Source: Zymoseptoria tritici IPO323 | Taxonomy: Eukaryota; Ascomycota; Dothideomycetes; Mycosphaerellales; Mycosphaerellaceae | DNA length: 64,000 nucleotides | Assembly: GCF_000219625.1 (NCBI RefSeq) | Contig: NC_018213.1 | Coordinates: 2,288,055-2,352,054 of the forward strand | Direction: 5' to 3' | In this document: one piece after another, positions 1-64,000 of the stretch | Numbering within the stretch: position 1 is the stretch's first letter | How the letters are laid out: each line of letters starts with the position of its first letter | Translations under genes and position numbers: made by a program | Notes under the pieces: model-generated | The model's database searches: none | The model's input: only the letters and a program-made list of their open reading frames with translations | What the model was told of the DNA's origin: nothing

Positions 1-975
1 GCCAATGTTCGCGTCTACTCCTCATATAACGCCGTGGCCACAATGGAGGTGGCCTGGGGTATTGACTCGATCGTGGACTGGGACCGTCAGAAACGCGTGC
101 TCCACGAATCTCTCCGCCGGTGCAAGAAGGCCATGACCGAATTGCCCGCAGAACTCGTCGTGCACAATACCGGAGCTGATGCGCAGCAGAACGGCAACAA
201 CAACGGCTCGTACTACACATCGATCTCCCATGCCCAACCGCACTTCAACCGCGACCCAGCCCATTCCCTCATGTCGCCGACTTCCCGCTCCTCCATCGAA
301 GCGCCCTCACCTGAAGACCGTCGCCGCTCCCAATACGAGATCCAAAAAGCGAACATCTACGCATCCAGCCTCGCCACGCGCTCGTACCTCGTGGAGAAAT
401 ACTGGAACCTGTGTGAAGCGTATGGTCGCACGAGGCAGAATCCTCGACCTTCCTCTGCTACGCCGGACTCACCGACTGCGGGCATCATGTCTGCTGGTCT
501 CGATGGTATTGTGCCGCCTACGTCTGGCGGGTTCGACGCCATCGAAGCGGAGATGAGGGAAGAGCGAGAGAGTATCGTGCGGGACCTCTTGACCGTGTTG
601 AGTAGTATCGACCAGGTCAACATGGAGCCCTCGGCCGATTCCTTTGTAAGTCATGCCATCTCATCACACGTCCTGCCGGCAATGCTAACATGCGAACAGA
701 CGATGAAAATCCGCTCCATCGCCAGCACACTCCTCGAAGTTCCCGACGCACGCAAAGGGCAACTCGCAAGTCAAGCGCAGGAGTACCTCTCCGCGTTCTT
801 GAAAGTACTCACGAGACTGGAACGTGTCTCACCAGCGAACAGCGAGGAGCGGGACGCCAATGGAAGCGCGAGTGGAACGGCCGGCGACGAAGATGCAGAG
901 TTGAGAATCTGGGCGGATCTGAGGGTTTACCAGGAGGAGTTTGCGAGGGCGGGAGGGTTGTTGGGTCTTTCCTGA
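1..975 (+). CDS. 3' part of probable Zn2Cys6 fungal-specific transcription factor
   Basis: The frame is open to the left edge, so the 5' end is missing. Exons are <1-645 and 700-975. The 54-nt intron (GTAAGT...CAG, CTAAC branch) is a multiple of three, so the frame also reads through it. The visible 300-odd residues contain WGIDSIVDWDRQKRVLHESL, IQKANIYASSLATRSYLVEK and EREDIV-like helices (ERESIVRDLLTVLSSIDQVN), followed by an acidic stretch and a C-terminal RIWADLRVYQEEFARAGG. Long helical segments of this style, including an 'IQKANIY..LATRSY' stretch, are what I associate with the C-terminal part of fungal_trans-domain regulators. No zinc cluster is visible because the N-terminus lies outside the window. 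Family assignment is from memory of related proteins and is not proven; the target genes are unknown. Confidence 0.5.
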   Translation, partial: ANVRVYSSYNAVATMEVAWGIDSIVDWDRQKRVLHESLRRCKKAMTELPAELVVHNTGADAQQNGNNNGSYYTSISHAQPHFNRDPAHSLMSPTSRSSIEAPSPEDRRRSQYEIQKANIYASSLATRSYLVEKYWNLCEAYGRTRQNPRPSSATPDSPTAGIMSAGLDGIVPPTSGGFDAIEAEMREERESIVRDLLTVLSSIDQVNMEPSADSFVSHAISSHVLPAMLTCEQTMKIRSIASTLLEVPDARKGQLASQAQEYLSAFLKVLTRLERVSPANSEERDANGSASGTAGDEDAELRIWADLRVYQEEFARAGGLLGLS

Positions 976-1531
976 AAGAGGTCTTCTGGCGACGCGGGTG
1001 GTGGGAGTGGGGAGAAGGTGGTGATGCGTGCGTGTTTGTGTGTGCGGAGTTTCAATGTTTGACGCTCGATACCCGGATCGAATATGGTACGAAATGGTAC
1101 CCGGCGCTCTCGTTTTTGCTGAAGGAGATTGGGGACGATTATGAGGCATGTGATCGTCCTCTGTTTTCAATTTACGACTCGTGTTGAGTCGTATTTTCAT
1201 GTTAGAGTTAGCGCAGAGTAGTTGTCGTAGGTCTTTGTCACACCTCGATTTGTATACTTCTTTCACTTTGGTCTCTTTCGTCGTTGTCGTCAGTCGAGCC
1301 GAATGCGATGCCGAAGATGTCGAGGACTTTAGCCGTACTGACGATCACAAGCTTTACGGCTCGGTCGGATAGGTCATCGGAGGTGGAAACGCGAAAAGAC
1401 AGTCAGACTTTGATTCTCTGCTATCCTTCTACTGTGAGCGTCCGGACTTCCTCCTGCACGGTTCTTGAGTCCATCGTTCGTTTACATCCTTCCAGAGTCA
1501 TAGCCACCTCGATACCAGACAGTGACCGCAT
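976..1531. other. Convergent intergenic region
   Basis: This 556-base stretch lies between the stop of the transcription-factor gene (plus) and the stop of the peroxiredoxin gene (minus). It must hold both 3' UTRs. I see no further gene. Confidence 0.6.
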
Positions 1532-2401
1532 CTAAGCGAATACCTTCTCAGCAGCCGACTCGTTGACACCAGTGTTCTGCATCACAAATCTAGTCAGCAA
1601 ACCACACTTTACAACCACACCACCATCCCAACAAAAGCGTCGAGGAGAAATGAAAACTCACATCCGGCTCAATGTGCACCGACTTGACCTTTCCATCCTC
1701 CGTCACGAGCGCATAGCGCTTCGAGCGGTCCTGGCCGAAGACGGCGGCCGAGTCGAAGAGAGTGTCGAGTTTCTTGTTGAATTCGGCGTGCGGGTCGGCG
1801 AGGAAGCGGATCTTGACACACATGCTTGTCAGTGGGGGGAAGGAGGTGGGGTGGGAGGGTGGACGGATTGGAGGGACTTACGCCGGACTTCTTGTCGGCG
1901 TCGAGGGACTCGGCCCAGGCGCCCATGACGAAGGGGTCGTTGACGGAGATGACGAAGACTTTGCCGGCGTCGGCGAGTTTTTTGCTGTTGATGCTGGTGG
2001 GAGGGAGGTGTGGTTAGTTTGGAGGTTTGTGATGTTGGTGTGGGACATCGGGATGGGAGATTGACGCACTAGCCAGGAATGTGGTGGTTGGAGCAGCCAG
2101 GGCCTGGTGGGTGTTAGTGAGTATGGTTTGGTGCGAAGTGCGGTGATTGTTGGCATACTGAAGGCAGCCGGGACACCGACGATGACCTGGTGAAGAGTGT
2201 CAGTGATCAATGTTAGTGAGTTAGATGCAATGCACATAACATACGCCTTTGCCGGAAGCCAACTCCTTGGAGAGGTCGACCTTGCTGTCGTTTGTGTCAG
2301 CAATGGTCGATGACAAATGAGGGTCATCTCAATGCAACTCACGCGCCAGGTTTGGCCTCAAAGAGGTCAACCGAGGGAACTGCGTCGCCGACTTGAACCA
2401 T
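1532..2401 (-). CDS. Prx5-type thiol peroxiredoxin (AhpC/TSA family, Asp f 3/PMP20-like)
   Basis: Seven exons on the minus strand: 2401-2343, 2284-2245, 2186-2159, 2103-2070, 1993-1882, 1811-1662 and 1576-1532. Together they give 155 residues, close to the usual size of fungal Prx5 proteins. Every junction is GT-AG and in phase. The protein begins MVQVGDAVPSVDLFEAKPGA. It has the peroxidatic-cysteine segment VPAAFSPGCSNHHIPGY, in which the Cys is the expected catalytic residue, and the conserved VFVISVNDPFVMGAWAE and FLADPHAEF segments. It ends HIEPDNTGVNESAAEKVFA. Enzymes of this family reduce H2O2 and alkyl hydroperoxides using thioredoxin or glutathione. The last residues are not a clear SKL-type peroxisomal signal, so a cytosolic location is likelier. 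Neighbouring SKN7 is a known oxidative-stress regulator in fungi, but co-regulation here is only a suggestion. Confidence 0.93.
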
Positions 2402-4018
2402 TTTGCGTGCTGAAGCGTGGAAGTTGTGTGGTCTGTTGAGGTGCTGGGAGATTTGTCGAGAGCGAGAAGACATAAGACGAAACATGGATGAAGTGGGATG
2501 GGAGAGAAGGTGTGATTGGGAAGGTGGAGTGCGTTTTGAGCTTGATGACTGTACAGGGCAGCTGTGATGTCGTGGTCGGCGGCCGGGTCTGGATCTTCCT
2601 CGGCAATGGAAGGGAAGGGAAGCTGTCTACAAGGAGGAAACGCTTCGAAGGACAGGGCAAGCTCCCATTGACAACCTTACTGCCTTACTGTTGAGATGTC
2701 TACACAACGTCGTTGGAGATGTCAGACTATTGGGAGGGCTACACCAGGCCAAGCAGCCTCGAATGGCAGAGCCCCGACCGAGCTCTTCCTGTCGAGCACT
2801 TTTGGTGAAGGAATCTTCTTGGAGCCCTCCATGCTGTATGACGAAACTGTCAGCAATGTCAGCAATGCCAATATGTATTGATGTTGCGCCTCATCAGTAG
2901 TAAGAGTCCGGACGACCACAAATCCACGTACTCACTCTCTCTGCAAGTCGTTGTAGCAACCGCAAGAAAACGTGCAGGGCAATGCACTTCACAAATACAT
3001 ACTCGTACAATCCATGGATGTCTTCGATCAGGGACACCAGCCGGCAAGCCGTGTCTCAAAACTCTCAATTGTGGCTGAACAAGTCGAATTGTCGTGAGGG
3101 AGCTTCCTCCGACTAATGCCAGATCAGCTTGCGATATCACAGCCTTACGAGAGTCGAGACGAGTCGGTGTCTCCCGGCCGGGAAGTCCATCTATACCAAC
3201 CACACGTGGTCGTTGCCGACTTCTCGTTTATTGTGATGTGCAAGCGGGGCGATCTGTAGAAGCCGCCGCCGAATAGCAGCTTGGCTCGGATTCATACTTT
3301 TAAAACACAACCAAACTCTCCTGCTTCAATCGACCGGGTGATGGAGACGGTGGGAGGGACGGTGTGTATATATCGACTTACTCACAGCGTACACGTCCTC
3401 AATCACCGCCAGCTGTTCCTGCAGCCAGAGGTCCCATAGCAATGAATCTCCCAAGCTCGCGGGATCGAAGCAACGTGACGTAGCATTCTTTCCTTCTCTC
3501 GGCAAAACGAGACCGACTCCGTAAGAAGGGAAGGGTGCTCAAGCGCGTGGCTCACTAGTCCGCTCCCTCGAACTTAATTCACTACCACCCATCGGCCGCG
3601 CCGGCGACCTCGCAATCCACTTGTCAACCTCTCGTTTCTCCGCTCTGCCATCGGTGTTTCCCGCCGCTGTCGCCCGCGAAAACATTCCCCGTCCTTTGAC
3701 TTGCGATCCTCATTCACCCACCCACCTCGCGACCTTTGGCGGGGAATCCTCATACTCGACTTTCCTATACCGCCCGCGCCTCGAACCTTGGCGGACTTCA
3801 CTTATCTCCACGACCGGGTGGCTGGCGCTGGATGACATAAGAGGGGCATATTGAAAGAGTCGCATCAGCAACAGCGTGGTGCGGGTTTTCGGAACAACAG
3901 CGAAGAGAGGGAAGGGGCTTGTTCGGAGGGATAAAGCAGTGTCGCGCAACAGTCGGCGCAAAGAGTCTGGATGCGCTGTCGCTGTTTATGAGTACTGCTG
4001 CGGGATCAAGACGTCACG
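2402..4018. other. Divergent promoter region, peroxiredoxin/SKN7
   Basis: About 1.6 kb separates the two divergent start codons. It must contain both promoters and 5' UTRs. Short ORFs occur on both strands but none resembles a known protein or has a convincing gene structure. No tRNA-like B box was noticed. Confidence 0.5.
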
Positions 4019-6345
4019 ATGGATAATTCTTCGAACCAAGGGGCCAACAACTCCAGCGACTTTGTATGTGGATAACGATATGGCGATGAGTTATGCCGGC
4101 GCTTTGGATTCGTGCTGACAACCTTCTCCCTGACTGCAGGTTCGCAAGCTCTACAAGTAGGCCCACCGCATACCTTGTCCAGCTCTGCGCCGCGATGCAC
4201 ATACTGATCAGGACTCGAATAGGATGTTGGAGAATCCCCAGGATGAGAGCATAGTACGATGGGGGAACGAGGGCGATAGCTTTGTTGTGCTTGAGGTGCG
4301 TTGCGCTCGCTGGGTGGTCATGACGGACTCGACAAAAGACAGGCCACTGACCACTACTACCCGCAGAACGAGAAGTTCACCAAGCACATCCTCCCGAAAC
4401 ACTTCAAGCACAGCAACTTTGCCAGCTTCGTGCGGCAACTGAATAAGTACGACTTCCACAAAGTGCGGCATAACAATGAAGAGGGAGGGTCATCTCCATA
4501 CGGAGCAGGAGTAAGATTCGACAACTGGGCATGCGATGTGATACCAGGCTTACAACTCGACAGGCGTGGGAGTTCAAACATCCAGACTTCAAGATGAACA
4601 ACAAAGATGCATTGGACAACATCAGACGAAAAGCGCCCGCTCCACGGAAAGCGAACGCCGCCTCCGGTGGAGATGAGCTCGTTCCAACACAACAGATGGA
4701 TCTGGTCAATACGCAGCTGGTCGCGACCCAGCAACAACTCCAACAGCTACAAGAGAGATATAACGATCTGAGCATGCATCACACAATGCTGCTGCAAGAG
4801 CTCATCGGCGTGCAAAAGACGGTGGTGAACCATGAACATGTCATACAATATGTGATGAGCTTCTTGAACAACATCGATGCACAACGTCGCAGGGAGAGCA
4901 GGATTGTCACATCGAATCCATTTACGAACGGAGCTGCTGCGAACGGATCAGCAAACACACCAGCCAGCGACGCGGCATCTCTACCTCCCGTCGACGATGA
5001 TGTCCCAGCATCACCACTCCAGCATGCATCGAAACTGCTAAGCGAAGTCAACGCCAACCACATGCTCAACACCAGGAATCTCGAACAGATGAACGAAGCC
5101 CAGATGCGAATGAATGCCGCCCTCACCACTCCACCACCTGATCTTGCAGCGGCTCGAAATGGAGGGACTCGATCTTCCAGCAGAGGAGCCGCACCTCATT
5201 CCGCCGCTTCATCGACGTCGCCTTCGTACGGCGAATTGGACAACATGGTCTATCCGATTGGCCACACTCAGGGTATCGATCCGATGTACAGCGAGCATAT
5301 CCATAATATTCCATATCCGATGCCAGCGAAGGGACCGGATGGTCTCATGGCTCCAGCACCAGCACCCGAGGCACGAAAGAAGAGCGCGCAAATGGATCCC
5401 GGGTGGATTCGTCAGCCGAAGATTTTGCTCGTAGAGGATGATCAGACGTGTAGGAGGATTGGAGGGAAGTTCCTCTATGCTTTCCAGACGTCGATTGACA
5501 GCGCTGTGAGTTGAGATGGAAGTGTTTACGCCGACTGAGACTGACAATGACTAGCTCGACGGACTGGAAGCTGTGAACAAACTCAACAACGGAAACAAAT
5601 ACGACCTTGTCCTGATGGATATAATAATGCCCAACCTCGACGGTGTCTCCGCCACGCATCTCGTCCGGCAATTCGACAACACCACACCCATCATCGCTAT
5701 GACGTCTAACATCCGCAGCGACGACATTTCTATGTACTTTCAGCACGGTCAGTCTCTCCCTCAATCCCCAAATGCTGCCTTCTAACATCACCATCAGGCA
5801 TGAACGACGTCCTCCCCAAACCCTTCACAAAAGAAGGTCTCCTCAGCATGCTAGAAAAACACCTCCAACACCTCAAAAAACCCTCTGGCGCCGCTCTCGA
5901 CGCAATGCCACCTCCACCTTCCGCTTCCGTTGGCCTCGCATCCACGAAACGAAGTCTCAAATCCGAAGACTCCCCAGCTACATCACCCGCCACAGTCTCC
6001 AACTGGAATTCACCCAGCCAACTACCCTCCAACTCTCCCGCGGGCTCCATGACCGCCGACGACCAACCATATCTCAGTCCAGCGGGATATGTCGGACCAG
6101 GGATGCAAGGGCCTGGAGGTGGAGGAGGGATGTATGGCGCGGGAGCGGTGCAGGCGAGAGGACTGGTAGGAGGATTGCAGAGGAGAGGGATTGGTGAGAT
6201 ATCGGGTGGGGTGGAGCCACAAGGGGATGCGAAGAGGCAGCAGATCTATGGGGGATTGCCGCCGCATTTACAGCAGGGGCAACCGGGTGCACCGCAGAAT
6301 CCGCTGGCGCATTTACAGCAGCCTATGCAGCCGAGAGGGCCGTGA
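4019..6345 (+). CDS. skn7: Skn7 response-regulator transcription factor
   Basis: Seven exons (4019-4063, 4140-4156, 4223-4295, 4367-4510, 4564-5505, 5555-5747, 5798-6345) give 653 residues. The N-terminus has an HSF-type DNA-binding domain (DFVRKLYKMLENP ... [20 protein letters not shown]). A Gln-rich coiled coil ([13 protein letters not shown]) follows, then a Pro/Ser-rich linker. A CheY-like receiver domain starts at about residue 380 ([15 protein letters not shown]). Its phosphoacceptor Asp is about residue 429 in [13 protein letters not shown], with the conserved Lys in LPKPF. The tail is Gly/Pro/Gln-rich. Skn7 is the nuclear output of the multistep phosphorelay (Sln1-type kinase, Ypd1) and drives oxidative-stress and cell-wall genes. 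The HSF-plus-receiver fusion is diagnostic. Small exons at the 5' end are supported by the unbroken HSF motif after splicing. Confidence 0.97.
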
Positions 6346-6849
6346 GATGGGGGGAGAGTGGAGATTGAAGGGGTTCGCGAATTGTACAGATGTTGAAGGT
6401 GGAGGGGATGTGTTCGGGCGCTTGTATTGGTACCCGCTGGCGCGCGGGTCGTGGATAGAGGAAGATATCTCCGTTGTCGACTGAGATGGTCGACTTGAAG
6501 ATGGTGGGCATTGCTAGGAACAGGATCACGCTGTGGCAGTTCTACAGCAGTTGGAAACACAGAACTGTTTCTTCGCTCTATCGCCGCTATCGTGTCGTCA
6601 TCTTCGTCTTTGCGATGTGAATAGCAATCCGCGTGCCTGTACCTCTAGCCATTCATTCCCTTAAAGCAGAATCGGAGTGTGGTCATCACCGTCCAAAAGA
6701 GTGCATTGCAAACCCCGACTTTTTGGAGCCTTGGAATCCAGGCGCTCGAGCCAACGCATGAGTCAGCGCCAACCACAATTGACTTCCCGTCGACTTCACC
6801 CAAGGAACTTTTACCATTTCGACATCCATCTTCACAACAAAGCTCCGTC
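6346..6849. other. Intergenic region SKN7-GCD6
   Basis: About 500 bases holding the SKN7 3' UTR and the eIF2B-epsilon promoter. The eIF2B frame is open upstream to 6679 but has no ATG before 6850. Nothing else is seen. Confidence 0.5.
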
Positions 6850-9047
6850 ATGCCTCCGAAATCCAAGAAAACAGGCGGCAAAGATTCCAAGTCCAACGAC
6901 ACTGCCGAGCGCGAAGAGCCGCTCCAAGCCGTTGTTTTCGCGGACTCATTCGAGACGAGATTTTTACCTTTTACACTCGAGACGCCACGATGTCTGTTAC
7001 CATTGGCGGGCACGCCGTTGATTGAGTACACACTCGAATTTCTGGGCGGGCAGGGCGTGGAGGAAGTGTATCTGTATTGTGGAAATGGGACGGAGAGGGT
7101 GGAGGCGTATTTGAAGTGAGTCTCCCGAAAATCCTCCTAGCTGAATGAAGGTCGTGCTGACATTGTGTCGAAAGGGATTCGAAGTGGATGCAGGCAACTT
7201 CACCCTTCTCATTAGACATAATCCGCTCCAACTCCCGCTCCGTCGGCGACTGCATGCGCGACTTGCACGCGAAGGAATTGATCGTGGGAGACTTCATCTG
7301 CGTCTACGGCGATGTGGTAGCCAACATCTCCCTCGAGTCCGCCATGTCCGCGCACAAAGCCCGCGTCGCAAAGGACAAGAAATGCATCATGACGATGGTG
7401 CTGCGAGAAGCGGGCGAGGCGCACCGCACGAAACCCGCCCATCTCCGACCGACATTTGTCATTGACCCGGTGAAGTTGCGATGCGTGCACTACGAGCAAG
7501 TCCGGCCGGGAGAGACGCGCGCGCTGGAAATAGCGCCGGAAGCGCTGAAGGAGCATGTAGAATTGGACGTGCGGGAGGATCTGATTGACTGCGGCATCGA
7601 CATTTGCACCACCGAGGTGCTGGCGCAGTATACCGACAATTTCGACTGGCAGCTTCCACGCCGAGGGTTTCTGAACGGCGTGTTGAAGGACTATGAGACG
7701 TTCCAGTTGACGGCGCATGTGCACGTGGCGGAAGAAGGGTATGCGGCACGGGTGAAGAATTTGCAGGCGTATGATGCGATTTCGAAGGATGTTGTTTCGA
7801 GGTGGACGTATCCGTTGACGCCGGATACGAATCTTGTGGGTGGGCAGACGTTTCGGTTGGAGAAGGGGAATGTGTATCGCGAGGATGGGGTGGTGTTGGC
7901 GAGGAGTAGTGTGGTGGGGAGGAAGTGTGTTTTGGGGGAGGGGACGAGTGTGGGTGAGGGGTCGGCGGTGGCCAATAGTGTTGTCGGGAGGAGGTGTGTG
8001 ATTGGGCAGAGGGTGAAGATTGAGGGAGCGTATATCTGGGACGATACACGGATTGAGGATGATTCTGTGGTGGAAGCGGCGATCGTTGGGGAGAAGGTCA
8101 GGATTGGCCAGGGCTGTCGCATCGAGAAGGGCGCTCTGCTCTCCAATGGCGTGGTCCTGGCAGCTGGCACTGTCGTCCCCGGAAACCGCCGGATATCCAC
8201 CCTTAAACGCAAACGCGGCTACGAACAAGACGAAGTCATCCAAGCGGACTCAGACCCCAAAGTCGTCGGCCAAGGCGGCACAGGCTACCACATGTCCCTC
8301 GACGAGGAAGAAGAAGACCCCTCCGATGCCCTCCTCTGTCCAGTCCACGACCTCTCCCTTGACGACGAATCCATCTCCACCCTCGACTCCGGCTCGGAAG
8401 ACGACGACGACGACCACATCCCCCTCTCCAACCGCCGCATGTCCGGCCGCAGCGACAGTTTCGCCTCCATCGACTCGGAAGAGTCCTCCGGCGCACGCCA
8501 GCAAGCTTCCGATTTCCACCACGAAGCCGTCGCCGCGCTGAACGACGACCTCTCAAAATTCACCGACCCAGACACGATCCAGCTGGAATTCAACTCCCTC
8601 CGCATGATGATGAACGCAGAGGACAAACAACTTCGCCGCGCCGTCGCCGCCGCATTCGGGAAACGTATCGCGTCCATCATCGAGTCTGACTCCAAGTCCC
8701 CCAAAGACGCGGTCGCGATGCTGATTCCGAAGTATAAGAATCTCATCGAGGGGTGTGTGAAGACGGAAGAGGAACAAGCGGAGTTTTTGCTTTTCTTGCA
8801 GACGGATTTGACGCAGAGAGTGCAAGGGGAGAAGATTTTGTTGTTTATGGCAAATGCGCTGGCGACGGAGGATTTGGTGGAGGCGGAGGGGTTTGAGATT
8901 TGGTGGGCGGATGGGAGGAGTTCGGCGACGGAGAGGATGGTGGAGGTTAGGAGGGAGACGAGGCAGTTGGTTGAGGTGCTTTGTGGGGATAGTGAGGAGG
9001 AGGGAAGTAGTGAGGAGGAGGAGGAGGAGGAGGAGGATGATGAGTAG
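6850..9047 (+). CDS. GCD6: Translation initiation factor eIF2B epsilon subunit
   Basis: Two exons (6850-7115, 7175-9047; 59-nt intron) give 712 residues, the usual size for Gcd6. The start is the only ATG before the nucleotidyltransferase-like domain (LQAVVFADSFETRFLPFTLE ... RCLLPLAGTPLIEYTLEFL). Left-handed beta-helix hexapeptide repeats follow at about residues 360-450 (VLARSSVVGRKCVLGEG, SVVGRRCVIGQRVKIEGAYI). Then come an acidic linker and a C-terminal W2/eIF5C HEAT domain (FEIWWADGRSS) that ends in a run of Glu/Asp. This is the catalytic subunit of the exchange factor that reloads eIF2 with GTP in the cytosol. The W2 domain carries the exchange activity, and the pyrophosphorylase-like and beta-helix parts are structural. 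It is constitutive and essential in yeast. Confidence 0.96.
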
Positions 9048-9821
9048 AGCGGGCTCAGCAACAAGACGACCATGTCGTTGGAGTAGAAATGATCCCGCCG
9101 CCCGAATTATTGGCAATTGAGCAAGGCATAGGAGGTATATCGTTACTGTGCCGTATTAGGAATGCGCAGGCGGCCGTTTCTGGATCGACACGGCTTGGTG
9201 GCGCGATTCGATACGTAGAACGTTACATACATGTACACGGGGGATGTACTTCATTATTCATTTTCTGTACCTTTCTGGCTCACTGTATCATTCATCAAGG
9301 TCACTTGACAAGAAATTTGACAGTCGGCACGTGAACACAATCTTGCAAACTTCGGCCTCCCGTCTCTTTGTCGGAGCGCTGTCCGTGATTTGACGCTACT
9401 CCGAACGCGGCTTCCGTCATCACGCCTAAAGCCGCCTAAGACAACCACCTACTTCACCACCACCACTTCACCAACATCATCGCCACACCACCACTCCACT
9501 TGCCTGCTTCCACTCACTGACGCTCCCGTCATCGCTCCACCCAAACAACACCATCACATCAACGCCACCCTTGCCCGCCAACATTCCCTCCACACCGGCC
9601 TGCTTCGTCACAAGGCGAAGTAGCCCGCCCTGACCGCCAACACGCCTCCGACATCAAGAAAGAGGAAGTTGGACAGCAACAGTACAGCCGACAAGACCGA
9701 CACCTCCCTCGCCACTGCGCCAGACCCCTCTCACCGCCAGAGCAAGGCGAGCAAGACATCACACCACGAATCGGACGCCGCTCTGCCGGCTACCCCGCAG
9801 ACTCTCGCTTCCGACAAACCT
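9048..9821. other. Intergenic region and CA-rich leader of RBR gene
   Basis: Between GCD6 and the RBR ligase. From about 9440 to 9560 the plus strand is rich in CCACCA/CAACA, typical of a fungal 5' leader. The RBR frame is open from 9669 but lacks an ATG before 9822. No other gene is seen. Confidence 0.5.
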
Positions 9822-11498
9822 ATGGACTCAGACGATGAGTTCGGCAGCGTCGTGTCCAGTGAGGACATTGACGTCGATGCCGACAGCAGTGTGGGGTTTG
9901 GTGCTGGTGGTGAGTTTGATCAGGGAGGTGGTGATCTTGAGGTCGGAGCTGACGATGATTTGACAGACTCTGATGTAGACTTCGACGATGAGGACGCACA
10001 GGACGATGGAGCTTTTGAGACACAGGAGAAGGATCTGAAGCCGCAGAAGAGGTACTTTGAGGTCGACTTCAAAGTTTACAGTCCGGCGGATATCCAAGCA
10101 CAGCAAGATCGACAGGTGGATGAGGTGTCAACACTACTCGAACAACCACACGAAGCTACGGCGATTCTTCTACGATATGGCAGGTGGAATAAGGAGAAGT
10201 TGATTGAGCAGTACATGGACAATCAGGAGGAGATTCTGGATAAGGCTGGGCTGGGGCAGGAGGTTGAGAAACACCCTCCGCGGATTCAAGCAGTGGAGGG
10301 TTTCATGTGCGAGATATGTTGCGAGGACGATCCGGGTATGGAGACATTCGCGATGAGGTGCGAACATCGCTTCTGCGTGGATTGCTACCGGCAATATCTG
10401 TCGCAGAAGATCCGCGAAGAGGGTGAAGCGGCGCGCATCAAGTGTCCCGGCGATGGCTGCAATAGAATTGTGGATGCCAAATCGCTGGATCTCTTGGTGA
10501 CGCCGGAGATCCGAGATCGCTATGCAGTACTGCTCACGCGGACGTACGTCGACGACAAGGATAACCTGAAGTGGTGTCCTGCGCCGGAGTGCATGTACGC
10601 TATCGAGTGTGGCGTCAAGCAGCGCGATCTCAACCGCATCGTCCCAACCGTGCAATGCGATTGCAAGCACAGCTTTTGCTTTGGCTGCACGCTCTCCGAC
10701 CATCAACCGTGCCCCTGCGCGCTCGTCAAGCGGTGGCTAAAGAAGTGCGCCGACGACAGCGAGACCGCGAATTGGATCTCCGCCAACACGAAAGAATGCC
10801 CAAAGTGCAATTCTACGATCGAGAAGAATGGCGGCTGCAACCACATGACCTGCCGCAAGTGCCGCAACGAGTTCTGCTGGATGTGCATGGGTGTGTGGTC
10901 CGAGCACGGTACGAGCTGGTACAACTGCAACCGGTTCGAGGAGAAGAGTGGACTGGACGCTCGCGACGCGCAGGCTAGAAGCCGGCAGTCGCTTGAGCGG
11001 TATCTCCATTATTACAACCGCTACGCAAATCACGAGCAATCCGCCAAACTCGACCGCGACATCTTCCACAAGACGGAGAAGAAGATGACTCTTCTTCAGA
11101 ACCAGTCTGGCTTGTCGTGGATTGAAGTGCAGTTCCTTGAGAATGCCTCGCATGCGCTGCAGCAGTGTCGCCAGACGCTGAAGTGGACCTACGCTTTCGC
11201 TTACTATCTCGCCCGCAACAACCAGACGGAGATCTTCGAAGACAATCAGAAAGATCTGGAAATGGCCGTGGAGAATTTGAGCGAGATGTTCGAGAAGCCC
11301 GTCGAGCAGCTGGCGAGTTTGAAGGTAGAGATGATGGACAAGACGAGTTACTGCAATCGGAGGAGAATCATCTTGCTGGACGACACGGCTAAGAACCTCA
11401 AGGAAGGTAAGAGGAACCCGAAGAACAACACTATGCAGGGCGACGCGATGCTGATTGATGGCGCTACAGAGGGCTGGGAGTTCAATGTCGACCTCTGA
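9822..11498 (+). CDS. Ariadne-type RBR E3 ubiquitin ligase
   Basis: A single exon of 558 residues. The chosen start, MDSDDEFGSV, opens a very acidic N-terminal region; the open frame upstream to 9669 has no ATG. RING1 begins near residue 162 (CEICCEDDPGMETFAMRC EHRFC). The in-between-RING domain has paired Cys around CPAPECMYAIEC and CKHSFCFGC. RING2 is CPKCNSTIEKNGGCNHMTC, in which Cys339 of GGCNHM is the expected thioester-forming residue. The C-terminal Ariadne domain (RYLHYYNRYANHEQSAKLD ... FAYYLARNNQTEIFEDNQ) is complete. RBR ligases take ubiquitin from the E2 onto their own RING2 cysteine before transfer. Ariadne members often act with neddylated cullin-RING ligases. Substrates cannot be read from the sequence. 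Confidence 0.95.
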   Translation: MDSDDEFGSVVSSEDIDVDADSSVGFGAGGEFDQGGGDLEVGADDDLTDSDVDFDDEDAQDDGAFETQEKDLKPQKRYFEVDFKVYSPADIQAQQDRQVDEVSTLLEQPHEATAILLRYGRWNKEKLIEQYMDNQEEILDKAGLGQEVEKHPPRIQAVEGFMCEICCEDDPGMETFAMRCEHRFCVDCYRQYLSQKIREEGEAARIKCPGDGCNRIVDAKSLDLLVTPEIRDRYAVLLTRTYVDDKDNLKWCPAPECMYAIECGVKQRDLNRIVPTVQCDCKHSFCFGCTLSDHQPCPCALVKRWLKKCADDSETANWISANTKECPKCNSTIEKNGGCNHMTCRKCRNEFCWMCMGVWSEHGTSWYNCNRFEEKSGLDARDAQARSRQSLERYLHYYNRYANHEQSAKLDRDIFHKTEKKMTLLQNQSGLSWIEVQFLENASHALQQCRQTLKWTYAFAYYLARNNQTEIFEDNQKDLEMAVENLSEMFEKPVEQLASLKVEMMDKTSYCNRRRIILLDDTAKNLKEGKRNPKNNTMQGDAMLIDGATEGWEFNVDL

Positions 11499-13143
11499 TG
11501 AGTGACGTACTTGAGCGTTCGGTCGTTCAATCCGACCAGGATCGATCTTTCTCACGATTTCGCGATTACGCCGATGCTCGGCTGCGAATCCGATTCTACC
11601 AGCATCATTACGACCTCGAATTCTCAATTACCTTTTCGACATGACTCTGGAGTTCACGATACACGGCGTCACTCTTTTGCGGTTCTTCCTGGGATTCTCT
11701 TCGCTTTGGCGCCTCACTCTTTCGACTTTCAACGTTCAGCACAGCGGGTCATGGACATCATCACCACCATCGATATGGGTGACAGGGTAGGCAGTGCGAA
11801 ATTCAGGAGCAAAACAGATATGTTGAGCAAGCAAGGCTTTTTATTGTTGATTTCTCTCGAACCCCCAGTGTCGCGGCAGTGTCGCAGAGCTAAAATTCAC
11901 AGCATTTTTAAATGTTCATCTCGCTCGCTGGTGAGTGTGATGGGCCGTGGATGGCATTGCTCCGTACGTTTGGTGTGGTTGTCTGGTGCGGAGCAATGAC
12001 TAGGCTCACTGGTTTGCTTCCCATGTTGCCCTGCTCCTGATTGGCACGTTTGGGTGAGAGCTTGCTTGTGTTCGAAGGAGAGGAGCCATGGTGCTGCGGA
12101 AGGCATGTATGCTGATTATTCTGTTGCGCTGATGATGGTCGGTAGACGCTCTGTTCATGACTTGCTGCTTAGCAAGGGTCACGAGAAAGGTGCGGCGATT
12201 GCAGGGTGGAGCTATCGTGAGTGGAGCTGACGATCGAAGATTGCTCCGTGCATTCTTTCGCTTGCTGACGATGCTGTTCAACAGTCAGAGGTCATCGCGC
12301 AAGGTACGTGTGAGGGTCGAGGGCAAGGTTCGCTTGAGATTATTGCTACGCCTGTTGACTTGTTCGTTCGTATGAAGGATGTCTTGCTGAGTGCTGACAA
12401 CGCGTAGCGAGGCAGATTCGAGAGCTCATGGGGCTGTGCTGCTTCGTCTAGCGGTCCCTTCGCATCGCTGCCGGCGACTGCGACGGAATATGAAACATCG
12501 CCTGTGATCAGGTCCGGCCTGGATGGGGACGAACACGAAAGTTTCAAGAGCTTGAGGCTCAGAGACCGGAATTCGGGGTATCCTCCGACCATCTCGCTTG
12601 CTGTCATGGCGACGAACACCGCAGGATTCTCAGCATGTGGTTGATCAGAAATTGGCAATATGACGAAGGAGTGGAGAGCACATGGCAATTGAGTCATGAC
12701 TCAGACAGCCCTACCAGGATGTTCGTGGCCGTTCGGGGGCATTCCGACCTCCCCAATCCTGGTCTCTTCTGGTCCTGTTGCATTGATGTTCAGCTAGTGG
12801 CCGGATGACGACCAAAAATGCTTCACGTTGTTGATGCCTAGATGGTAAGCTGACGAATGAGAGGAAAGAAAGGTATGTGGAGCTCGAAGCCGAAACTCAG
12901 CTTTCTCAGACATGACCACTGGGATGTCCGTGGCCACATCAAACACTTAGGGGACTCCATGATGCTTGTGGTTGTAATGAGGTCCAGAACCTCCATCATC
13001 GAAACGGTTCCAGGGTAAGCTTTCATCCCAGCGATCGCGAAGCAACACTCGAAACGCTGCGTGCTCCTAGCGTGCGTGTACAGGGACCTGACGACCACTT
13101 GAACACGAGGCGGAGGCTGCGCTGATCCACAACGTGGCAGACA
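11499..13143. other. Intergenic region before the peptide island
   Basis: About 1.6 kb without a gene I can support. Several ORFs of 60-165 codons occur on both strands (for example minus strand 12278-12697). None has a recognisable domain, signal peptide or splice-supported extension. Confidence 0.45.
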
Positions 13144-13148
13144 TATAA
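13144..13148 (+). promoter_or_regulatory. TATA box of YIYTQ precursor gene
   Basis: TATAA within ACATATAAGA, 115 nt before the ATG at 13259. The same spacing class (115-155 nt) recurs in front of most other members of the family in this island. Confidence 0.55.
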
Positions 13149-13258
13149 GACGAGCACTGGACTACCACTTCACGATCATCAGCACCAACAATCTCATCAA
13201 TTCCAAGCATCAACCACACCCTTCATTCGTCGTTTCCCACGACCACCAGGCACTCAAC

Positions 13259-13966
13259 ATGCAGTACCTCACCAACACCCTCCTCCTCGCCTCCCTGGCC
13301 ATCAGCAACGTCGCGGCAGCGCCAGTTGCGGACAACAGTGCCATCCAGGCTCGCCAGGATGTCAGCGACAGCTTCCAATCTGGCCCTCCCAACACCGGCG
13401 GCAATGGACTCAACGTCGCTGAAGCCGACTTCACCCACACCCAACCCAACCACAACCGCAAGGAGCGACGCCCGCAGAACGGTGCCGAGGACGACGCTCA
13501 TCACTTGGAAGAGCGTTCCAAATTGCCCTTTGAACCCGATTTTGGACACGACAAACGCGAGGCCTACATCTATACGCAGAAGAAGAAGGAGCGTCGCCAG
13601 GTTCCTGATATCGAGGCCCGCGAGGCTTATATCTATACCCAGAAGAAGGAGCGTCGCGACAACTCCAATCTTCAGGCTCGCAACGCATACATTTACACTC
13701 AGAAGGAACGTCGCGACCCAGCTGCTTACATCTATACCCAGAAGGAACGCCGAGCCCCAGCTGATGTTGAAGCCCGCAATGCTTACATCTACACCCAGAA
13801 GGAACGCCGAGACCCAGCTGATATCGAGGCTCGTAATGCGTACATCTACACCCAGAAGGAACGCCGCGCTCCAGTTGAAGCTCGCAATGCCGAAGTCGAC
13901 TACGATGGTAGCCATGTGACCCCGGGTCACCGCGACGAGGAGATGATGGACGTTGGCTCTGCTTGA
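13259..13966 (+). CDS. Secreted repeat precursor with six YIYTQ units (kexin-processed type)
   Basis: An intronless gene of 235 residues. It starts with a classical signal peptide (MQYLTNTLLLASLAISNVAAA) followed by the family leader PVADNSAIQAR. Residues 103-203 carry six copies of A-YIYTQ-K(K)(K)ERR. They are separated by short spacers ending in EAR or QAR (DPADIEAR, APADVEAR, DNSNLQAR), one spacer being shortened to DPA. Each unit ends in ERR, a dibasic Kex2-type site, so processing would release peptides such as ...EARNAYIYTQKE. The C-terminus EEMMDVGSA is nearly the same as in the gene at 14837. There is no cysteine in the repeat, unlike its relatives. The architecture matches fungal kexin-processed precursors (pheromone, KEP or ribosomal-peptide type). 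The product and its modification are unknown. Tyr-rich cores occur in dikaritins, but no DUF3328 gene is nearby. Confidence 0.85.
   Translation: MQYLTNTLLLASLAISNVAAAPVADNSAIQARQDVSDSFQSGPPNTGGNGLNVAEADFTHTQPNHNRKERRPQNGAEDDAHHLEERSKLPFEPDFGHDKREAYIYTQKKKERRQVPDIEAREAYIYTQKKERRDNSNLQARNAYIYTQKERRDPAAYIYTQKERRAPADVEARNAYIYTQKERRDPADIEARNAYIYTQKERRAPVEARNAEVDYDGSHVTPGHRDEEMMDVGSA
13565..13867 (+). repeat. Six in-frame YIYTQ-KERR repeats
   Basis: Six copies of a TACATYTAYACYCAGAAG-type unit with variable spacers. The Tyr-Ile-Tyr-Thr-Gln core is invariant while the spacers differ in length and sequence. This is the pattern expected when the core peptide is under selection. Confidence 0.85.
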
Positions 13967-14682
13967 ACGGAACTGTTGATGATGGACGCTGCACGGCCGC
14001 GGATGCGGAGTTTGTTGCTGAACTGCTGCGTTTTGACCGAATATTTCCCAGTCAATTTCGTTGGTGCTTGTATTCTTCGCGCAAGTCGCACACTCTCCTT
14101 TGGATCTCAGATATGAACAGGAATCTCAATCGCAAAGATTGTTACTTATGATTGAATGAAGATGTCTTTTGACATACAGCTTGCCTTTACAATTCCAAGC
14201 TTACTCCCTTTGACTTCTCTCATACAAGCTTGCATTTCCCCTCTTCATTCTTCCCGCCTACCTTCTCTTTGTTTCATGTTGACAGCGTCTTTACATCAGG
14301 ACGGACGGACTCTGATCTCAATCCAGGCATTCAACATCATTACGGATTACACCTGCGGCGAATGATGATTTTGATTTGAAGTCCGAGCGCTCTGATGGCG
14401 ACAGCCTCATCTTGGCTCGGTCTCCTTGCGAAGCATGCTTGGATCGAAAGCATGGATCAGCGTACAGCGTTGTGTCCCTGACGGCACCGCCTTACCTGCC
14501 CACACAGGCTGTCTTCATGTGCACAGCCCACGGCTACTTCACTACTCCTTGTTCTTGAGGAGCACATCTGACCACACTCTTGGTCGGTGCCTATTCCGGC
14601 ATCTCACGGCGACAAGCGCTGAAACAGGCAGATGCGGAGAGAAAAGCGGTGACGTTTGCTCTTCAAAATAGAGAAGATAACT
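13967..14682. other. Intergenic with 3' element shared with the next gene
   Basis: At about 14151-14175, ATGATTGAATGAAGATGTCTTTTG lies downstream of the YIYTQ gene. A near copy (ATGATTGAATGGATACGTCTTTTG) lies at about 15289-15312 after the next family gene. This suggests that the duplication covered the 3' UTR. No other gene is seen. Confidence 0.5.
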
Positions 14683-14688
14683 TATAAA
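14683..14688 (+). promoter_or_regulatory. TATA box of precursor gene at 14837
   Basis: TATAAA within AACTTATAAAAGC, 154 nt before the ATG. Confidence 0.55.
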
Positions 14689-14836
14689 AGCGCACGATCC
14701 GTCAGGGGTACTCCGGAACTTCTTCAACAGCATTCAGCTCTCTACCAGGTCCGATCAGGCGTTTCTTACCACCACAGGATCCACTTCAACACACCAAAGT
14801 CACCGATCAGTCAGACAAGAACGACCAATCGCCAAC

Positions 14837-15130
14837 ATGAAGATCTTTGCAAGCACTATCCTCCTCGCTGCCCTGCCCGTCGGCAACGTTGCTGGAGCTC
14901 CGTTGGTCATCAACAACGCTATCCAAGCTCGCCACCCCTCCGACAAACTCGCCCGCTCCGCCCATATCGATGCTCAGATCCACGACGACAAAGTCAAGGT
15001 CCGCGACGCGGCTCCCAATCCAGGCTGCTATGGCTACGACACTTCTACCTGTGGCCGCAAAACCAAGAAGGCCCGCGAGGTGTCGGCCATGGAGGAGCGC
15101 GAGGAGATGATTGATGTGGGCTCCGCTTAG
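14837..15130 (+). CDS. Small secreted precursor with a single C-x6-C loop
   Basis: An intronless gene of 97 residues. The signal peptide MKIFASTILLAALPVGNVAGA is followed by the leader PLVINNAIQARHPSDKLARSAH, which is almost identical to the leader of the gene at 17155 (DKLARSAHAD). The only two cysteines sit in a short loop, GCYGYDTSTC, followed at once by GRK and then KK, candidate processing sites. The protein ends EEREEMIDVGSA, like the YIYTQ precursor. Released by Kex2-type cleavage, the product would be a small disulfide-closed peptide near DAAPNPGCYGYDTSTCG. It belongs to the tandem family of this island. Function is unknown; signal peptide, shared leader and loop are seen directly, processing is inferred. 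Confidence 0.8.
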   Translation: MKIFASTILLAALPVGNVAGAPLVINNAIQARHPSDKLARSAHIDAQIHDDKVKVRDAAPNPGCYGYDTSTCGRKTKKAREVSAMEEREEMIDVGSA

Positions 15131-15693
15131 GTGCAAGATCTGTTGCAACGCTGTCGGAGGATAAGATCATCGTTCTGGCGGTTTTGTTCTTTTTCATTCG
15201 TCGGTGAATGGGTCTTTGAGCAGGTGGCAGAGTCTGCTTTTGGTTTGAGAGAGAGACTCTGCGGTATTGGCAAGCCATGATTGAATCATGATTGAATGGA
15301 TACGTCTTTTGGCTCGCAAGATCTGTCTGTTCTTTACTCCGAAGTAGGCTTTCTGAAGGGAGGCATGTTCAGGTTACCCGACTCGATCAGTGTTCCTGTG
15401 TCAAGAGGATCATCGCCAAGTGATAGTCGAAGCAAAGCTTTATAGTCTAGCAGAATGACCTCACCTCCTCCGCTCACCGAACAGCCTGCATCGCCAACCA
15501 ACGCACATGCAGCCCTCGACCAATCCGGCATACGCAGGCAATACCAGTCTCTCCAACATCTCCCATTCCCGGTCAGCTGGTTGTGGAAACCAGGCACCAA
15601 CTGCGGCATCATCGTCGTTGCAAGAGGTAACCTTGCGTGACATGCGGGAACGACGACAGTCCTCCCTCCACCGTACCGACGAGACTGCCGCGA
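15131..15693. other. Convergent intergenic region
   Basis: Lies between the stops of two convergent secreted-protein genes. It holds the 3' UTRs, including the copied 3' element near 15289-15312. No gene is seen. Confidence 0.5.
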
Positions 15694-16085
15694 TCAAGCA
15701 TCACTCGGCGGGTAGTTGGTCTGTCTGTGGCACTTCGCGTGCTTGCGGTCCGTCTCGTCCAAGTGGCACCTGGCGTACATCTTCTTGCAAGGCGAATCCT
15801 GCCAAAAGGGTCAGCAAAGTCAGGCACATGCTGCGTGTCGATTCAGACGGTGACACATACTTGTCTGCAGGGAAAGTAGTTGACCCCTGGAATCACCTGT
15901 GTGCCCTCAGGGGAGAATCTGCAGCCGCCGACGTGAGGGTAATTGACGGTGTTAGGGTAGCAAACCTGAGTGCCGTTGTTGTCAGTGATAGACTCTGGGT
16001 AACGTAGGAGAGAGGATGTACTGACGCCGTCGGCCAATGCGGTCGCGACCATAGCAAGGGCAGTGGCGAGCTGAGAAATCTGCAT
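15694..16085 (-). CDS. Small secreted six-cysteine protein
   Basis: Three exons on the minus strand (16085-16026, 15965-15861, 15798-15694) give 89 residues. Intron 1 is 60 nt (GTCAGT...CAG with a CTGAC branch) and is a multiple of three. Intron 2 has a canonical GTATGT donor and removes an early stop. The signal peptide MQISQLATALAMVATALA is followed by a mature chain with six cysteines (VCYPNTVN, GCRFSPEG, PCRQDSPCKK, RCHLDE, KCHRQTN), enough for three disulfides. There is no recognised domain. Size, secretion and cysteine content resemble fungal effector or antimicrobial candidates. It is inserted, antisense, among the loop-peptide precursor genes but shares no leader with them. Confidence 0.72.
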
Positions 16086-17154
16086 GATTCTCGTTGTGTT
16101 TTGATTGGTGATTCGCGGTTCGGAAAGAAAGGAAAAAGCTGCGACGTGCAAGCGGAGGAAATACAGCAGGTTGGCGCATCAGAGTGGTCACGTTTTGCAG
16201 GCTCAGGGATGATGCCGAGTCCAGGCCAGGGTTGGTTCACTTCCCGGTCATCAGGCCGTTGAACTCACGTCAAGGTTTGAACGGTGACCACTCCGATGTG
16301 CTAACCTGCTGATGAGACGGCTGTATGTTGTTCTCGATTCATGCTCTCGGACCATTGGACGAAACGACCGGAATGAGTATTGAAAATTGAAGGAGGAGGC
16401 CGTGATGAGATAGACTAGCGGTATTGAACTAGTTCTATATAAGGTCGATCGCAGGGGTAACCCGAAGATGCGACAATCGAAAAAGCGACGCTGGAGACCG
16501 ATATGACTTGACCTTAGCTACACCACAGTTCCTGGTCTGGACGCAGGCTGCATGGATCATGTAGAGTGTGTTCCTGGAAATGACACCGCCACGTCCGGAC
16601 CGTTGCAAGCCCCAGAGACCATCTTGACGAGGTCGGAGGCGGCGATAGTTCTGATCCGAGATTCAGGTATGCACATGGAGCTGTACTTCACAGTCTCCAG
16701 TGTTTGTCTTAGGGCGGACTTCCTGGTCACACACGGGGCGAGGCGTCAAGTCACAATGCTCGCTCGGTTGCGCTCAGACAGCCTCAGACTGAACAACCGC
16801 TATAACTGCACTCAGCCTGTGGGTCGCATACAGAACATCCACTGTGAGAGCTTCCTCGCCATCGCCGGCGATTGGATCAGAGGTCTATCGTGTCGGCAAT
16901 GCCGCAAGACCGGGATCAGGACTCGAGTGCCATGTACCGTGTACGAGTGGCTCGTGCGAGGACCAGCGATAAAACTGCGCCCTGCAGTTGTCCGAAAATA
17001 GCATCGAGCACAGATGGCTTGTCGTCTTTCCAAAAGCCTCGGACGCACCAAAAGCGGGCACGATTCCACCATTTACCGTAACCAGTTCGATCTTCCCTTC
17101 ATCACCTCGACGAAGCAAAGCTACCAACGCCTTCAAGACCGACAAAGCGTCAAC
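16086..17154. other. Intergenic, 1.07 kb, with an orphan TATA-like site
   Basis: A CTATATAAGG sequence lies at about 16434-16443, but the next ATG (16552) opens an ORF without a signal peptide or family leader. I cannot support a gene here; it could be the remains of one. The leader of the gene at 17155 must begin in the right part, where GATAAAA at about 16968 is the only TATA-like candidate. Confidence 0.4.
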
Positions 17155-17448
17155 ATGAAGCTCTTCGCAAGCAACATCCTCTTCGCCGCTATGGCCATCA
17201 TCAGCAATATTGTGGCCGCGCCGCTTGCAGCCGACCATGCCGTCCAGGCTTTTGACCACACGGACAAACTCGCTCGCTCTGCACACGCCGACGTCGGCTC
17301 TGGCTCTGGCGATGCCGTCAACGATAATCAGCGCGCCCGCGGTGGTGGCAAGAACCCCAAAGGTGGAAGCAGCGCAGAAAGCGGATATTACCCTGGCTCC
17401 GCAGGCGGCGCCTGTTACCCACCCACTTGCCATCGTCCGACCGATTGA
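17155..17448 (+). CDS. Small secreted precursor with a C-terminal C-x4-C loop
   Basis: 97 residues in one exon. The signal peptide MKLFASNILFAAMAIISNIV and leader APLAADHAVQAFDHTDKLAR match the gene at 14837 closely, including the DNA around the ATG (CAACATGAAG, then CTCTTCGCAAGC here and ATCTTTGCAAGC there). A Gly/Ser-rich linker leads to GGACYPPTCHRPTD at the extreme C-terminus, where the only two cysteines form the loop. There is an RAR step but no clear dibasic site, so processing is less certain than in its relatives. A second Cys-bearing stretch (DCAKESNGGCPASVV) lies downstream at about 17485-17550 in another frame. I could not find a convincing intron to join it. Confidence 0.72.
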   Translation: MKLFASNILFAAMAIISNIVAAPLAADHAVQAFDHTDKLARSAHADVGSGSGDAVNDNQRARGGGKNPKGGSSAESGYYPGSAGGACYPPTCHRPTD

Positions 17449-18193
17449 AGAGTTCACTCAGACCTCAACCTCGCCTGAGTGAAGGACATCATCGACGAAC
17501 AAGACTGCGCCAAGGAATCCAATGGAGGCTGCCCGGCGTCGGTCGTAAGGTATGCACGACACGGCACGGGCTCGGCTTGGGTACGGTCATGGCTCTGCCC
17601 GCGGAGGAAAGATTTCAGTGGAGGAAGATGGCTTCGGTCTTGGTCTTGGTCTTGGCATTTTCTTTTCCGACTCGTTTAAGTTAGTTCTACCTCAGCATGT
17701 ACATATACATTTGGCTGCCACTGTTTCGTCTCCAGCAGCGGCCGTTCTCACAATCTCCCGGACGCTCATGTCCTGTTCGTAGGGTAGCGACCGTATCGCC
17801 CGGTGCTTTGACCGGACCTTGACCTGCTCGAGCCAGCACGAGCCCGCGGGTCAGATGAGACCTTCGCACAGACAGCGTGGATGGAAGTCTTGACAATGAC
17901 CGGAGAACCAGTCCTGCACGCAAGAGAGCCGCCACATGCAAAGCAGGCTGTGCAGTAAGGTCCGTGAGTGCGATCCGCTAATAAACATCCGATCCGCTAC
18001 AGCCTCGAAAGCGTGGCAGGGATCCGCAGTGTAAGGCAAGCTTGACTCCAGCATACACCTTACAGCTCACAGCAGCGCCGCCGAAACGTATGCCAGGCAT
18101 CCCAGCTGGAACCGCACCTCAGATATGGCCGGTCCTTGTTGAGGCATCAGGCGGATATGACGCTCATGCCCCCCAGAATAGGATCACGGCGGA
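17449..18193. other. Intergenic between two precursor genes
   Basis: Contains the possible orphan Cys-bearing frame near 17485-17550 (see the gene at 17155). Otherwise no gene is seen. Confidence 0.4.
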
Positions 18194-18198
18194 TATAA
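18194..18198 (+). promoter_or_regulatory. TATA box of precursor gene at 18329
   Basis: TATAA in GGCGGATATAAGATG, 135 nt before the ATG. The block GCGGATATAAG is exactly repeated at 21375-21385 before the decayed copy, and a close variant (GGCGGGATATAAAG) precedes the gene at 22505. Confidence 0.6.
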
Positions 18199-18328
18199 GA
18201 TGGGGCCACGAGTCTCGCGTTGAAATGGTCGAGTATCCGACTCATCACAACAGCAGGTTCGCAAACACCCATCAACAACGGAACGGCCATCAAAAGAACT
18301 GTTCGACACCAACACTACCACCACAAAC

Positions 18329-18817
18329 ATGAAGCTCTCCCTCAGCGCTGTCCTCTTCGCCGCCATGGCTGTCTCGAATGTCGCTGCCGCGCCGGTCGCC
18401 GCCGACAATGGTGTCCAGGTTTGTGCAGTACTCTCCAACTGCAGGCCCAACTCTGCTAACACTCAGGTAGGCCAACGTTCGTCGGGCTGAAGCGCCACCC
18501 CCACTCGAGCACAGCGACGACCCGCCTTCTGGAGGCGCTTATTGCGGTGACGGAGACTGCCGTAAAGTTCGACGACCCCTCTCGTAACAACGTCGCGCAG
18601 GTCGCTGACACTCAGGCAGGTCAAATCTCGCCGTGACACCGGAGGTCACGAGGATCCCAACCATGGTTTCCAACCGCACGGCGTTTGGTGCAGTCCCGGC
18701 AACCCGGATCCGGGTTGCGGAAAAGTTCGCCGATGGACGAAGGATCCATATGAGAACGACCAAGGGCCCCCATCAACTATCGGAGGAGGCGCTTACTGCG
18801 GACCTCAGGGTTGCTAA
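18329..18817 (+). CDS. Secreted precursor with three different Cys loops
   Basis: Exon 1 (18329-18418) encodes the signal peptide MKLSLSAVLFAAMAVSNVAA and the leader APVAADNGVQ. Intron 1 (18419-18470) ends at a GGTAG acceptor. The acceptor five bases upstream would give an immediate stop. Exon 2 carries GGAYCGDGDCRK. The frame then meets a stop after VRRPLS (18585-18587). A second intron restores a long, clearly related frame: 18567-18619 (53 nt, weak GTTCGA donor, CTGAC branch) is my preferred choice. The restored frame holds KSRRDTGG, the loop WCSPGNPDPGCGKVRR, and a C-terminal GGGAYCGPQGC. Preferred exons are 18329-18418, 18471-18566 and 18620-18817 (127 residues). If intron 2 is not used, the protein ends at 18587. 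RR sites flank the first two loops. Confidence 0.6.
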
Positions 18818-19823
18818 GCCCTCGCTCCAGGACTCATGAGATGGAATCCATGAGCGCCGTCGTCATGATCATCTGCTCTGGCGAAGGGATGATTGGAAGT
18901 GTGATCTGAAAGTCTCGGATTCTGTTGGAGTGTGGGCTTGGGTTCATTCGCAACGGCTTCAAACCTAGGGATGTTGTTGATCACAACTCCTCAATTGCCT
19001 CGTCTGCTGTCACTCTTTTATCTTGAGCAATGGTCGTCTCATCTTGTTATTACGGCAGCAATCAGCTTTCTGCACTCATACGTACACGCTTTGCCTTCAT
19101 TTTGAATTCCTGTAATTACATGAGCATCGAACAATCAGGCATCGCTGCTCACAACACAATGAGCATGAAACGAGACCACGAGGCATGCTCCTCACCACAA
19201 CGAACAGCTCGAGGTACAGCCGGCTCCAATATCATAACCACTACCACGATCTGCTCGAGACCCGCGCAGCTTCGATCAGCACCACGCGAGCTCGAGAACA
19301 TGCTTCGATAGACGCAGCTACTCGGTAGCACGAGAGCAGGCACTCATCCTGTAGAATCTCCAGCAGCCTCATGATCATCATCGAACGAAACTCGTCGCAA
19401 CGATCGATAAATGCGTGGAAGACCACCAGATCGAGATTGAGGCCATACTTCCGCAAGGGGGCTGCCAGATCTCCGCGCATGGCTCTCATCATGATAGCAG
19501 TCCTGAAACGTCGCTGCTCGCTGCCTAGCTGCACAAAGCTTCAGCGTACAGCACGTGCGAAGGCATCCCGGCTGTGGCGACTCGCGGATGTGACACAACG
19601 TGGTAGAGCCCTGTTCTGAGAACACGCATGCTTTCCGGCACCGTGGCCTGCCGCCTGTGACGACGCCGATGTCGCTCTGCTCTGTTGCGACAACCGCATT
19701 CGATGGGTCTCCCAGCTGGGCAGAATCCGCAGCATACGTCTACCGTGGATAGTCCCTGCTCTGGAAACACGCAGACACGTCGACGGTGGCTCTGGCACTC
19801 TGCTTACTCAGGGTAGAGTGGGC
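18818..19823. other. Intergenic, 1 kb
   Basis: Short ORFs on both strands, none with a leader or domain I can recognise. It probably contains the 3' UTR of the gene at 18329 and the promoter of the gene at 19958. Confidence 0.4.
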
Positions 19824-19830
19824 ATATATG
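19824..19830 (+). promoter_or_regulatory. TATA-like site of precursor gene at 19958
   Basis: CATATATG in GGGCATATATGGCG, about 130 nt before the ATG. It is a weaker match than in the other family members. Confidence 0.4.
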
Positions 19831-19957
19831 GCGCTCACCATTTCCTGGAAGTTCTGCCGCTGGTCCAAGCAATCGAAAATCATCAGCTTCCACAAGATCC
19901 ATCCTCTTGAAACCTTTCTAGTCGCACAACCAGTTGTACGATACGCAAACATCCAAG

Positions 19958-20965
19958 ATGAAAGTCAACACAAGCACTCTCTTTTTCGCCGCCTTGGCCA
20001 TCAGTGGTGTCGCCGCTGCGCCGATCGCAGACGCTCTCGGCATCGTCCAACCCGTGGCCCGTCATGAACCCAGAGATGAAGGATATTGCGTTTTCGGTTG
20101 CAGAATCACAGCCATCTTGTCCCGTCGCCAGAATGCCGACCAACTGACCCGTCGTGACCCCGGAAAAGGCGACCCAGAGTACTGCCCTGACGGCGATTGC
20201 TGGACCAAAGTCAAGACAGTCCGTCGCCAGAATACCGACCAACTGACCCGTCGTGACCCCGGAAAAGGCGACCCAGAGTACTGCCCTGACGGCGATTGCT
20301 GGACCAAAGTCAAGACAGTCCGTCGCCAGAATACCGACCAACTGACCCGTCGTGACCCCGGAAAAGGCGACCCAGAGTACTGCCCTGACGGCGATTGCTG
20401 GACCAAAGTCAAGACAGTCCGTCGCCAGAATACCGACCAACTGACCCGTCGTGACCCCGGAAAAGGCGACCCAGAGTACTGCCCTGACGGCGATTGCTGG
20501 ACCAAAGTCAAGACAGTCCGTCGCCAGAATACCGACCAACTGACCCGTCGTGACCCCGGAAAAGGCGACCCAGAGTACTGCCCTGACGGCGATTGCTGGA
20601 CTAAAGTCAAGACAGTCCGTCGCCAGAATACCGACCAACTGACCCGTCGTGACCCCGGAAAAGGCGACCCAGAGTACTGCCCTGACGGCGATTGCTGGAC
20701 GGTACCCGGAAAAGGCGACCCAGAGTACTGCCCTGACGGCGATTGCTGGACCAAAGTCAAGACAGTCCGTCGCCAGAATACCGACCGACTGACCCGTCGT
20801 GACCCGGAGAAAGGCGATGGTGACAGAGGCGAGTAAGGCGGTGACACTGGCAGTGGGCACAAAGCCAAGGACCGCAGGGAGGCTCTACGTTCGACTCTCC
20901 GTCCTGTTAGTGGCGACAACAACAATGGCGGATCGTTTCAAGAGCCTTGTGGGGACAATTGCTGA
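19958..20965 (+). CDS. Secreted precursor with seven YCPDGDCW loops in 99-bp repeats
   Basis: The signal peptide MKVNTSTLFFAALAISGVAA precedes the leader APIADALGIVQPVARH. A first, divergent loop (GYCVFGCR...SRR) comes next. Then come 33-residue units QN(T/A)DQLTRR - DPGKGDPEYCPDGDCW - TKVKTVRR: six start normally and a seventh core follows a truncated junction (20701). Each unit has two RR sites, so kexin would release DPGKGDPEYCPDGDCWTKV-type peptides with one disulfide loop, like yeast alpha-factor precursor logic. The simple frame stops at 20836. However, that TAA lies inside a 45-nt GT-AG candidate intron (20833-20877, donor GTAAGG), a multiple of three. Beyond it the same frame continues to GGSFQEPCGDNC and a stop at 20965, resembling the C-termini of sister genes. 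Either 292 or 320 residues. Confidence 0.82.
20123..20832 (+). repeat. 99-bp tandem repeat array (coding)
   Basis: Units start at 20123, 20222, 20321, 20420, 20519 and 20618, a period of 99 nt. They are almost identical at DNA level, including third codon positions. Visible differences are GCC/ACC in the first unit and CCA/CTA in one copy. A shortened unit begins at 20701 after GGTACC. The last one (20768 on) is diverged. Confidence 0.93.
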
Positions 20966-21379
20966 ATGCGGATCGAGGAGAGAGATACGAGCTGTGTGGG
21001 AAATGTCGGTTGTTGGTCTTCACTGCTTGATCGGCAAAGGAGTTGCACCGGGAACCGTCGTCAAAGGAGTCTGTTACTGCGATGGTTTATGATACTTTTG
21101 TAGCATCGTCAACATCGCTCATTGCCGACTGCAGTCTCATTCAGAGTGATTCGTTCCGACGACTGGTACACGCATTGGCTCTCTGCTCCAGTGGCCGAAG
21201 TCACGGACCGGTCTCGCGTGCTGCTCACAAGGTATCCTTCAACGAAGAGCGTGATGGAACCGAAGTCGAATTCGCGGCATACCTGCATCGTCGTGAGTGT
21301 CGATAAAAACCGCGAAATATCGTTTTGGTGGGTGCGTAAGCTTGGTGCGTAAAGCGGGAACTTTGGTAGCAGACGCGGA
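20966..21379. other. Intergenic
   Basis: About 400 bases after the repeat precursor. No gene is seen. Confidence 0.4.
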
Positions 21380-21384
21380 TATAA
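21380..21384 (+). promoter_or_regulatory. TATA box in front of decayed family copy
   Basis: TATAA in GACGCGGATATAAGTGCG. The GCGGATATAAG block is identical to that of the gene at 18329, but the first in-frame family sequence lies about 250 nt or more downstream. Confidence 0.45.
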
Positions 21385-21413
21385 GTGCGTGAGCTGAAAG
21401 ACGCTCACGCATC

Positions 21414-21493
21414 AGGCTTAGCGTTCACGCATGCGTGAGTTTCGGTGATACACGATTCACGCATCTGACGCAGTAGGCTTAGCGTTCACGCAT
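21414..21493 (+). repeat. Direct repeat AGGCTTAGCGTTCACGCAT, two copies
   Basis: 19-nt exact copies at 21414-21432 and 21475-21493 (61 nt apart). Extra CACGCAT/ACGCATGCGT words occur around them. They sit between the TATA box at 21380 and the decayed coding sequence. Confidence 0.7.
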
Positions 21494-21632
21494 ATGGATT
21501 AGCGCGGACTTCACTCGTAGAGTCAAGTTCTTCCGAGGACTGGGCTTCCTGTCCTTCGACGCACTTTCATTAGCATACAGAATTCAGCCCAGTAGCGACA
21601 GCCCCTCAATTTCGCATTGGTCATGCACTGGC

Positions 21633-21914
21633 TTGGAAATGCCGGCTTCTCACCAAAGGGGCGGACACTGCCTCACTCTCTTGGTCCGCGCTTTGAGACA
21701 GCTTGCAAGACATTCGTTGGCTACCCTAGCTGGCGCGATGAACGACAACGCCATCCAGGCTCGCGAGCCTCCGACAATGGTCTCAATGGAGACCTCAGAC
21801 AACGCCATGGAGCGCCGCGAAGCATGGGATGGGAATCCTGACGATGTGAGTGTCATGGCCAACTGCCACGGCAACGATTGCGGCAATGTCAAGATCCGTC
21901 AAGCCCTGAACTGA
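21633..21914 (+). pseudogene. Degenerate copy of the loop-peptide precursor family
   Basis: The frame contains the family leader (MNDNAIQAREP, compare NSAIQAR and NNAIQAR), an RR site (AMERREAW) and a Cys loop ANCHGNDCGNVKIR before a stop. The N-terminal part before the leader is rich in Arg (LLVRALRQLARHSLATLAGA) and does not make a good signal peptide, although it aligns with where one should be. After the stop, the same frame continues with DGNIVTVKVR, a second worn unit that echoes GNDCGNVKIR. I read it as a decayed gene. Alternatively an unrecognised 5' exon supplies the signal peptide. Confidence 0.5.
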
Positions 21915-22353
21915 GAGGAGGGCAATGGTGACGGCAATATCGTCACAGTCAAGGTCCGTAGTTCTATTGGAATCGAGGCAATCCTCGTATAGAACTAGAT
22001 TTGCTAGGGCCCTTGAAGGGCGCTGGGAACCGGGGGGTACAACCTGTATCCTGCATACAAGAATAGCGCGGACGGTCGACAAAGTCTGCTTGAGCACATT
22101 TCGGCAATCAATTGAGAGATCGCATTGGCGCGGAAAGGCCGGTGTGCGGTGACATGCCCAAGGGGCTATGCACTACTTTCTGCTTTTGGTCCAGGTGTTG
22201 TTATCAGAGTTTCCCACCACCTCATCCCTGATGATGAGAGGTCAGCTTTGTCCGGGACCCTGTCTCGATCGCGAGGATTAGAACTAACGACGTGTCCGGA
22301 CTCTTGGGAACCGCCATCACGGTGTTGTCCGTCCTCCGATGTCTTTGGCGGGA
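21915..22353. other. Intergenic
   Basis: Holds a worn second unit of the decayed copy near 21925-21990, then no recognisable gene. Confidence 0.4.
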
Positions 22354-22359
22354 TATAAA
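22354..22359 (+). promoter_or_regulatory. TATA box of gene at 22505
   Basis: TATAAA in GGCGGGATATAAAGCGC, 151 nt before the ATG. Confidence 0.55.
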
Positions 22360-22504
22360 GCGCAGCGTACCTTCCCACTTATGCCCTCGAACCAACTCTC
22401 CGCTTACGCCTTTGGACCAATTGTTTCCTCGCAAGTCCCTCCTTCCGGTGCCTGATACACATACACATCCCAGACCTGTGTCTCTACCTCCACCTTCGCG
22501 CACT

Positions 22505-22941
22505 ATGGTGTCTGGATCCGTTATGGCGGTTGTCGCCATCTTTGTCAACTCCGTTCTCGGTGGAGTCTACTGCAACACTAAGCCCAGTGTACGCTGGCAA
22601 TCGCCCACTCACTGAATACATCACTAATTCGCGAGGCAGGGAAAATACTTTGATTGCGGTGCAAAGGGAATTCGCGGCGAATTTGTCGACATTTGTGGGA
22701 GTTATTGGTGTAAGAACAGTTGCGGCCCAACCTACAAGGAAACACTTTGCACGGCGTATCAGTCAGTTCTAAGTGCCTACTCTTCATATGAGCCGAAACT
22801 GACCTAGCAATTAGCGATCCCGGTCAACCCGCCACTCCCGACGATCCCGGCGACCCCATTCATGGAATTCCGCCAAAGTTCGGACATCCGGCGGAGCCTC
22901 CCACCTGGAGACTTGCGGACTGTTACTGCCGCGGTCCTTGA
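22505..22941 (+). CDS. Secreted cysteine-rich protein, distant family member
   Basis: Three exons (22505-22588, 22640-22761, 22815-22941) give 110 residues. The start MVSGSVMAVVAIFVNSVLGG is a signal peptide. The mature chain has cysteines in VYCNTKPS, FDCGAKG, DICGSYWCKNSCGP and TLCTAY. A Pro/Asp-rich stretch (DPGQPATPDDPGDPIHG) follows, then LADCYCRGP. All junctions are in phase. Beyond the stop the sequence still looks coding. A short intron (22934-22973, weak donor GTCCTT) would join a frame ending GYAPCGDEC at 23062, strikingly like the EPCGDNC end of the gene at 19958. The direct frame after the stop reads NGGNTGSGRKLKER then KRDGDCSDDGVC. It has no dibasic repeat. The promoter type and terminal loop link it to the island. 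Confidence 0.6.
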
Positions 22942-23692
22942 TCCCTCCTCCTCAACGGCGGCAACACTGGCAGCGGACGCAAACTCAAGGAACGCAATTT
23001 TTCCAAGCGTGATGGAGACTGCTCGGACGACGGGGTATGCACCTTGCGGTGATGAGTGCTGAGCGGAGATCAAGGAGGGCGATGATTTCGGTGTAGGATC
23101 TGTTTTGAGGGCGAGTTGCTGCGATATTGTTCCTGCTTTGCTTTTACAGTATCATGAATGTTACCTTGTTCTCATTCTCATGTACGGTGGCCAGGCAGTC
23201 TCGTGGCCGCAGTCTCATTCCTCTGTGAAGAAACCCGTTTCGACGACTCGACCAACTGTGTGATCTCAGCCACGGCAGCCACAAGCCCGATTCCGTCTCG
23301 TGCACTCATGCTGAGAAGTCCACCAATAGCACAGAAGCAGGTCACCTCGATCGCAGTGCACCTCCACCTGTTCTGCTGCGGCGGTGTCCCGCGGGGCCTC
23401 ACTGCTGGCGTGTGTGAGGCAAGGATATCGTTGCCAGGTTCTTCCATGTGTTGTTGAAAGAATGTTCGTACAAAGGCGCAGTATGATGACATCAAGCTCA
23501 GTCGTTCTCAAGTGCATGGGACAGGGGTGACCATCCGACGTTGAAACACAACATGAATCGTCAAATGCCATGGCCATGCGGCCATGGTAGACCAGCATCG
23601 TGAAACTCGACGACTGTGGCTGAACAGAACCCGAGCTTTCACTTGATCATGATGTGTTGACAATCGTTTCCTTTCCGCAAATCCTAGCGAGC
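22942..23692. other. Intergenic, may include 3' coding remnant to 23062
   Basis: The first 120 bases show loop-like coding remnants in two frames (PCGDEC and GDCSDDGVC). The rest has no supportable gene and contains the promoter of the ASST-like gene. Confidence 0.4.
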
Positions 23693-25723
23693 ATGCGGTC
23701 CGCAATATTGCTCGAACTCTTGAGCTCCTGCCTCGTGGGCATCGTCGTAGCCATTCCTAGAGGTCAGACTTACCACTCAGTAAGCCCGCGCCCATGCTCA
23801 TCGGATGTGCACTGTACTCACAGCAAGTCCAGAGACCCGATATCCTTGCGCCTATCCTTCACAATCGCGTAGCGTCCCATGATGCTGTTGAGCCAGGATA
23901 TATCTTCTTCTCCGTTTGGGGTGGTGTCGGTCAATGGGCGCCGTACATATACGACAGCGATCTGGTGAGTTGAAGATTCTTTCTCAGCATCAGCGGCGTC
24001 CATCTCTTTGGCGTTCATCGCTTTCAGCTTCGACGACGTTGCTCAGTATCGGTGCATCCCCAGCCAGACTGCTCCATCTCGTTGACGCTGTCTCTTTCTC
24101 GTCGACAAATGCTTTGTAGCTCGCCAATCATTGCATCCTCGGACCAGACGAAATCGTCAGCTAATCTTCCAACAGAACCTCGTGTGGTCAGGCTATGACC
24201 CAGCCTTCTCCGCGCTCGGCCACTACAACTTCCAAGCCCACCACTATGCCAACGGAACCCAACTCCTCTCCGTCTTCCGCGGCATGTCCGTGGGAGGTCG
24301 TGGCCGCGGCTCTGTCCTTCTCCTCGACGACTCCTACACCATAACACACAACATCAGATCCAGCAGTCCAGCCTTTGCGCTAGATTTCCACGAAGTCTCC
24401 ATCCGAGCAGAAAGTAACACGGCCATTATTACCGCATACCCAACTCGGCGAATGGATCTTTCGTTGTTCGATGTCACCGAAAGTATGGGCTGGGTGCTGG
24501 ACTCGTTGTTCCAGGAGATCGACCTGGACTCCGGCTCTGTGGTCTTCGAATGGACAGCCTCGGACCACATCCCGCTGGAGGAAACGACGATCAGTCCGGC
24601 GTTGAAGCATGGTGGCGGTCTGTCGAGTCACTTTCCCTTTGACTATTGCCACGTCAACAGCGTCGACAAGTTTGCCAACGGCGACTACTTGATCTCATCC
24701 CGGCATACCAACACCATCTACCGCATTTCGCACGTCGATGGGTCGATCCTCTGGCGACTGAACGGAGACAATTCTTCCACCGCAGAGACGTACATCCCGC
24801 TGCAGGATTACAACTTCGCTGCACAGCACGATGCCCGGGTGCGCAGGGAGTCCGCTAATGGCAATGAGATCGAGCTCACTCTGGTCGACAATGCCGATAA
24901 CGGTCAGTATTACACGCAAGACTATTCGTCGGCGCTGCGCGTGGCGATCTCGTTTGCTTCTGGAAGAGCGACCAGCCGTCTACTTCAGACATGGCTCCCA
25001 TTCGAGGACGGCCAAGCCGAACACCAAGGCACCGTACAATATGACATGCCCGTCACGGGGAATACCCTCGTGAGCTGGGGCGAAATTGCTGAATTCAGCG
25101 AGTTTTCGCCCTCCGGAAAGAGAGTGTTAGACGTGGCGTTCGCGGACGAACTTTTGCATGTGTATCGGGTGATGAAAGCTTCCTGGATCGGTCGGCCGAA
25201 GACGAAGCCGGACTTGTACATGTATGCGAGAAGCCGGGATGAAAAGACGCAGTTCTACATGAGCTGGAATGGAGCCACAGAAGTGAAGGAGTGGAGGTGT
25301 TTTGCCATCGAAGGCGACGTACGCGCGAATCTAGGCGTGGTCAAAAGAGAAGGATTCGAGACGCATTTCGAATGGGATGGCGAAGTCGATCGTGGTATGG
25401 TCGAAGCTCTGGATGGAGACGGGCATGTGCTTGGGACTTCGGAGGTGGTCGACCTCACGATGCCGCCGACGCACATGGCGGCGAAGTGTGGCGTTGCGGA
25501 CTGTTCGTTGCAGGTGCTGCAGGTCCCGAAGCCGGAAGAAGAGAAGGAAGAGGCCACTATGGCACCTGATCTGCTAGTCGAGGAACCGCTGCGGGCATGG
25601 AACATGCACGTTTTGCAACTGGTTTGGCCGCTCCTGGTCGGATGGCTATTCGGCAGATTCGGCCATCAGGTTTGGCCATTGTCGTACCAGCATTCGGCAA
25701 TAGTTCGTCGGCGGAGTGATTGA
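23693..25723 (+). CDS. Secreted arylsulfotransferase (ASST)-like protein
   Basis: Three exons (23693-23779, 23833-23964, 24176-25723) give 588 residues. The second intron is long for this window (211 nt). The N-terminus (MRSAILLELLSSCLVGIVVA) is a signal peptide. The body shows the fungal ASST pattern: DAVEPGYIFFSVWGG, LVWSGYDPAFSALGHYNF, FHEVSI, WVLDSLFQEIDLDSGSVVFE, DYCHVNSVDKFANGDYLIS, GSILWRLNG, and NFAAQHDARV with later beta-propeller blades. The C-terminus has a hydrophobic helix (VLQLVWPLLVGWLFG), a possible membrane or GPI-type anchor. Bacterial ASSTs move sulfate between phenols. The role of the large fungal family is not established, and I cannot confirm catalytic residues. It directly follows the peptide-precursor island. 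Exon 1/2 could also join 9 nt earlier (23824). Confidence 0.75.
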
Positions 25724-26057
25724 TAGAAGAGCAGTTTGTATTCGCTGGGTAGCAGTACTGAATGTCGAATCGAACAAGATGCTGCCATCTTTCCGCCTTG
25801 CTGGGCCATAAAGTGCGCTCTGAACTCCCACTCGATGCCGCGCGCTCGGCAATATTCGGCGGTGTTGGGCCAAGAATCTGCGAGTTTCTTCTCTTCCACA
25901 GCCTTGTACCTACTTCTCAGGTCATGCCATGCAATGCTCTTGCAGCGTGCGAGCGGCAGGTTTGTCCATTCGGCAGGTGGTACTGTGCGGTTCGATGTCT
26001 CTCAATTCCGATCCCAGCATGTCATCATGTGCTCTCGTATATGCCCAATTCATTCCC
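25724..26057. other. Convergent intergenic region
   Basis: Between the stops of the ASST-like gene (plus) and the BolA gene (minus). No gene is seen. Confidence 0.5.
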
Positions 26058-26416
26058 TCAACTTGCAGCCTTCTTCTTCTCCCACTCCTCCGGCGTATGG
26101 CACTTCGGCGTCCAAGCATGTATCGCAGCAATCTCTTGCTTCAAAGCGGCATTGACCAGCCGATGTCTCGCGAGTGTCGTCTTCTTTGCGAATTGTGGTG
26201 ACACGATGATGGCTTCGTACATTTGACCGCATCCGCCTGGAAGTACCTCTCAGCTGCTGTCCAAAGCATCGATGGTAAAAGCGCCATACCTGACAGATCC
26301 ATAATCTCTACATGAGTGGCCTCGAGCTTCTCTTTCAAGGAGCTCGTGAGCGTATCGGGAGTGACTCCAGAGGTGATCTGGTTCTGCTCTGCTTCGGCAT
26401 CGGTTCGGGCGGACAT
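26058..26416 (-). CDS. BolA-like protein, BOLA2/Fra2 type
   Basis: Two exons (26416-26290, 26236-26058; 53-nt intron) give 101 residues. The BolA fold is covered end to end: [17 protein letters not shown] - [20 protein letters not shown] - [20 protein letters not shown] - [15 protein letters not shown]. The RHRLVNA and IHAW...TPEEW signatures and the single Cys before QMYE resemble cytosolic BOLA2/Fra2. That protein pairs with monothiol glutaredoxins on a shared [2Fe-2S] cluster and takes part in iron sensing. No mitochondrial presequence is evident. It is transcribed divergently from NIF3 with 228 nt between the starts. Confidence 0.92.
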
Positions 26417-26644
26417 GGTAGGAATGTTTCGTTCACGGTAGTTTGAATATGTCGTTCTGCAGTGGACGATCTGATAAGAAAGGATGACATATTGGAGTGA
26501 AATTCTGCCTGAGGCATGAACATCGACTTCACATACATCTCTCTTCTTGTGTAACGACAACACTCGTCAATTCATCGATTCTTCCTGCAAGCGAGTTGGA
26601 TCTGAATGTCATTGTCTGGTATAACAAGACGAGCGTACTCCAAG
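26417..26644. promoter_or_regulatory. Bidirectional promoter, BolA/NIF3
   Basis: Only 228 nt separate the divergent start codons, so both promoters and 5' leaders must share this space. Confidence 0.6.
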
Positions 26645-27932
26645 ATGGCGTCGCCTCCAACAACGTCGCCCTACACACGGGCAGTCGTGAATGCCATGCG
26701 AAGACTATATCCAGAAGCATTGGCGGACAAGAGCTTCGACAACACTGGCTGTGAGCATATATACATCGTCCTTGGCGGAATGCAAGAGCTTACTATTCGA
26801 TAGTGCTGTTAGAGTCTCCGTTCAATCCTGCTCGTCGACAGAACAACTCAGTCCTCCTTACCATCGACCTTACCAAAGCTGTTGCGGACGAAGCCATTCG
26901 ACGGAAGGACTCGATCATTGTTGCATACCGTGCGTATCAGTACAACGACTGAGATCAAAGCCATTGATCTGACTAGCCCACGGCGACTAGATCCGATCAT
27001 TTTCCGCGGCCTGAAGAGTCTCACGCTCAAAGACACGCAACAACAAAGTCTCCTCCGACTCGCAGCCGAAGGAATCAGCGTACGTCTCGTCATCGATCAA
27101 CCAACCACCATCCATACTGACCCGATATCGACAGGTCTACAGCCCACACACCGCCGTCGACGCCGCAAAAGGCGGTCTAGGCGACTGGCTCGCCGACATC
27201 ATAACCGGCGAACCCAGCACCTCCTCCGACGCAACCTCCAACTCCTCCACCACCAACGCCAACAACACCCCCGACACACCCACCAAAAAGCCCAAACGCC
27301 CCACCTTCTCTCTCAACCACCACCCTTCCCAACTCTCCCTCAAAGAAGAAGAGTCCACATTCACCCCCGCCCACCACCCCCACAAACGCTACCCCATCAC
27401 CCCAACCAAAGTCTCCGGCCACGACCACGGCGGCGGAATGGGCCGCATCATCCACCTCGACACTCCCGTTCCTCTCCCCACTCTTCTCGACCGCATCTCC
27501 GCAGGCCTGAACAACCCCGCCGCATTCCCCATCGCCATCCCGCAAGGTCGTACAGCCTCGGACATCACCATCCGCTCCATCGCATTATGCGCCGGGTCCG
27601 GTGGCGGATTATTTTCAGAGGCGGAGAAGCAGGGTGAAGATGTCGATTTGTATTTCACGGGGGAGTTGTCGCATCATGAAGCGTTGGCGGCGACGGAGAA
27701 GGGGAAGGTGGTTGTGGCGTTGTTTCATAGTAATTCCGAGAGAGGGTTTTTGCATGCTGTTTTGAAGGGGCAGTTGGAGGAGGCGATTCCGGAGGAGTGG
27801 GAGAAGGTGAGGAAAGAGGATGGAAGTGGGGATGGGGCGGAGGAGGTGTTGAAGGGGGAGCATGAGGGGGTGTTTGTGAGTGAGGTTGACCGAGACCCTT
27901 ACGGGATCATGATTTCGAAGACGGGTTTGTGA
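26645..27932 (+). CDS. NIF3: NIF3-like protein (DUF34 family)
   Basis: Four exons (26645-26750, 26804-26929, 26991-27079, 27135-27932) give 372 residues, all joins in phase. The N-terminal half has ALADKSFDNTGLLLESPFNP, SVLLTIDLTKAVADEAIRRK and SIIVAYHPIIFRGLKSL. The C-terminal half has SIALCAGSGGGLFSEAEKQG, DLYFTGELSHHEALAATEKG and VVVALFHSNSERGFLHAVL. These are the two NIF3 halves with the His and Glu/Asp residues that bind a dinuclear metal centre. A low-complexity Thr/Ser/Pro insert lies between them (about residues 140-210). NIF3 proteins are widespread. Proposed roles include GTP cyclohydrolase-like or damage-control functions and partnering with NGG1, but none is settled. Confidence 0.93.
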
Positions 27933-28221
27933 GAGACAGATGGGGTTGCAGCAGATGTTTGGCGACAGGCGCAGTGTGAATGGCCTCAGTACAGGTAGAC
28001 GATATAGCGTAGTTGCGAGCTGCATGCGAGGACAGGCAAGAACACCAGATGCGCTGGGTATGATAGATTGCACCCGAAATTATCTGTCGCTGTCAATTAC
28101 TGTAGTTGCCCACACCCTGGTATTGCGCAAAGCACACATAACAAAACCGCACAGTCATGCAGTACATCGCTCGTCCATCCAAGTCCCGTCTTCCTTACGG
28201 CTGGCTACCTCAGAAATCTTT

Positions 28222-29308
28222 CTAAGACGCAAGAGCAGCGTTGCCAGTCTTCTCAGCGGTTGGGTATGGTGGGTTCTCCGAAGCCAACTCCTCCTGCTGC
28301 TGCCTCTCGAGCTCCTCAACGCGCTGCTGATCCGAGGTCACGGATCCCTCGCCAGCAGTGGTGACAGTAGTAACCGACTGCTCCTGCTGCGGGGGAGCAC
28401 CCATACCACTGTTGCCAATCTTGCCAGCATTGCTCTCGATCGGGTCAACATTCAAGCTCCATCCCCTGAGTCCGGTCTCAGCATCATTCAACACCTCCTT
28501 GCCCTCGTCCGCGCCGGTGAAAGCCACGCGGTCCTCGCCGGGAACGATGGGTGTGTCGTCGAGCATGTTGATCAGACGACGGGCTTGCTGCGCGAGGATG
28601 ATCTGCTTCTCGGCACGCTCGATGACGGCGGCGGTGTGGATGTCGTAGGCCTCCTTGAATTTTTGACGGGTCACGTTGGTGAGCTGGGCGTCGGCGACGA
28701 GCGACTGCGCTTCCGCGCGGACGAGCTCTTGCTCGAGTGTGACGATCTTGGTGGATTCGGGCTCCTTGTACTTGAGCTTTTGGAGCTCGTCTTGGATCTG
28801 GGAGGGAAGTGTTAATCGCTGTATGCTTGTGGTTATAGCTGGGATGTCCTCACCTTCTGCTTGTTGGTCCTGGTCGGCTGCACGCTCGCCTCGACATTGC
28901 GAATCTGCTTCAACACGCCTCTGCTCTCCTCCAAGTTCTGCGCGAACTGGTCCTCCTGCTCTGCGATCTCCGCGAGCAACACGCCAAGCTTATCACTGAT
29001 GTCGCTGACGGCATCGTCCTCGGTGCTCTCGCCCCACTCGCTGAGCTGGCTGGCGAGGGATTGCGACTCACGGCCGGCCTGCTCGTAGGCGCCGATCTGG
29101 TGGTTTTGGGTCTTGATCAGATTGCGGAGCTTCTTAGAGAGCTCGGGAGCGCCGAGACCGCGGAATGAGGAGATGGCGAAGCGGTGCTTGCCATCGGTGG
29201 ACTTCTTCTTGGAGTGGGAGCGTCCGAGCCTGTGGTGCGGTGTTAGTGTGGTTTCGGAGGTATGCAGGCACAACAGGCGACTCGGTGAAAGCCGTGGTGG
29301 ACGTACAT
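28222..29308 (-). CDS. PIL1: Eisosome core component Pil1/Lsp1 (BAR domain)
   Basis: 317 residues from three exons: the two bases AT at 29308-29307, then 29229-28854 and 28797-28222. The long frame has no ATG of its own near the conserved start. A GTACGT...CACAG intron (29306-29230) joins AT to G and creates the start codon of MLGRSHSKKKSTDGKHRF, so the initiation codon is split. The core is a classic Pil1/Lsp1 BAR domain: FAISSFRGLGAPELSKKLRN, LASQLSEWGE, AVSDISDKLGVLLAEIAEQE, LEESRGVLKQIRNVEASVQP, then a coiled helix and an acidic tail rich in Gln and Glu. The protein polymerises under the plasma membrane to form furrows that regulate lipids and transporters. The N-terminal basic segment normally binds PI(4,5)P2. 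A paralog probably exists elsewhere. Confidence 0.92.
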
Positions 29309-30012
29309 TTTGTTATAGGTAGTTTGCTGAGTGGTGTTTGTGTTGGGTAGGAGGAAATCTGCTTCAAGTATGTTTGGGAAGGTACGTTGTAGAGAAGTTG
29401 GATCAAGTCTTCGCGACGAGAGAAGGAGACGAGCTGGAGCGCCTGAACACCGTCGTCATTCCTGAGACTCCGAAGATGATGTCACAAATGTCACGATGGC
29501 TTTGACAGCCACAAATCTCCAGATGGTCCGTGAACAAAGTCAAAGGAACGCCGGAATCCAGTTTATCAAAGGTACTAAGAAAAGGTAAGACCGGATGTGG
29601 TCAAAGCAATAACGATGGTGTTGACGCTGACCGTGGTACATACGGTAGTGCCTTCCCTAAAAGCACAAAGCCGTTGGCGCACGTAAGGTAGATCTACGCC
29701 ATTCGGTTCACCCGGTAGAGGTCCAGACCTCAAGAGACATGTGATATGAACAAGCTGTATCTGGCGGGTGGAAGCAACTTGGAAAGTGGTATTCAAATAC
29801 GTGCAAGCATCGTATCCAGACTCCATATGATCGCGCTGCGACACTCCTCGACAAAGACGTCAGGTAGCTCTCAAGCAGTATACAACGACCATCCCAACCG
29901 CATGACCAGCACGCGCACAATCCATCAACCAGTCCGTGAAGACAATCCTCATACCCGTATAATCTCGTTCATCATGTCGTTCAATCTCATCCTGTACCCT
30001 CACCAACCTCCC
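29309..30012. other. Intergenic, PIL1 promoter
   Basis: About 700 bases upstream of PIL1. No gene is seen. Confidence 0.45.
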
Positions 30013-30276
30013 TCATCTCACATAAGTCCGACTCGTCTTCCGATAAACCTCGCGACTCGCCCTCGGCTGTCCGCCCACACTCTGATAGCTCTCTCGATAC
30101 ACGCTCCTCTCCGCCGGCACGCGACTGGTCGAGCGGCGCGTCGTCTGCACGTAGGTCGTGGATGTGCGCGGCGAAGAGTGGCCGCCGTGGTAGTTGGAGA
30201 CCGGGCGCGGAGCGTGGTAGTCTTCGCGGACGACGGTCCGTTTCTTGTTCTTGCTGGGAGAGGTGACGAGACACAT
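30013..30276 (-). CDS. Small basic hypothetical protein
   Basis: An open frame of 87 residues starting MCLVTSPSKNKKRTVVRED, rich in Arg, Ser, Thr and Tyr (TSTTYVQTTRRSTSRVPAER, SREVYRKTSRTYVR). It has no signal peptide, membrane segment or domain I recognise. The composition (evenly spaced Ser-Arg and Tyr, few hydrophobics) looks like a disordered small protein rather than random sequence, and the ORF ends cleanly. Weak support; transcription would settle it. Confidence 0.35.
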   Translation of the reverse strand: MCLVTSPSKNKKRTVVREDYHAPRPVSNYHGGHSSPRTSTTYVQTTRRSTSRVPAERSVYRESYQSVGGQPRASREVYRKTSRTYVR

Positions 30277-31123
30277 GATATCTGAGATCTGAGGTGGAGG
30301 GGTGGGAGGCGTTATGTAGAGTGGTCTGAGGAGCGGTCGACGGATGGTTGTAGTGGGCTGTGAACGCGTTCGAGCTTCGGAGTCGCGGCAGGAGATAGAT
30401 GGTGTATGCTGCTGCGAAGTGGACTGTCTATAGCAGCAGAAGTGAGAGTATACCTGCGTCAGATAGTTATAGAAACCGGACTGATGACAGGAAACAAGAT
30501 CTCGAACCCTTCGTCAAGAATAGACCCCACCCGCCTAGACCTACGCTATCTCCTACATCGTCGTAACCACGACCGAATGCCCAGAGATCAGCCCGCTCGC
30601 GCCGCGGAAGGATGATGATGCTGACCACCAACCACGGCGTCTACTCCGGGCGGCCTCCTCCGGCCTCCATGAGAGTTTGGAAGCTCGATCGGCAATGCGA
30701 TGGTGTTTGGAAGTGCCGTGGTGTGTCTCGCTTTACGTTTCGGAAGACCTCAGTCAGATTTATGGTGATGATGCCTGAGGCCAGACGCTGCGTCATATAT
30801 TGGCTCTTCGTTCCGTCGTAAACCACAGCAGAAGACTCTTAAAGTACTCTACAAGTTGACCATCGATAAAGCGAGAAGGAGATACCCATGGATGTATAAT
30901 CGGACAGGCAAGAATCGGACAAGAATTAATGCATCACGAGTCACAGTACACAACAAGTCAAGCTGAGCAGTCAAGAATACTCGTTTGTACGAGCTGCACA
31001 TTAGATATGTTATGTCAAGGTATATACCCACCCAATCCCCATAACGCCATCGTAAGCAATCATCTCTAAACTCCAGTATCTCGTGCAAGTCCTCCAATCG
31101 TTCCAAAGGAAGAAACTCATCTC
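30277..31123. other. Intergenic, 3' side of the giant gene
   Basis: About 850 bases. It holds the 3' UTR of the leashin-like gene on the right and no other gene I can support. Confidence 0.45.
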
Positions 31124-34100
31124 TCATACCATCGCCTCGCTCCCCATGCCTTCACTCAACATACTCCTCCGACTCATCCCACTTCTCCTTCCCTCATCCA
31201 CATCCATCTGTATCGCTCCACTCTGAACCCTCACCACTTTCCTCCCCTTTCCACCATCGTTCTGCACCAATACCTGCGCCGGACAGACCACGATTTCCTC
31301 GTCTCCCTCGCCAATGTCATCGCCCTTCTTGACCACCAATGGGAACAGCACGATCTTAACCACTGCATTCTCCGCCGCGAGGTCTTCGTTCGAGCTGAAG
31401 AATCCCGATCGCTCGTTCATCAACGAAGCGTTGAAGTGCACTTTCCGCACGAGGTCGCCGTTGGTGTCGTATTCGGGTTGTAGGGGTGGGAGCATGATAT
31501 ACTCCGCGCGCTGGGTACGCATCTCGATTGCGAGGTCAACGGCAATACCAATAACGCGTTGCAGCGAGGTGAGGAGTTGCTGTTCGGAAGTTGAGGGAGG
31601 TGGCAGTAATGCGCACAGTACACCGAAAATCTCATGCGTCACCGCTTCGGTGTCCATTCTGCATTGTTCGGCAAAGTTGGGACGTTTCGATAGCAAAGTC
31701 AGCGTTGTAGCGCGCCAGTGAGCGACTGCTCGCGGTGGACCGACGTCTGAGAGCAGTTTCTCGAGGGTCTTGAGCTTTTGTCGCTGCTCGCGATCCATAC
31801 CGAAGAGGTAGCGGGTGAAGATGTATTCCCAGACCATGGTCATGACGACGGACATGAACACGTCACGGCGGCGTATGCGGTCACCGAGAAGCTTGTCAAC
31901 GTCGGAGCCATCGAGCACTGCATTGTCTAATCGAGCTTCGATCTTATCGTCGTTGAGGTCGGTAGACAGGCGGCAGACGCGATTGTCGGATAGCTTGGAG
32001 AAGCGAAGAACCCACTGCTGGACGTGCTGACACAGCTTCTGACAGGACCCGTCAAAGTAGTCCTCATCCCTCTGCACTAAGAAGTCGCTGGAGTTGGAGG
32101 ACTGAATCTGCACCTGCAATGCGCGGATCTGTTCCGTGGCAATGTCGAGCTGCTCGCGGAGGCGAAGGATTTCCGAATTCTTGTCGGCGAGGGCAGATGC
32201 AATTTCCGCTTCCAGAATGTCTTTCATGCCGGAGGTGATTCTACCATGCTCCTGTTGCATGGCCTGCAGATCCCGGCTGGTCGATTGCCATTGTTCGTGT
32301 GCTTCGGCATGCTCGGCCTGGAGAGTCGCATAACGACCGTTCGTATCGTCCACCAGATTCCTGTTAGCTTCTGTGAGACCATTGTTCATCTCAGTCAACC
32401 TGGCAATTTCATCTTGCAGCGGCTGAAGCATCGCCTTGATCTGATTGATCTCCGCATCCTTTTCTTGCAATTGGAGGTCGCGGGCATGGAGTTCGTCTTG
32501 CAGACCTCCACCCTCTCCCATGGTCACATCATTGTTCGATCGTGCTTCCTGAAGTGCTCTGTTCTCAGCGACCAAGTACTCAAGACGAGACTCGAGGTCA
32601 TTGATGTGCATGCTCTGACGCTTCCGCACGCTCGGCGGTCGCGTCGGCGAGACTTGCGACTGTGCGGCATCGCCATATCCCTGCTGTGCATTGTTAGTAT
32701 CATCATAATCATCATTGAAACATTCAAGACTTACAAAAACATCACTCATGTTATCAGCGGCGCGCGAAGCGCTACCATCGTTCAATTCATCGTCTTCGTT
32801 GAGCGGCGGAGTTGGCGGCGCTTCAAACGGAGGAACCATGTTGGCGGGGCGATTAGCGTCAACGGCTGAGCCCGAGTCAGATCGGCGGCTCGCGGCCCGC
32901 AGGTCACCTGACAGATTGATGCGTCTCAGGGACGGGCCTGTAGAACTCTGATTGCTGTGATTGCTGCCACGGCTGAACGATCGGAGCTGCTCTGGCGTTC
33001 GATGTTGAAGAGTGTTGTTGTTGGATCGATTGCTCAGGACGCTGGCGGAGCGTACGTCGGGTGCCATGGTTTTGCGTTGTAAGGATCGGTCGATGTTGAC
33101 CGTGTCGTTGTCCTCGTCGACTGCTGGCCATGATAGGCGGCGAATGAGGTCGTCTGTCGACAGTGGGTTGCTTGCGCCTCTTGCGGTGTTCATCGTTACC
33201 ATCGCGGATTGATCTGGCGACAGCTCCAGCTCTCTCGCGCGAATGCCCTGCGGCGTCTGCGTACGATCAATGGCCTTGGTTCGCTCTGGCCCACCGACAT
33301 CTGTGTCTGCCTTGCTTCTTTTGACTGCATGGTGTTCTTCCTGGATCGGTCGCAGTGGTGTCCTTGGGCTCAGCGGGTTGTTCGACGGAGACATTGTCAT
33401 GTCGCGGGAGCCATCCCGACTTGCCCTGCTATTGTGTCCTCTTGGCGTCGATGCGAAATAGTCGTTATTCTGGTCTCTGCTCGCAGTCCCAGTCTGCACA
33501 GACGAGGCATCTGAAGGCCCTGGAACAACGTCCGGAGGCGATTGAAACAGGTAAGACGTTCGGTCTTTAGTGCTAGGCATCAAAGGAGTCCCCGTGCTAG
33601 CGCTGAGGTTCCGAGCATGAGCATTCAAGGTTTCGGAACCACCAGCATCAGCTTGCTTCTGAGGGGTCGTGAACTCTTGGTCTTGATCCGGAGTTGAGCC
33701 AGTCGAGATATGCAACGGCTCGAGAGACCTGCGATTCCTCAGACTCTCTTGAGACGAGCTTGTCCGGACTACGGCTGGAACCTCGCGGCTTGACCGTGGT
33801 GTTTGCTCCTGTGAGTGTGCGTAGCCACTGTCTCTGATAACATGATGTCCTTTGCCAGACGAATTGTCTTGTAGAGAGCCAAATGACCATGCTGGCGCGT
33901 CTGAAGAAAGGTCCCGTGTCGGTTCTGTTTGCGGAGGAGATGCGGCTCGCCCACTGGTTGCTGCAAGAGCAGCACCCCCTCCCATTGCGGCTATTTCGAA
34001 GCCAGACATTCCACTGTGGGAAGCCTGCTTTGGCTCGTCCAACTGCGAAGTATCCTTGCCAATGGCGACCGGAAGTGATTGAGACACCTCAGAGGTGTGC

Positions 34101-37100
34101 AAGTAGCCTTCAGGTCCAAATCGCGAATTTGATCGACTCGCATTGCTTGAACCGCTAGGCTTCTCGACGTTCGTGGCCTGCGGACCCGTCTCTCGGTCCG
34201 AAAGCGCGGCCGAGCGCTCTGTGTCGTCGGGAGAAGATCCCACGACATTCCCTGCAGCCTTCAACTTCTTCTGCAAACGCTTGTTCTTCTTGTACGCTTT
34301 GTACGCCTTATCCATGTCGTCTACATCCATCTCGGTGCCTCCGACGAAAATGTTGCTGGCTGGATCAACGTAGTCGGAAGAAGTCGCAATCTGTCTATTG
34401 GGTTGCTGTTGGGCTTGATCGTATGCAGCAGGTGTGGATTCGTCCAGAGAGTGTTCTGGGACTGCCGGGTTGGCGACGTCGTCGTTGACGGCGAGCGTCA
34501 GGACAGCGGAAGATTCGGCAGCGACTTCTCCATCACGTTGTGTTTTCTTGCCCTTCTTGCCTTTCTTTCGCTTAGTAGTCGTGAATGAAAACTCTTCCGG
34601 ATCAACCTGAGGTTCCTCCATCGAGGCTTCAGGGTCGCTCGCCAACGCCTTCTCAAGCAAAGCGGGATCAAAGCCAGTGCCGCTCAGGCCCTGACTGATG
34701 GTGTCGTTGAAGTCGTCAGTGGCCACGGGAGGCTCCGTCGCTGGGCCAGGGATTGCTGAACCCAGCTGTTCAGATGGTGTCACTGCAGCATCGAGTGATG
34801 GACCGGGGACTGCTATCTGCTCTTCAGGTTGCGTCACTGTGGTATCGAGTGATTGTTTGCCCTTCTTGTTCTTCTTCCGCTTACTCGTTGTCGTGAAGAA
34901 GGTCTCCTCCGGGTCGGTCTCAGGCAATACTCCAGGTGGCGAGGCTCGGCGATGGAAAACTGGGTCGTCGATCACCATGTCCGGATTGAAGCCACTGCCT
35001 GCCAGGCCTGCAGCCAATGTGGCCGCGAAGTCGATGTCTTGGGAGGGGTTTGGTGGTGATCTCGGTGTGGGCTCCTCTTCTGCGACAGATGCTCGTTCAA
35101 CGACAACGCTGGCCTCGTTGTCTCTTTCGATCGGAACGCTCGCTGTTTGGGCGGATGTCGTGAATGGGTCGACCTCCGATCTCTTGATGGATAGCTCATC
35201 GTGCTGCTCCGGACCGACCTCTTGGACCCCTTCCGCGACCAACTCTCGCTCGGCAACGACGCTGGCCGCGTTTTCTGTTGCGACGGGAACGCTCGCGGTC
35301 TCGACGGATATTGATGATGGGTCGACCGCCAACTCCTGGGTAGATAGCTCATCGTGCTGCTCCGGACCGACCTCTTGGACCCCTTCCGCGACCAACTCTC
35401 GCTCGGCAACGACGCTGGCCGCGTTTTCTGTTGCGACGGGAACGCTCGCGGTCTCGACGGATATTGATGATGGGTCGACCGCCAACTCCTGGGTAGATAG
35501 CTCATCGTGCTGCTCCGGACCGACCTCTTGGACCCCTTCCGCGACCAACTCTCGCTCGGCAACGACGCTGGCCGCGTTTTCTGTTGCGACGGGAACGCTC
35601 GCGGTCTCGACGGATATTGATGATGGGTCGACCGCCAACTCCTGGGTAGATAGCTCATCACTTTGCTTCGAATTGACGTCTTGAACCTCTTCAAGCTGTG
35701 CAGGCGTGGGCAACCCGCTTTGCTTCGCCTTCTTCTTTTGCTTCTTCGACTTCTTGGTAGAAACGCCACCCCAGTCTCCGTCCGTTGGGTCTGCGGCCGC
35801 GATGGAAGGCTCTTCCCAAGCGCTTGGGACCGCTGGACCGTCCGTGCTCGGCTTGAGTGAGGCTATGACCGTTTCGCTTTCTTGCTCTGCACTTGTTGCG
35901 ACGTCGTCTGCCACAGCAGTGGGAATTGAGCCTTGCTTCGCCTTCTTCTTGTCCTTCTTCGACTTCTTGAGCGCGAACTCACCCCAGTCATCGTCAGCAG
36001 GTCGATCTTCGACTTCGGCTTCCGCACTTTTCGTAAAGCTCTCAACGGCTTCTATTGGCGTCTCTTGCGAGAGCTCCCGGGAAGATGAGATGGGCTCTGG
36101 CGCGATCGGAATTGCCACTTCTTGTTCCACCATAGATGAGTCCCTCTTTGCTTTCTTCTTGTCCTTCTTCGATCTCTTAGGTGCAGACCCAGCCCAGTCT
36201 TCGTCAGCAGGCCCGTCCACGACTTCGGCTCGCGGAGTTTCTGCCAGATTCTCGGTGGCCTCTACCGGCGCCTCTTGGGTTAGCTCCTGTGAAGAGGAAG
36301 GCCGCTCAGGCGCACTCGAGACTGCAGCTTCTGATTCCACAACAGAAGAGTCTCTCTTTGCTTTCTTTTTGTCCTTCTTCGATTTTTTGACCGCGAAGGC
36401 ACTCCAACCATCATTATCCAATTGTCCCAGACCTGCTGGAGGCTCTGCTTCCATCGAGGCATAAGTTGGTGTCGGCTGAATCTGCTCTATGGTCTCCTCG
36501 ATGAGATTAGTTGGTGTCGGCTGAGACTGCTTCACGTTCTCCTCGGTGACATGAGTGGCTTCGGTCTCGATCTGAACAGTCTCTTCTTCGCCCATGGCGA
36601 GAACCCCCTTCTTTGCCTTCTTCTTGTCCTTCTTCGACTTCTTGACTGCGAAGCCGCCCCAGGCGTCATCCGGCGGTTCGTCCAAAGCCGTGGCGGGTTC
36701 GCCTTCTACATTGTTATCGACAGGTGCTGACTGAGGCTCTCTCATGATCTCGTCGGTGACTTGAGTCGGTTCTGCTGCAGCCGGAAAAGGCCGTTCTTCG
36801 GTGTTGTCGACAGCTACTGACTGAGGCTCTCTCATGATCTCCTCGGTGACTGGAATCGGTTCTGCTTCAGTTGGAAAGGTCCGTTCTTCGGTGTTGTCAG
36901 CAGGTGCTGACTGAGGTTCTCTCATGATCTCCTCGGCGACTTCAGTCGGTTCTGCTTCAGCCGGAAAGGTCCGTTCTTCAGCGGAGAAAGTTTCGTCTTC
37001 AGCGGCTGCCGACAAGTCCTTCTTTGCTTTCTTCTTGTCCCTCTTGGATTTTTTGGTGGAGAAACTTGCCCATTCGTCCACTTCCGGCGCCCCGGCGACT

Positions 37101-40100
37101 AGGTTCGATGCAGTGTCTGCACATTCGTCACGAGTGGCCTGGTCGTCGTTCGTGGGGCTGACTTCCACAGCCTTGTCAGGCTGCATGTCGGAGAGATCCT
37201 GATCTTGATACGAGGCCAATGGCGTAGCAGTCCCGCTCATCCTCGACTTCTTCTTGTCCTTCTTGGATTTCTTGGTGGAGAAACTTGCCCACTCGTCCAC
37301 TTCCGGCGCTTCCGCGACTGCGTTCGGTGCATTGTCTACAGATTCGTCACGAGTTGCCTGGTCGTCGTTCGTGGGGCTGACTTCCACAGCCTTGTCAGGC
37401 GGCATGTCGGAGAGATCCTGATCTTGATACGAGGCCAATGGCGTAGCAGTCCCGCTCATCCTCGACTTCTTCTTGTCCTTCTTGGACTTCTTGGTCGAGA
37501 AGCTTGCCCATTCGTCGTCCTCCGGCTGGGCAGCTTCGGAGACGACTGCAACAGCTGCTCCCGCGGTCAGAGCAGCAGCAGCGGTGTCGAGGGAGCGGCT
37601 TGACTCGTCTGCTATCACTCCAGGCGGGGCTTCGGCATTTTCGAACCCTTGGTCAGTATTCGATGAGCGGATTTTCTTTCCCTTCTTCTTCGCTTTCTTG
37701 GTCTCTTGGAACGTGAATGCTGTATCGTCTGCTGGCTTGTCCGTGACGGCAACGCCATCTTCAGCGAGCGTTGACTGCGCCGGTTCAACCTCGACTGGCT
37801 CCGTTCTGGTCTGCGTAGTTGGCTCAATCTCCGCATCGTGCTCCTCCGTTTGCGGTGCATCTTGTGAGACTTCCCGTGCAGCTTCAGTCGCTCCAGTAGT
37901 GGCCTTAGTAATTTCCAGTTGAGGCTCTTCGACGGGAGCGTCAAAAGTGTTCGTGGATTCTGCTGCCGGGATTATTGTCGTAGGATCGATCGCCGGAACG
38001 TCTGCTTCCTCGGGGACCGCTGGCGTTAGGCTACCAGATGCAGATTTCCTGCCTTTCTTTCCCTTTTTCTTCGAACTTGGCTTCCACTCGAGGTCATCAG
38101 GTGGAGCCTCAGCACTCGGTGCGAAGTCCTGTGGGGTATCATCAATGGTATCGTTTCCAGCATCCTGGGCGCCTTTAGCTGAGGGTGCTTCTTCTGGAAT
38201 CGAAGCAGATGTCAGAGCGCCAGAGGTAGACTGCTCTTCGGACTTCGGAGTCTGCTCGCCAGAAGTCGATTCGTCCCAGTTGACAGATGAGATCGACTTT
38301 CGGCTCTTCTTGCTTTTCTTGCTTCCGGAAGGTCTTCTGGCAGCCATCAAAGCGGCGTAATTGTCATCCTGTGGCCTTGGTCGGTTCGCTTCTGCCAAAG
38401 CAGCTGCTTCAGCGGCCTCCCTCGCTGCTCGGCGATTTTCCCTCTCGACAGTCGCTTCGTCCATGTCGCCGAAAGCGTCAAGATCTTCAGTCATACGGGA
38501 AGGCTCTTCCATGACCGGGTCAGCAGGACCGAAGAAGTCGTCTGTGCCATCATCGTTTTCTGCGTCGACTGGGAGACTGTCGACATCCGGCAGCCACGTA
38601 CCCTGAGATTGAGGTTGGCTCTCGTGTGCGCCGACTGCTTCGCCAACACCCGAATCTGGCCCGTTCGCCGGCTCGAATGCCTCTGTTTCATGATCATTGG
38701 TGAACTCAAGACCTGGGTCGCGACCGGTAGCCGTCGGGGTAGCAACATCCGTGATCTCGATAAGCTCATTGTCTTCGTCTTCCGGCAAAGGCACGTTCTG
38801 CGCATCATCGTCGCCGTGTTGTGTTTCGCCAGCATCTTCCGCAACTTGAATGGAACTCATTGGCGGAGAGTCATTGATACTTCCTTGATTGACTTCAGGC
38901 TCAGGCTCAGGCTCAGGCGCAGGCTCGGGCTCCGCGTCCCAGGAGATGGACTGCATCTTCTTTTTCTTGTCCTTCTTGCTTTGCTTCCGAGAGATGACAG
39001 GCTCGACTTCCTCTTCCCTGACAGACTTGATCTCGGTCGTAGTAGGATTCGGACCTTCTTGAGGAGCTTTAACATCTTTATCTATGGTCGTTGGCCCGCT
39101 AGAAGGCCGTGATGCATCCCGCGATTCAATCGATTCTTCAACGGGAAACGTCGCTTCCGTGGTAGCAATCTCAGGCTCTGGTTCTGGCTCCCATGCTTGC
39201 GACTGCCGATTTTTCTTTTTCTTGTCCTTTTTGCTCTGCTTGCGAGAGAGAGCTGACGTGAACTCAGCCTCCCCAGTCGGCTCTGCCACTGCGTCCTTCG
39301 TCGAGATGTCTTCAGGCCCGGCAGCATCGTCCTGACTAAGCATATCGACGTCCTTATGGCGACTCAAATCGCGCTCATCAACTGCAAGCCCTGGATTTTG
39401 GTTGGTGTCATTCTCCAAAACAGCTTCTACTACGACAGCAGGCTCGTCCTGGACGACCGGAGTCGGGTCGAAGTCTGACCAATCCAGTTGGCTCTTCCTC
39501 TTGCCCTTCTTGCCCTTCTTCTTTGACAGAGGCGCGAAATCATCGTCCGCTGTCTGTGGGACAGTATCTTGCAATTCAGTCGGCGCTTCTGCAGCAAGTG
39601 AGGCCGCAGCGAGGGCCAGAGCGGCACCCGACGGAGCATCAGTCATTGGGAATGAGCCCGGATTGTCGTCACGACTCGACTCTTCTACACGCTCAGGAGA
39701 CAGTTGCCTTTCCTGTTCAGCTTGATCCAGCGCAGGCTCACTTGGCGTTTCAGGCAACGACGACTCTTGCTTCTTATCTCTCTTGCTCTTTTTCTTCGAG
39801 ACCGGGGCAAAGAACTCGTCTGCAGGGTCGGGCACTGCGGCTGAATGGTCGGGTAACGACTTCGACTCTTTAGCTTCCATGTCAACATCTGCGGTGGCGG
39901 GTGGGTCCTCGTTTTCTGCGGTAATATTGCCTGCTGAGTCTACAACCTCTTTTGCAGGAGTCACTTCAAGCTCGGGCTCGTCCCACGCGAACGACTTTTT
40001 CTTCTTGTCCTTCTTCGACTTCTTCTTGGAGGACGAGGGCGTGAGGGTGTCTTCGGGAGCAGGCGGTTCCAATGGCAAGTCCGACGTGATCTCGCGTGAG

Positions 40101-43100
40101 GGTTCTTGGTCGATGACAGGCGTTGTTGTTCGTTGAAGGTCTTCCGGCTCCGTGACAGATGGTACGGTATCTTGCTCAGCCTCGGGCTCGACCCAAAACG
40201 ATGCGCGCTTCTTCTTGTCCTTTTTGCTCTTCTTTTTCGACGATACGGGCGCGAAGTCGACGTCTTGCTCTTCTTGCGGTGCGTCAGCGATCGATCCTGG
40301 AGTCTCATCAGTGGGAACACCACGCGAAGTTTGCATGTCGTCCGTGGCCAGCTTCGTCTTCTGATCAGAAGCACTTGCAGACATTGCGCTCTGGAAGGCT
40401 GAAGCCTGCGAGTCTTGCCAAGCCAGTTTGTTGCTCTGAGCAATATCGCTAAAGTCTGAAACGCCAAAATTGACGTACGAAGTGTTGGACGGCGTAGGCA
40501 CAGTCTCTGAAGGCGCGGTATTGAAATCGTGCTCAGCGGTGGGAGTCTGCTCTTTGTCCACAGTACCGGCCAGACCCAAAGACTTGTCAGGATCCTCCGA
40601 CAGCGCCGCCAGATTCGCGGAGTCATCTTCCTCCCACAGAGAGATCGACTTTTGGTTCTTCTTTGCCTTCTTGGACTGCTTTCGCGTCAATTGTGGAGCA
40701 GGAGATATCTCTGCAGATTCAGAGAGCACATCGTGGCCAGGAGTGACGACACTGCGCTCCTCAAGGACCAGCGGTGCTGGCTCACTTTTGGTGGTGGGCA
40801 CGCGGTATGAGGTGCCTGGTCGGCTCTCCTCATGAGGAGAGCCTGTCGAGGACTGTGGAAGCATCGATTGGTTGCTTGCATAGCCTGGCTTTTCGCTTGG
40901 TGTGATGGATCCACGGCTGAACTCGTACACAGGCAGCGTATGCGCAGCTGCAGATGCATAGACCGTGTTGGAGAAACTCTCATTGGCAAGATCTGTTGGT
41001 ACAGTACTTGCTCCACTGTTGTCGATAGCTCTCGGCGCGTCCATGGCTGGATCTGTTTGTGGCTCGGCAGAATCGATGTTCTCAATGTTCCGAGAGGGGC
41101 TCGCGTCAAGTTGCTGGTATTTCTTACTCTTCTTGCCCTTCTTCTTGGTGGAGATCTTCCTGGACAGAGTCTCGTCTTCTGGTTCATTGACAGGCGCAGG
41201 CAGCGGACCAATCTGAGCTTCACGAGACACCTCCGTGGCTTCGGCGTCATGTCCGTCAGTGCGTTCCGGCGACTTGTCTGCAGGCTTATGAGCAGCATAT
41301 CCGCCAACAGCGCCCAGCATGGCTGCAGCAGCGGTAGCTTTAAAGGAGCTGCTGCGGCTCCGCTCTGCCTTCACTGGAGACAGAGCACGGCTCTGCGGTA
41401 GCGGTGGCAGGTCCTCTTCGGCTTCGTGCATCTGTTGCTCTCGAGCAAAGTCTTCCCACGTGTAGAACTGAGGCTGCTGCTTGACATGCTGTCGCTCTGC
41501 AGTATTGGGAACAAAAGATCTCGGCGTCTCACTAGCCTTCGGCGTGACTTCTCCTGAACCGAGAACATCGTTGTTCTCTGCATTCCAAGTCTCGGCGGCG
41601 GATGTGTCGATGAGCAACTTCCTCTCCCCTGCGGGCGAAGCCGACATATCCTCAACGGCAGACTCATAGTCATCGCTGAAATGGGCGCTCGATGCACGGC
41701 TGGAGGGCTTGCTGGAAGGAAGACTTGGCAGGATGTCCTCCACCTCAGGTGTCTTGCGGTTGCGTTCAACAAGGTACAACGGTTTGATCTCGGTCGAACG
41801 AGGACGATCTTGACGAGACTTGCGATGGTATGTGGGGGAAGAGGGAGACGGAACACCAGGAGACGCGGCCACATTGAAGCTCTGCGATCGGTCTCTTCCA
41901 GACCCCATCAGAGGGCTGAGCGGTGAATGACCAAAGGGAAACCTGAGTGGGACCGCAGTCGATGATCCTTGTCTGCTCGTAGGCCGGGTACCACTATGTG
42001 GAGTCGGAGGCGAAAGTACAGCACTGGGAGCTGGATCCTCATGCTCAACCTCCACGGATCGTACTACGTCGCTCACCATTCCAGTATCAAGTTCAGCCAG
42101 CGCAGGGGTGCCGAATTCCTGCGCGGTCTTGTCATCTTCGACTGAACTTGTGGTAGCTACCGGAATCTCAACGGGTAGAGGCGGCATGTCCTCTACCCGC
42201 ATCCCTAAAAAAGACTGATCCTTCGAGGTGGAGCTCTCTTCGTCTGTCTTTCTGCGGTGGTGATGGGGGCGTTTCTCACTGTCTGGAGAGCTGTGGCTTG
42301 TGTGGCGAGACAAGCTCTCGTTCTCTCCCTCGTCCGTTCTGCGACGACGATGGTGTCGACGCCCACTTTCGCTGCCATCGAGCTCCTTGTCGTCTTCTGG
42401 GGTGCTGCGTCTCCGGCGCTCTTTGCCATCGTCATCATCGCCGTGCTCTGACTTCGACGATCGATGCCGGCGATGGCGCGAATCAGATTTGACACTACGG
42501 GTGTCGTCATCATCATCCGGCCCAGCCTGAGAGTCACGGTGCTTCTTCTTGCGCCGAGGACGATCTTCCTCATCGTCGTCCTCTTTGCTGGTCTTGCTCT
42601 CCCGCGTAGTCTCTCTACTCAACGGCGCACCCTCGGACTTGCGGCCGAACAACGATCCGAGGATACCACTCTTTTTCTCCTTCTTGGCAGACGAAGGAGA
42701 CTCGTCTTTGTCGCGACGGGAGCGACTAGATACGACAGAGCGTGTGTCATCGTCGTCGCGCCTGGACTTTCGTGGTTCATCGTCTTCGTGGCGAGATCTG
42801 CGCTTGGACTTCTTCGAGCTTTCGTAGAGGTCCGCCGGTTCCGAAGCCGCGATCGACTTTGTGTCATAAGCGTAAGAGGGCTCATCGAAGTAGTCGCTAC
42901 CCTGGCGAGTCTCATCACGTCGAGACCTTCGACGATCGTCAGTGCCAGGTGTTGGCGCCGACACCACCGAACGATAGTCATCCGGGGATCTGCGTCTTGA
43001 GCTCTCGCCATTTGCGTCCTGGGCATCACCAAAGTAGTCCGACTGGCGGCGTTCCGCTGAAACCGGGTTCGCTTCTGCATTTGACGGCGGAGAACGCTCT

Positions 43101-46100
43101 GCTTGATGACCCTTTCCGTTGGTGGTGCCATTTGCACGAGGATCAGTCTCCGGAGCATCGCGAGATGTCTCAGCAGGCTTCGAACCAGTGACATAGTCGT
43201 CCCACGCAACTTCAGTTCGGAGCGGCGAGCTTACCTCGGGCAAGTTGAACGCAGCGCTATTCCGCTTCGACTTCTTCTTGCTCTTCTTTGGTTCGGAGAA
43301 CTCGGCCCAAGGGTCCGTTTCCTGTACTTTCGCGGAGTCTGGCAAGGCTGTAGAGGCGTCGCTGCCGTCATAGACCTGGTACTGGAATGGGTCGAATGAT
43401 TCCTCCGGTACTCCAGTCTCGCTATTCTTACGGGATGGCTCTTTCTCGCTATCCCAACCGCCAGGCATGCCAGATTGTTCTTGCGGCGATGGAGACTCGG
43501 GCTCAACGTCGCGCAGGTCGCGGTCCAATGGCTCGCCAAGTTTGGGCTTCTTGCTCTTCTTGTCCTTCTTCTTGCCGCTCGAGCTCGGAGTAAAGTCGTC
43601 GTCACCCGCAAGTGCGGCGGCAGCTGCAGCAACCCCACCAGTTGCGAGGATCGTATCAGCGACATCAGCAAAGCCACTGAAGCCGGACTTTTTCGCTTGC
43701 TTCTCGAGCTTTTTTTGTTCTTTCTTCGAAGGCGGCGGATCGTCGCGAGTGCTTGGACTCTGTTCGCGGACGTACTCTTGAGTGGGTTCAGGCTCAGGCA
43801 TCTCGCGCGAATCGCCATCAACCGAAGTGACAATGTCTGCAAAGCCCTGCTTCTTGGCCTTGTCGCGCTTCTTTTTGTCCTTCTTACTCATGAAGAACTC
43901 CTCCGGCTCCTCTTCGGCAGCAGGAGATTCCGTCAATACCAAGGGCTCCGGAATTGCCTCTTGCTCGACTTCAGTGGGTGTCGGAGGCTGGCTGTCAATG
44001 GTACTCGATCGTTTCGCAGCCTTGTCACGCTTCTTCTGCTCTTTCTTCGAAAGTGGAGGTTCCCATGCAGGCTCCGCATCGGTGGCGGGTTCAGGCTCCT
44101 TCACCGCCTTTTCAGGCTCGCTGTCGACCAGGCTCGCGCGCTTGGCTTTGTCTCGCTTCTTCTGCTCTTTCTTGGAGAGTGGTGGCTCCCATGCAAGTTC
44201 ATCGGCTGGCGGCGCTTCTTTAGATGCGCCTGCGGCAGTCGGCTCGTCAATTTGTTGCTTGTCGACGAATGTTTGCGAGGCAGATTCCGGAGTACGTCTT
44301 GGACGGTAAATGTCATCGTTGTCATCATTGAAACCGCCGGGGATGCGTGGAGTCTTCTCGTCGATGGGTGTTGGCTCATCTGTCTCACCCTCGATGAAGC
44401 CGCGGACAGGTGGCGCTCCTTCAGTACCAGGCGAGTCAAGCACGACCCCGATGTCCGAAACAGTGTCGAAGAATGGCTGTTGATAGAACGACGACGGCCC
44501 TGGTCTTGTATTGCTTTGGCCCGGCGATGTCCATCTGCTTTGCTCGCGAGATGTCTGGGAGTCTTCGGCAAAGTCCTGCTCGCTGTATTTGGTAGTCTTC
44601 GGCTTGCTCGTGGAAGCGTCCTCAACCACAATCTCGTGCAGGGCAGCGCCAGCGACGGCTGCAGTGGCAGCTCCTGCTGCTACACCGACTGGACTGGGAA
44701 AGAAGGAATCACGATCCTTCTCTAGATAGCTTTCAGGAGTCCGCACATCGTACACGTGGGTCTGGTCTTCGCCCCAAGAGATGCTCCTGCTACGCTCAGC
44801 CTTCTCATCGGGCCCGATGTCCTCAACATCATCGTCAACGCTATATGCTTTGGAGAGCGGCGAGGATGCCTCAGAACCCTTAGTGCGACTTGGGCTTGTC
44901 GTATCACGAGGAGGCGTAGGCGAGATGACGGTGAGTTTGGGAACGCCGTACGGTGCATGACGACTTCTGTTAGGCACCTCGCCAGAGACCGAGCGGTTGA
45001 ACCGAGACATCACATCCGTGTCAATGGCACGGAAGACGGGAATGTCGTTGTCCGCATTGGGGCCCATGACCTTCGTCTTGCCTTCAGCGGGCTCAGAGAA
45101 GACATCCTTTGGGGCAAAGAATTCGGCGTATGTCGAGTGATCGGCGTAGGCATTTTCTCGCTCGGACACGACCTTTTCCGCAGCTTTACGGGCGAGCTCT
45201 TCGTGGCGGGCGTTCTCCGCGGGCGTGTGCTTCTTGAAGAAGTCGGGATCGTAGATGTCGTCGTCCATGAGTGGCTCGCCGTCGTGGGAATTCTGCGGTG
45301 TGATCTCCTTGACATATGGGTCATACGACTCGCCGCTACGATTCCGGCTACGAGAAGATTCGCGGTCTTTGGACGCGACAGCAGCACCGACAGTGGCAAC
45401 AGCCGCGGCTGCAGCAACAGCACCCCAAGGAGAGGAGGAAGACTGCTTTCTGTAGTCTTGTTGAGGTTGTTTGCCGTCACGCTTGGAGAAGGAGTCCTGG
45501 CGCTCACGATCGGAGGTCATTCGTCCTCGCTCGGCCTCCATCCGCTCGACTTCTTGCAGGCGCTCGAATCTTCCTCGCTCGATGGCTTCTCTCTTCTCCT
45601 CTTGTAGTCGCGCCTCCTCGGCGAGCCTTGCTTGCTCGCGACGATAGGCATCCTCGCGGTCACGGCGCTGGTTCTGCTCGGCAATGTAACGGTCCATGGC
45701 TTCCCTCTCGGCTCGCTGTCGTTCCATCTCGGCCTGGTGTTCGGCTTCTCTCTTCGCGATGTCCCGTTGCCTCACAAGCTCCGCCTCCGCAGCGCGACGA
45801 TTCTCATCCTCACGTGCACGACGAATCTCTTCTTGTCTTGACTCTCTTGCGACACGCTCAGCTTCTTCCTTCAGAGCTCGTGTACGATCGGCACGACGGC
45901 GCTCTTCGTCAGCTCGCTGGTTGTCCCTCACGCGGTCACGGTCATCCTTCCGCTGCTGCTCTTCGGTCAGGCCAAAGCGCACATTGGACGGTTCCCCGCG
46001 CGATTTCTTGCCAGCGGAAGATGAAGTGGCTGCAATGATGCCTGCGGTTGCAAGAGCACCGGCACCAATGAGAGCGGCATCCTGGGCAAACGTCCCGCGA

Positions 46101-49100
46101 CTCGGGCTAGAGTTGGTGCGACGAGGCTTGGGGCGGGACCAGTCAGCATCGACTCCATCATGGGAGTTCTGAGTAAAGGCTGTGCGGATTGGTGTCGTTG
46201 GCTGCGGTTGCTGAAGCGGGGCGGCGCCTGGATGGTAGATGGATGGCGGTTCAACGTCAAATGCACCTGGCATGGACGGATGTCGAGATCCGGCAAGGCT
46301 TCCTGCTTCCGATAGAGGCTGCGGGTCGACATATTGCAGAGGCTGAGCAGGGCTTGGCGGGTATGTTGCGGCCATGCTTGGAAGCCGTCTGCCGGTATCA
46401 TCGTACGCAGACTGCCCGGAGGAATATGACGAACCAACAGCATTGGCGGCATACCCAGCAGCGGGACCCACAGCAGTGCTGCCCGCGAATGATCCCGAAT
46501 GATAAGACGGGGGCGGAGAAGTCGACACTCGAGGCCTCCTCTTCTTATCCTTGCCACCCCATCTCCAGCCCCAGGCGCCGAGACCGCCAGCGGAAGACTG
46601 AGAGGTCATGCTTTCTAGACTTTGACGCCCGGAAAGTCGCCGTCCGTCAAGTTCGCCGAATGCAAGACCTCCATCGACTGACTCGCTCGAGCCGTTAGAT
46701 GGCATTTCGTCTTCCCAATCGTCATCATCCGAGGAACGAACACGGCGCCCATCCCGTCCAATGCGGTGGCTGTCCTTTTTCGCACCAAGCTCGACCTTGC
46801 TGGGCCGCTTGTTGATTCTGCCGCCTCTCTGAGCGGCGGCCAAGGCAGCAGCAGTGGCACCAATACCGGCTACTGTTGCTGCGATGTGGTCGTCGGACTT
46901 TCTCCTTCCACGCCTAGCAGTAGAGCGAGTGGATGACTTCCTGCTCAATGGTAGGCTTGCTTTGCTAGAGAATGCATCGCCGAATGCGAGCTCGGAATTC
47001 GTTGAGGAACCGGAACTGTTACTGAAGGTGAAGAAGCCACGATTCTTCTTGCGGTGCTCTTTGCGACCACCTGAGTCTCGGCGCTTCTTCTGCGGAGGTG
47101 AGAAGAAGCCACCAAAGATTCCAGTTGGGGCCTCGTTGCGATCATTGCGAGAGTAAGAAGACCCTGCTGTCGAGCGGCGAGTATTTCGTCGACTTTTTGA
47201 CTCTCTCGAACTACTCCTCGAGCGACGTCGCGATGAATCGGCTGTAGCAGCTACAGCGCCAAGCGTAGCACCGGCAGCCATGCCGTAGAGGCCACTCGAC
47301 TTCCGCTCTCGTGAAGTTGAGCGTGAAGATCGGCGGACTCTCCTTTGCTCAGTCGTTCCATCCTTCTTACGGACTGTAATGAACTCTTCCTTGTCGGGCC
47401 TCACAACACCATGGGTGGATCTGCGTCTGTGCTCTCTTGATGAGCTTCGGCTCCTTCTTCGCGCCGCCGATTCTTCGCGGTGACCAGATTTGACGCTGTA
47501 GGTGTCATCAAAGTCCTTGTTTCTACCAAACATCGCGTCGGTAGCCGTCGCGACACCAGCAGCAGCCAGGCCGGCGCCGAGAATACCGCTGCCCTTGCCA
47601 TTCTCACGTCTCTTCCGGCTGCTATCGGAAGCGTAGTAACGGTCGCCCTTGTCCACTCTCACACGACGCAGAGAATCATTGCTCCCTTTCCGGTACAACT
47701 TCTCGTTAGATCTCCGCCGGCGCAAGTCCTCGAACGAATCGCGGCGCTTGTGGTAGTGATGGACACGTGGCGCATCCCAAGCTGAGGTCCGCGGATCGAA
47801 GCAGTACTTGCACACGCCAATGTACTCGGTGTACATCTCCATCTTCGCGGTGTCCTCCGGCGAGGAGATCAGATTGAGCAAACCGTCCTTGAGGCGTGTG
47901 ATTGGTCCTTTGTGTTCATGATGATGCATTTGATTCATGCCGTTGCCAGAGCCAGAAGCACTAGAGGGGTAGTAACTGTTTCCTCCGGTCGGCGGTCGGC
48001 CACCGCCGCCGTGCCCTCCATTGGAAGTCATGTTGTGACCGTTGTGCTGATGATGCTGATGATTGACTCCGTATGCTGCTAGTCCTGCGGCGGCGGCACC
48101 GGCTGCGTATAGTGGAATGTTAGAGTTGGCGGGTTGCTTGCCGTGAGAAGTGTGCGCGGTCGCGTAGCTGTTGTTAGTAGATTGCGCAGAGATGTATGCG
48201 CTCGCGGAACCCGGCACGCCGTATGTGTAAGTAGGTGGGTTCGACGCTCCGTAGCCGTTCGGAGCGCTGGTTCGAGGTGGCGGTCCGTAGTAGACAACTT
48301 CTTGGGAATCGTGGCGGCTTGGCTTGGAGTGAGGCGTCACTGGGTCTTTCGAGTAGCCATTACTGCTGGCTTGCTGATACGATCCGGAAGAAGAGTGAGC
48401 GCTGAGTGCTGCGACACCAGCTGCTCCAGCCAATGTGGCAGCGGCAGCACCCGATGAGGATGCTTTGGATGGCTTGGACGTCTTTGATGGCTTCGATGTC
48501 TTCGAGGGCTTGGATGCACTCCAAGAGGACTGTTTTCCGGGCTTAGTTGGCTTTGTCTTCCCAGCCGGTGTGACTGGCGCTGAAGCCGAGACGCCTGTCC
48601 CAGTACCGACGTTCTCACTGTAGAAGTCGGCCGCTGCTCCATTGCCAGTATCACTCACAGGCTGCGCCTCAGCCAGAGCAGGTGCCAAATGAAGGTCCGG
48701 ATTCACAAGCATGTTCGGAGTAGCGGGTCTCACGCCAGGCTGATGCTGCACTGACTCGCCGGTATCGAGATAGTAGTCCGCGGCATGTCCGTAGCTATCG
48801 GCACGACTGGGCATTGAAGGCTCAAATGGCACATTGTCCTGACCAGGGAATTGACCCTGCTGCGGCGCAGAGCTCGGAAGAGCGCCAGACATCATCGCTT
48901 TCGAATGCGCGGATCGCGCAGGGCCCATATGGCCACTCGCGTACTGTCCCGGGAATTGTTCGAAACTACCCATCTCCGGCATAGCTCGCATTGCCTCTGG
49001 CTCCGCCGAGACGACCTCCTGTCTCTTCGATCGATCTTTGTCCTTCTCTCGCGAAGTTTTCTGAGAGCTCGAGGGTGCTTTCTTCTTGTCCTTGTCCTTG

Positions 49101-49546
49101 TCCTTCCTATCTCGCGACCGGCTGCGGCTTCGAACCCATCCAGCTCTACCACTGCTGCTCTTGCGCCTCCTTTCATCGCCATCCCCTCGTCGACTCTTTC
49201 GCTCGCTTCGTGCATCCTTGTCTTCGTCCTCCCACTCCTCCTCATCATCGGGAAGCATACGCAATGCACTAGCGGTCAATGGAGCTGCAGAGGACGAGGA
49301 TGATGCCTGAGGTCCAGCGCGAGAACTTGACGGTGTCGCATACACGCTGTCGTCTCCGTAGACACTACCACTCCTGCCACTGCGTCGCCGGTCTCGTTCT
49401 CTGTCCTTTTCATCCTCCTGTGGTCTTCGCGACGCCGAGCTCGTTACGCTTTCTGCGCGATGGCTACGTTTGCGCCGTGGTTCAGCAGGACGGCTTGTGG
49501 AGGAGCCACCGGCTTCGCTGCGACCACTGAAAGCTGCCTTCCACAT
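31124..49546 (-). CDS. lah: Giant leashin (LAH)-like Woronin-body tether / septal pore protein
   Basis: An 18.4-kb open frame of 6,140 codons. A 51-nt in-frame intron (32734-32684, GTAAGT, TACTAAC branch, CAG) probably removes 17 of them. The N-terminal third is Ser/Arg-rich with G/A patches and a Glu/Arg helix (REEAERVARESRQEEIRRAR). The middle has about 28 Lys-rich blocks such as KKSKKDKKKAK, each with an Asp-Trp-rich neighbour (DDDWGEFALKK). The C-terminus has a coiled coil (INQIKAMLQPLQDEIARL) and a conserved globular end (FDGSCQKLCQHVQQWVLRFS ... VVMTMVWEYIFTRYLFGMD). Similar Aspergillus proteins were annotated as 'involucrin repeat protein' and later shown to be leashin. Leashin ties Woronin bodies to the septal pore, with conserved ends and a fast-evolving middle. 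Identity rests on that architecture. Confidence 0.75.
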   Translation of the reverse strand: MWKAAFSGRSEAGGSSTSRPAEPRRKRSHRAESVTSSASRRPQEDEKDRERDRRRSGRSGSVYGDDSVYATPSSSRAGPQASSSSSAAPLTASALRMLPDDEEEWEDEDKDARSERKSRRGDGDERRRKSSSGRAGWVRSRSRSRDRKDKDKDKKKAPSSSQKTSREKDKDRSKRQEVVSAEPEAMRAMPEMGSFEQFPGQYASGHMGPARSAHSKAMMSGALPSSAPQQGQFPGQDNVPFEPSMPSRADSYGHAADYYLDTGESVQHQPGVRPATPNMLVNPDLHLAPALAEAQPVSDTGNGAAADFYSENVGTGTGVSASAPVTPAGKTKPTKPGKQSSWSASKPSKTSKPSKTSKPSKASSSGAAAATLAGAAGVAALSAHSSSGSYQQASSNGYSKDPVTPHSKPSRHDSQEVVYYGPPPRTSAPNGYGASNPPTYTYGVPGSASAYISAQSTNNSYATAHTSHGKQPANSNIPLYAAGAAAAGLAAYGVNHQHHQHNGHNMTSNGGHGGGGRPPTGGNSYYPSSASGSGNGMNQMHHHEHKGPITRLKDGLLNLISSPEDTAKMEMYTEYIGVCKYCFDPRTSAWDAPRVHHYHKRRDSFEDLRRRRSNEKLYRKGSNDSLRRVRVDKGDRYYASDSSRKRRENGKGSGILGAGLAAAGVATATDAMFGRNKDFDDTYSVKSGHREESAARRRSRSSSREHRRRSTHGVVRPDKEEFITVRKKDGTTEQRRVRRSSRSTSRERKSSGLYGMAAGATLGAVAATADSSRRRSRSSSRESKSRRNTRRSTAGSSYSRNDRNEAPTGIFGGFFSPPQKKRRDSGGRKEHRKKNRGFFTFSNSSGSSTNSELAFGDAFSSKASLPLSRKSSTRSTARRGRRKSDDHIAATVAGIGATAAALAAAQRGGRINKRPSKVELGAKKDSHRIGRDGRRVRSSDDDDWEDEMPSNGSSESVDGGLAFGELDGRRLSGRQSLESMTSQSSAGGLGAWGWRWGGKDKKRRPRVSTSPPPSYHSGSFAGSTAVGPAAGYAANAVGSSYSSGQSAYDDTGRRLPSMAATYPPSPAQPLQYVDPQPLSEAGSLAGSRHPSMPGAFDVEPPSIYHPGAAPLQQPQPTTPIRTAFTQNSHDGVDADWSRPKPRRTNSSPSRGTFAQDAALIGAGALATAGIIAATSSSAGKKSRGEPSNVRFGLTEEQQRKDDRDRVRDNQRADEERRRADRTRALKEEAERVARESRQEEIRRAREDENRRAAEAELVRQRDIAKREAEHQAEMERQRAEREAMDRYIAEQNQRRDREDAYRREQARLAEEARLQEEKREAIERGRFERLQEVERMEAERGRMTSDRERQDSFSKRDGKQPQQDYRKQSSSSPWGAVAAAAAVATVGAAVASKDRESSRSRNRSGESYDPYVKEITPQNSHDGEPLMDDDIYDPDFFKKHTPAENARHEELARKAAEKVVSERENAYADHSTYAEFFAPKDVFSEPAEGKTKVMGPNADNDIPVFRAIDTDVMSRFNRSVSGEVPNRSRHAPYGVPKLTVISPTPPRDTTSPSRTKGSEASSPLSKAYSVDDDVEDIGPDEKAERSRSISWGEDQTHVYDVRTPESYLEKDRDSFFPSPVGVAAGAATAAVAGAALHEIVVEDASTSKPKTTKYSEQDFAEDSQTSREQSRWTSPGQSNTRPGPSSFYQQPFFDTVSDIGVVLDSPGTEGAPPVRGFIEGETDEPTPIDEKTPRIPGGFNDDNDDIYRPRRTPESASQTFVDKQQIDEPTAAGASKEAPPADELAWEPPLSKKEQKKRDKAKRASLVDSEPEKAVKEPEPATDAEPAWEPPLSKKEQKKRDKAAKRSSTIDSQPPTPTEVEQEAIPEPLVLTESPAAEEEPEEFFMSKKDKKKRDKAKKQGFADIVTSVDGDSREMPEPEPTQEYVREQSPSTRDDPPPSKKEQKKLEKQAKKSGFSGFADVADTILATGGVAAAAAALAGDDDFTPSSSGKKKDKKSKKPKLGEPLDRDLRDVEPESPSPQEQSGMPGGWDSEKEPSRKNSETGVPEESFDPFQYQVYDGSDASTALPDSAKVQETDPWAEFSEPKKSKKKSKRNSAAFNLPEVSSPLRTEVAWDDYVTGSKPAETSRDAPETDPRANGTTNGKGHQAERSPPSNAEANPVSAERRQSDYFGDAQDANGESSRRRSPDDYRSVVSAPTPGTDDRRRSRRDETRQGSDYFDEPSYAYDTKSIAASEPADLYESSKKSKRRSRHEDDEPRKSRRDDDDTRSVVSSRSRRDKDESPSSAKKEKKSGILGSLFGRKSEGAPLSRETTRESKTSKEDDDEEDRPRRKKKHRDSQAGPDDDDDTRSVKSDSRHRRHRSSKSEHGDDDDGKERRRRSTPEDDKELDGSESGRRHHRRRRTDEGENESLSRHTSHSSPDSEKRPHHHRRKTDEESSTSKDQSFLGMRVEDMPPLPVEIPVATTSSVEDDKTAQEFGTPALAELDTGMVSDVVRSVEVEHEDPAPSAVLSPPTPHSGTRPTSRQGSSTAVPLRFPFGHSPLSPLMGSGRDRSQSFNVAASPGVPSPSSPTYHRKSRQDRPRSTEIKPLYLVERNRKTPEVEDILPSLPSSKPSSRASSAHFSDDYESAVEDMSASPAGERKLLIDTSAAETWNAENNDVLGSGEVTPKASETPRSFVPNTAERQHVKQQPQFYTWEDFAREQQMHEAEEDLPPLPQSRALSPVKAERSRSSSFKATAAAAMLGAVGGYAAHKPADKSPERTDGHDAEATEVSREAQIGPLPAPVNEPEDETLSRKISTKKKGKKSKKYQQLDASPSRNIENIDSAEPQTDPAMDAPRAIDNSGASTVPTDLANESFSNTVYASAAAHTLPVYEFSRGSITPSEKPGYASNQSMLPQSSTGSPHEESRPGTSYRVPTTKSEPAPLVLEERSVVTPGHDVLSESAEISPAPQLTRKQSKKAKKNQKSISLWEEDDSANLAALSEDPDKSLGLAGTVDKEQTPTAEHDFNTAPSETVPTPSNTSYVNFGVSDFSDIAQSNKLAWQDSQASAFQSAMSASASDQKTKLATDDMQTSRGVPTDETPGSIADAPQEEQDVDFAPVSSKKKSKKDKKKRASFWVEPEAEQDTVPSVTEPEDLQRTTTPVIDQEPSREITSDLPLEPPAPEDTLTPSSSKKKSKKDKKKKSFAWDEPELEVTPAKEVVDSAGNITAENEDPPATADVDMEAKESKSLPDHSAAVPDPADEFFAPVSKKKSKRDKKQESSLPETPSEPALDQAEQERQLSPERVEESSRDDNPGSFPMTDAPSGAALALAAASLAAEAPTELQDTVPQTADDDFAPLSKKKGKKGKRKSQLDWSDFDPTPVVQDEPAVVVEAVLENDTNQNPGLAVDERDLSRHKDVDMLSQDDAAGPEDISTKDAVAEPTGEAEFTSALSRKQSKKDKKKKNRQSQAWEPEPEPEIATTEATFPVEESIESRDASRPSSGPTTIDKDVKAPQEGPNPTTTEIKSVREEEVEPVISRKQSKKDKKKKMQSISWDAEPEPAPEPEPEPEVNQGSINDSPPMSSIQVAEDAGETQHGDDDAQNVPLPEDEDNELIEITDVATPTATGRDPGLEFTNDHETEAFEPANGPDSGVGEAVGAHESQPQSQGTWLPDVDSLPVDAENDDGTDDFFGPADPVMEEPSRMTEDLDAFGDMDEATVERENRRAAREAAEAAALAEANRPRPQDDNYAALMAARRPSGSKKSKKSRKSISSVNWDESTSGEQTPKSEEQSTSGALTSASIPEEAPSAKGAQDAGNDTIDDTPQDFAPSAEAPPDDLEWKPSSKKKGKKGRKSASGSLTPAVPEEADVPAIDPTTIIPAAESTNTFDAPVEEPQLEITKATTGATEAAREVSQDAPQTEEHDAEIEPTTQTRTEPVEVEPAQSTLAEDGVAVTDKPADDTAFTFQETKKAKKKGKKIRSSNTDQGFENAEAPPGVIADESSRSLDTAAAALTAGAAVAVVSEAAQPEDDEWASFSTKKSKKDKKKSRMSGTATPLASYQDQDLSDMPPDKAVEVSPTNDDQATRDESVDNAPNAVAEAPEVDEWASFSTKKSKKDKKKSRMSGTATPLASYQDQDLSDMQPDKAVEVSPTNDDQATRDECADTASNLVAGAPEVDEWASFSTKKSKRDKKKAKKDLSAAAEDETFSAEERTFPAEAEPTEVAEEIMREPQSAPADNTEERTFPTEAEPIPVTEEIMREPQSVAVDNTEERPFPAAAEPTQVTDEIMREPQSAPVDNNVEGEPATALDEPPDDAWGGFAVKKSKKDKKKAKKGVLAMGEEETVQIETEATHVTEENVKQSQPTPTNLIEETIEQIQPTPTYASMEAEPPAGLGQLDNDGWSAFAVKKSKKDKKKAKRDSSVVESEAAVSSAPERPSSSQELTQEAPVEATENLAETPRAEVVDGPADEDWAGSAPKRSKKDKKKAKRDSSMVEQEVAIPIAPEPISSSRELSQETPIEAVESFTKSAEAEVEDRPADDDWGEFALKKSKKDKKKAKQGSIPTAVADDVATSAEQESETVIASLKPSTDGPAVPSAWEEPSIAAADPTDGDWGGVSTKKSKKQKKKAKQSGLPTPAQLEEVQDVNSKQSDELSTQELAVDPSSISVETASVPVATENAASVVAERELVAEGVQEVGPEQHDELSTQELAVDPSSISVETASVPVATENAASVVAERELVAEGVQEVGPEQHDELSTQELAVDPSSISVETASVPVATENAASVVAERELVAEGVQEVGPEQHDELSIKRSEVDPFTTSAQTASVPIERDNEASVVVERASVAEEEPTPRSPPNPSQDIDFAATLAAGLAGSGFNPDMVIDDPVFHRRASPPGVLPETDPEETFFTTTSKRKKNKKGKQSLDTTVTQPEEQIAVPGPSLDAAVTPSEQLGSAIPGPATEPPVATDDFNDTISQGLSGTGFDPALLEKALASDPEASMEEPQVDPEEFSFTTTKRKKGKKGKKTQRDGEVAAESSAVLTLAVNDDVANPAVPEHSLDESTPAAYDQAQQQPNRQIATSSDYVDPASNIFVGGTEMDVDDMDKAYKAYKKNKRLQKKLKAAGNVVGSSPDDTERSAALSDRETGPQATNVEKPSGSSNASRSNSRFGPEGYLHTSEVSQSLPVAIGKDTSQLDEPKQASHSGMSGFEIAAMGGGAALAATSGRAASPPQTEPTRDLSSDAPAWSFGSLQDNSSGKGHHVIRDSGYAHSQEQTPRSSREVPAVVRTSSSQESLRNRRSLEPLHISTGSTPDQDQEFTTPQKQADAGGSETLNAHARNLSASTGTPLMPSTKDRTSYLFQSPPDVVPGPSDASSVQTGTASRDQNNDYFASTPRGHNSRASRDGSRDMTMSPSNNPLSPRTPLRPIQEEHHAVKRSKADTDVGGPERTKAIDRTQTPQGIRARELELSPDQSAMVTMNTARGASNPLSTDDLIRRLSWPAVDEDNDTVNIDRSLQRKTMAPDVRSASVLSNRSNNNTLQHRTPEQLRSFSRGSNHSNQSSTGPSLRRINLSGDLRAASRRSDSGSAVDANRPANMVPPFEAPPTPPLNEDDELNDGSASRAADNMSDVFVSLECFNDDYDDTNNAQQGYGDAAQSQVSPTRPPSVRKRQSMHINDLESRLEYLVAENRALQEARSNNDVTMGEGGGLQDELHARDLQLQEKDAEINQIKAMLQPLQDEIARLTEMNNGLTEANRNLVDDTNGRYATLQAEHAEAHEQWQSTSRDLQAMQQEHGRITSGMKDILEAEIASALADKNSEILRLREQLDIATEQIRALQVQIQSSNSSDFLVQRDEDYFDGSCQKLCQHVQQWVLRFSKLSDNRVCRLSTDLNDDKIEARLDNAVLDGSDVDKLLGDRIRRRDVFMSVVMTMVWEYIFTRYLFGMDREQRQKLKTLEKLLSDVGPPRAVAHWRATTLTLLSKRPNFAEQCRMDTEAVTHEIFGVLCALLPPPSTSEQQLLTSLQRVIGIAVDLAIEMRTQRAEYIMLPPLQPEYDTNGDLVRKVHFNASLMNERSGFFSSNEDLAAENAVVKIVLFPLVVKKGDDIGEGDEEIVVCPAQVLVQNDGGKGRKVVRVQSGAIQMDVDEGRRSGMSRRSMLSEGMGSEAMV
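32684..32734 (-). other. In-frame 51-nt intron in LAH-like gene
   Basis: On the minus strand the sequence is GTAAGT ... TACTAAC AATGCACAG, a textbook fungal intron. Because 51 is divisible by three and it has no stop codon, translation through it would add VSLECFNDDYDDTNNAQ. The flanking frame joins NMSDVF to QGYGDAAQ. Confidence 0.8.
35075..35686 (-). repeat. Four 153-bp tandem units inside the LAH-like gene
   Basis: A 51-residue unit (VQEVGPEQHDELSTQELAVD ...) occurs four times. The two middle copies are identical in protein and virtually so in DNA. The first copy differs only at its start, and the last (lowest coordinate) is clearly diverged. It is a local, recent expansion within the Lys-block region. 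Confidence 0.88.
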
Positions 49547-50599
49547 TGCGAATGGTTCTCAAGTAAAATGCGGATATGCTTTACGGGTCGGTTGGGTGGC
49601 GCCTGGAAGCCGCTGATCCTATCGCAACGGTGTCGCAGTCGCGGAGCACAATTGATATGATCGTAGCGGCCGCGGTTAATTGCTGATTCGAACTCGATGC
49701 GAGAGCTCGTTCTCGTTGCGCTCGAAAGAATTGTAGGTCATGTGTGGTCGTTCTCGTCTCGTCGTGTGGTCTCGTAGGTCGGTCGCAGGCTGTTGTTGTT
49801 CGTGATATGACGATTCGGGCCTGTACAACGGTGCGAAGTAATGCAGGAATATGCACAATCCAAATTCTGCGGAGTACTTTGAGGGGAGGAGTCCGATTCA
49901 ATCACCCCATTGTGTGAATGGTCGTGGTCGTTGGTGGAGAAGTCTCTCGCGAACGATATGCGTTGTCATGCAGCTCGCCCGCCCGAGGTGGCTGGGCTGA
50001 CCGGAAAACACAACAGATCTACAGCTAATAAAGTTAATGAACGATCGGTCCCAGCTCGACTGTTTCAATGCGAGTGTGGCGTTCTGTGGCTGTGCTTCTG
50101 TTGGACAGTTTCATTGTGCTGTAGAGTATCTGAGAAATTGATGTTGCAACGTGAGATGAATCGAACTTTTCATGTTTCGCTGGTACTACAACACCACTAC
50201 CTTACACACGCTATTGCATACGCCTTGGCGCCCGATATGCGAGCCCAATGCCGGGCAGCTTAATCCTGGCTAGTGAGTCCGAGCTTTGTGATCCGCCGAC
50301 TGCAATGACAGCGATGGCATTGAATCTGCGAGACACCGAGGCCTTAATCATCGCTCCGAGGACTTGCTTCCTCCTCGAGCTTGTGCGAATCTCGAAACCT
50401 CGTCGGACTTCGCGTGCGCCTGCATCGGTGACTCTTCCGTTGATGGTGTTGGCGTTGATATCATAGCCATCATGCGGACCTGTTGACATTGAAAACAAGC
50501 TCTCGTTATTCGTCATGAAAACCGGCAACGCGTTGGCAGGATTCCGCGGTGATTCCGATTCTGCAATTGACATCGATCTCGCCCGAGCATGAACATGCA
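49547..50599. other. Intergenic, LAH promoter / CSTF64 3' side
   Basis: About 1 kb. A minus strand ORF of 129 codons (50211-50600) begins at the CSTF64 stop and has no recognisable features. I do not call it a gene. Confidence 0.45.
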
Positions 50600-51621
50600 C
50601 TACATTCCGAGGGTAGCCTTCAGCTGCAACACTTGCGCTCTAAACTCTGGAGGTAGATTGTTGATCTGATCTGGCGTAAGAGCCATAATTTGTGCTTTGA
50701 TAGCCGGATCCATTGCCGGTTGAGCTGGTGCTGGTGCTGGTGCCTGTTGCGGAGGAGGGGCGTATGCAGGGTATTGAACTGGCGGCGTTTGGCCGTACGA
50801 CTGACCGTAGGGTGCAGGAGCGCCGTACTGTGGTGGATACTGCTGGGGAACCGCAGCTTGCGGTGGAGGATAGCCCTGAGGAGGTTGAGGCGGGTATGCC
50901 ATCGGCGGCGGTTGAGCGACAGGCGCTTGCTGTGGTGCAGTGCTCTCGATGAGCTGATGGACAATGCTCGGGTCCACGAGACCGAGCAGGAGCATTGCCT
51001 GAAAGATGGCATATCCTAGTTGCGGAGCTTGCTGGAAGAGCGCGGTGGCTTGTGCTGGATTTGATGTGCAAATGCCCTTGACTTGGCTGATGAGATCGAG
51101 TAGTTGTGGGGTGGGAATGGCTTGAATCGTTTTGCTGATTGCGTCGATCGCAGTGACACCTGGCGGGAGTTCCGTTCCTGGAGGAAGAGTCGGCAGAGCT
51201 GCAGCGTTGGGAGGGGCACTTTGGTTCATATTGAAATGTGCTGGTGGAGGTGCTCGATTGCTGTGCTCCTGGTTCTGATCCTTGTTGTTGGTCGTTCCGC
51301 GATTGTCGTTGCTGTAATCCACTCGCAGGGTCCGACCATTCAGCTCAAAATCATTCAGATTACGCACAGCAGACGCAGCCGAGTCCGCGTCTGTGTATTC
51401 CAGGAACCCGAAGCCTTTGGGTTGTTGCGTCTCTTTGTCGTATACTAATCTGAAGCCCACGACCTGTCCTGTGCGGCCAAAGATGTCCATGATTTGCTCT
51501 TCACTGACGTCTATATCGATGTCATTAGTATGGCGAAGCGTCCAATGTTCCCCGCTCGTCTCGTACCATATGGGATGTTGCCAATGAAGACCACCCGGCC
51601 GCCCTTCTCTCTGGTCGCCAT
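50600..51621 (-). CDS. RNA15: Cleavage stimulation factor CstF64 / Rna15
   Basis: Two exons (51621-51567, 51510-50600; 55-nt intron) give 321 residues. An RRM covers residues 1-90 (RVVFIGNIPYDVSEEQIMDI; GFRLVYDKETQQPKGFGFLE; LNGRTLRVDYS). The CSTF2 hinge, which binds the Rna14/CstF77 partner and symplekin, follows (PTPQLLDLISQVKGICTSNP ... LLGLVDPSIVHQLIES). A Pro/Gln/Tyr-rich linker comes next. The C-terminal three-helix domain ends ALTPDQINNLPPEFRAQVLQ. The protein binds U/GU-rich elements next to poly(A) sites in the nucleus. It is head to head with CPSF100, another component of the same machinery. Confidence 0.95.
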
Positions 51622-52020
51622 GCTTGCGTATTTGGTACTTTGCGCCTGAAGTGCTCAGAATCGTGGTATCTCGTCTACGGCGTCGTAAATTGTGCGGTGG
51701 TGTTCTAGATAGAGGTTTTCGTCGTGCGCGATGCGAAAGATTCGGTTTCGAGGAGGTTTCGTGGTGGTGTATCAAGATGAGACGTTGGTGTTGTCGCGTG
51801 AAGAAGCTCAGGTCCGCGAAGAAGCTCAGGTCCGCGAATTGAAGATTGATCGTCGTCAGATCCCTGTTCCCGCTTCTAGCTTCTAGCTTCACCTTTCAGC
51901 TTTCTGGCATGTGAATACCACATCACACCTCTCAACTCATCTTCTTCAAGCCATCGCATTGTGCGCACACACTCCTTCGAACGACCATGCTACTGCGATA
52001 GCCATCCTCGACACACCGCC
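51622..52020. promoter_or_regulatory. Bidirectional promoter, CSTF64/CPSF100
   Basis: 399 nt between the divergent ATGs of two mRNA 3'-end processing factors. It includes a short exact repeat (GAAGCTCAGGTCCGC) at about 51804 and 51820. Confidence 0.65.
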
Positions 52021-54936
52021 ATGTTCAACTTCACGGCGTTGCTGGGCGCGCAGTCCGACTCGCCCGCTTCACAATCGTTACTCGAACTCGACGGAGGTGT
52101 CAAACTGCTGGTGGACGTCGGATGGGATGAGACCTTTGATGCGGAAAAGTTGCAGACCTTGGAGAAGCATGTGTCGACATTGTCAGTGATACTCCTGACC
52201 CATGCGACCGTGGAGCATATTGGAGCATACGCGCATTGCTGCAAGCATATTCCGGCTTTCAACAAAATTCCTGTCTACGCGACCACGCCGGTCATCAACC
52301 TCGGACGGACACTCATCGCCGATATCTACGCGTCTTCGCCTCTCGCCGCTTCTGTAATACCGACATCATCCATATCCTCCTCTCCAGTAGCACTTGCGCC
52401 GGAGTCTACCCCAAATCTCCTCTTCCAGCCTCCAACGGCTGACGAAATCGCCTCATACTTCAACCTCATCCATCCTCTCAAGTACAGCCAGCCACATCAG
52501 CCAATCCCATCGCCATGGTCACCCTCGCTCGGCAATCTCACGATTACGGCATACAGTGCAGGACACACGATCGGTGGTACAATATGGCACATTCAACACA
52601 GCATGGAGAGTATTGTGTATGCGGCAGACTGGAATCAAGGTCGCGAGAATCTGCTCTCAGGTGCAGCATGGCTGGGGAGTACTTCAGGAGGGGCTGAGAT
52701 TATCGAGGCGCTGCGTCGACCGACAGCATTGATATGCAGCTCGAAGGGCGTAGAGAAGACGGACACCATGCCACGAAAGAAGAGAGACGAGACATTGGTC
52801 GGTTTGATCAGAGATACGATCGCGCAAGGGGGCAAAGTCCTCATACCGACAGACTCATCTGCTCGAGTTCTAGAATTGGCATTTGTGCTCAATCAGAACT
52901 GGAAGGAAAACATCAACGGACCCCACGCGGATACGTATCGACATGCAAAAATATACATGGCCAGTAAGACTAGCTCGAGTACCGTTCGTCAACTGCAAGG
53001 AATGCTGGAGTGGCTAGATGAGTCTATTATTCGAGATGCCGAGGTGGCTATGGGTCAGCAGCAGGTGGAGAACCAGAAGGTGCCGACGTTGCTGGACTGG
53101 CGTTTCGTCAAGCAGATTGAGAGGAAGAGTCAGTTCGATCGAGCATTGAAGAGGTCGAGTCCTTGTATCCTGCTTGCCAGTGATGCTTCGCTAGAATGGG
53201 GATTCTCGAGATCAGCTCTGGAGAGCTTAGCATCAGATTCTCGAAACTTGGTCGTGCTTACCGAGACCGTCTCCCACGGCAAGTCGGCCAGCCCCAGTCT
53301 GGCAGCACAACTGGCAAAGTGTTGGCAGGAGCGGTCATCAGGGAAATCTGGCGCGAGAGTGGTCGGAGCAGAGGGTCATGAGGTGTCGCTACGAAATTAT
53401 GCTGTGGAAACGCTCGATGGAGACGAGAACATGTTGTACCAGCAATACATTGCTCGCCAACGACAGCTACATAGTAGCCTACAAGGTGACAATACAGCCA
53501 ATGATGCGGTCACCACTGAGATTGCAGATGATCAAGCCTCAGAATCGTCTGAATCAGAAGATGAGGATGAGGACACCGAGCATCAAGGTCGCGCACTGAA
53601 CCTTTCGGCACAGATGACGCAAACGAATAAGCGTAAAGTCGGCCTCTCAGATGCTGAGCTCGGTATCAATGTCTTGTTGCGGAGTAAAAACATCCATGAC
53701 TTTGATGTGAGAAATAAGCGCGGAAGAGAGAAGATGTTTCCATTCGTGGCACATAGGGCAAAGGCAGATGAGTATGGAGACATCATCAGGCCTGAGGACT
53801 ACCTCCGCGCAGAGGAAAGAGATGATGTTGATGGTGTTGATATGAGGGAAACCGTCAAGCAAGAAGCACCAGCTGTCGGCCAAAAGAGGAAGTGGGATGA
53901 TGCCGCCACCTTGAATGGTCCTGGCGGGAAAGGACGGAGGTCGCTCAAACAAGAGCCGAACAAGCGAACCAAAGCTGAGGAACCAAAGGAACCACGACAG
54001 CCTGACGACATCGACGCTCTGATCGCCAAAGCCACTGGCGAAGGCGAAGGCGCTGCGAATGGAGACGAAGAAAGTGATGGTGAAAGCGATTACGAGCCCG
54101 AAGATGCGGCCGCCGATGGACCTCAAAAGATTGTCTTCACAACTCAAACTGTCGCTTTGCATCTCCGCATTGCACATGTCGACTTCTCTGGACTGCACGA
54201 AAAGCGAGACTTGCAGATGTTGATTCCTCTTATTCGACCGCGGAAGCTCATTCTAATTTCGGGAAGCATGTCCGAGACGCAGACACTCGCAGAAGATTGC
54301 AGACAACTCCTCGCAGGCGATGGCAACTCGACCGATGTCTTCGCTCCAATCATCGGCGAGATGGTCGATGCTAGCGTTGACACAAACGCGTGGACCCTCA
54401 AGCTGAGCCGACAGCTCGTCAAGAAGCTCACATGGCAGAACGTAAAAGGCTTGGGGGTTGTGGCTCTGACAGGGCGCCTGGAAGCGGAAGAAGTAGAGAC
54501 AGATGAAGTCGCGGATCAAGGCGACAAGAAGAAGCTCAAGCTCATCAAGAATGAAAAAGAGGAAGACACGAAGATGACAGGTCTCGAGGCCAGGCCTTCG
54601 ATGCCTGTCCTCGATCTTGTCAACATGATGGCTGCCGGCGGCGTTGGTGTAGTCCATCACCGCGCCACGCAGCCTGTGCACGTTGGAGATCTGCGCCTGG
54701 CAGACCTGAGGAACCTCATGCGGGAGTCTGGACACACGGCAGAGTTCCGTGGCGAGGGTACGCTGCTTATCGACAACACCGTTGTCGTGAGGAAGTCTAC
54801 CACCGGAAAGATCGAGGTTGAAGCTGGGGCGGGCGGAATGGGAAGGCCGATGGCCAGGACGAGAGACAACGAGGGTAGCTTCTATGCTGTGCGGAAGCTG
54901 ATCTACGAAGGCTTGGCCGTTGTGGCCGGTGTATGA
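52021..54936 (+). CDS. CFT2: Cleavage and polyadenylation factor CPSF100 / Cft2
   Basis: One exon of 971 residues. The start MFNFTALLGAQSDSPASQSL is the usual N-terminus; in-frame codons upstream to 51961 lack family similarity. The metallo-beta-lactamase part has LELDGGVKLLVDVGWDE, SVILLTHATVEHIGAYAH and AYSAGHTIGGTIWHI. The HxHxDH zinc motif of CPSF73 is replaced by HATVEH, as expected for this non-catalytic partner. The beta-CASP region follows (GGKVLIPTDSSARVLELAFV; IYMASKTSSSTVRQL; PCILLASDASLEWGFS). An acidic/KR linker with the nuclear-type cluster KQEPNKRTK comes next, then the C-terminal domain (RPRKLILISGSMSETQTLAE). It works in the nucleus with Ysh1/CPSF73 in pre-mRNA cleavage. Confidence 0.96.
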   Translation: MFNFTALLGAQSDSPASQSLLELDGGVKLLVDVGWDETFDAEKLQTLEKHVSTLSVILLTHATVEHIGAYAHCCKHIPAFNKIPVYATTPVINLGRTLIADIYASSPLAASVIPTSSISSSPVALAPESTPNLLFQPPTADEIASYFNLIHPLKYSQPHQPIPSPWSPSLGNLTITAYSAGHTIGGTIWHIQHSMESIVYAADWNQGRENLLSGAAWLGSTSGGAEIIEALRRPTALICSSKGVEKTDTMPRKKRDETLVGLIRDTIAQGGKVLIPTDSSARVLELAFVLNQNWKENINGPHADTYRHAKIYMASKTSSSTVRQLQGMLEWLDESIIRDAEVAMGQQQVENQKVPTLLDWRFVKQIERKSQFDRALKRSSPCILLASDASLEWGFSRSALESLASDSRNLVVLTETVSHGKSASPSLAAQLAKCWQERSSGKSGARVVGAEGHEVSLRNYAVETLDGDENMLYQQYIARQRQLHSSLQGDNTANDAVTTEIADDQASESSESEDEDEDTEHQGRALNLSAQMTQTNKRKVGLSDAELGINVLLRSKNIHDFDVRNKRGREKMFPFVAHRAKADEYGDIIRPEDYLRAEERDDVDGVDMRETVKQEAPAVGQKRKWDDAATLNGPGGKGRRSLKQEPNKRTKAEEPKEPRQPDDIDALIAKATGEGEGAANGDEESDGESDYEPEDAAADGPQKIVFTTQTVALHLRIAHVDFSGLHEKRDLQMLIPLIRPRKLILISGSMSETQTLAEDCRQLLAGDGNSTDVFAPIIGEMVDASVDTNAWTLKLSRQLVKKLTWQNVKGLGVVALTGRLEAEEVETDEVADQGDKKKLKLIKNEKEEDTKMTGLEARPSMPVLDLVNMMAAGGVGVVHHRATQPVHVGDLRLADLRNLMRESGHTAEFRGEGTLLIDNTVVVRKSTTGKIEVEAGAGGMGRPMARTRDNEGSFYAVRKLIYEGLAVVAGV

Positions 54937-55507
54937 TGACGGGTACGATATACTGAAGAGTACTGTATCAATATACTGTTGGAGGACCGCCACCACGAAT
55001 GCAGCCCGAACTGCGCCAATACTTCTCGAGCTTGTATTGTTTGGCCGTCGGCTGACCGTTCACATGATCTCGATACCAGCGCTGATGTGGACAAACGGGA
55101 TGCTCGAAGCAAGCACAACTCGTCCAGACAAACGCATCATTTCGTCCTCCGGCCGGGAGACCGTCTCGTCCATTGGTAACGCCTCCCATGAGACCAGATC
55201 ACACACCGTCCCATCGGGCGTGGCCACATGGTCGACCCATTCACTGGATCTTTGCCAATGGGCCATTCCCCGACCGCGTGAACGTGTGACCGCCGTCTTC
55301 AATACCGCATGATGGCTTTGGGCTGTTTGCTGGCTATCCGACGTCCACTTCTTCCATCCTCGATCTGCCTACTTAGTCCCTCTCATCCCACACCTTGAAC
55401 CCACTTCCTCTCATTTCACATCCACAACATCAACAACCTTCCAAGACAACACAGCACCTCTGCTATACCAAGCAGAACACCATTCGCTCACCTCCCCTCC
55501 ATCCCAT
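54937..55507. other. Intergenic
   Basis: About 570 bases between CPSF100 and the next plus strand gene. The last 130 bases are CA-rich, as in a fungal 5' leader. No gene is seen. Confidence 0.5.
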
Positions 55508-56260
55508 ATGAGCTTTGCACCCTACGCTTGGCGCGCAGGACCCGGCTACATCCCACCCCCAGGCTCAGTGCCCGCTCCAATCGTGGCCTCGCAGTACTGG
55601 AACGTGCCCGCCAGCGCTCCTCCAGGTCAGTCATCTCCCTACTGGAACGTACCCGCCTGCCCTCCTCCAGGTCGAACAACCTACAACAGCCCACCTCTCC
55701 CCGCCGGCTACGCACACCAAGTCTTCTACCCCAACTTCGGAGCCGTCGCATCAGCCGAACCAGCAGATCGCTCTCACATCCTACCACCAGCACAGCCAGG
55801 CGTTACCGTGGCCAACGGCTGTACGACTTGGAACGGTACGACTTGGACCGCCCCAGTCACTCAACCCGCCGCCGGCTCCCAAGCACCTCCAGCACTAGCC
55901 CCCGGCGTCAACTACATGTTTCCTCCGGCTCACACGATGTTGCATGTGTTTAACAAAGGCGCTCCGATCTGGGAGGATAAATACAAAGGCCAAGGACTGG
56001 CGTTCAAGATCTTCAAAGTCAGCACGCAGTATTCCGTGAAGGAGGTTGTTGAGAGGGTGATGGGTGCGGGCGACGACAAGGACAAGTGCAAGGACTGGGC
56101 GTGCACGGAGGTGGTGGAGTGTGGAGATGGGAGGTGGATCAAGGGCACGACGATTCCGTACAAGGACGACAAGGCGAAGGGCAATTTGGCGAGCATGGGG
56201 TGGACTGAGAAGAGGGGTCAGGGATTGCCTCCTGTGTGGTTGGTGGTGCACAAGCCTTGA
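55508..56260 (+). CDS. Conserved hypothetical fungal protein with Pro-rich N-terminus
   Basis: One exon of 250 residues. The first 135 residues are Pro/Ala/Tyr-rich, with a near repeat QYWNVPASAPPGQSS / PYWNVPACPPPGRTT. A globular C-terminal domain follows (HTMLHVFNKGAPIWEDKYKG; FKIFKVSTQYSVKEVVERVM; WACTEVVECGDGRWIKGTTI; LASMGWTEKRGQGLPPVWLV). I have seen this C-terminal pattern in uncharacterised ascomycete proteins but know no function. There is no signal peptide or membrane segment, so it is probably intracellular. Confidence 0.75.
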   Translation: MSFAPYAWRAGPGYIPPPGSVPAPIVASQYWNVPASAPPGQSSPYWNVPACPPPGRTTYNSPPLPAGYAHQVFYPNFGAVASAEPADRSHILPPAQPGVTVANGCTTWNGTTWTAPVTQPAAGSQAPPALAPGVNYMFPPAHTMLHVFNKGAPIWEDKYKGQGLAFKIFKVSTQYSVKEVVERVMGAGDDKDKCKDWACTEVVECGDGRWIKGTTIPYKDDKAKGNLASMGWTEKRGQGLPPVWLVVHKP

Positions 56261-56704
56261 GGGAATGATGTTCAGGAACGCTGTGGTGTGTGGTTGACGG
56301 TCTGCGAGTTTTCTTGGTGTTGGGATCTTTCTTGTTGGATGTGTTGGTTTGGAAGGACGAAGTTGTGCTTATTACTCGACTGGATTGTATGGCTGCTTGA
56401 TGTCTGTTTAAACTATGCTCATTGTGGTTTGCTTTGTACTTCCGACGGCGGCTTTCCTTTCGACTCGAAGAACAGATGCGCTCTATTCAATTTCCCGATG
56501 ATTGCCTGGATGATCTGCTGTATGTCGATATTTCCTTTTCTTCACTCTGTGCTCTGTACTCTTCGTCGACAGCGTTGCTCATGTCAATATAGCAATCGAG
56601 GTGTTCCGATACCCACAACATCTCAAATCCGCGTGGATTTCGCAGTGACGTCTTCTCGTCCTGGACCATGAGCCAAGACGGTGAGGCAAGCATTCTTCGC
56701 CCAT
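56261..56704. other. Convergent intergenic region
   Basis: About 440 T-rich bases after the hypothetical gene. No gene is seen. Confidence 0.5.
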
Positions 56705-57151
56705 TTAGCAGTACCACCGCCAAAGCATCCACAAGACCACCAACACCGCAATCGTCCCGAAGCCCTCGGCATTCGTCAGGGGCTCAACTCGTCGACAGGA
56801 ACCGTCATGGTGCCCCCCGGTAACTCTTCCCGTGAAGATCTTTTGCTCAGCATCATTGCCGCTGCCCATGATCGTGTGAAATCGGCCCTCTTGACGTGCT
56901 GTCTTTCGATCATAATACCGTTCGATGTGACACAGCAATTCCGCCAGCTCGCCATCTCTCTTACGCAAGTCAACGCATCTGTCTCTGTCAGCTCAGGTTG
57001 CGCGGGATACGGACACGGGCAGAGTATCTTACTCGTGCTCCTCCCACGGTTGTTGCTGTTTCATGAGTTGATGAGCGTATCGCACGGTATCTTCGATCTC
57101 TGACGTTTTGGATTTGGCGTCTGCAGGGAGGTATTGAAAGAGGAGGGCCAT
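56705..57151 (-). CDS. Small tail-anchored hypothetical protein
   Basis: Two exons (57151-57033, 56957-56705; 75-nt intron with GTAAGA donor) give 123 residues: MALLFQYLPADAKSKTSEIE ... HQLMKQQQPWEEH joined to EDGELAELLCHIERYYDRKT. The protein ends with a single hydrophobic helix, GFGTIAVLVVLWMLWRWYC, at the extreme C-terminus. That is typical of tail-anchored membrane proteins. Three overlapping AG acceptors (AAGAGAG) are possible; only the middle one leads into the frame with the membrane tail. No family recognised. Confidence 0.45.
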
Positions 57152-57452
57152 TGTACCTGGTTTCGAATGGGATGAAGGAGAGTGGACAGTCGTCGTTGTC
57201 GGTGTTGGTACTTGAATCGAGTGCAAGGAAGAGATTTGGTTGTTGATTTCGCAGCAAGATGTAGGGAAAGAAAGGTGCAAGATACCGAGCATTCCCTGAT
57301 CCAGCAGGAAAGCCCGGTGAGAAAAGTACGAGGCGACTGCCATTTCCTGTTCCAGCCAGGAAGTGAGACAGGAACGACCCGGTAACATAAACGACTTCAG
57401 GTTCGTGTGGGTTTTGTCCCATCGCTGCCAATACGATGTGAGATGTTCAAGA
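57152..57452. other. Intergenic between two small minus strand genes
   Basis: About 300 bases, the upstream region of the tail-anchored gene and the 3' region of the VEDQRR gene. Nothing else is seen. Confidence 0.45.
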
Positions 57453-57843
57453 TCAAGCATCCCCAACTCTGCGCTGGTCTTCTATCCTGCGCTGGTCTTC
57501 TACTCTGCGCTGGTCTTCTACTCTGCGCTGGTCTTCTACTCTGCGCTGGTCTTCTACTCTGCGCTGGTCTTCTACTCTGCGCTGGTCTTCTACTCTGCGC
57601 TGGTCTTCTACTCTGCGCTGGTCTTCTACTCTGCGCTGGTCTTCTTTCCTGGCTGCTTCGATAAGATCCTCGACCACAAAGAAGAACATCGTCAAGAACC
57701 TCCCCCACGTAGTCTCGCAATCAGCGAGCATCCTGTACACATCAGCACGAGTCGCAAATGGCAGGGCGCAAGATCACTTACTGCTCGCGGAACGCTAGCT
57801 CGGGATACACGAGGAAGTGGTAGACGTCGATGAGTGTCGGCAT
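57453..57843 (-). CDS. Small protein with ten VEDQRR hexapeptide repeats
   Basis: Two exons (57843-57782, 57732-57453; a 49-nt intron with perfect GTAAGT and TACAG) give 113 residues. The N-terminal half reads MPTLIDVYHFLVYPELAFRE then QMLADCETTWGRFLTMFFFV and VEDLIEAARK. The C-terminal half is (V/I/K)EDQRR repeated ten times, ending VGDA. The repeat is strongly charged and helical, a likely single alpha-helix or coiled coil, and its DNA is an 18-bp minisatellite. The in-phase intron joining a non-repetitive N-terminus to the repeat frame is the main evidence that this strand is coding. The plus strand frame of the repeat (SALVFY) has no comparable start. Function unknown. Confidence 0.5.
57467..57650. 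repeat. 18-bp minisatellite, ten copies
   Basis: The GCGCTGGTCTTCT word recurs at 57471, 57489, 57507, 57525, 57543, 57561, 57579, 57597, 57615 and 57633, an exact 18-nt period. Copy 1 to 2 differs by TATCC for TACTC. Copy number is probably polymorphic. Confidence 0.95.
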
Positions 57844-58468
57844 GATAGAGGGAGGATCGGGTGGCTGGCTTCTGCGGGAGTTGTTCGTCCATTGTAATGT
57901 AGAGAGCGGCGGCGATGCGAAATGTTCTTCGGATGGAAGGCGAGAAAGTGTGATGATATGTGGTCTGATCAAGGGCCAGGAAGGGAAGCGATGCAGGTTT
58001 ATGTATTGCGTGCCGATACGAAGGGGCTGCGGTGCGTGTGAACCAGGTAAGACCGCGTCTGAGACAGCTAAATGCCCATGGCGCCGCTCCTTGCGAAACA
58101 AAGAGGCGGAGTGAACGCAAATGAGACTGAAAGCGGAGCAACTCGCTGTTCGAGATGTATGATACAGTGAGCTGATTCGGCTCATGACTCCTGCGTGATC
58201 GCAGTATCACTGACTGGTTCGCGCCATGCGGCTCACCCCCTGCCATGTATGCACTGAGGCGTTAGACAGTCAGGAACAAGTCTCATATTCATCACAGTGG
58301 CGGTGCTGCTCAGCAGAGGCGCAAAGTTTTGTTCGACCACCTGATTACGCCGGCTCTCGTAGCTTCACCGTGGCGTCGTGTGCTCGTTGCTCTCGTCCTG
58401 GGAATTCCGTCGAAGCAAGTCCATCCAGCTCGGTTCATTTGATCCTGTCCCTTCGAATGTAACACTCC
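57844..58468. other. Intergenic
   Basis: About 620 bases upstream of the VEDQRR gene and downstream of SUB1. No gene is seen. Confidence 0.45.
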
Positions 58469-59082
58469 TCAGCCAGCATCCTCCTCACTCGTACTCTCGT
58501 GATTCTTCTTGTTCTTGTTCTTGTACTTGTCGAGCCGATTCACCTTCTTCGTCTCGACGGGCTTGACCACTTCCTCAAATTCGGCCTCATCCTCGTCCTC
58601 ACTGTCGTCCTTCGCCGCAGTATCACCCACCTGATCGTACTCCGGCCTCACAACATCCACCCCTTTCTCCTTCAACACCGGCTCAATCTGCGGCAACAGC
58701 TCAATCACAGCATTGAACTGCTCCGTCGTGAGCGTCACACCCTAGACATTGATATCATCAGCACGCAACTCACCACGCGAACAATTTCGCTTTCGGACTC
58801 TCAGATCTCACAAGCAAGGTGGAAACATACCTTCTTACCCGGCAACATCTGTCCATCTTTCTCGTAAAACTCCCGAATGCTGACCATGACATTGTTCTTG
58901 AACGTGCTGACACCCAAGCGGCGCTTGTTCGAGATCTCCCAGAATGGATTGCCATCGGCGTCGGTTTGCATTTCTGTGCTGAAGCCAGATGTCTTTTTGG
59001 ATTTCTTGGTCTGCTGGTTATTGGTGTCGGAGTCGGGATCTTCGAAGGCGGCGACACGCTTGCGTGAGGGTTTGGAGGACAT
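58469..59082 (-). CDS. SUB1: Transcriptional coactivator p15/PC4 (Sub1)
   Basis: Two exons (59082-58831, 58741-58469; 89-nt intron) give 174 residues. The N-terminus is basic and disordered (KPSRKRVAAFEDPDSD, TKKSKKTSGFST). The PC4 ssDNA-binding domain is complete: GNPFWEISNKRRLGVSTFKN, VMVSIREFYEKDGQMLPGKK, GVTLTTEQFNAVIELLPQIE. The tail is acidic then Lys-rich (DDSEDEDEAEFEE; NRLDKYKNKNKKN), as usual in fungal Sub1. The protein acts in the nucleus at RNA polymerase II promoters and in 3'-end and elongation steps; in yeast it interacts with the Rna15 pathway. Confidence 0.95.
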
Positions 59083-59465
59083 TGTGATGATGGTTGTATA
59101 TTTTGATGTTGATGGAGGTTGGATGGTGTTGTTGGATTGTTTTGAAAAGGGTTGGAAGTTGTTAATGGTTGGTTGATGAAGTGAGGTAGGTAGTCGCGTT
59201 TGCACGTGTCAAACGCGTGGCGTCAGCCCCCACTTCACTCAAGGCGAGAATGCACTTTCGAGAAGACGATCGGGATGGCACTCGACAAGTTTATTCAACT
59301 CATTCATCGTTTGCTTGCTATATCCAAGCTACCCGTGTCCAAGCTATATGCTTCTTCTACCACCAAACATAAGAGATCGCCATATGCTGCCTTCATCATG
59401 CTCATCGCTCATCGCCGCCACGCCTCGCTCAAAATGCCATTATTCAAAATCATTCATTCCAACGC
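59083..59465. other. Intergenic
   Basis: About 380 bases: the SUB1 promoter and the 3' UTR of the M43 protease. No gene is seen. Confidence 0.5.
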
Positions 59466-60349
59466 TTATTTGCCAGCGCGGTACTGGCTGTAAAGCGAGT
59501 TGGCACGAGTACTCTGACCAGCAGAGAAGCCAGTCATGCAAGAATCGTACGAGTAGTCCATGAAGTTCCTGATCGAGTCCAGACCCGCAGCATTCGGGCA
59601 AGAATCCTTGTTGACCGGGCAGCCGCTGGTAGCAGTCGACTGAATCGGGGTGTCGGACACAGAGTCACCAGCACCGGAGCAAGACTGGCCCTGGAAGACG
59701 TGGAAGAGACCGAACCAGTGACCGACCTCGTGCACGGCGGTGTAGCCCATGTTGTAGTTGGTAGCGGAGCCGCCGGGGAGAGAGTCGGCCAAGTTGATGC
59801 AGCCGTCGAGCTGGCGGTCGCGGGTGGTGGGGCTGGCGACGGGGAAGTAGCAGAATCCGAGGAGGCCGCCGCCGAGGTCGGAGAGGAAGTAGAGGTCGAG
59901 GTCGCCGTATGAGCCCTTCTTGAGCGCTTGCTTCATGGCGAGTTCAGCGGAGGAACCCTGGCCTGCGGCGGCCCAAGCGTTGTTGACGGTGAAGTCGGTG
60001 TCGATGAGGTTGAAAGAGATGGCCATGGAGCTGTATGCGGAGTTCTGTGAGGATGAAAGTCAGTTGCGAGTTCACGTTTGAGTTGGGTTGGAGAGTTACT
60101 AACCATGGCCTGGATCTGTCTGTTGACCTGAGACTGCGTGTAGCGGCTCGACTTGGCGGAAGTAGTCACGACGTGCACGAAAACGTCGACATTGGCAGCC
60201 TGGGCGGAGAAGCTGTCCGCAGCAGCCTCGATGGCAACGTTCATCTCATGCTTGTGGGTGTCGGACACATTGGGAGTGCCGCAACGAACGTATTCTTTGG
60301 CGTAGGCGAAGCTGGCAGAAGCTGCGGCGAGGAAGATGGCGACTCTCAT
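59466..60349 (-). CDS. Secreted M43B metalloprotease (MEP1/pappalysin type)
   Basis: Two exons (60349-60104, 60044-59466; 59-nt intron) give 274 residues. The signal peptide is MRVAIFLAAASASFAYA. The catalytic zinc motif is HEVGHWFGLFH (HExxHxxGxxH), followed by the Met-turn stretch IRNFMDYSYDSCMTGFSAGQ. Cysteines in GQSCSGAG, TSGCPVNKDSC and YDSCM are placed as in fungal MEP1-like enzymes. Members are extracellular endopeptidases; homologues in pathogens act on host proteins such as collagen or complement, while in saprobes they are nutritional. No propeptide-type cysteine switch is evident. Confidence 0.93.
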
Positions 60350-60441
60350 GTTGGCGGTGTTGGAAATGGAGCTTGGGATGAGATGAGATGATTGAATGAG
60401 GATGTCAGAGAAACGCTCCTCCAACGACCTACGTCGACCTC

Positions 60442-60447
60442 TTTATA
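60442..60447 (-). promoter_or_regulatory. TATA box of M43 protease gene
   Basis: TATAAA on the minus strand (TTTATA on plus), about 95 nt before the ATG. Confidence 0.55.
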
Positions 60448-61689
60448 CCCACTCCTGAGATGGACTCGCTGAACGGCGAGTTGCCATTTCCATCCATCTC
60501 GCTTGTCACGCTTGTCTCGCGTGTCTCCCCTACGAGAAGGTACCATAGCATCGAGCTACAATGTTTCGCATACAAAGCAGGGCAGTTTGCAGACGATCAC
60601 TTATCGCCGTTCGTCGGACAAGTGCCTTGATTGGTCGGAAGGGACATGTGGTTGGGTAGTTTAGCAGCTTGCAATGCCAGTCGTTACCCAATAAGGCAGG
60701 AGATTCTGCAAGGGTTCAGCGCGAGACTCCTTGGCATGGTTGGTTCGCATTGCGGAAGTAGGCTGTAGAGTGGTCATTTGATAGATTGAATGGCCAGCAC
60801 GGAGAAATCGGTCCTCCAGTCGGAGTCCGCCGACTTTTGATCGTGTGCGACATATGCACGAGTCGGGGTGACAGGACGGAAGAAGGACAGTCGGCCGAGA
60901 AGAATGTGTAGAAACCGCGGCGTATATTGCAGTGGACTCGCTCAGCACCAATGCTATCGCCGGTCATAGCTCCAGCTGCACTCAACATGAAGCAGACGCC
61001 GGACAAGGCCGACGGGGCTGCGGGATTGTCGGTCAAGCCTCGTCGTTCGTGATTCTCGGTGGGTGTTGATAGATCCGGATTGCTGCGTCCGGGAGGTGGC
61101 AAAGAGGTGCTCTGAGAGGAGTGATGAGACATAGTCTCCATCAGGCTCATATTTGTACCAGAATTGCAGCCATCAAGGTCCCGCACCCATCATCGTGGGC
61201 GGACAGTCAGCACCCTCTCTTCCACCTCACTTCCCCTCACGCCCCCTCCGCCCTGCAATGTGCATCTCTGCAAGTTTGATCTGCGCGCCACCAGGAACGG
61301 AAGGAGCAATGGAAGGTGTGGACGAGACTTGGCAACCGGCGCAGCGAGCTTCAATTGGAAGATCTGCGGCCATGCCAAGGTCGAAGTAGAGCTTGATCGA
61401 CCCACGAGACGGAGGGCGTTGGTTCAATTAGGAAGGTTGTATCCAGCTATCCAAAGAAGCAGGTGAGGTGACTGATAACGAAGGCGTCGCCTGTACAACG
61501 TAGCGTGCCACTTGCAAGGGATGCATATGCATGGTGAGTTGTCTGGTGGTTGAAGCAGGGGCCAAATCTGAAGGTGCATATGCCGTATCTGTTAAGCGAA
61601 CTTCAATCTAAGCACTCGTGCCTGAGGCACCAACACTATCGGTCGCTGCTCCCTGTTTTCGCAATGTCTCTCCATTGCCTTCCTCCCAA
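60448..61689. other. Intergenic, 1.2 kb
   Basis: ORFs up to 156 codons on the minus strand (60716-61186) and 100 codons on the plus strand. None has a domain, signal peptide or splice support that I can defend. Confidence 0.4.
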
Positions 61690-62244
61690 CTAATAGCAGA
61701 TATAACTCCGAAACACGTCGTTGAACCTCCCGGCTTGCGGGCTCAGACCCAGATTCGACTCTCCCGGCGTCTTCAGTCCCACAATCTGGTCGCCTTTGCA
61801 ATTCTCCTCCCTGCAATCAAGATATCGAGCATTAGCCTTGGTTTGCCGTCGTATATCCACGCATACAGAGAGCGGACGGACGACTTACTCGAACAAGGTG
61901 CATCCCGAAGCTTCCGGATCCGGTCCTACGGAGCTCACTTCTCCGGCAAGCTGGTCGCTGAGGTTGACTATCGCGTTGTCAGTGCCCAGCACTCACGGAA
62001 CGGTGTCTGGATCTTCTCGAGTGAACTTACTGCACATTCCCGGTCCGTTCAACAGATGCTCACAAGGTCCCACCCAGTCTGCGTTCTGGCAAATGTAAAT
62101 TCCCACCCGCACGGGAGCGAGGATATTGAGCTCATCGGCGGCGATGAAGCCCGAATCGCTTGTTCTGCGAAGACTTGTCCAAGGAAATGGGAAAGCGGAG
62201 ATGGACGTGGCGAGTCCCACGAGAGCGAGCGTTGTGGTCCGCAT
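61690..62244 (-). CDS. Small secreted cysteine-containing protein, possible beta/gamma-crystallin-like fold
   Basis: Three exons (62244-62031, 61967-61889, 61810-61690) give 137 residues. Both introns (63 and 78 nt) have GTAAGT donors and remove in-frame stops. The signal peptide is MRTTTLALVGLATSISA. The mature chain has a double pattern: GIYICQNADWVGPCEHLLNG with GMCINLSDQLAGEVSSVGPD, then GCTLFEEENCKGDQIVGLKT ending FNDVFRSYICY. The order 'Y-x-C-xx-xxW-x-G-x-C ... ss(V/I)GPD ... C-x-(L/F)-(F/Y)-E-xx-x-C-x-G' matches abundant small secreted fungal proteins, and the twin motif suggests a beta/gamma-crystallin-type Greek key. Fold assignment is inference; function unknown. Confidence 0.72.
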
Positions 62245-62752
62245 GATCGGCGAGATGTCGAGATGAGGTGACGAAATGACGAGGTGGGCGAGAGAACAGG
62301 CACGACAAGAGATGAAAGAGGTCAGGGAAGTATAAATGTAAGTTGTCTTTGCGTTCTCTGCACGCTGAACCTTGCCTCCGAACGCAAGGTCTCAACCAGA
62401 AGAAAGGAAATTTTTCTGATCCTGCACAACCACTCTGTGCGCTTGTGAGAGGCAAACTTCCCGATGACCATGTGGCTTCAGCGAGGGTAACACGGGGCCT
62501 TGCATGAAAGCAAGATTCGAGGTTGTCTAGAGATCCAGAAGGACTACATGATGATTGATTGTTACGCGGATCTGGTAAGATGATCAGAGAGAACACAGTC
62601 GCATCCCGTGTAGACGCGCTCGTGCTGCAGACCGAAGAGTGTTGAGAAACGGAACTGGGTAGCTGCATATGTCATGCATCTCAGGGAGGGCGCTGTGCGA
62701 CATTCGACAAAGGAATATGGGAGCACAGAGACTGGACCGTATATCCATCGAT
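62245..62752. other. Intergenic
   Basis: About 500 bases, the promoter of the small secreted protein and the 3' side of the dehydrogenase gene. No gene is seen. Confidence 0.45.
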
Positions 62753-63633
62753 CTACAAAGTCAATCCACCATCGATATTGATATTCTGTCCCGTCATCGA
62801 TCGATTCAAAGCCAATGCTCTGATCTGATCGGCACAGTCCTGGTCACACATTAGCAAGCCGAAGTTCAAAATGACAGACGTCCCGAAGAAAACTCACCTC
62901 AACAGTAGCCAACCTCTTCAACGCCGTCCTCTCCCTCGCCGCCTCCCTCTTCTCCTCGGGAAACTTCATTCCCCACTCCGTAAGCAACAGTCCCGGACTC
63001 ACAGAATTGACCCTAATCTTCGGACTACAAATCATCGCCAAACTTTTGCTCAGATGAATCGCCGCCGCCTTTGTCACCGCATACGGTAACGAAGAACCGC
63101 TTGGCTTGACTCCCGCAATACTCGCCGTGGTGATAAATGCTCCCTCTGTGCGTTCCAGCTCTGCTTTCGCCGCGTGAAGTAGCCATAAATGTGCTTTGAC
63201 GTTGTACAGGAAGCATCGGTCCCAATCTTCGTCGATCATGCCTTCCTCGAGGTTGGCGAAGTTGGTGATTCGAGTCCAGCCGGCGTTGCTGACGACTAGG
63301 TCGATGCGGCCGAAGGTCGAGACGGTTTGGTGGACTAGGTCCTGGAGAGCAGGGCGGGAGCCGACGTCTGCTTGGAAGGCGGCGAAGCGTGGAGAGGTGG
63401 ATGCACTGTTGCTTGTGTTGGGAATGGTTTCTAATTCCTTGATGAGGGTGTTGGCTCGCTCTGTGTTGTTGGCGTAGTTGATGGCCTGGGACAGGATGTC
63501 AGTACATTGTTATGTGTGCAAGTCGGAGAGTGCTCTGGAATACCACACGGAAGTCAGGTGCCAGCACGCGAGCAACTTGTGCTCCTAGCCCTGCTGTGCC
63601 TGCTGTAATGAGGGCGACTTTCTGGACCGACAT
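62753..63633 (-). CDS. Short-chain dehydrogenase/reductase
   Basis: Three exons (63633-63544, 63485-62898, 62839-62753; two 58-nt introns) give 254 residues, the classical SDR length. The cofactor loop is ITAGTAGLGAQVARVL, a variant of TGxxxGxG in which Ala replaces the first Gly. NAG follows in LVVSNAGW. The active site has Ser in ITTASIAGVKPSGSS and the YxxxK pair in PYAVTK. The C-terminus (VNSVSPGLLLTEWG ... QNINIDGGLTL) is complete. An in-frame upstream ATG at 63690 would add 19 polar residues; MSVQKVALITAG is the natural start. Substrate unknown, with NAD(P)(H) as cofactor. Confidence 0.93.
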
Positions 63634-64000
63634 GTCGAGATGATTCGTGTGGTCCAAGTGTTTGGGTGCGGGTCGAGTACGGGACTTCAAGATGTAGATT
63701 CAAATTGCGTTCAACTACACGATCCTGATTGGACTGTGCTGTTTATACCAGATCTTCCATTGAAAGAAGAGGAGTGTTGATGCTCAAGAAAGAGACGCCT
63801 CATCGGCCGGGACATCATTCAACCGGTCGAGGCGCAAAAGCGGAATCGGAGCCATTTCCGAAGTTTGAACATAGATCGAAGACACCTCACTTCCTCACGA
63901 GCATCATTTTTGCTCCTTGATAAACGGCATAGACGGCATTTGAGATTGATTGGTCGTAATGAGGGCGTGAGTCTTCACTATACACCTTGTGGGTTCCGTA
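63634..64000. other. Upstream region of the dehydrogenase gene
   Basis: Contains TATAAA on the minus strand at 63742-63747, about 110 nt before the ATG. No gene start is recognised before the window ends. Confidence 0.5.

Follow-up and report, generated by a model that had tools for sequence, protein, structure and literature searches.

What do the small secreted-peptide genes that lie in a row on chromosome 6 of Zymoseptoria tritici encode, and is one of their products a plant hormone? The row was analysed within a 64-kb window (C6:2288055-2352054), and the genome searched comprised 39,686,251 bases in 21 contigs. All the genes, named here by their first position in the window, lie on the plus strand, with an arylsulfotransferase gene at the end of the row:

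13259..13966, plus strand: probable phytosulfokine-repeat precursor (ORF) with signal peptide, leader APVADNSAIQAR, six YIYTQ cores and tail EEMMDVGSA
13565..13855, plus strand: the six YIYTQ cores, with start positions 13565, 13628, 13688, 13727, 13784 and 13841
14837..15130, plus strand: leader and tail (EEMIDVGSA) as in 13259, core CYGYDTSTC (ORF, pairwise comparison)
17155..17448, plus strand: leader member, core GGACYPPTC close to the C-terminus (ORF, pairwise comparison)
18329..18817, plus strand: leader member with loops AYCGDGDC, VWCSPGNPDPGC and AYCGPQGC and with RR sites (predicted splice sites)
19958..20836, plus strand: leader member, RR-bounded repeats with seven EYCPDGDCW, plus GYCVFGC (ORF)
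21639..21914, plus strand: degraded relative with a NAIQAR leader trace and CHGNDC, lacking an intact leader (ORF listing)
22506..22941, plus strand: gene with introns for a Cys-rich small secreted protein, separate from the leader family (frames 0 and 1; exon limits approximate)
~22957..23052, plus strand: GGNTGSGRKLKERN..CSDDGVC, like the post-stop stretch of 19958 (by eye)
23693..25723, plus strand: arylsulfotransferase gene (exons 23693-23779, 23824-23964 and 24176-25723, predicted splice sites)

A shared leader in front of differing cores

The initial annotation had described the row as an island of five intact precursor genes, a decayed copy and a distant member; this observation is confirmed in part, and its interpretation is partly supported. 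Four of the five genes are intact single ORFs, namely 13259 (235 aa), 14837 (97 aa), 17155 (97 aa) and 19958 (292 aa). The fifth, 18329, is no single ORF, reading for 53 aa before a stop. Its loop can be reached only via a predicted intron at 18419-18470, and a look-alike second intron of 53 nt (18567-18619, splice sites likewise predicted) would bring in CSPGNPDPGC and CGPQGC. The claim of a leader common to these five genes holds: in single comparisons the leader of 14837 matches those of 13259 and 17155 at E 1e-9 and E 3e-14, respectively, and in an alignment of all five the identity to the first leader is 38-46%. When the 13259 protein was compared with the whole genome, the leader of 14837 was matched at just E 0.033 and a locus on C2 at E 0.048.

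Mini-loops are present in the members as annotated, 13259 being without Cys. Clear RR sites are likewise found in three genes (13259, 18329 and 19958); since these make up only three of the five leader-bearing genes, it is uncertain whether 14837 and 17155 are processed by kexin. The decayed copy is indeed a degraded relative in which NAIQAR and CHGNDC are still present, but the supposed distant member at 22505 drops out. The gene found there, 22506, has no leader and appears to encode a different Cys-rich small secreted protein, whose sole likeness to the island lies between its post-stop stretch and that of 19958.

The last nine residues of 13259 and 14837 are also shared, being identical at 8 of 9 positions, and the cores are unrelated. 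The same leader and tail around different cores points to a cassette-like exchange of cores, a route by which new secreted peptides may arise.

Six copies of the phytosulfokine pentapeptide

The protein encoded by 13259 contains six exact copies of YIYTQ, the sequence of phytosulfokine-alpha (PMC11534595; PMC11756074), behind a hydrophobic, signal-like N-terminus. The repeat had been noted in the initial annotation, and its identity with the phytosulfokine (PSK) pentapeptide had been overlooked. As our best explanation, gene 13259 is probably a fungal precursor of this plant peptide hormone.

The six copies of the block AYIYTQK..ERR differ by at least 11 nucleotide changes, of which 11 are synonymous and none alters an amino acid (p 4e-8 to 9e-7 with transition/transversion weights of 1 to 5). 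YIYTQ alone accounts for five changes (p 2e-4 to 1.3e-3). The test is simple: it assumes that changes are independent of one another and leaves gene conversion out of account. The synonymous-only differences between YIYTQ copies are more than chance would give. Across the whole genome, the YIYTQ-coding pattern has 13 matches, six in 13259 and seven elsewhere, versus seven for a reversed control.

Repeats between dibasic sites, the mark of kexin-processed repeat proteins (KEPs), are found both in 13259 and in 19958, where RR surrounds the EYCPDGDCW repeats. In 13259, RR closes every YIYTQ copy, and the upstream sequence is KR-EA in copy 1, AR-XA in copies 2, 3, 5 and 6, and RR-DPAA in copy 4. 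Precursors of the alpha-factor type are processed by a kexin step and then by a dipeptidyl aminopeptidase, and the copies of 13259, with X-Ala before and RR after them, are arranged in the same way. Candidates for such processing enzymes are present in the genome (a single match to the kexin P-domain, and two to DPPIV_N).

We propose that the product of 13259 would enter the secretory pathway, as its sequence anatomy suggests, and be cleaved by kexin after KR or RR, with the monobasic AR as a further, less certain site. X-Ala would then be stripped by a Ste13-like dipeptidyl aminopeptidase (in copy 4 Asp-Pro, then Ala-Ala), leaving Tyr as the first residue, and a carboxypeptidase would trim the terminal basic residues. 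PSK signalling damps plant immunity. YIYTQ(K..) released into the leaf apoplast could act on host PSK receptors and damp pattern-triggered immunity. The neighbouring mini-loop genes may be sister cassettes with a common leader and the same manufacture, directed at other targets.

Several features count against the PSK reading. The residue before Tyr is Ala in all six copies, whereas plant PSK1 (AHTD-YIYTQ-DLNL) has Asp (PMC13157962). In four of the six copies the upstream site is merely AR, lacking KR or RR. The C-terminal limit is blurred, as YIYTQ is followed by K in all six copies and then by E or K, and trimming may yield YIYTQK(E). The Pfam PSK family (PF06404) matches 13259 weakly, over 13 residues (119-131; E 0.54, 11.8 bits, below the curated cut-off of 25), and is outranked by the unrelated BamE family (E 0.24).

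An arylsulfotransferase next to the island

The gene that ends the row belongs to PF14269 (E 6.3e-48; 164.1 bits against a cut-off of 27). It lies outside the span of the initial annotation, which does not mention it. The first exon is signal-peptide-like, and a C-terminal hydrophobic segment is weak. Its frame is open, and the AssT nucleophile is present: the AssT active-site residues H356, N358, R374 and H436 align with H159, N161, R176 and H218, so that all four are kept. At the H436 column the AssT H436N structure entry has Asn. H356, N358 and R374 have roles in the AssT active site.

PSK activity depends on sulfated tyrosines (PMC11756074), and a secretory arylsulfotransferase (ASST) beside a six-copy PSK gene would therefore form a natural maturation pair. 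Among candidates for the tyrosine sulfation of PSK the adjoining enzyme ranks best, although that it does so is a tentative proposal, which we consider possible and on balance somewhat doubtful. Besides the Ala before Tyr and the blurred C-terminal end, two points speak against the pairing. ASST-type enzymes use aryl sulfates as donors, and within the window four PAPS-type sulfotransferase families had no match (PF03567 being uninformative), so that such a donor is not supplied locally. Moreover, in 11 stretches flanking the other six PF14269 genes, no repeat-peptide frame with at least four copies, a blunt criterion, was found.

A bolder version, which we regard as fairly unlikely, is that the fungus makes mature tyrosine-sulfated PSK alone, with the precursor and a lumenal, PAPS-independent ASST forming a unit and the mini-loops serving as further substrates. 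Such a unit would give a eukaryote a means of sulfating tyrosine that has no relation to TPST. Tyr adjoins Cys in six of the seven distinct loops that the intact genes of the island contain, versus one of nine distinct loops off the island, a post hoc tally made by eye; we put this forward in favour of mini-loops as ASST substrates.

Alternative explanations

The strongest alternative is that 13259 is a true PSK precursor whose peptide is released unsulfated, being either weakly active or completed by the host, with the ASST as an unrelated neighbour. We consider this a credible possibility, short of probable; as a variant of the best explanation, its likelihood overlaps with that of the latter. 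It is favoured by the window's lack of matches to the four PAPS-type families and by the wide spread of PF14269 proteins, which were confirmed in 372 prokaryote stretches and occur in about seven genes of the present genome. However, one of these approximately seven genes sits close to the PSK gene, and it combines a predicted secretory signal peptide with conserved active-site residues.

That the peptide is a fungal signal or surface peptide of its own, and its identity with PSK coincidental, appears distinctly unlikely. In favour of this view, the cores of the sister mini-loop genes are not known to resemble any plant hormone. KEPs, moreover, occur in nearly all fungi, with roles in the cell wall, as toxins and as pheromones (PMC6339444). 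Yet a repeated pentapeptide would be YIYTQ by chance with an expectation of only 9e-6 to 3e-3 for 100-1000 repeated pentapeptides, both compositions and pentapeptide numbers being assumed, and YIYTQ repeats are described from several plant-pathogen genera (PMC8618561, 2021).

Dikaritin precursors were among the known peptide classes named in the initial annotation, and a dikaritin reading is now weakened. A dikaritin-like RiPP, with a Tyr core cyclised by UstYa oxidases and an irrelevant PSK match, would share the repeated Tyr-containing core and the kexin sites. The genome has at least 61 UstYa matches, and a leader relative on C2 lies about 4 kb from one of them, beside another KR-bounded repeat gene. 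In the KEP survey, Z. tritici is named among species with ustiloxin-type repeats, the one match for Zymoseptoria in a term search of the main text, which gave none for phytosulfokine or YIYTQ (PMC6339444). This reading is nonetheless very unlikely: among the UstYa matches listed, none falls inside the window, and the nearest one sharing the contig, itself under the cut-off, lies some 312 kb away from the PSK gene. A functionless island, decaying or non-coding, is hardly credible, since the degraded 21639 and the member-like stretch beyond the stop of 19958 are set against four long intact frames and YIYTQ copies that differ by synonymous changes alone.

Comparison with known systems

As a probable PSK precursor, 13259 shares its pentapeptide with the plant PSK precursors (PF06404), and it resembles KEPs in being a secreted precursor with cores between dibasic sites (Le Marquer et al. 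2019, PMC6339444). The YIYTQ repeat itself is already known in kind and thinly reported: such repeats occur in several fungi including Zymoseptoria sp., with functions unknown (Yuan et al. 2021 via PMC8618561), and these homologues, like 13259, have a signal peptide and several YIYTQ copies. The available part of that account describes no leader shared with mini-loops, tandem island or sulfotransferase neighbour, all of which the present locus has. Within the open-licence literature searched, the leader-sharing island with an adjacent ASST of conserved active site is new: neither the leader family nor a sulfotransferase neighbour was mentioned there, and no title or abstract opening reported a sulfotransferase together with a PSK gene in fungi. 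The locus counters the published statement that fungal genomes had so far yielded no PSK homologue (PMC12618502, 2025). The same source reports that Verticillium boosts host PSK signalling and that Xanthomonas is the sole known secretor of a ready-made peptide hormone, a claim that the locus makes directly testable.

The island ASST shares its fold and aligned active-site residues with Cpz4 and E. coli AssT. According to PDB titles, the acceptors of these enzymes are small phenols or caprazamycins, whereas a peptide acceptor of the island ASST is merely proposed. RaxX mimics PSY, whereas 13259 carries PSK; RaxST is a PAPS-type sulfotransferase, unlike the propeller-type enzyme of the present locus. 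Together, RaxX and raxSTAB of Xanthomonas unite a sulfated plant-peptide mimic with its own clustered sulfation enzyme, where sulfation at our locus is a proposal, and mimics other than RaxX are described as having no maturation enzymes of their own (PMC8618561). The locus supplies a candidate enzyme for fungal tyrosine sulfation and, given the island and its ASST, sulfation of a plant-hormone mimic by the fungus itself becomes a testable idea.

The leader family elsewhere in the genome

The annotated reading of the island as a tandem secreted-precursor family with a constant leader and varying cores is supported. A consensus-leader query, derived from the island leaders and not independent of them, found 11 places, five in the island and six weaker matches on five other chromosomes (C2 (two), C4, C7, C8 and C11; E 3e-9 to 0.04). 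Since a Cys loop and dibasic sites lie near all six off-island matches, the pattern of a constant leader with varying cores extends outside the island. Loop and dibasic sites are in the leader's own frame on C11, C7, C4 and at C2:527k, and in another nearby frame on C8 and at C2:1.92 Mb. The relative on C11 is an intact ORF, bounded by KR and carrying three loops.

A repeat gene near UstYa matches on C2

On C2, another contig of the same genome, a gene with seven KR-bounded AKRDEAYDYP repeats lies at about 1.9227–1.9233 Mb (5656–6336 of L026, a stretch of this contig). A profile search of the genome for UstYa, the oxidase family of dikaritin clusters, returned matches close to this gene, at C2:1919340–1920080, and a leader relative, an off-island place matched by the consensus query for the island leader, is also close to it. 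Together, the repeat gene, the UstYa matches and the leader relative resemble a cluster of the dikaritin type.

Sulfotransferase matches on C1 and C2

A match to the PAPS-type sulfotransferase family PF17784 at C2:523146–523704, with a hydrophobic C-terminus, lies about 4 kb from the leader relative at C2:527650–527733, separated from it by at least one other long frame. On contig C1, PF17784 and PF14269 (arylsulfotransferase) matches lie about 2 kb apart (C1:2208364–2211973), a pair reminiscent of Cpz8/Cpz4. Beyond this pair, the profile search of the genome gave a further PF14269 match at C1:2222985.

Island genes and other frames of the window

The two proposed introns of island gene 18329 (18419–18470 and 18567–18619; splice sites inferred) are similar in length and 3' end (CTAACACTCAGGTAG / CTGACACTCAGGCAG), as if exon and intron had been copied as one unit. 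The repeat protein encoded at 19958–20833 scored above the Pfam cut-offs for DUF6191 and Hyd_WA, probably an artefact of its repeats.

Other features are:
15843–16085, minus strand, small frame amid the island genes that contains Cys residues and has a signal-like N-terminus
31127–49558, minus strand, uninterrupted open frame of 6144 codons (open-frame listing)
57321–57830, both strands, tandem-repeat stretch

A Pfam search gave no match for the small frame, and none at E 0.01 for the 6144-codon frame, searched as two halves. Several frames are open across the tandem-repeat stretch.
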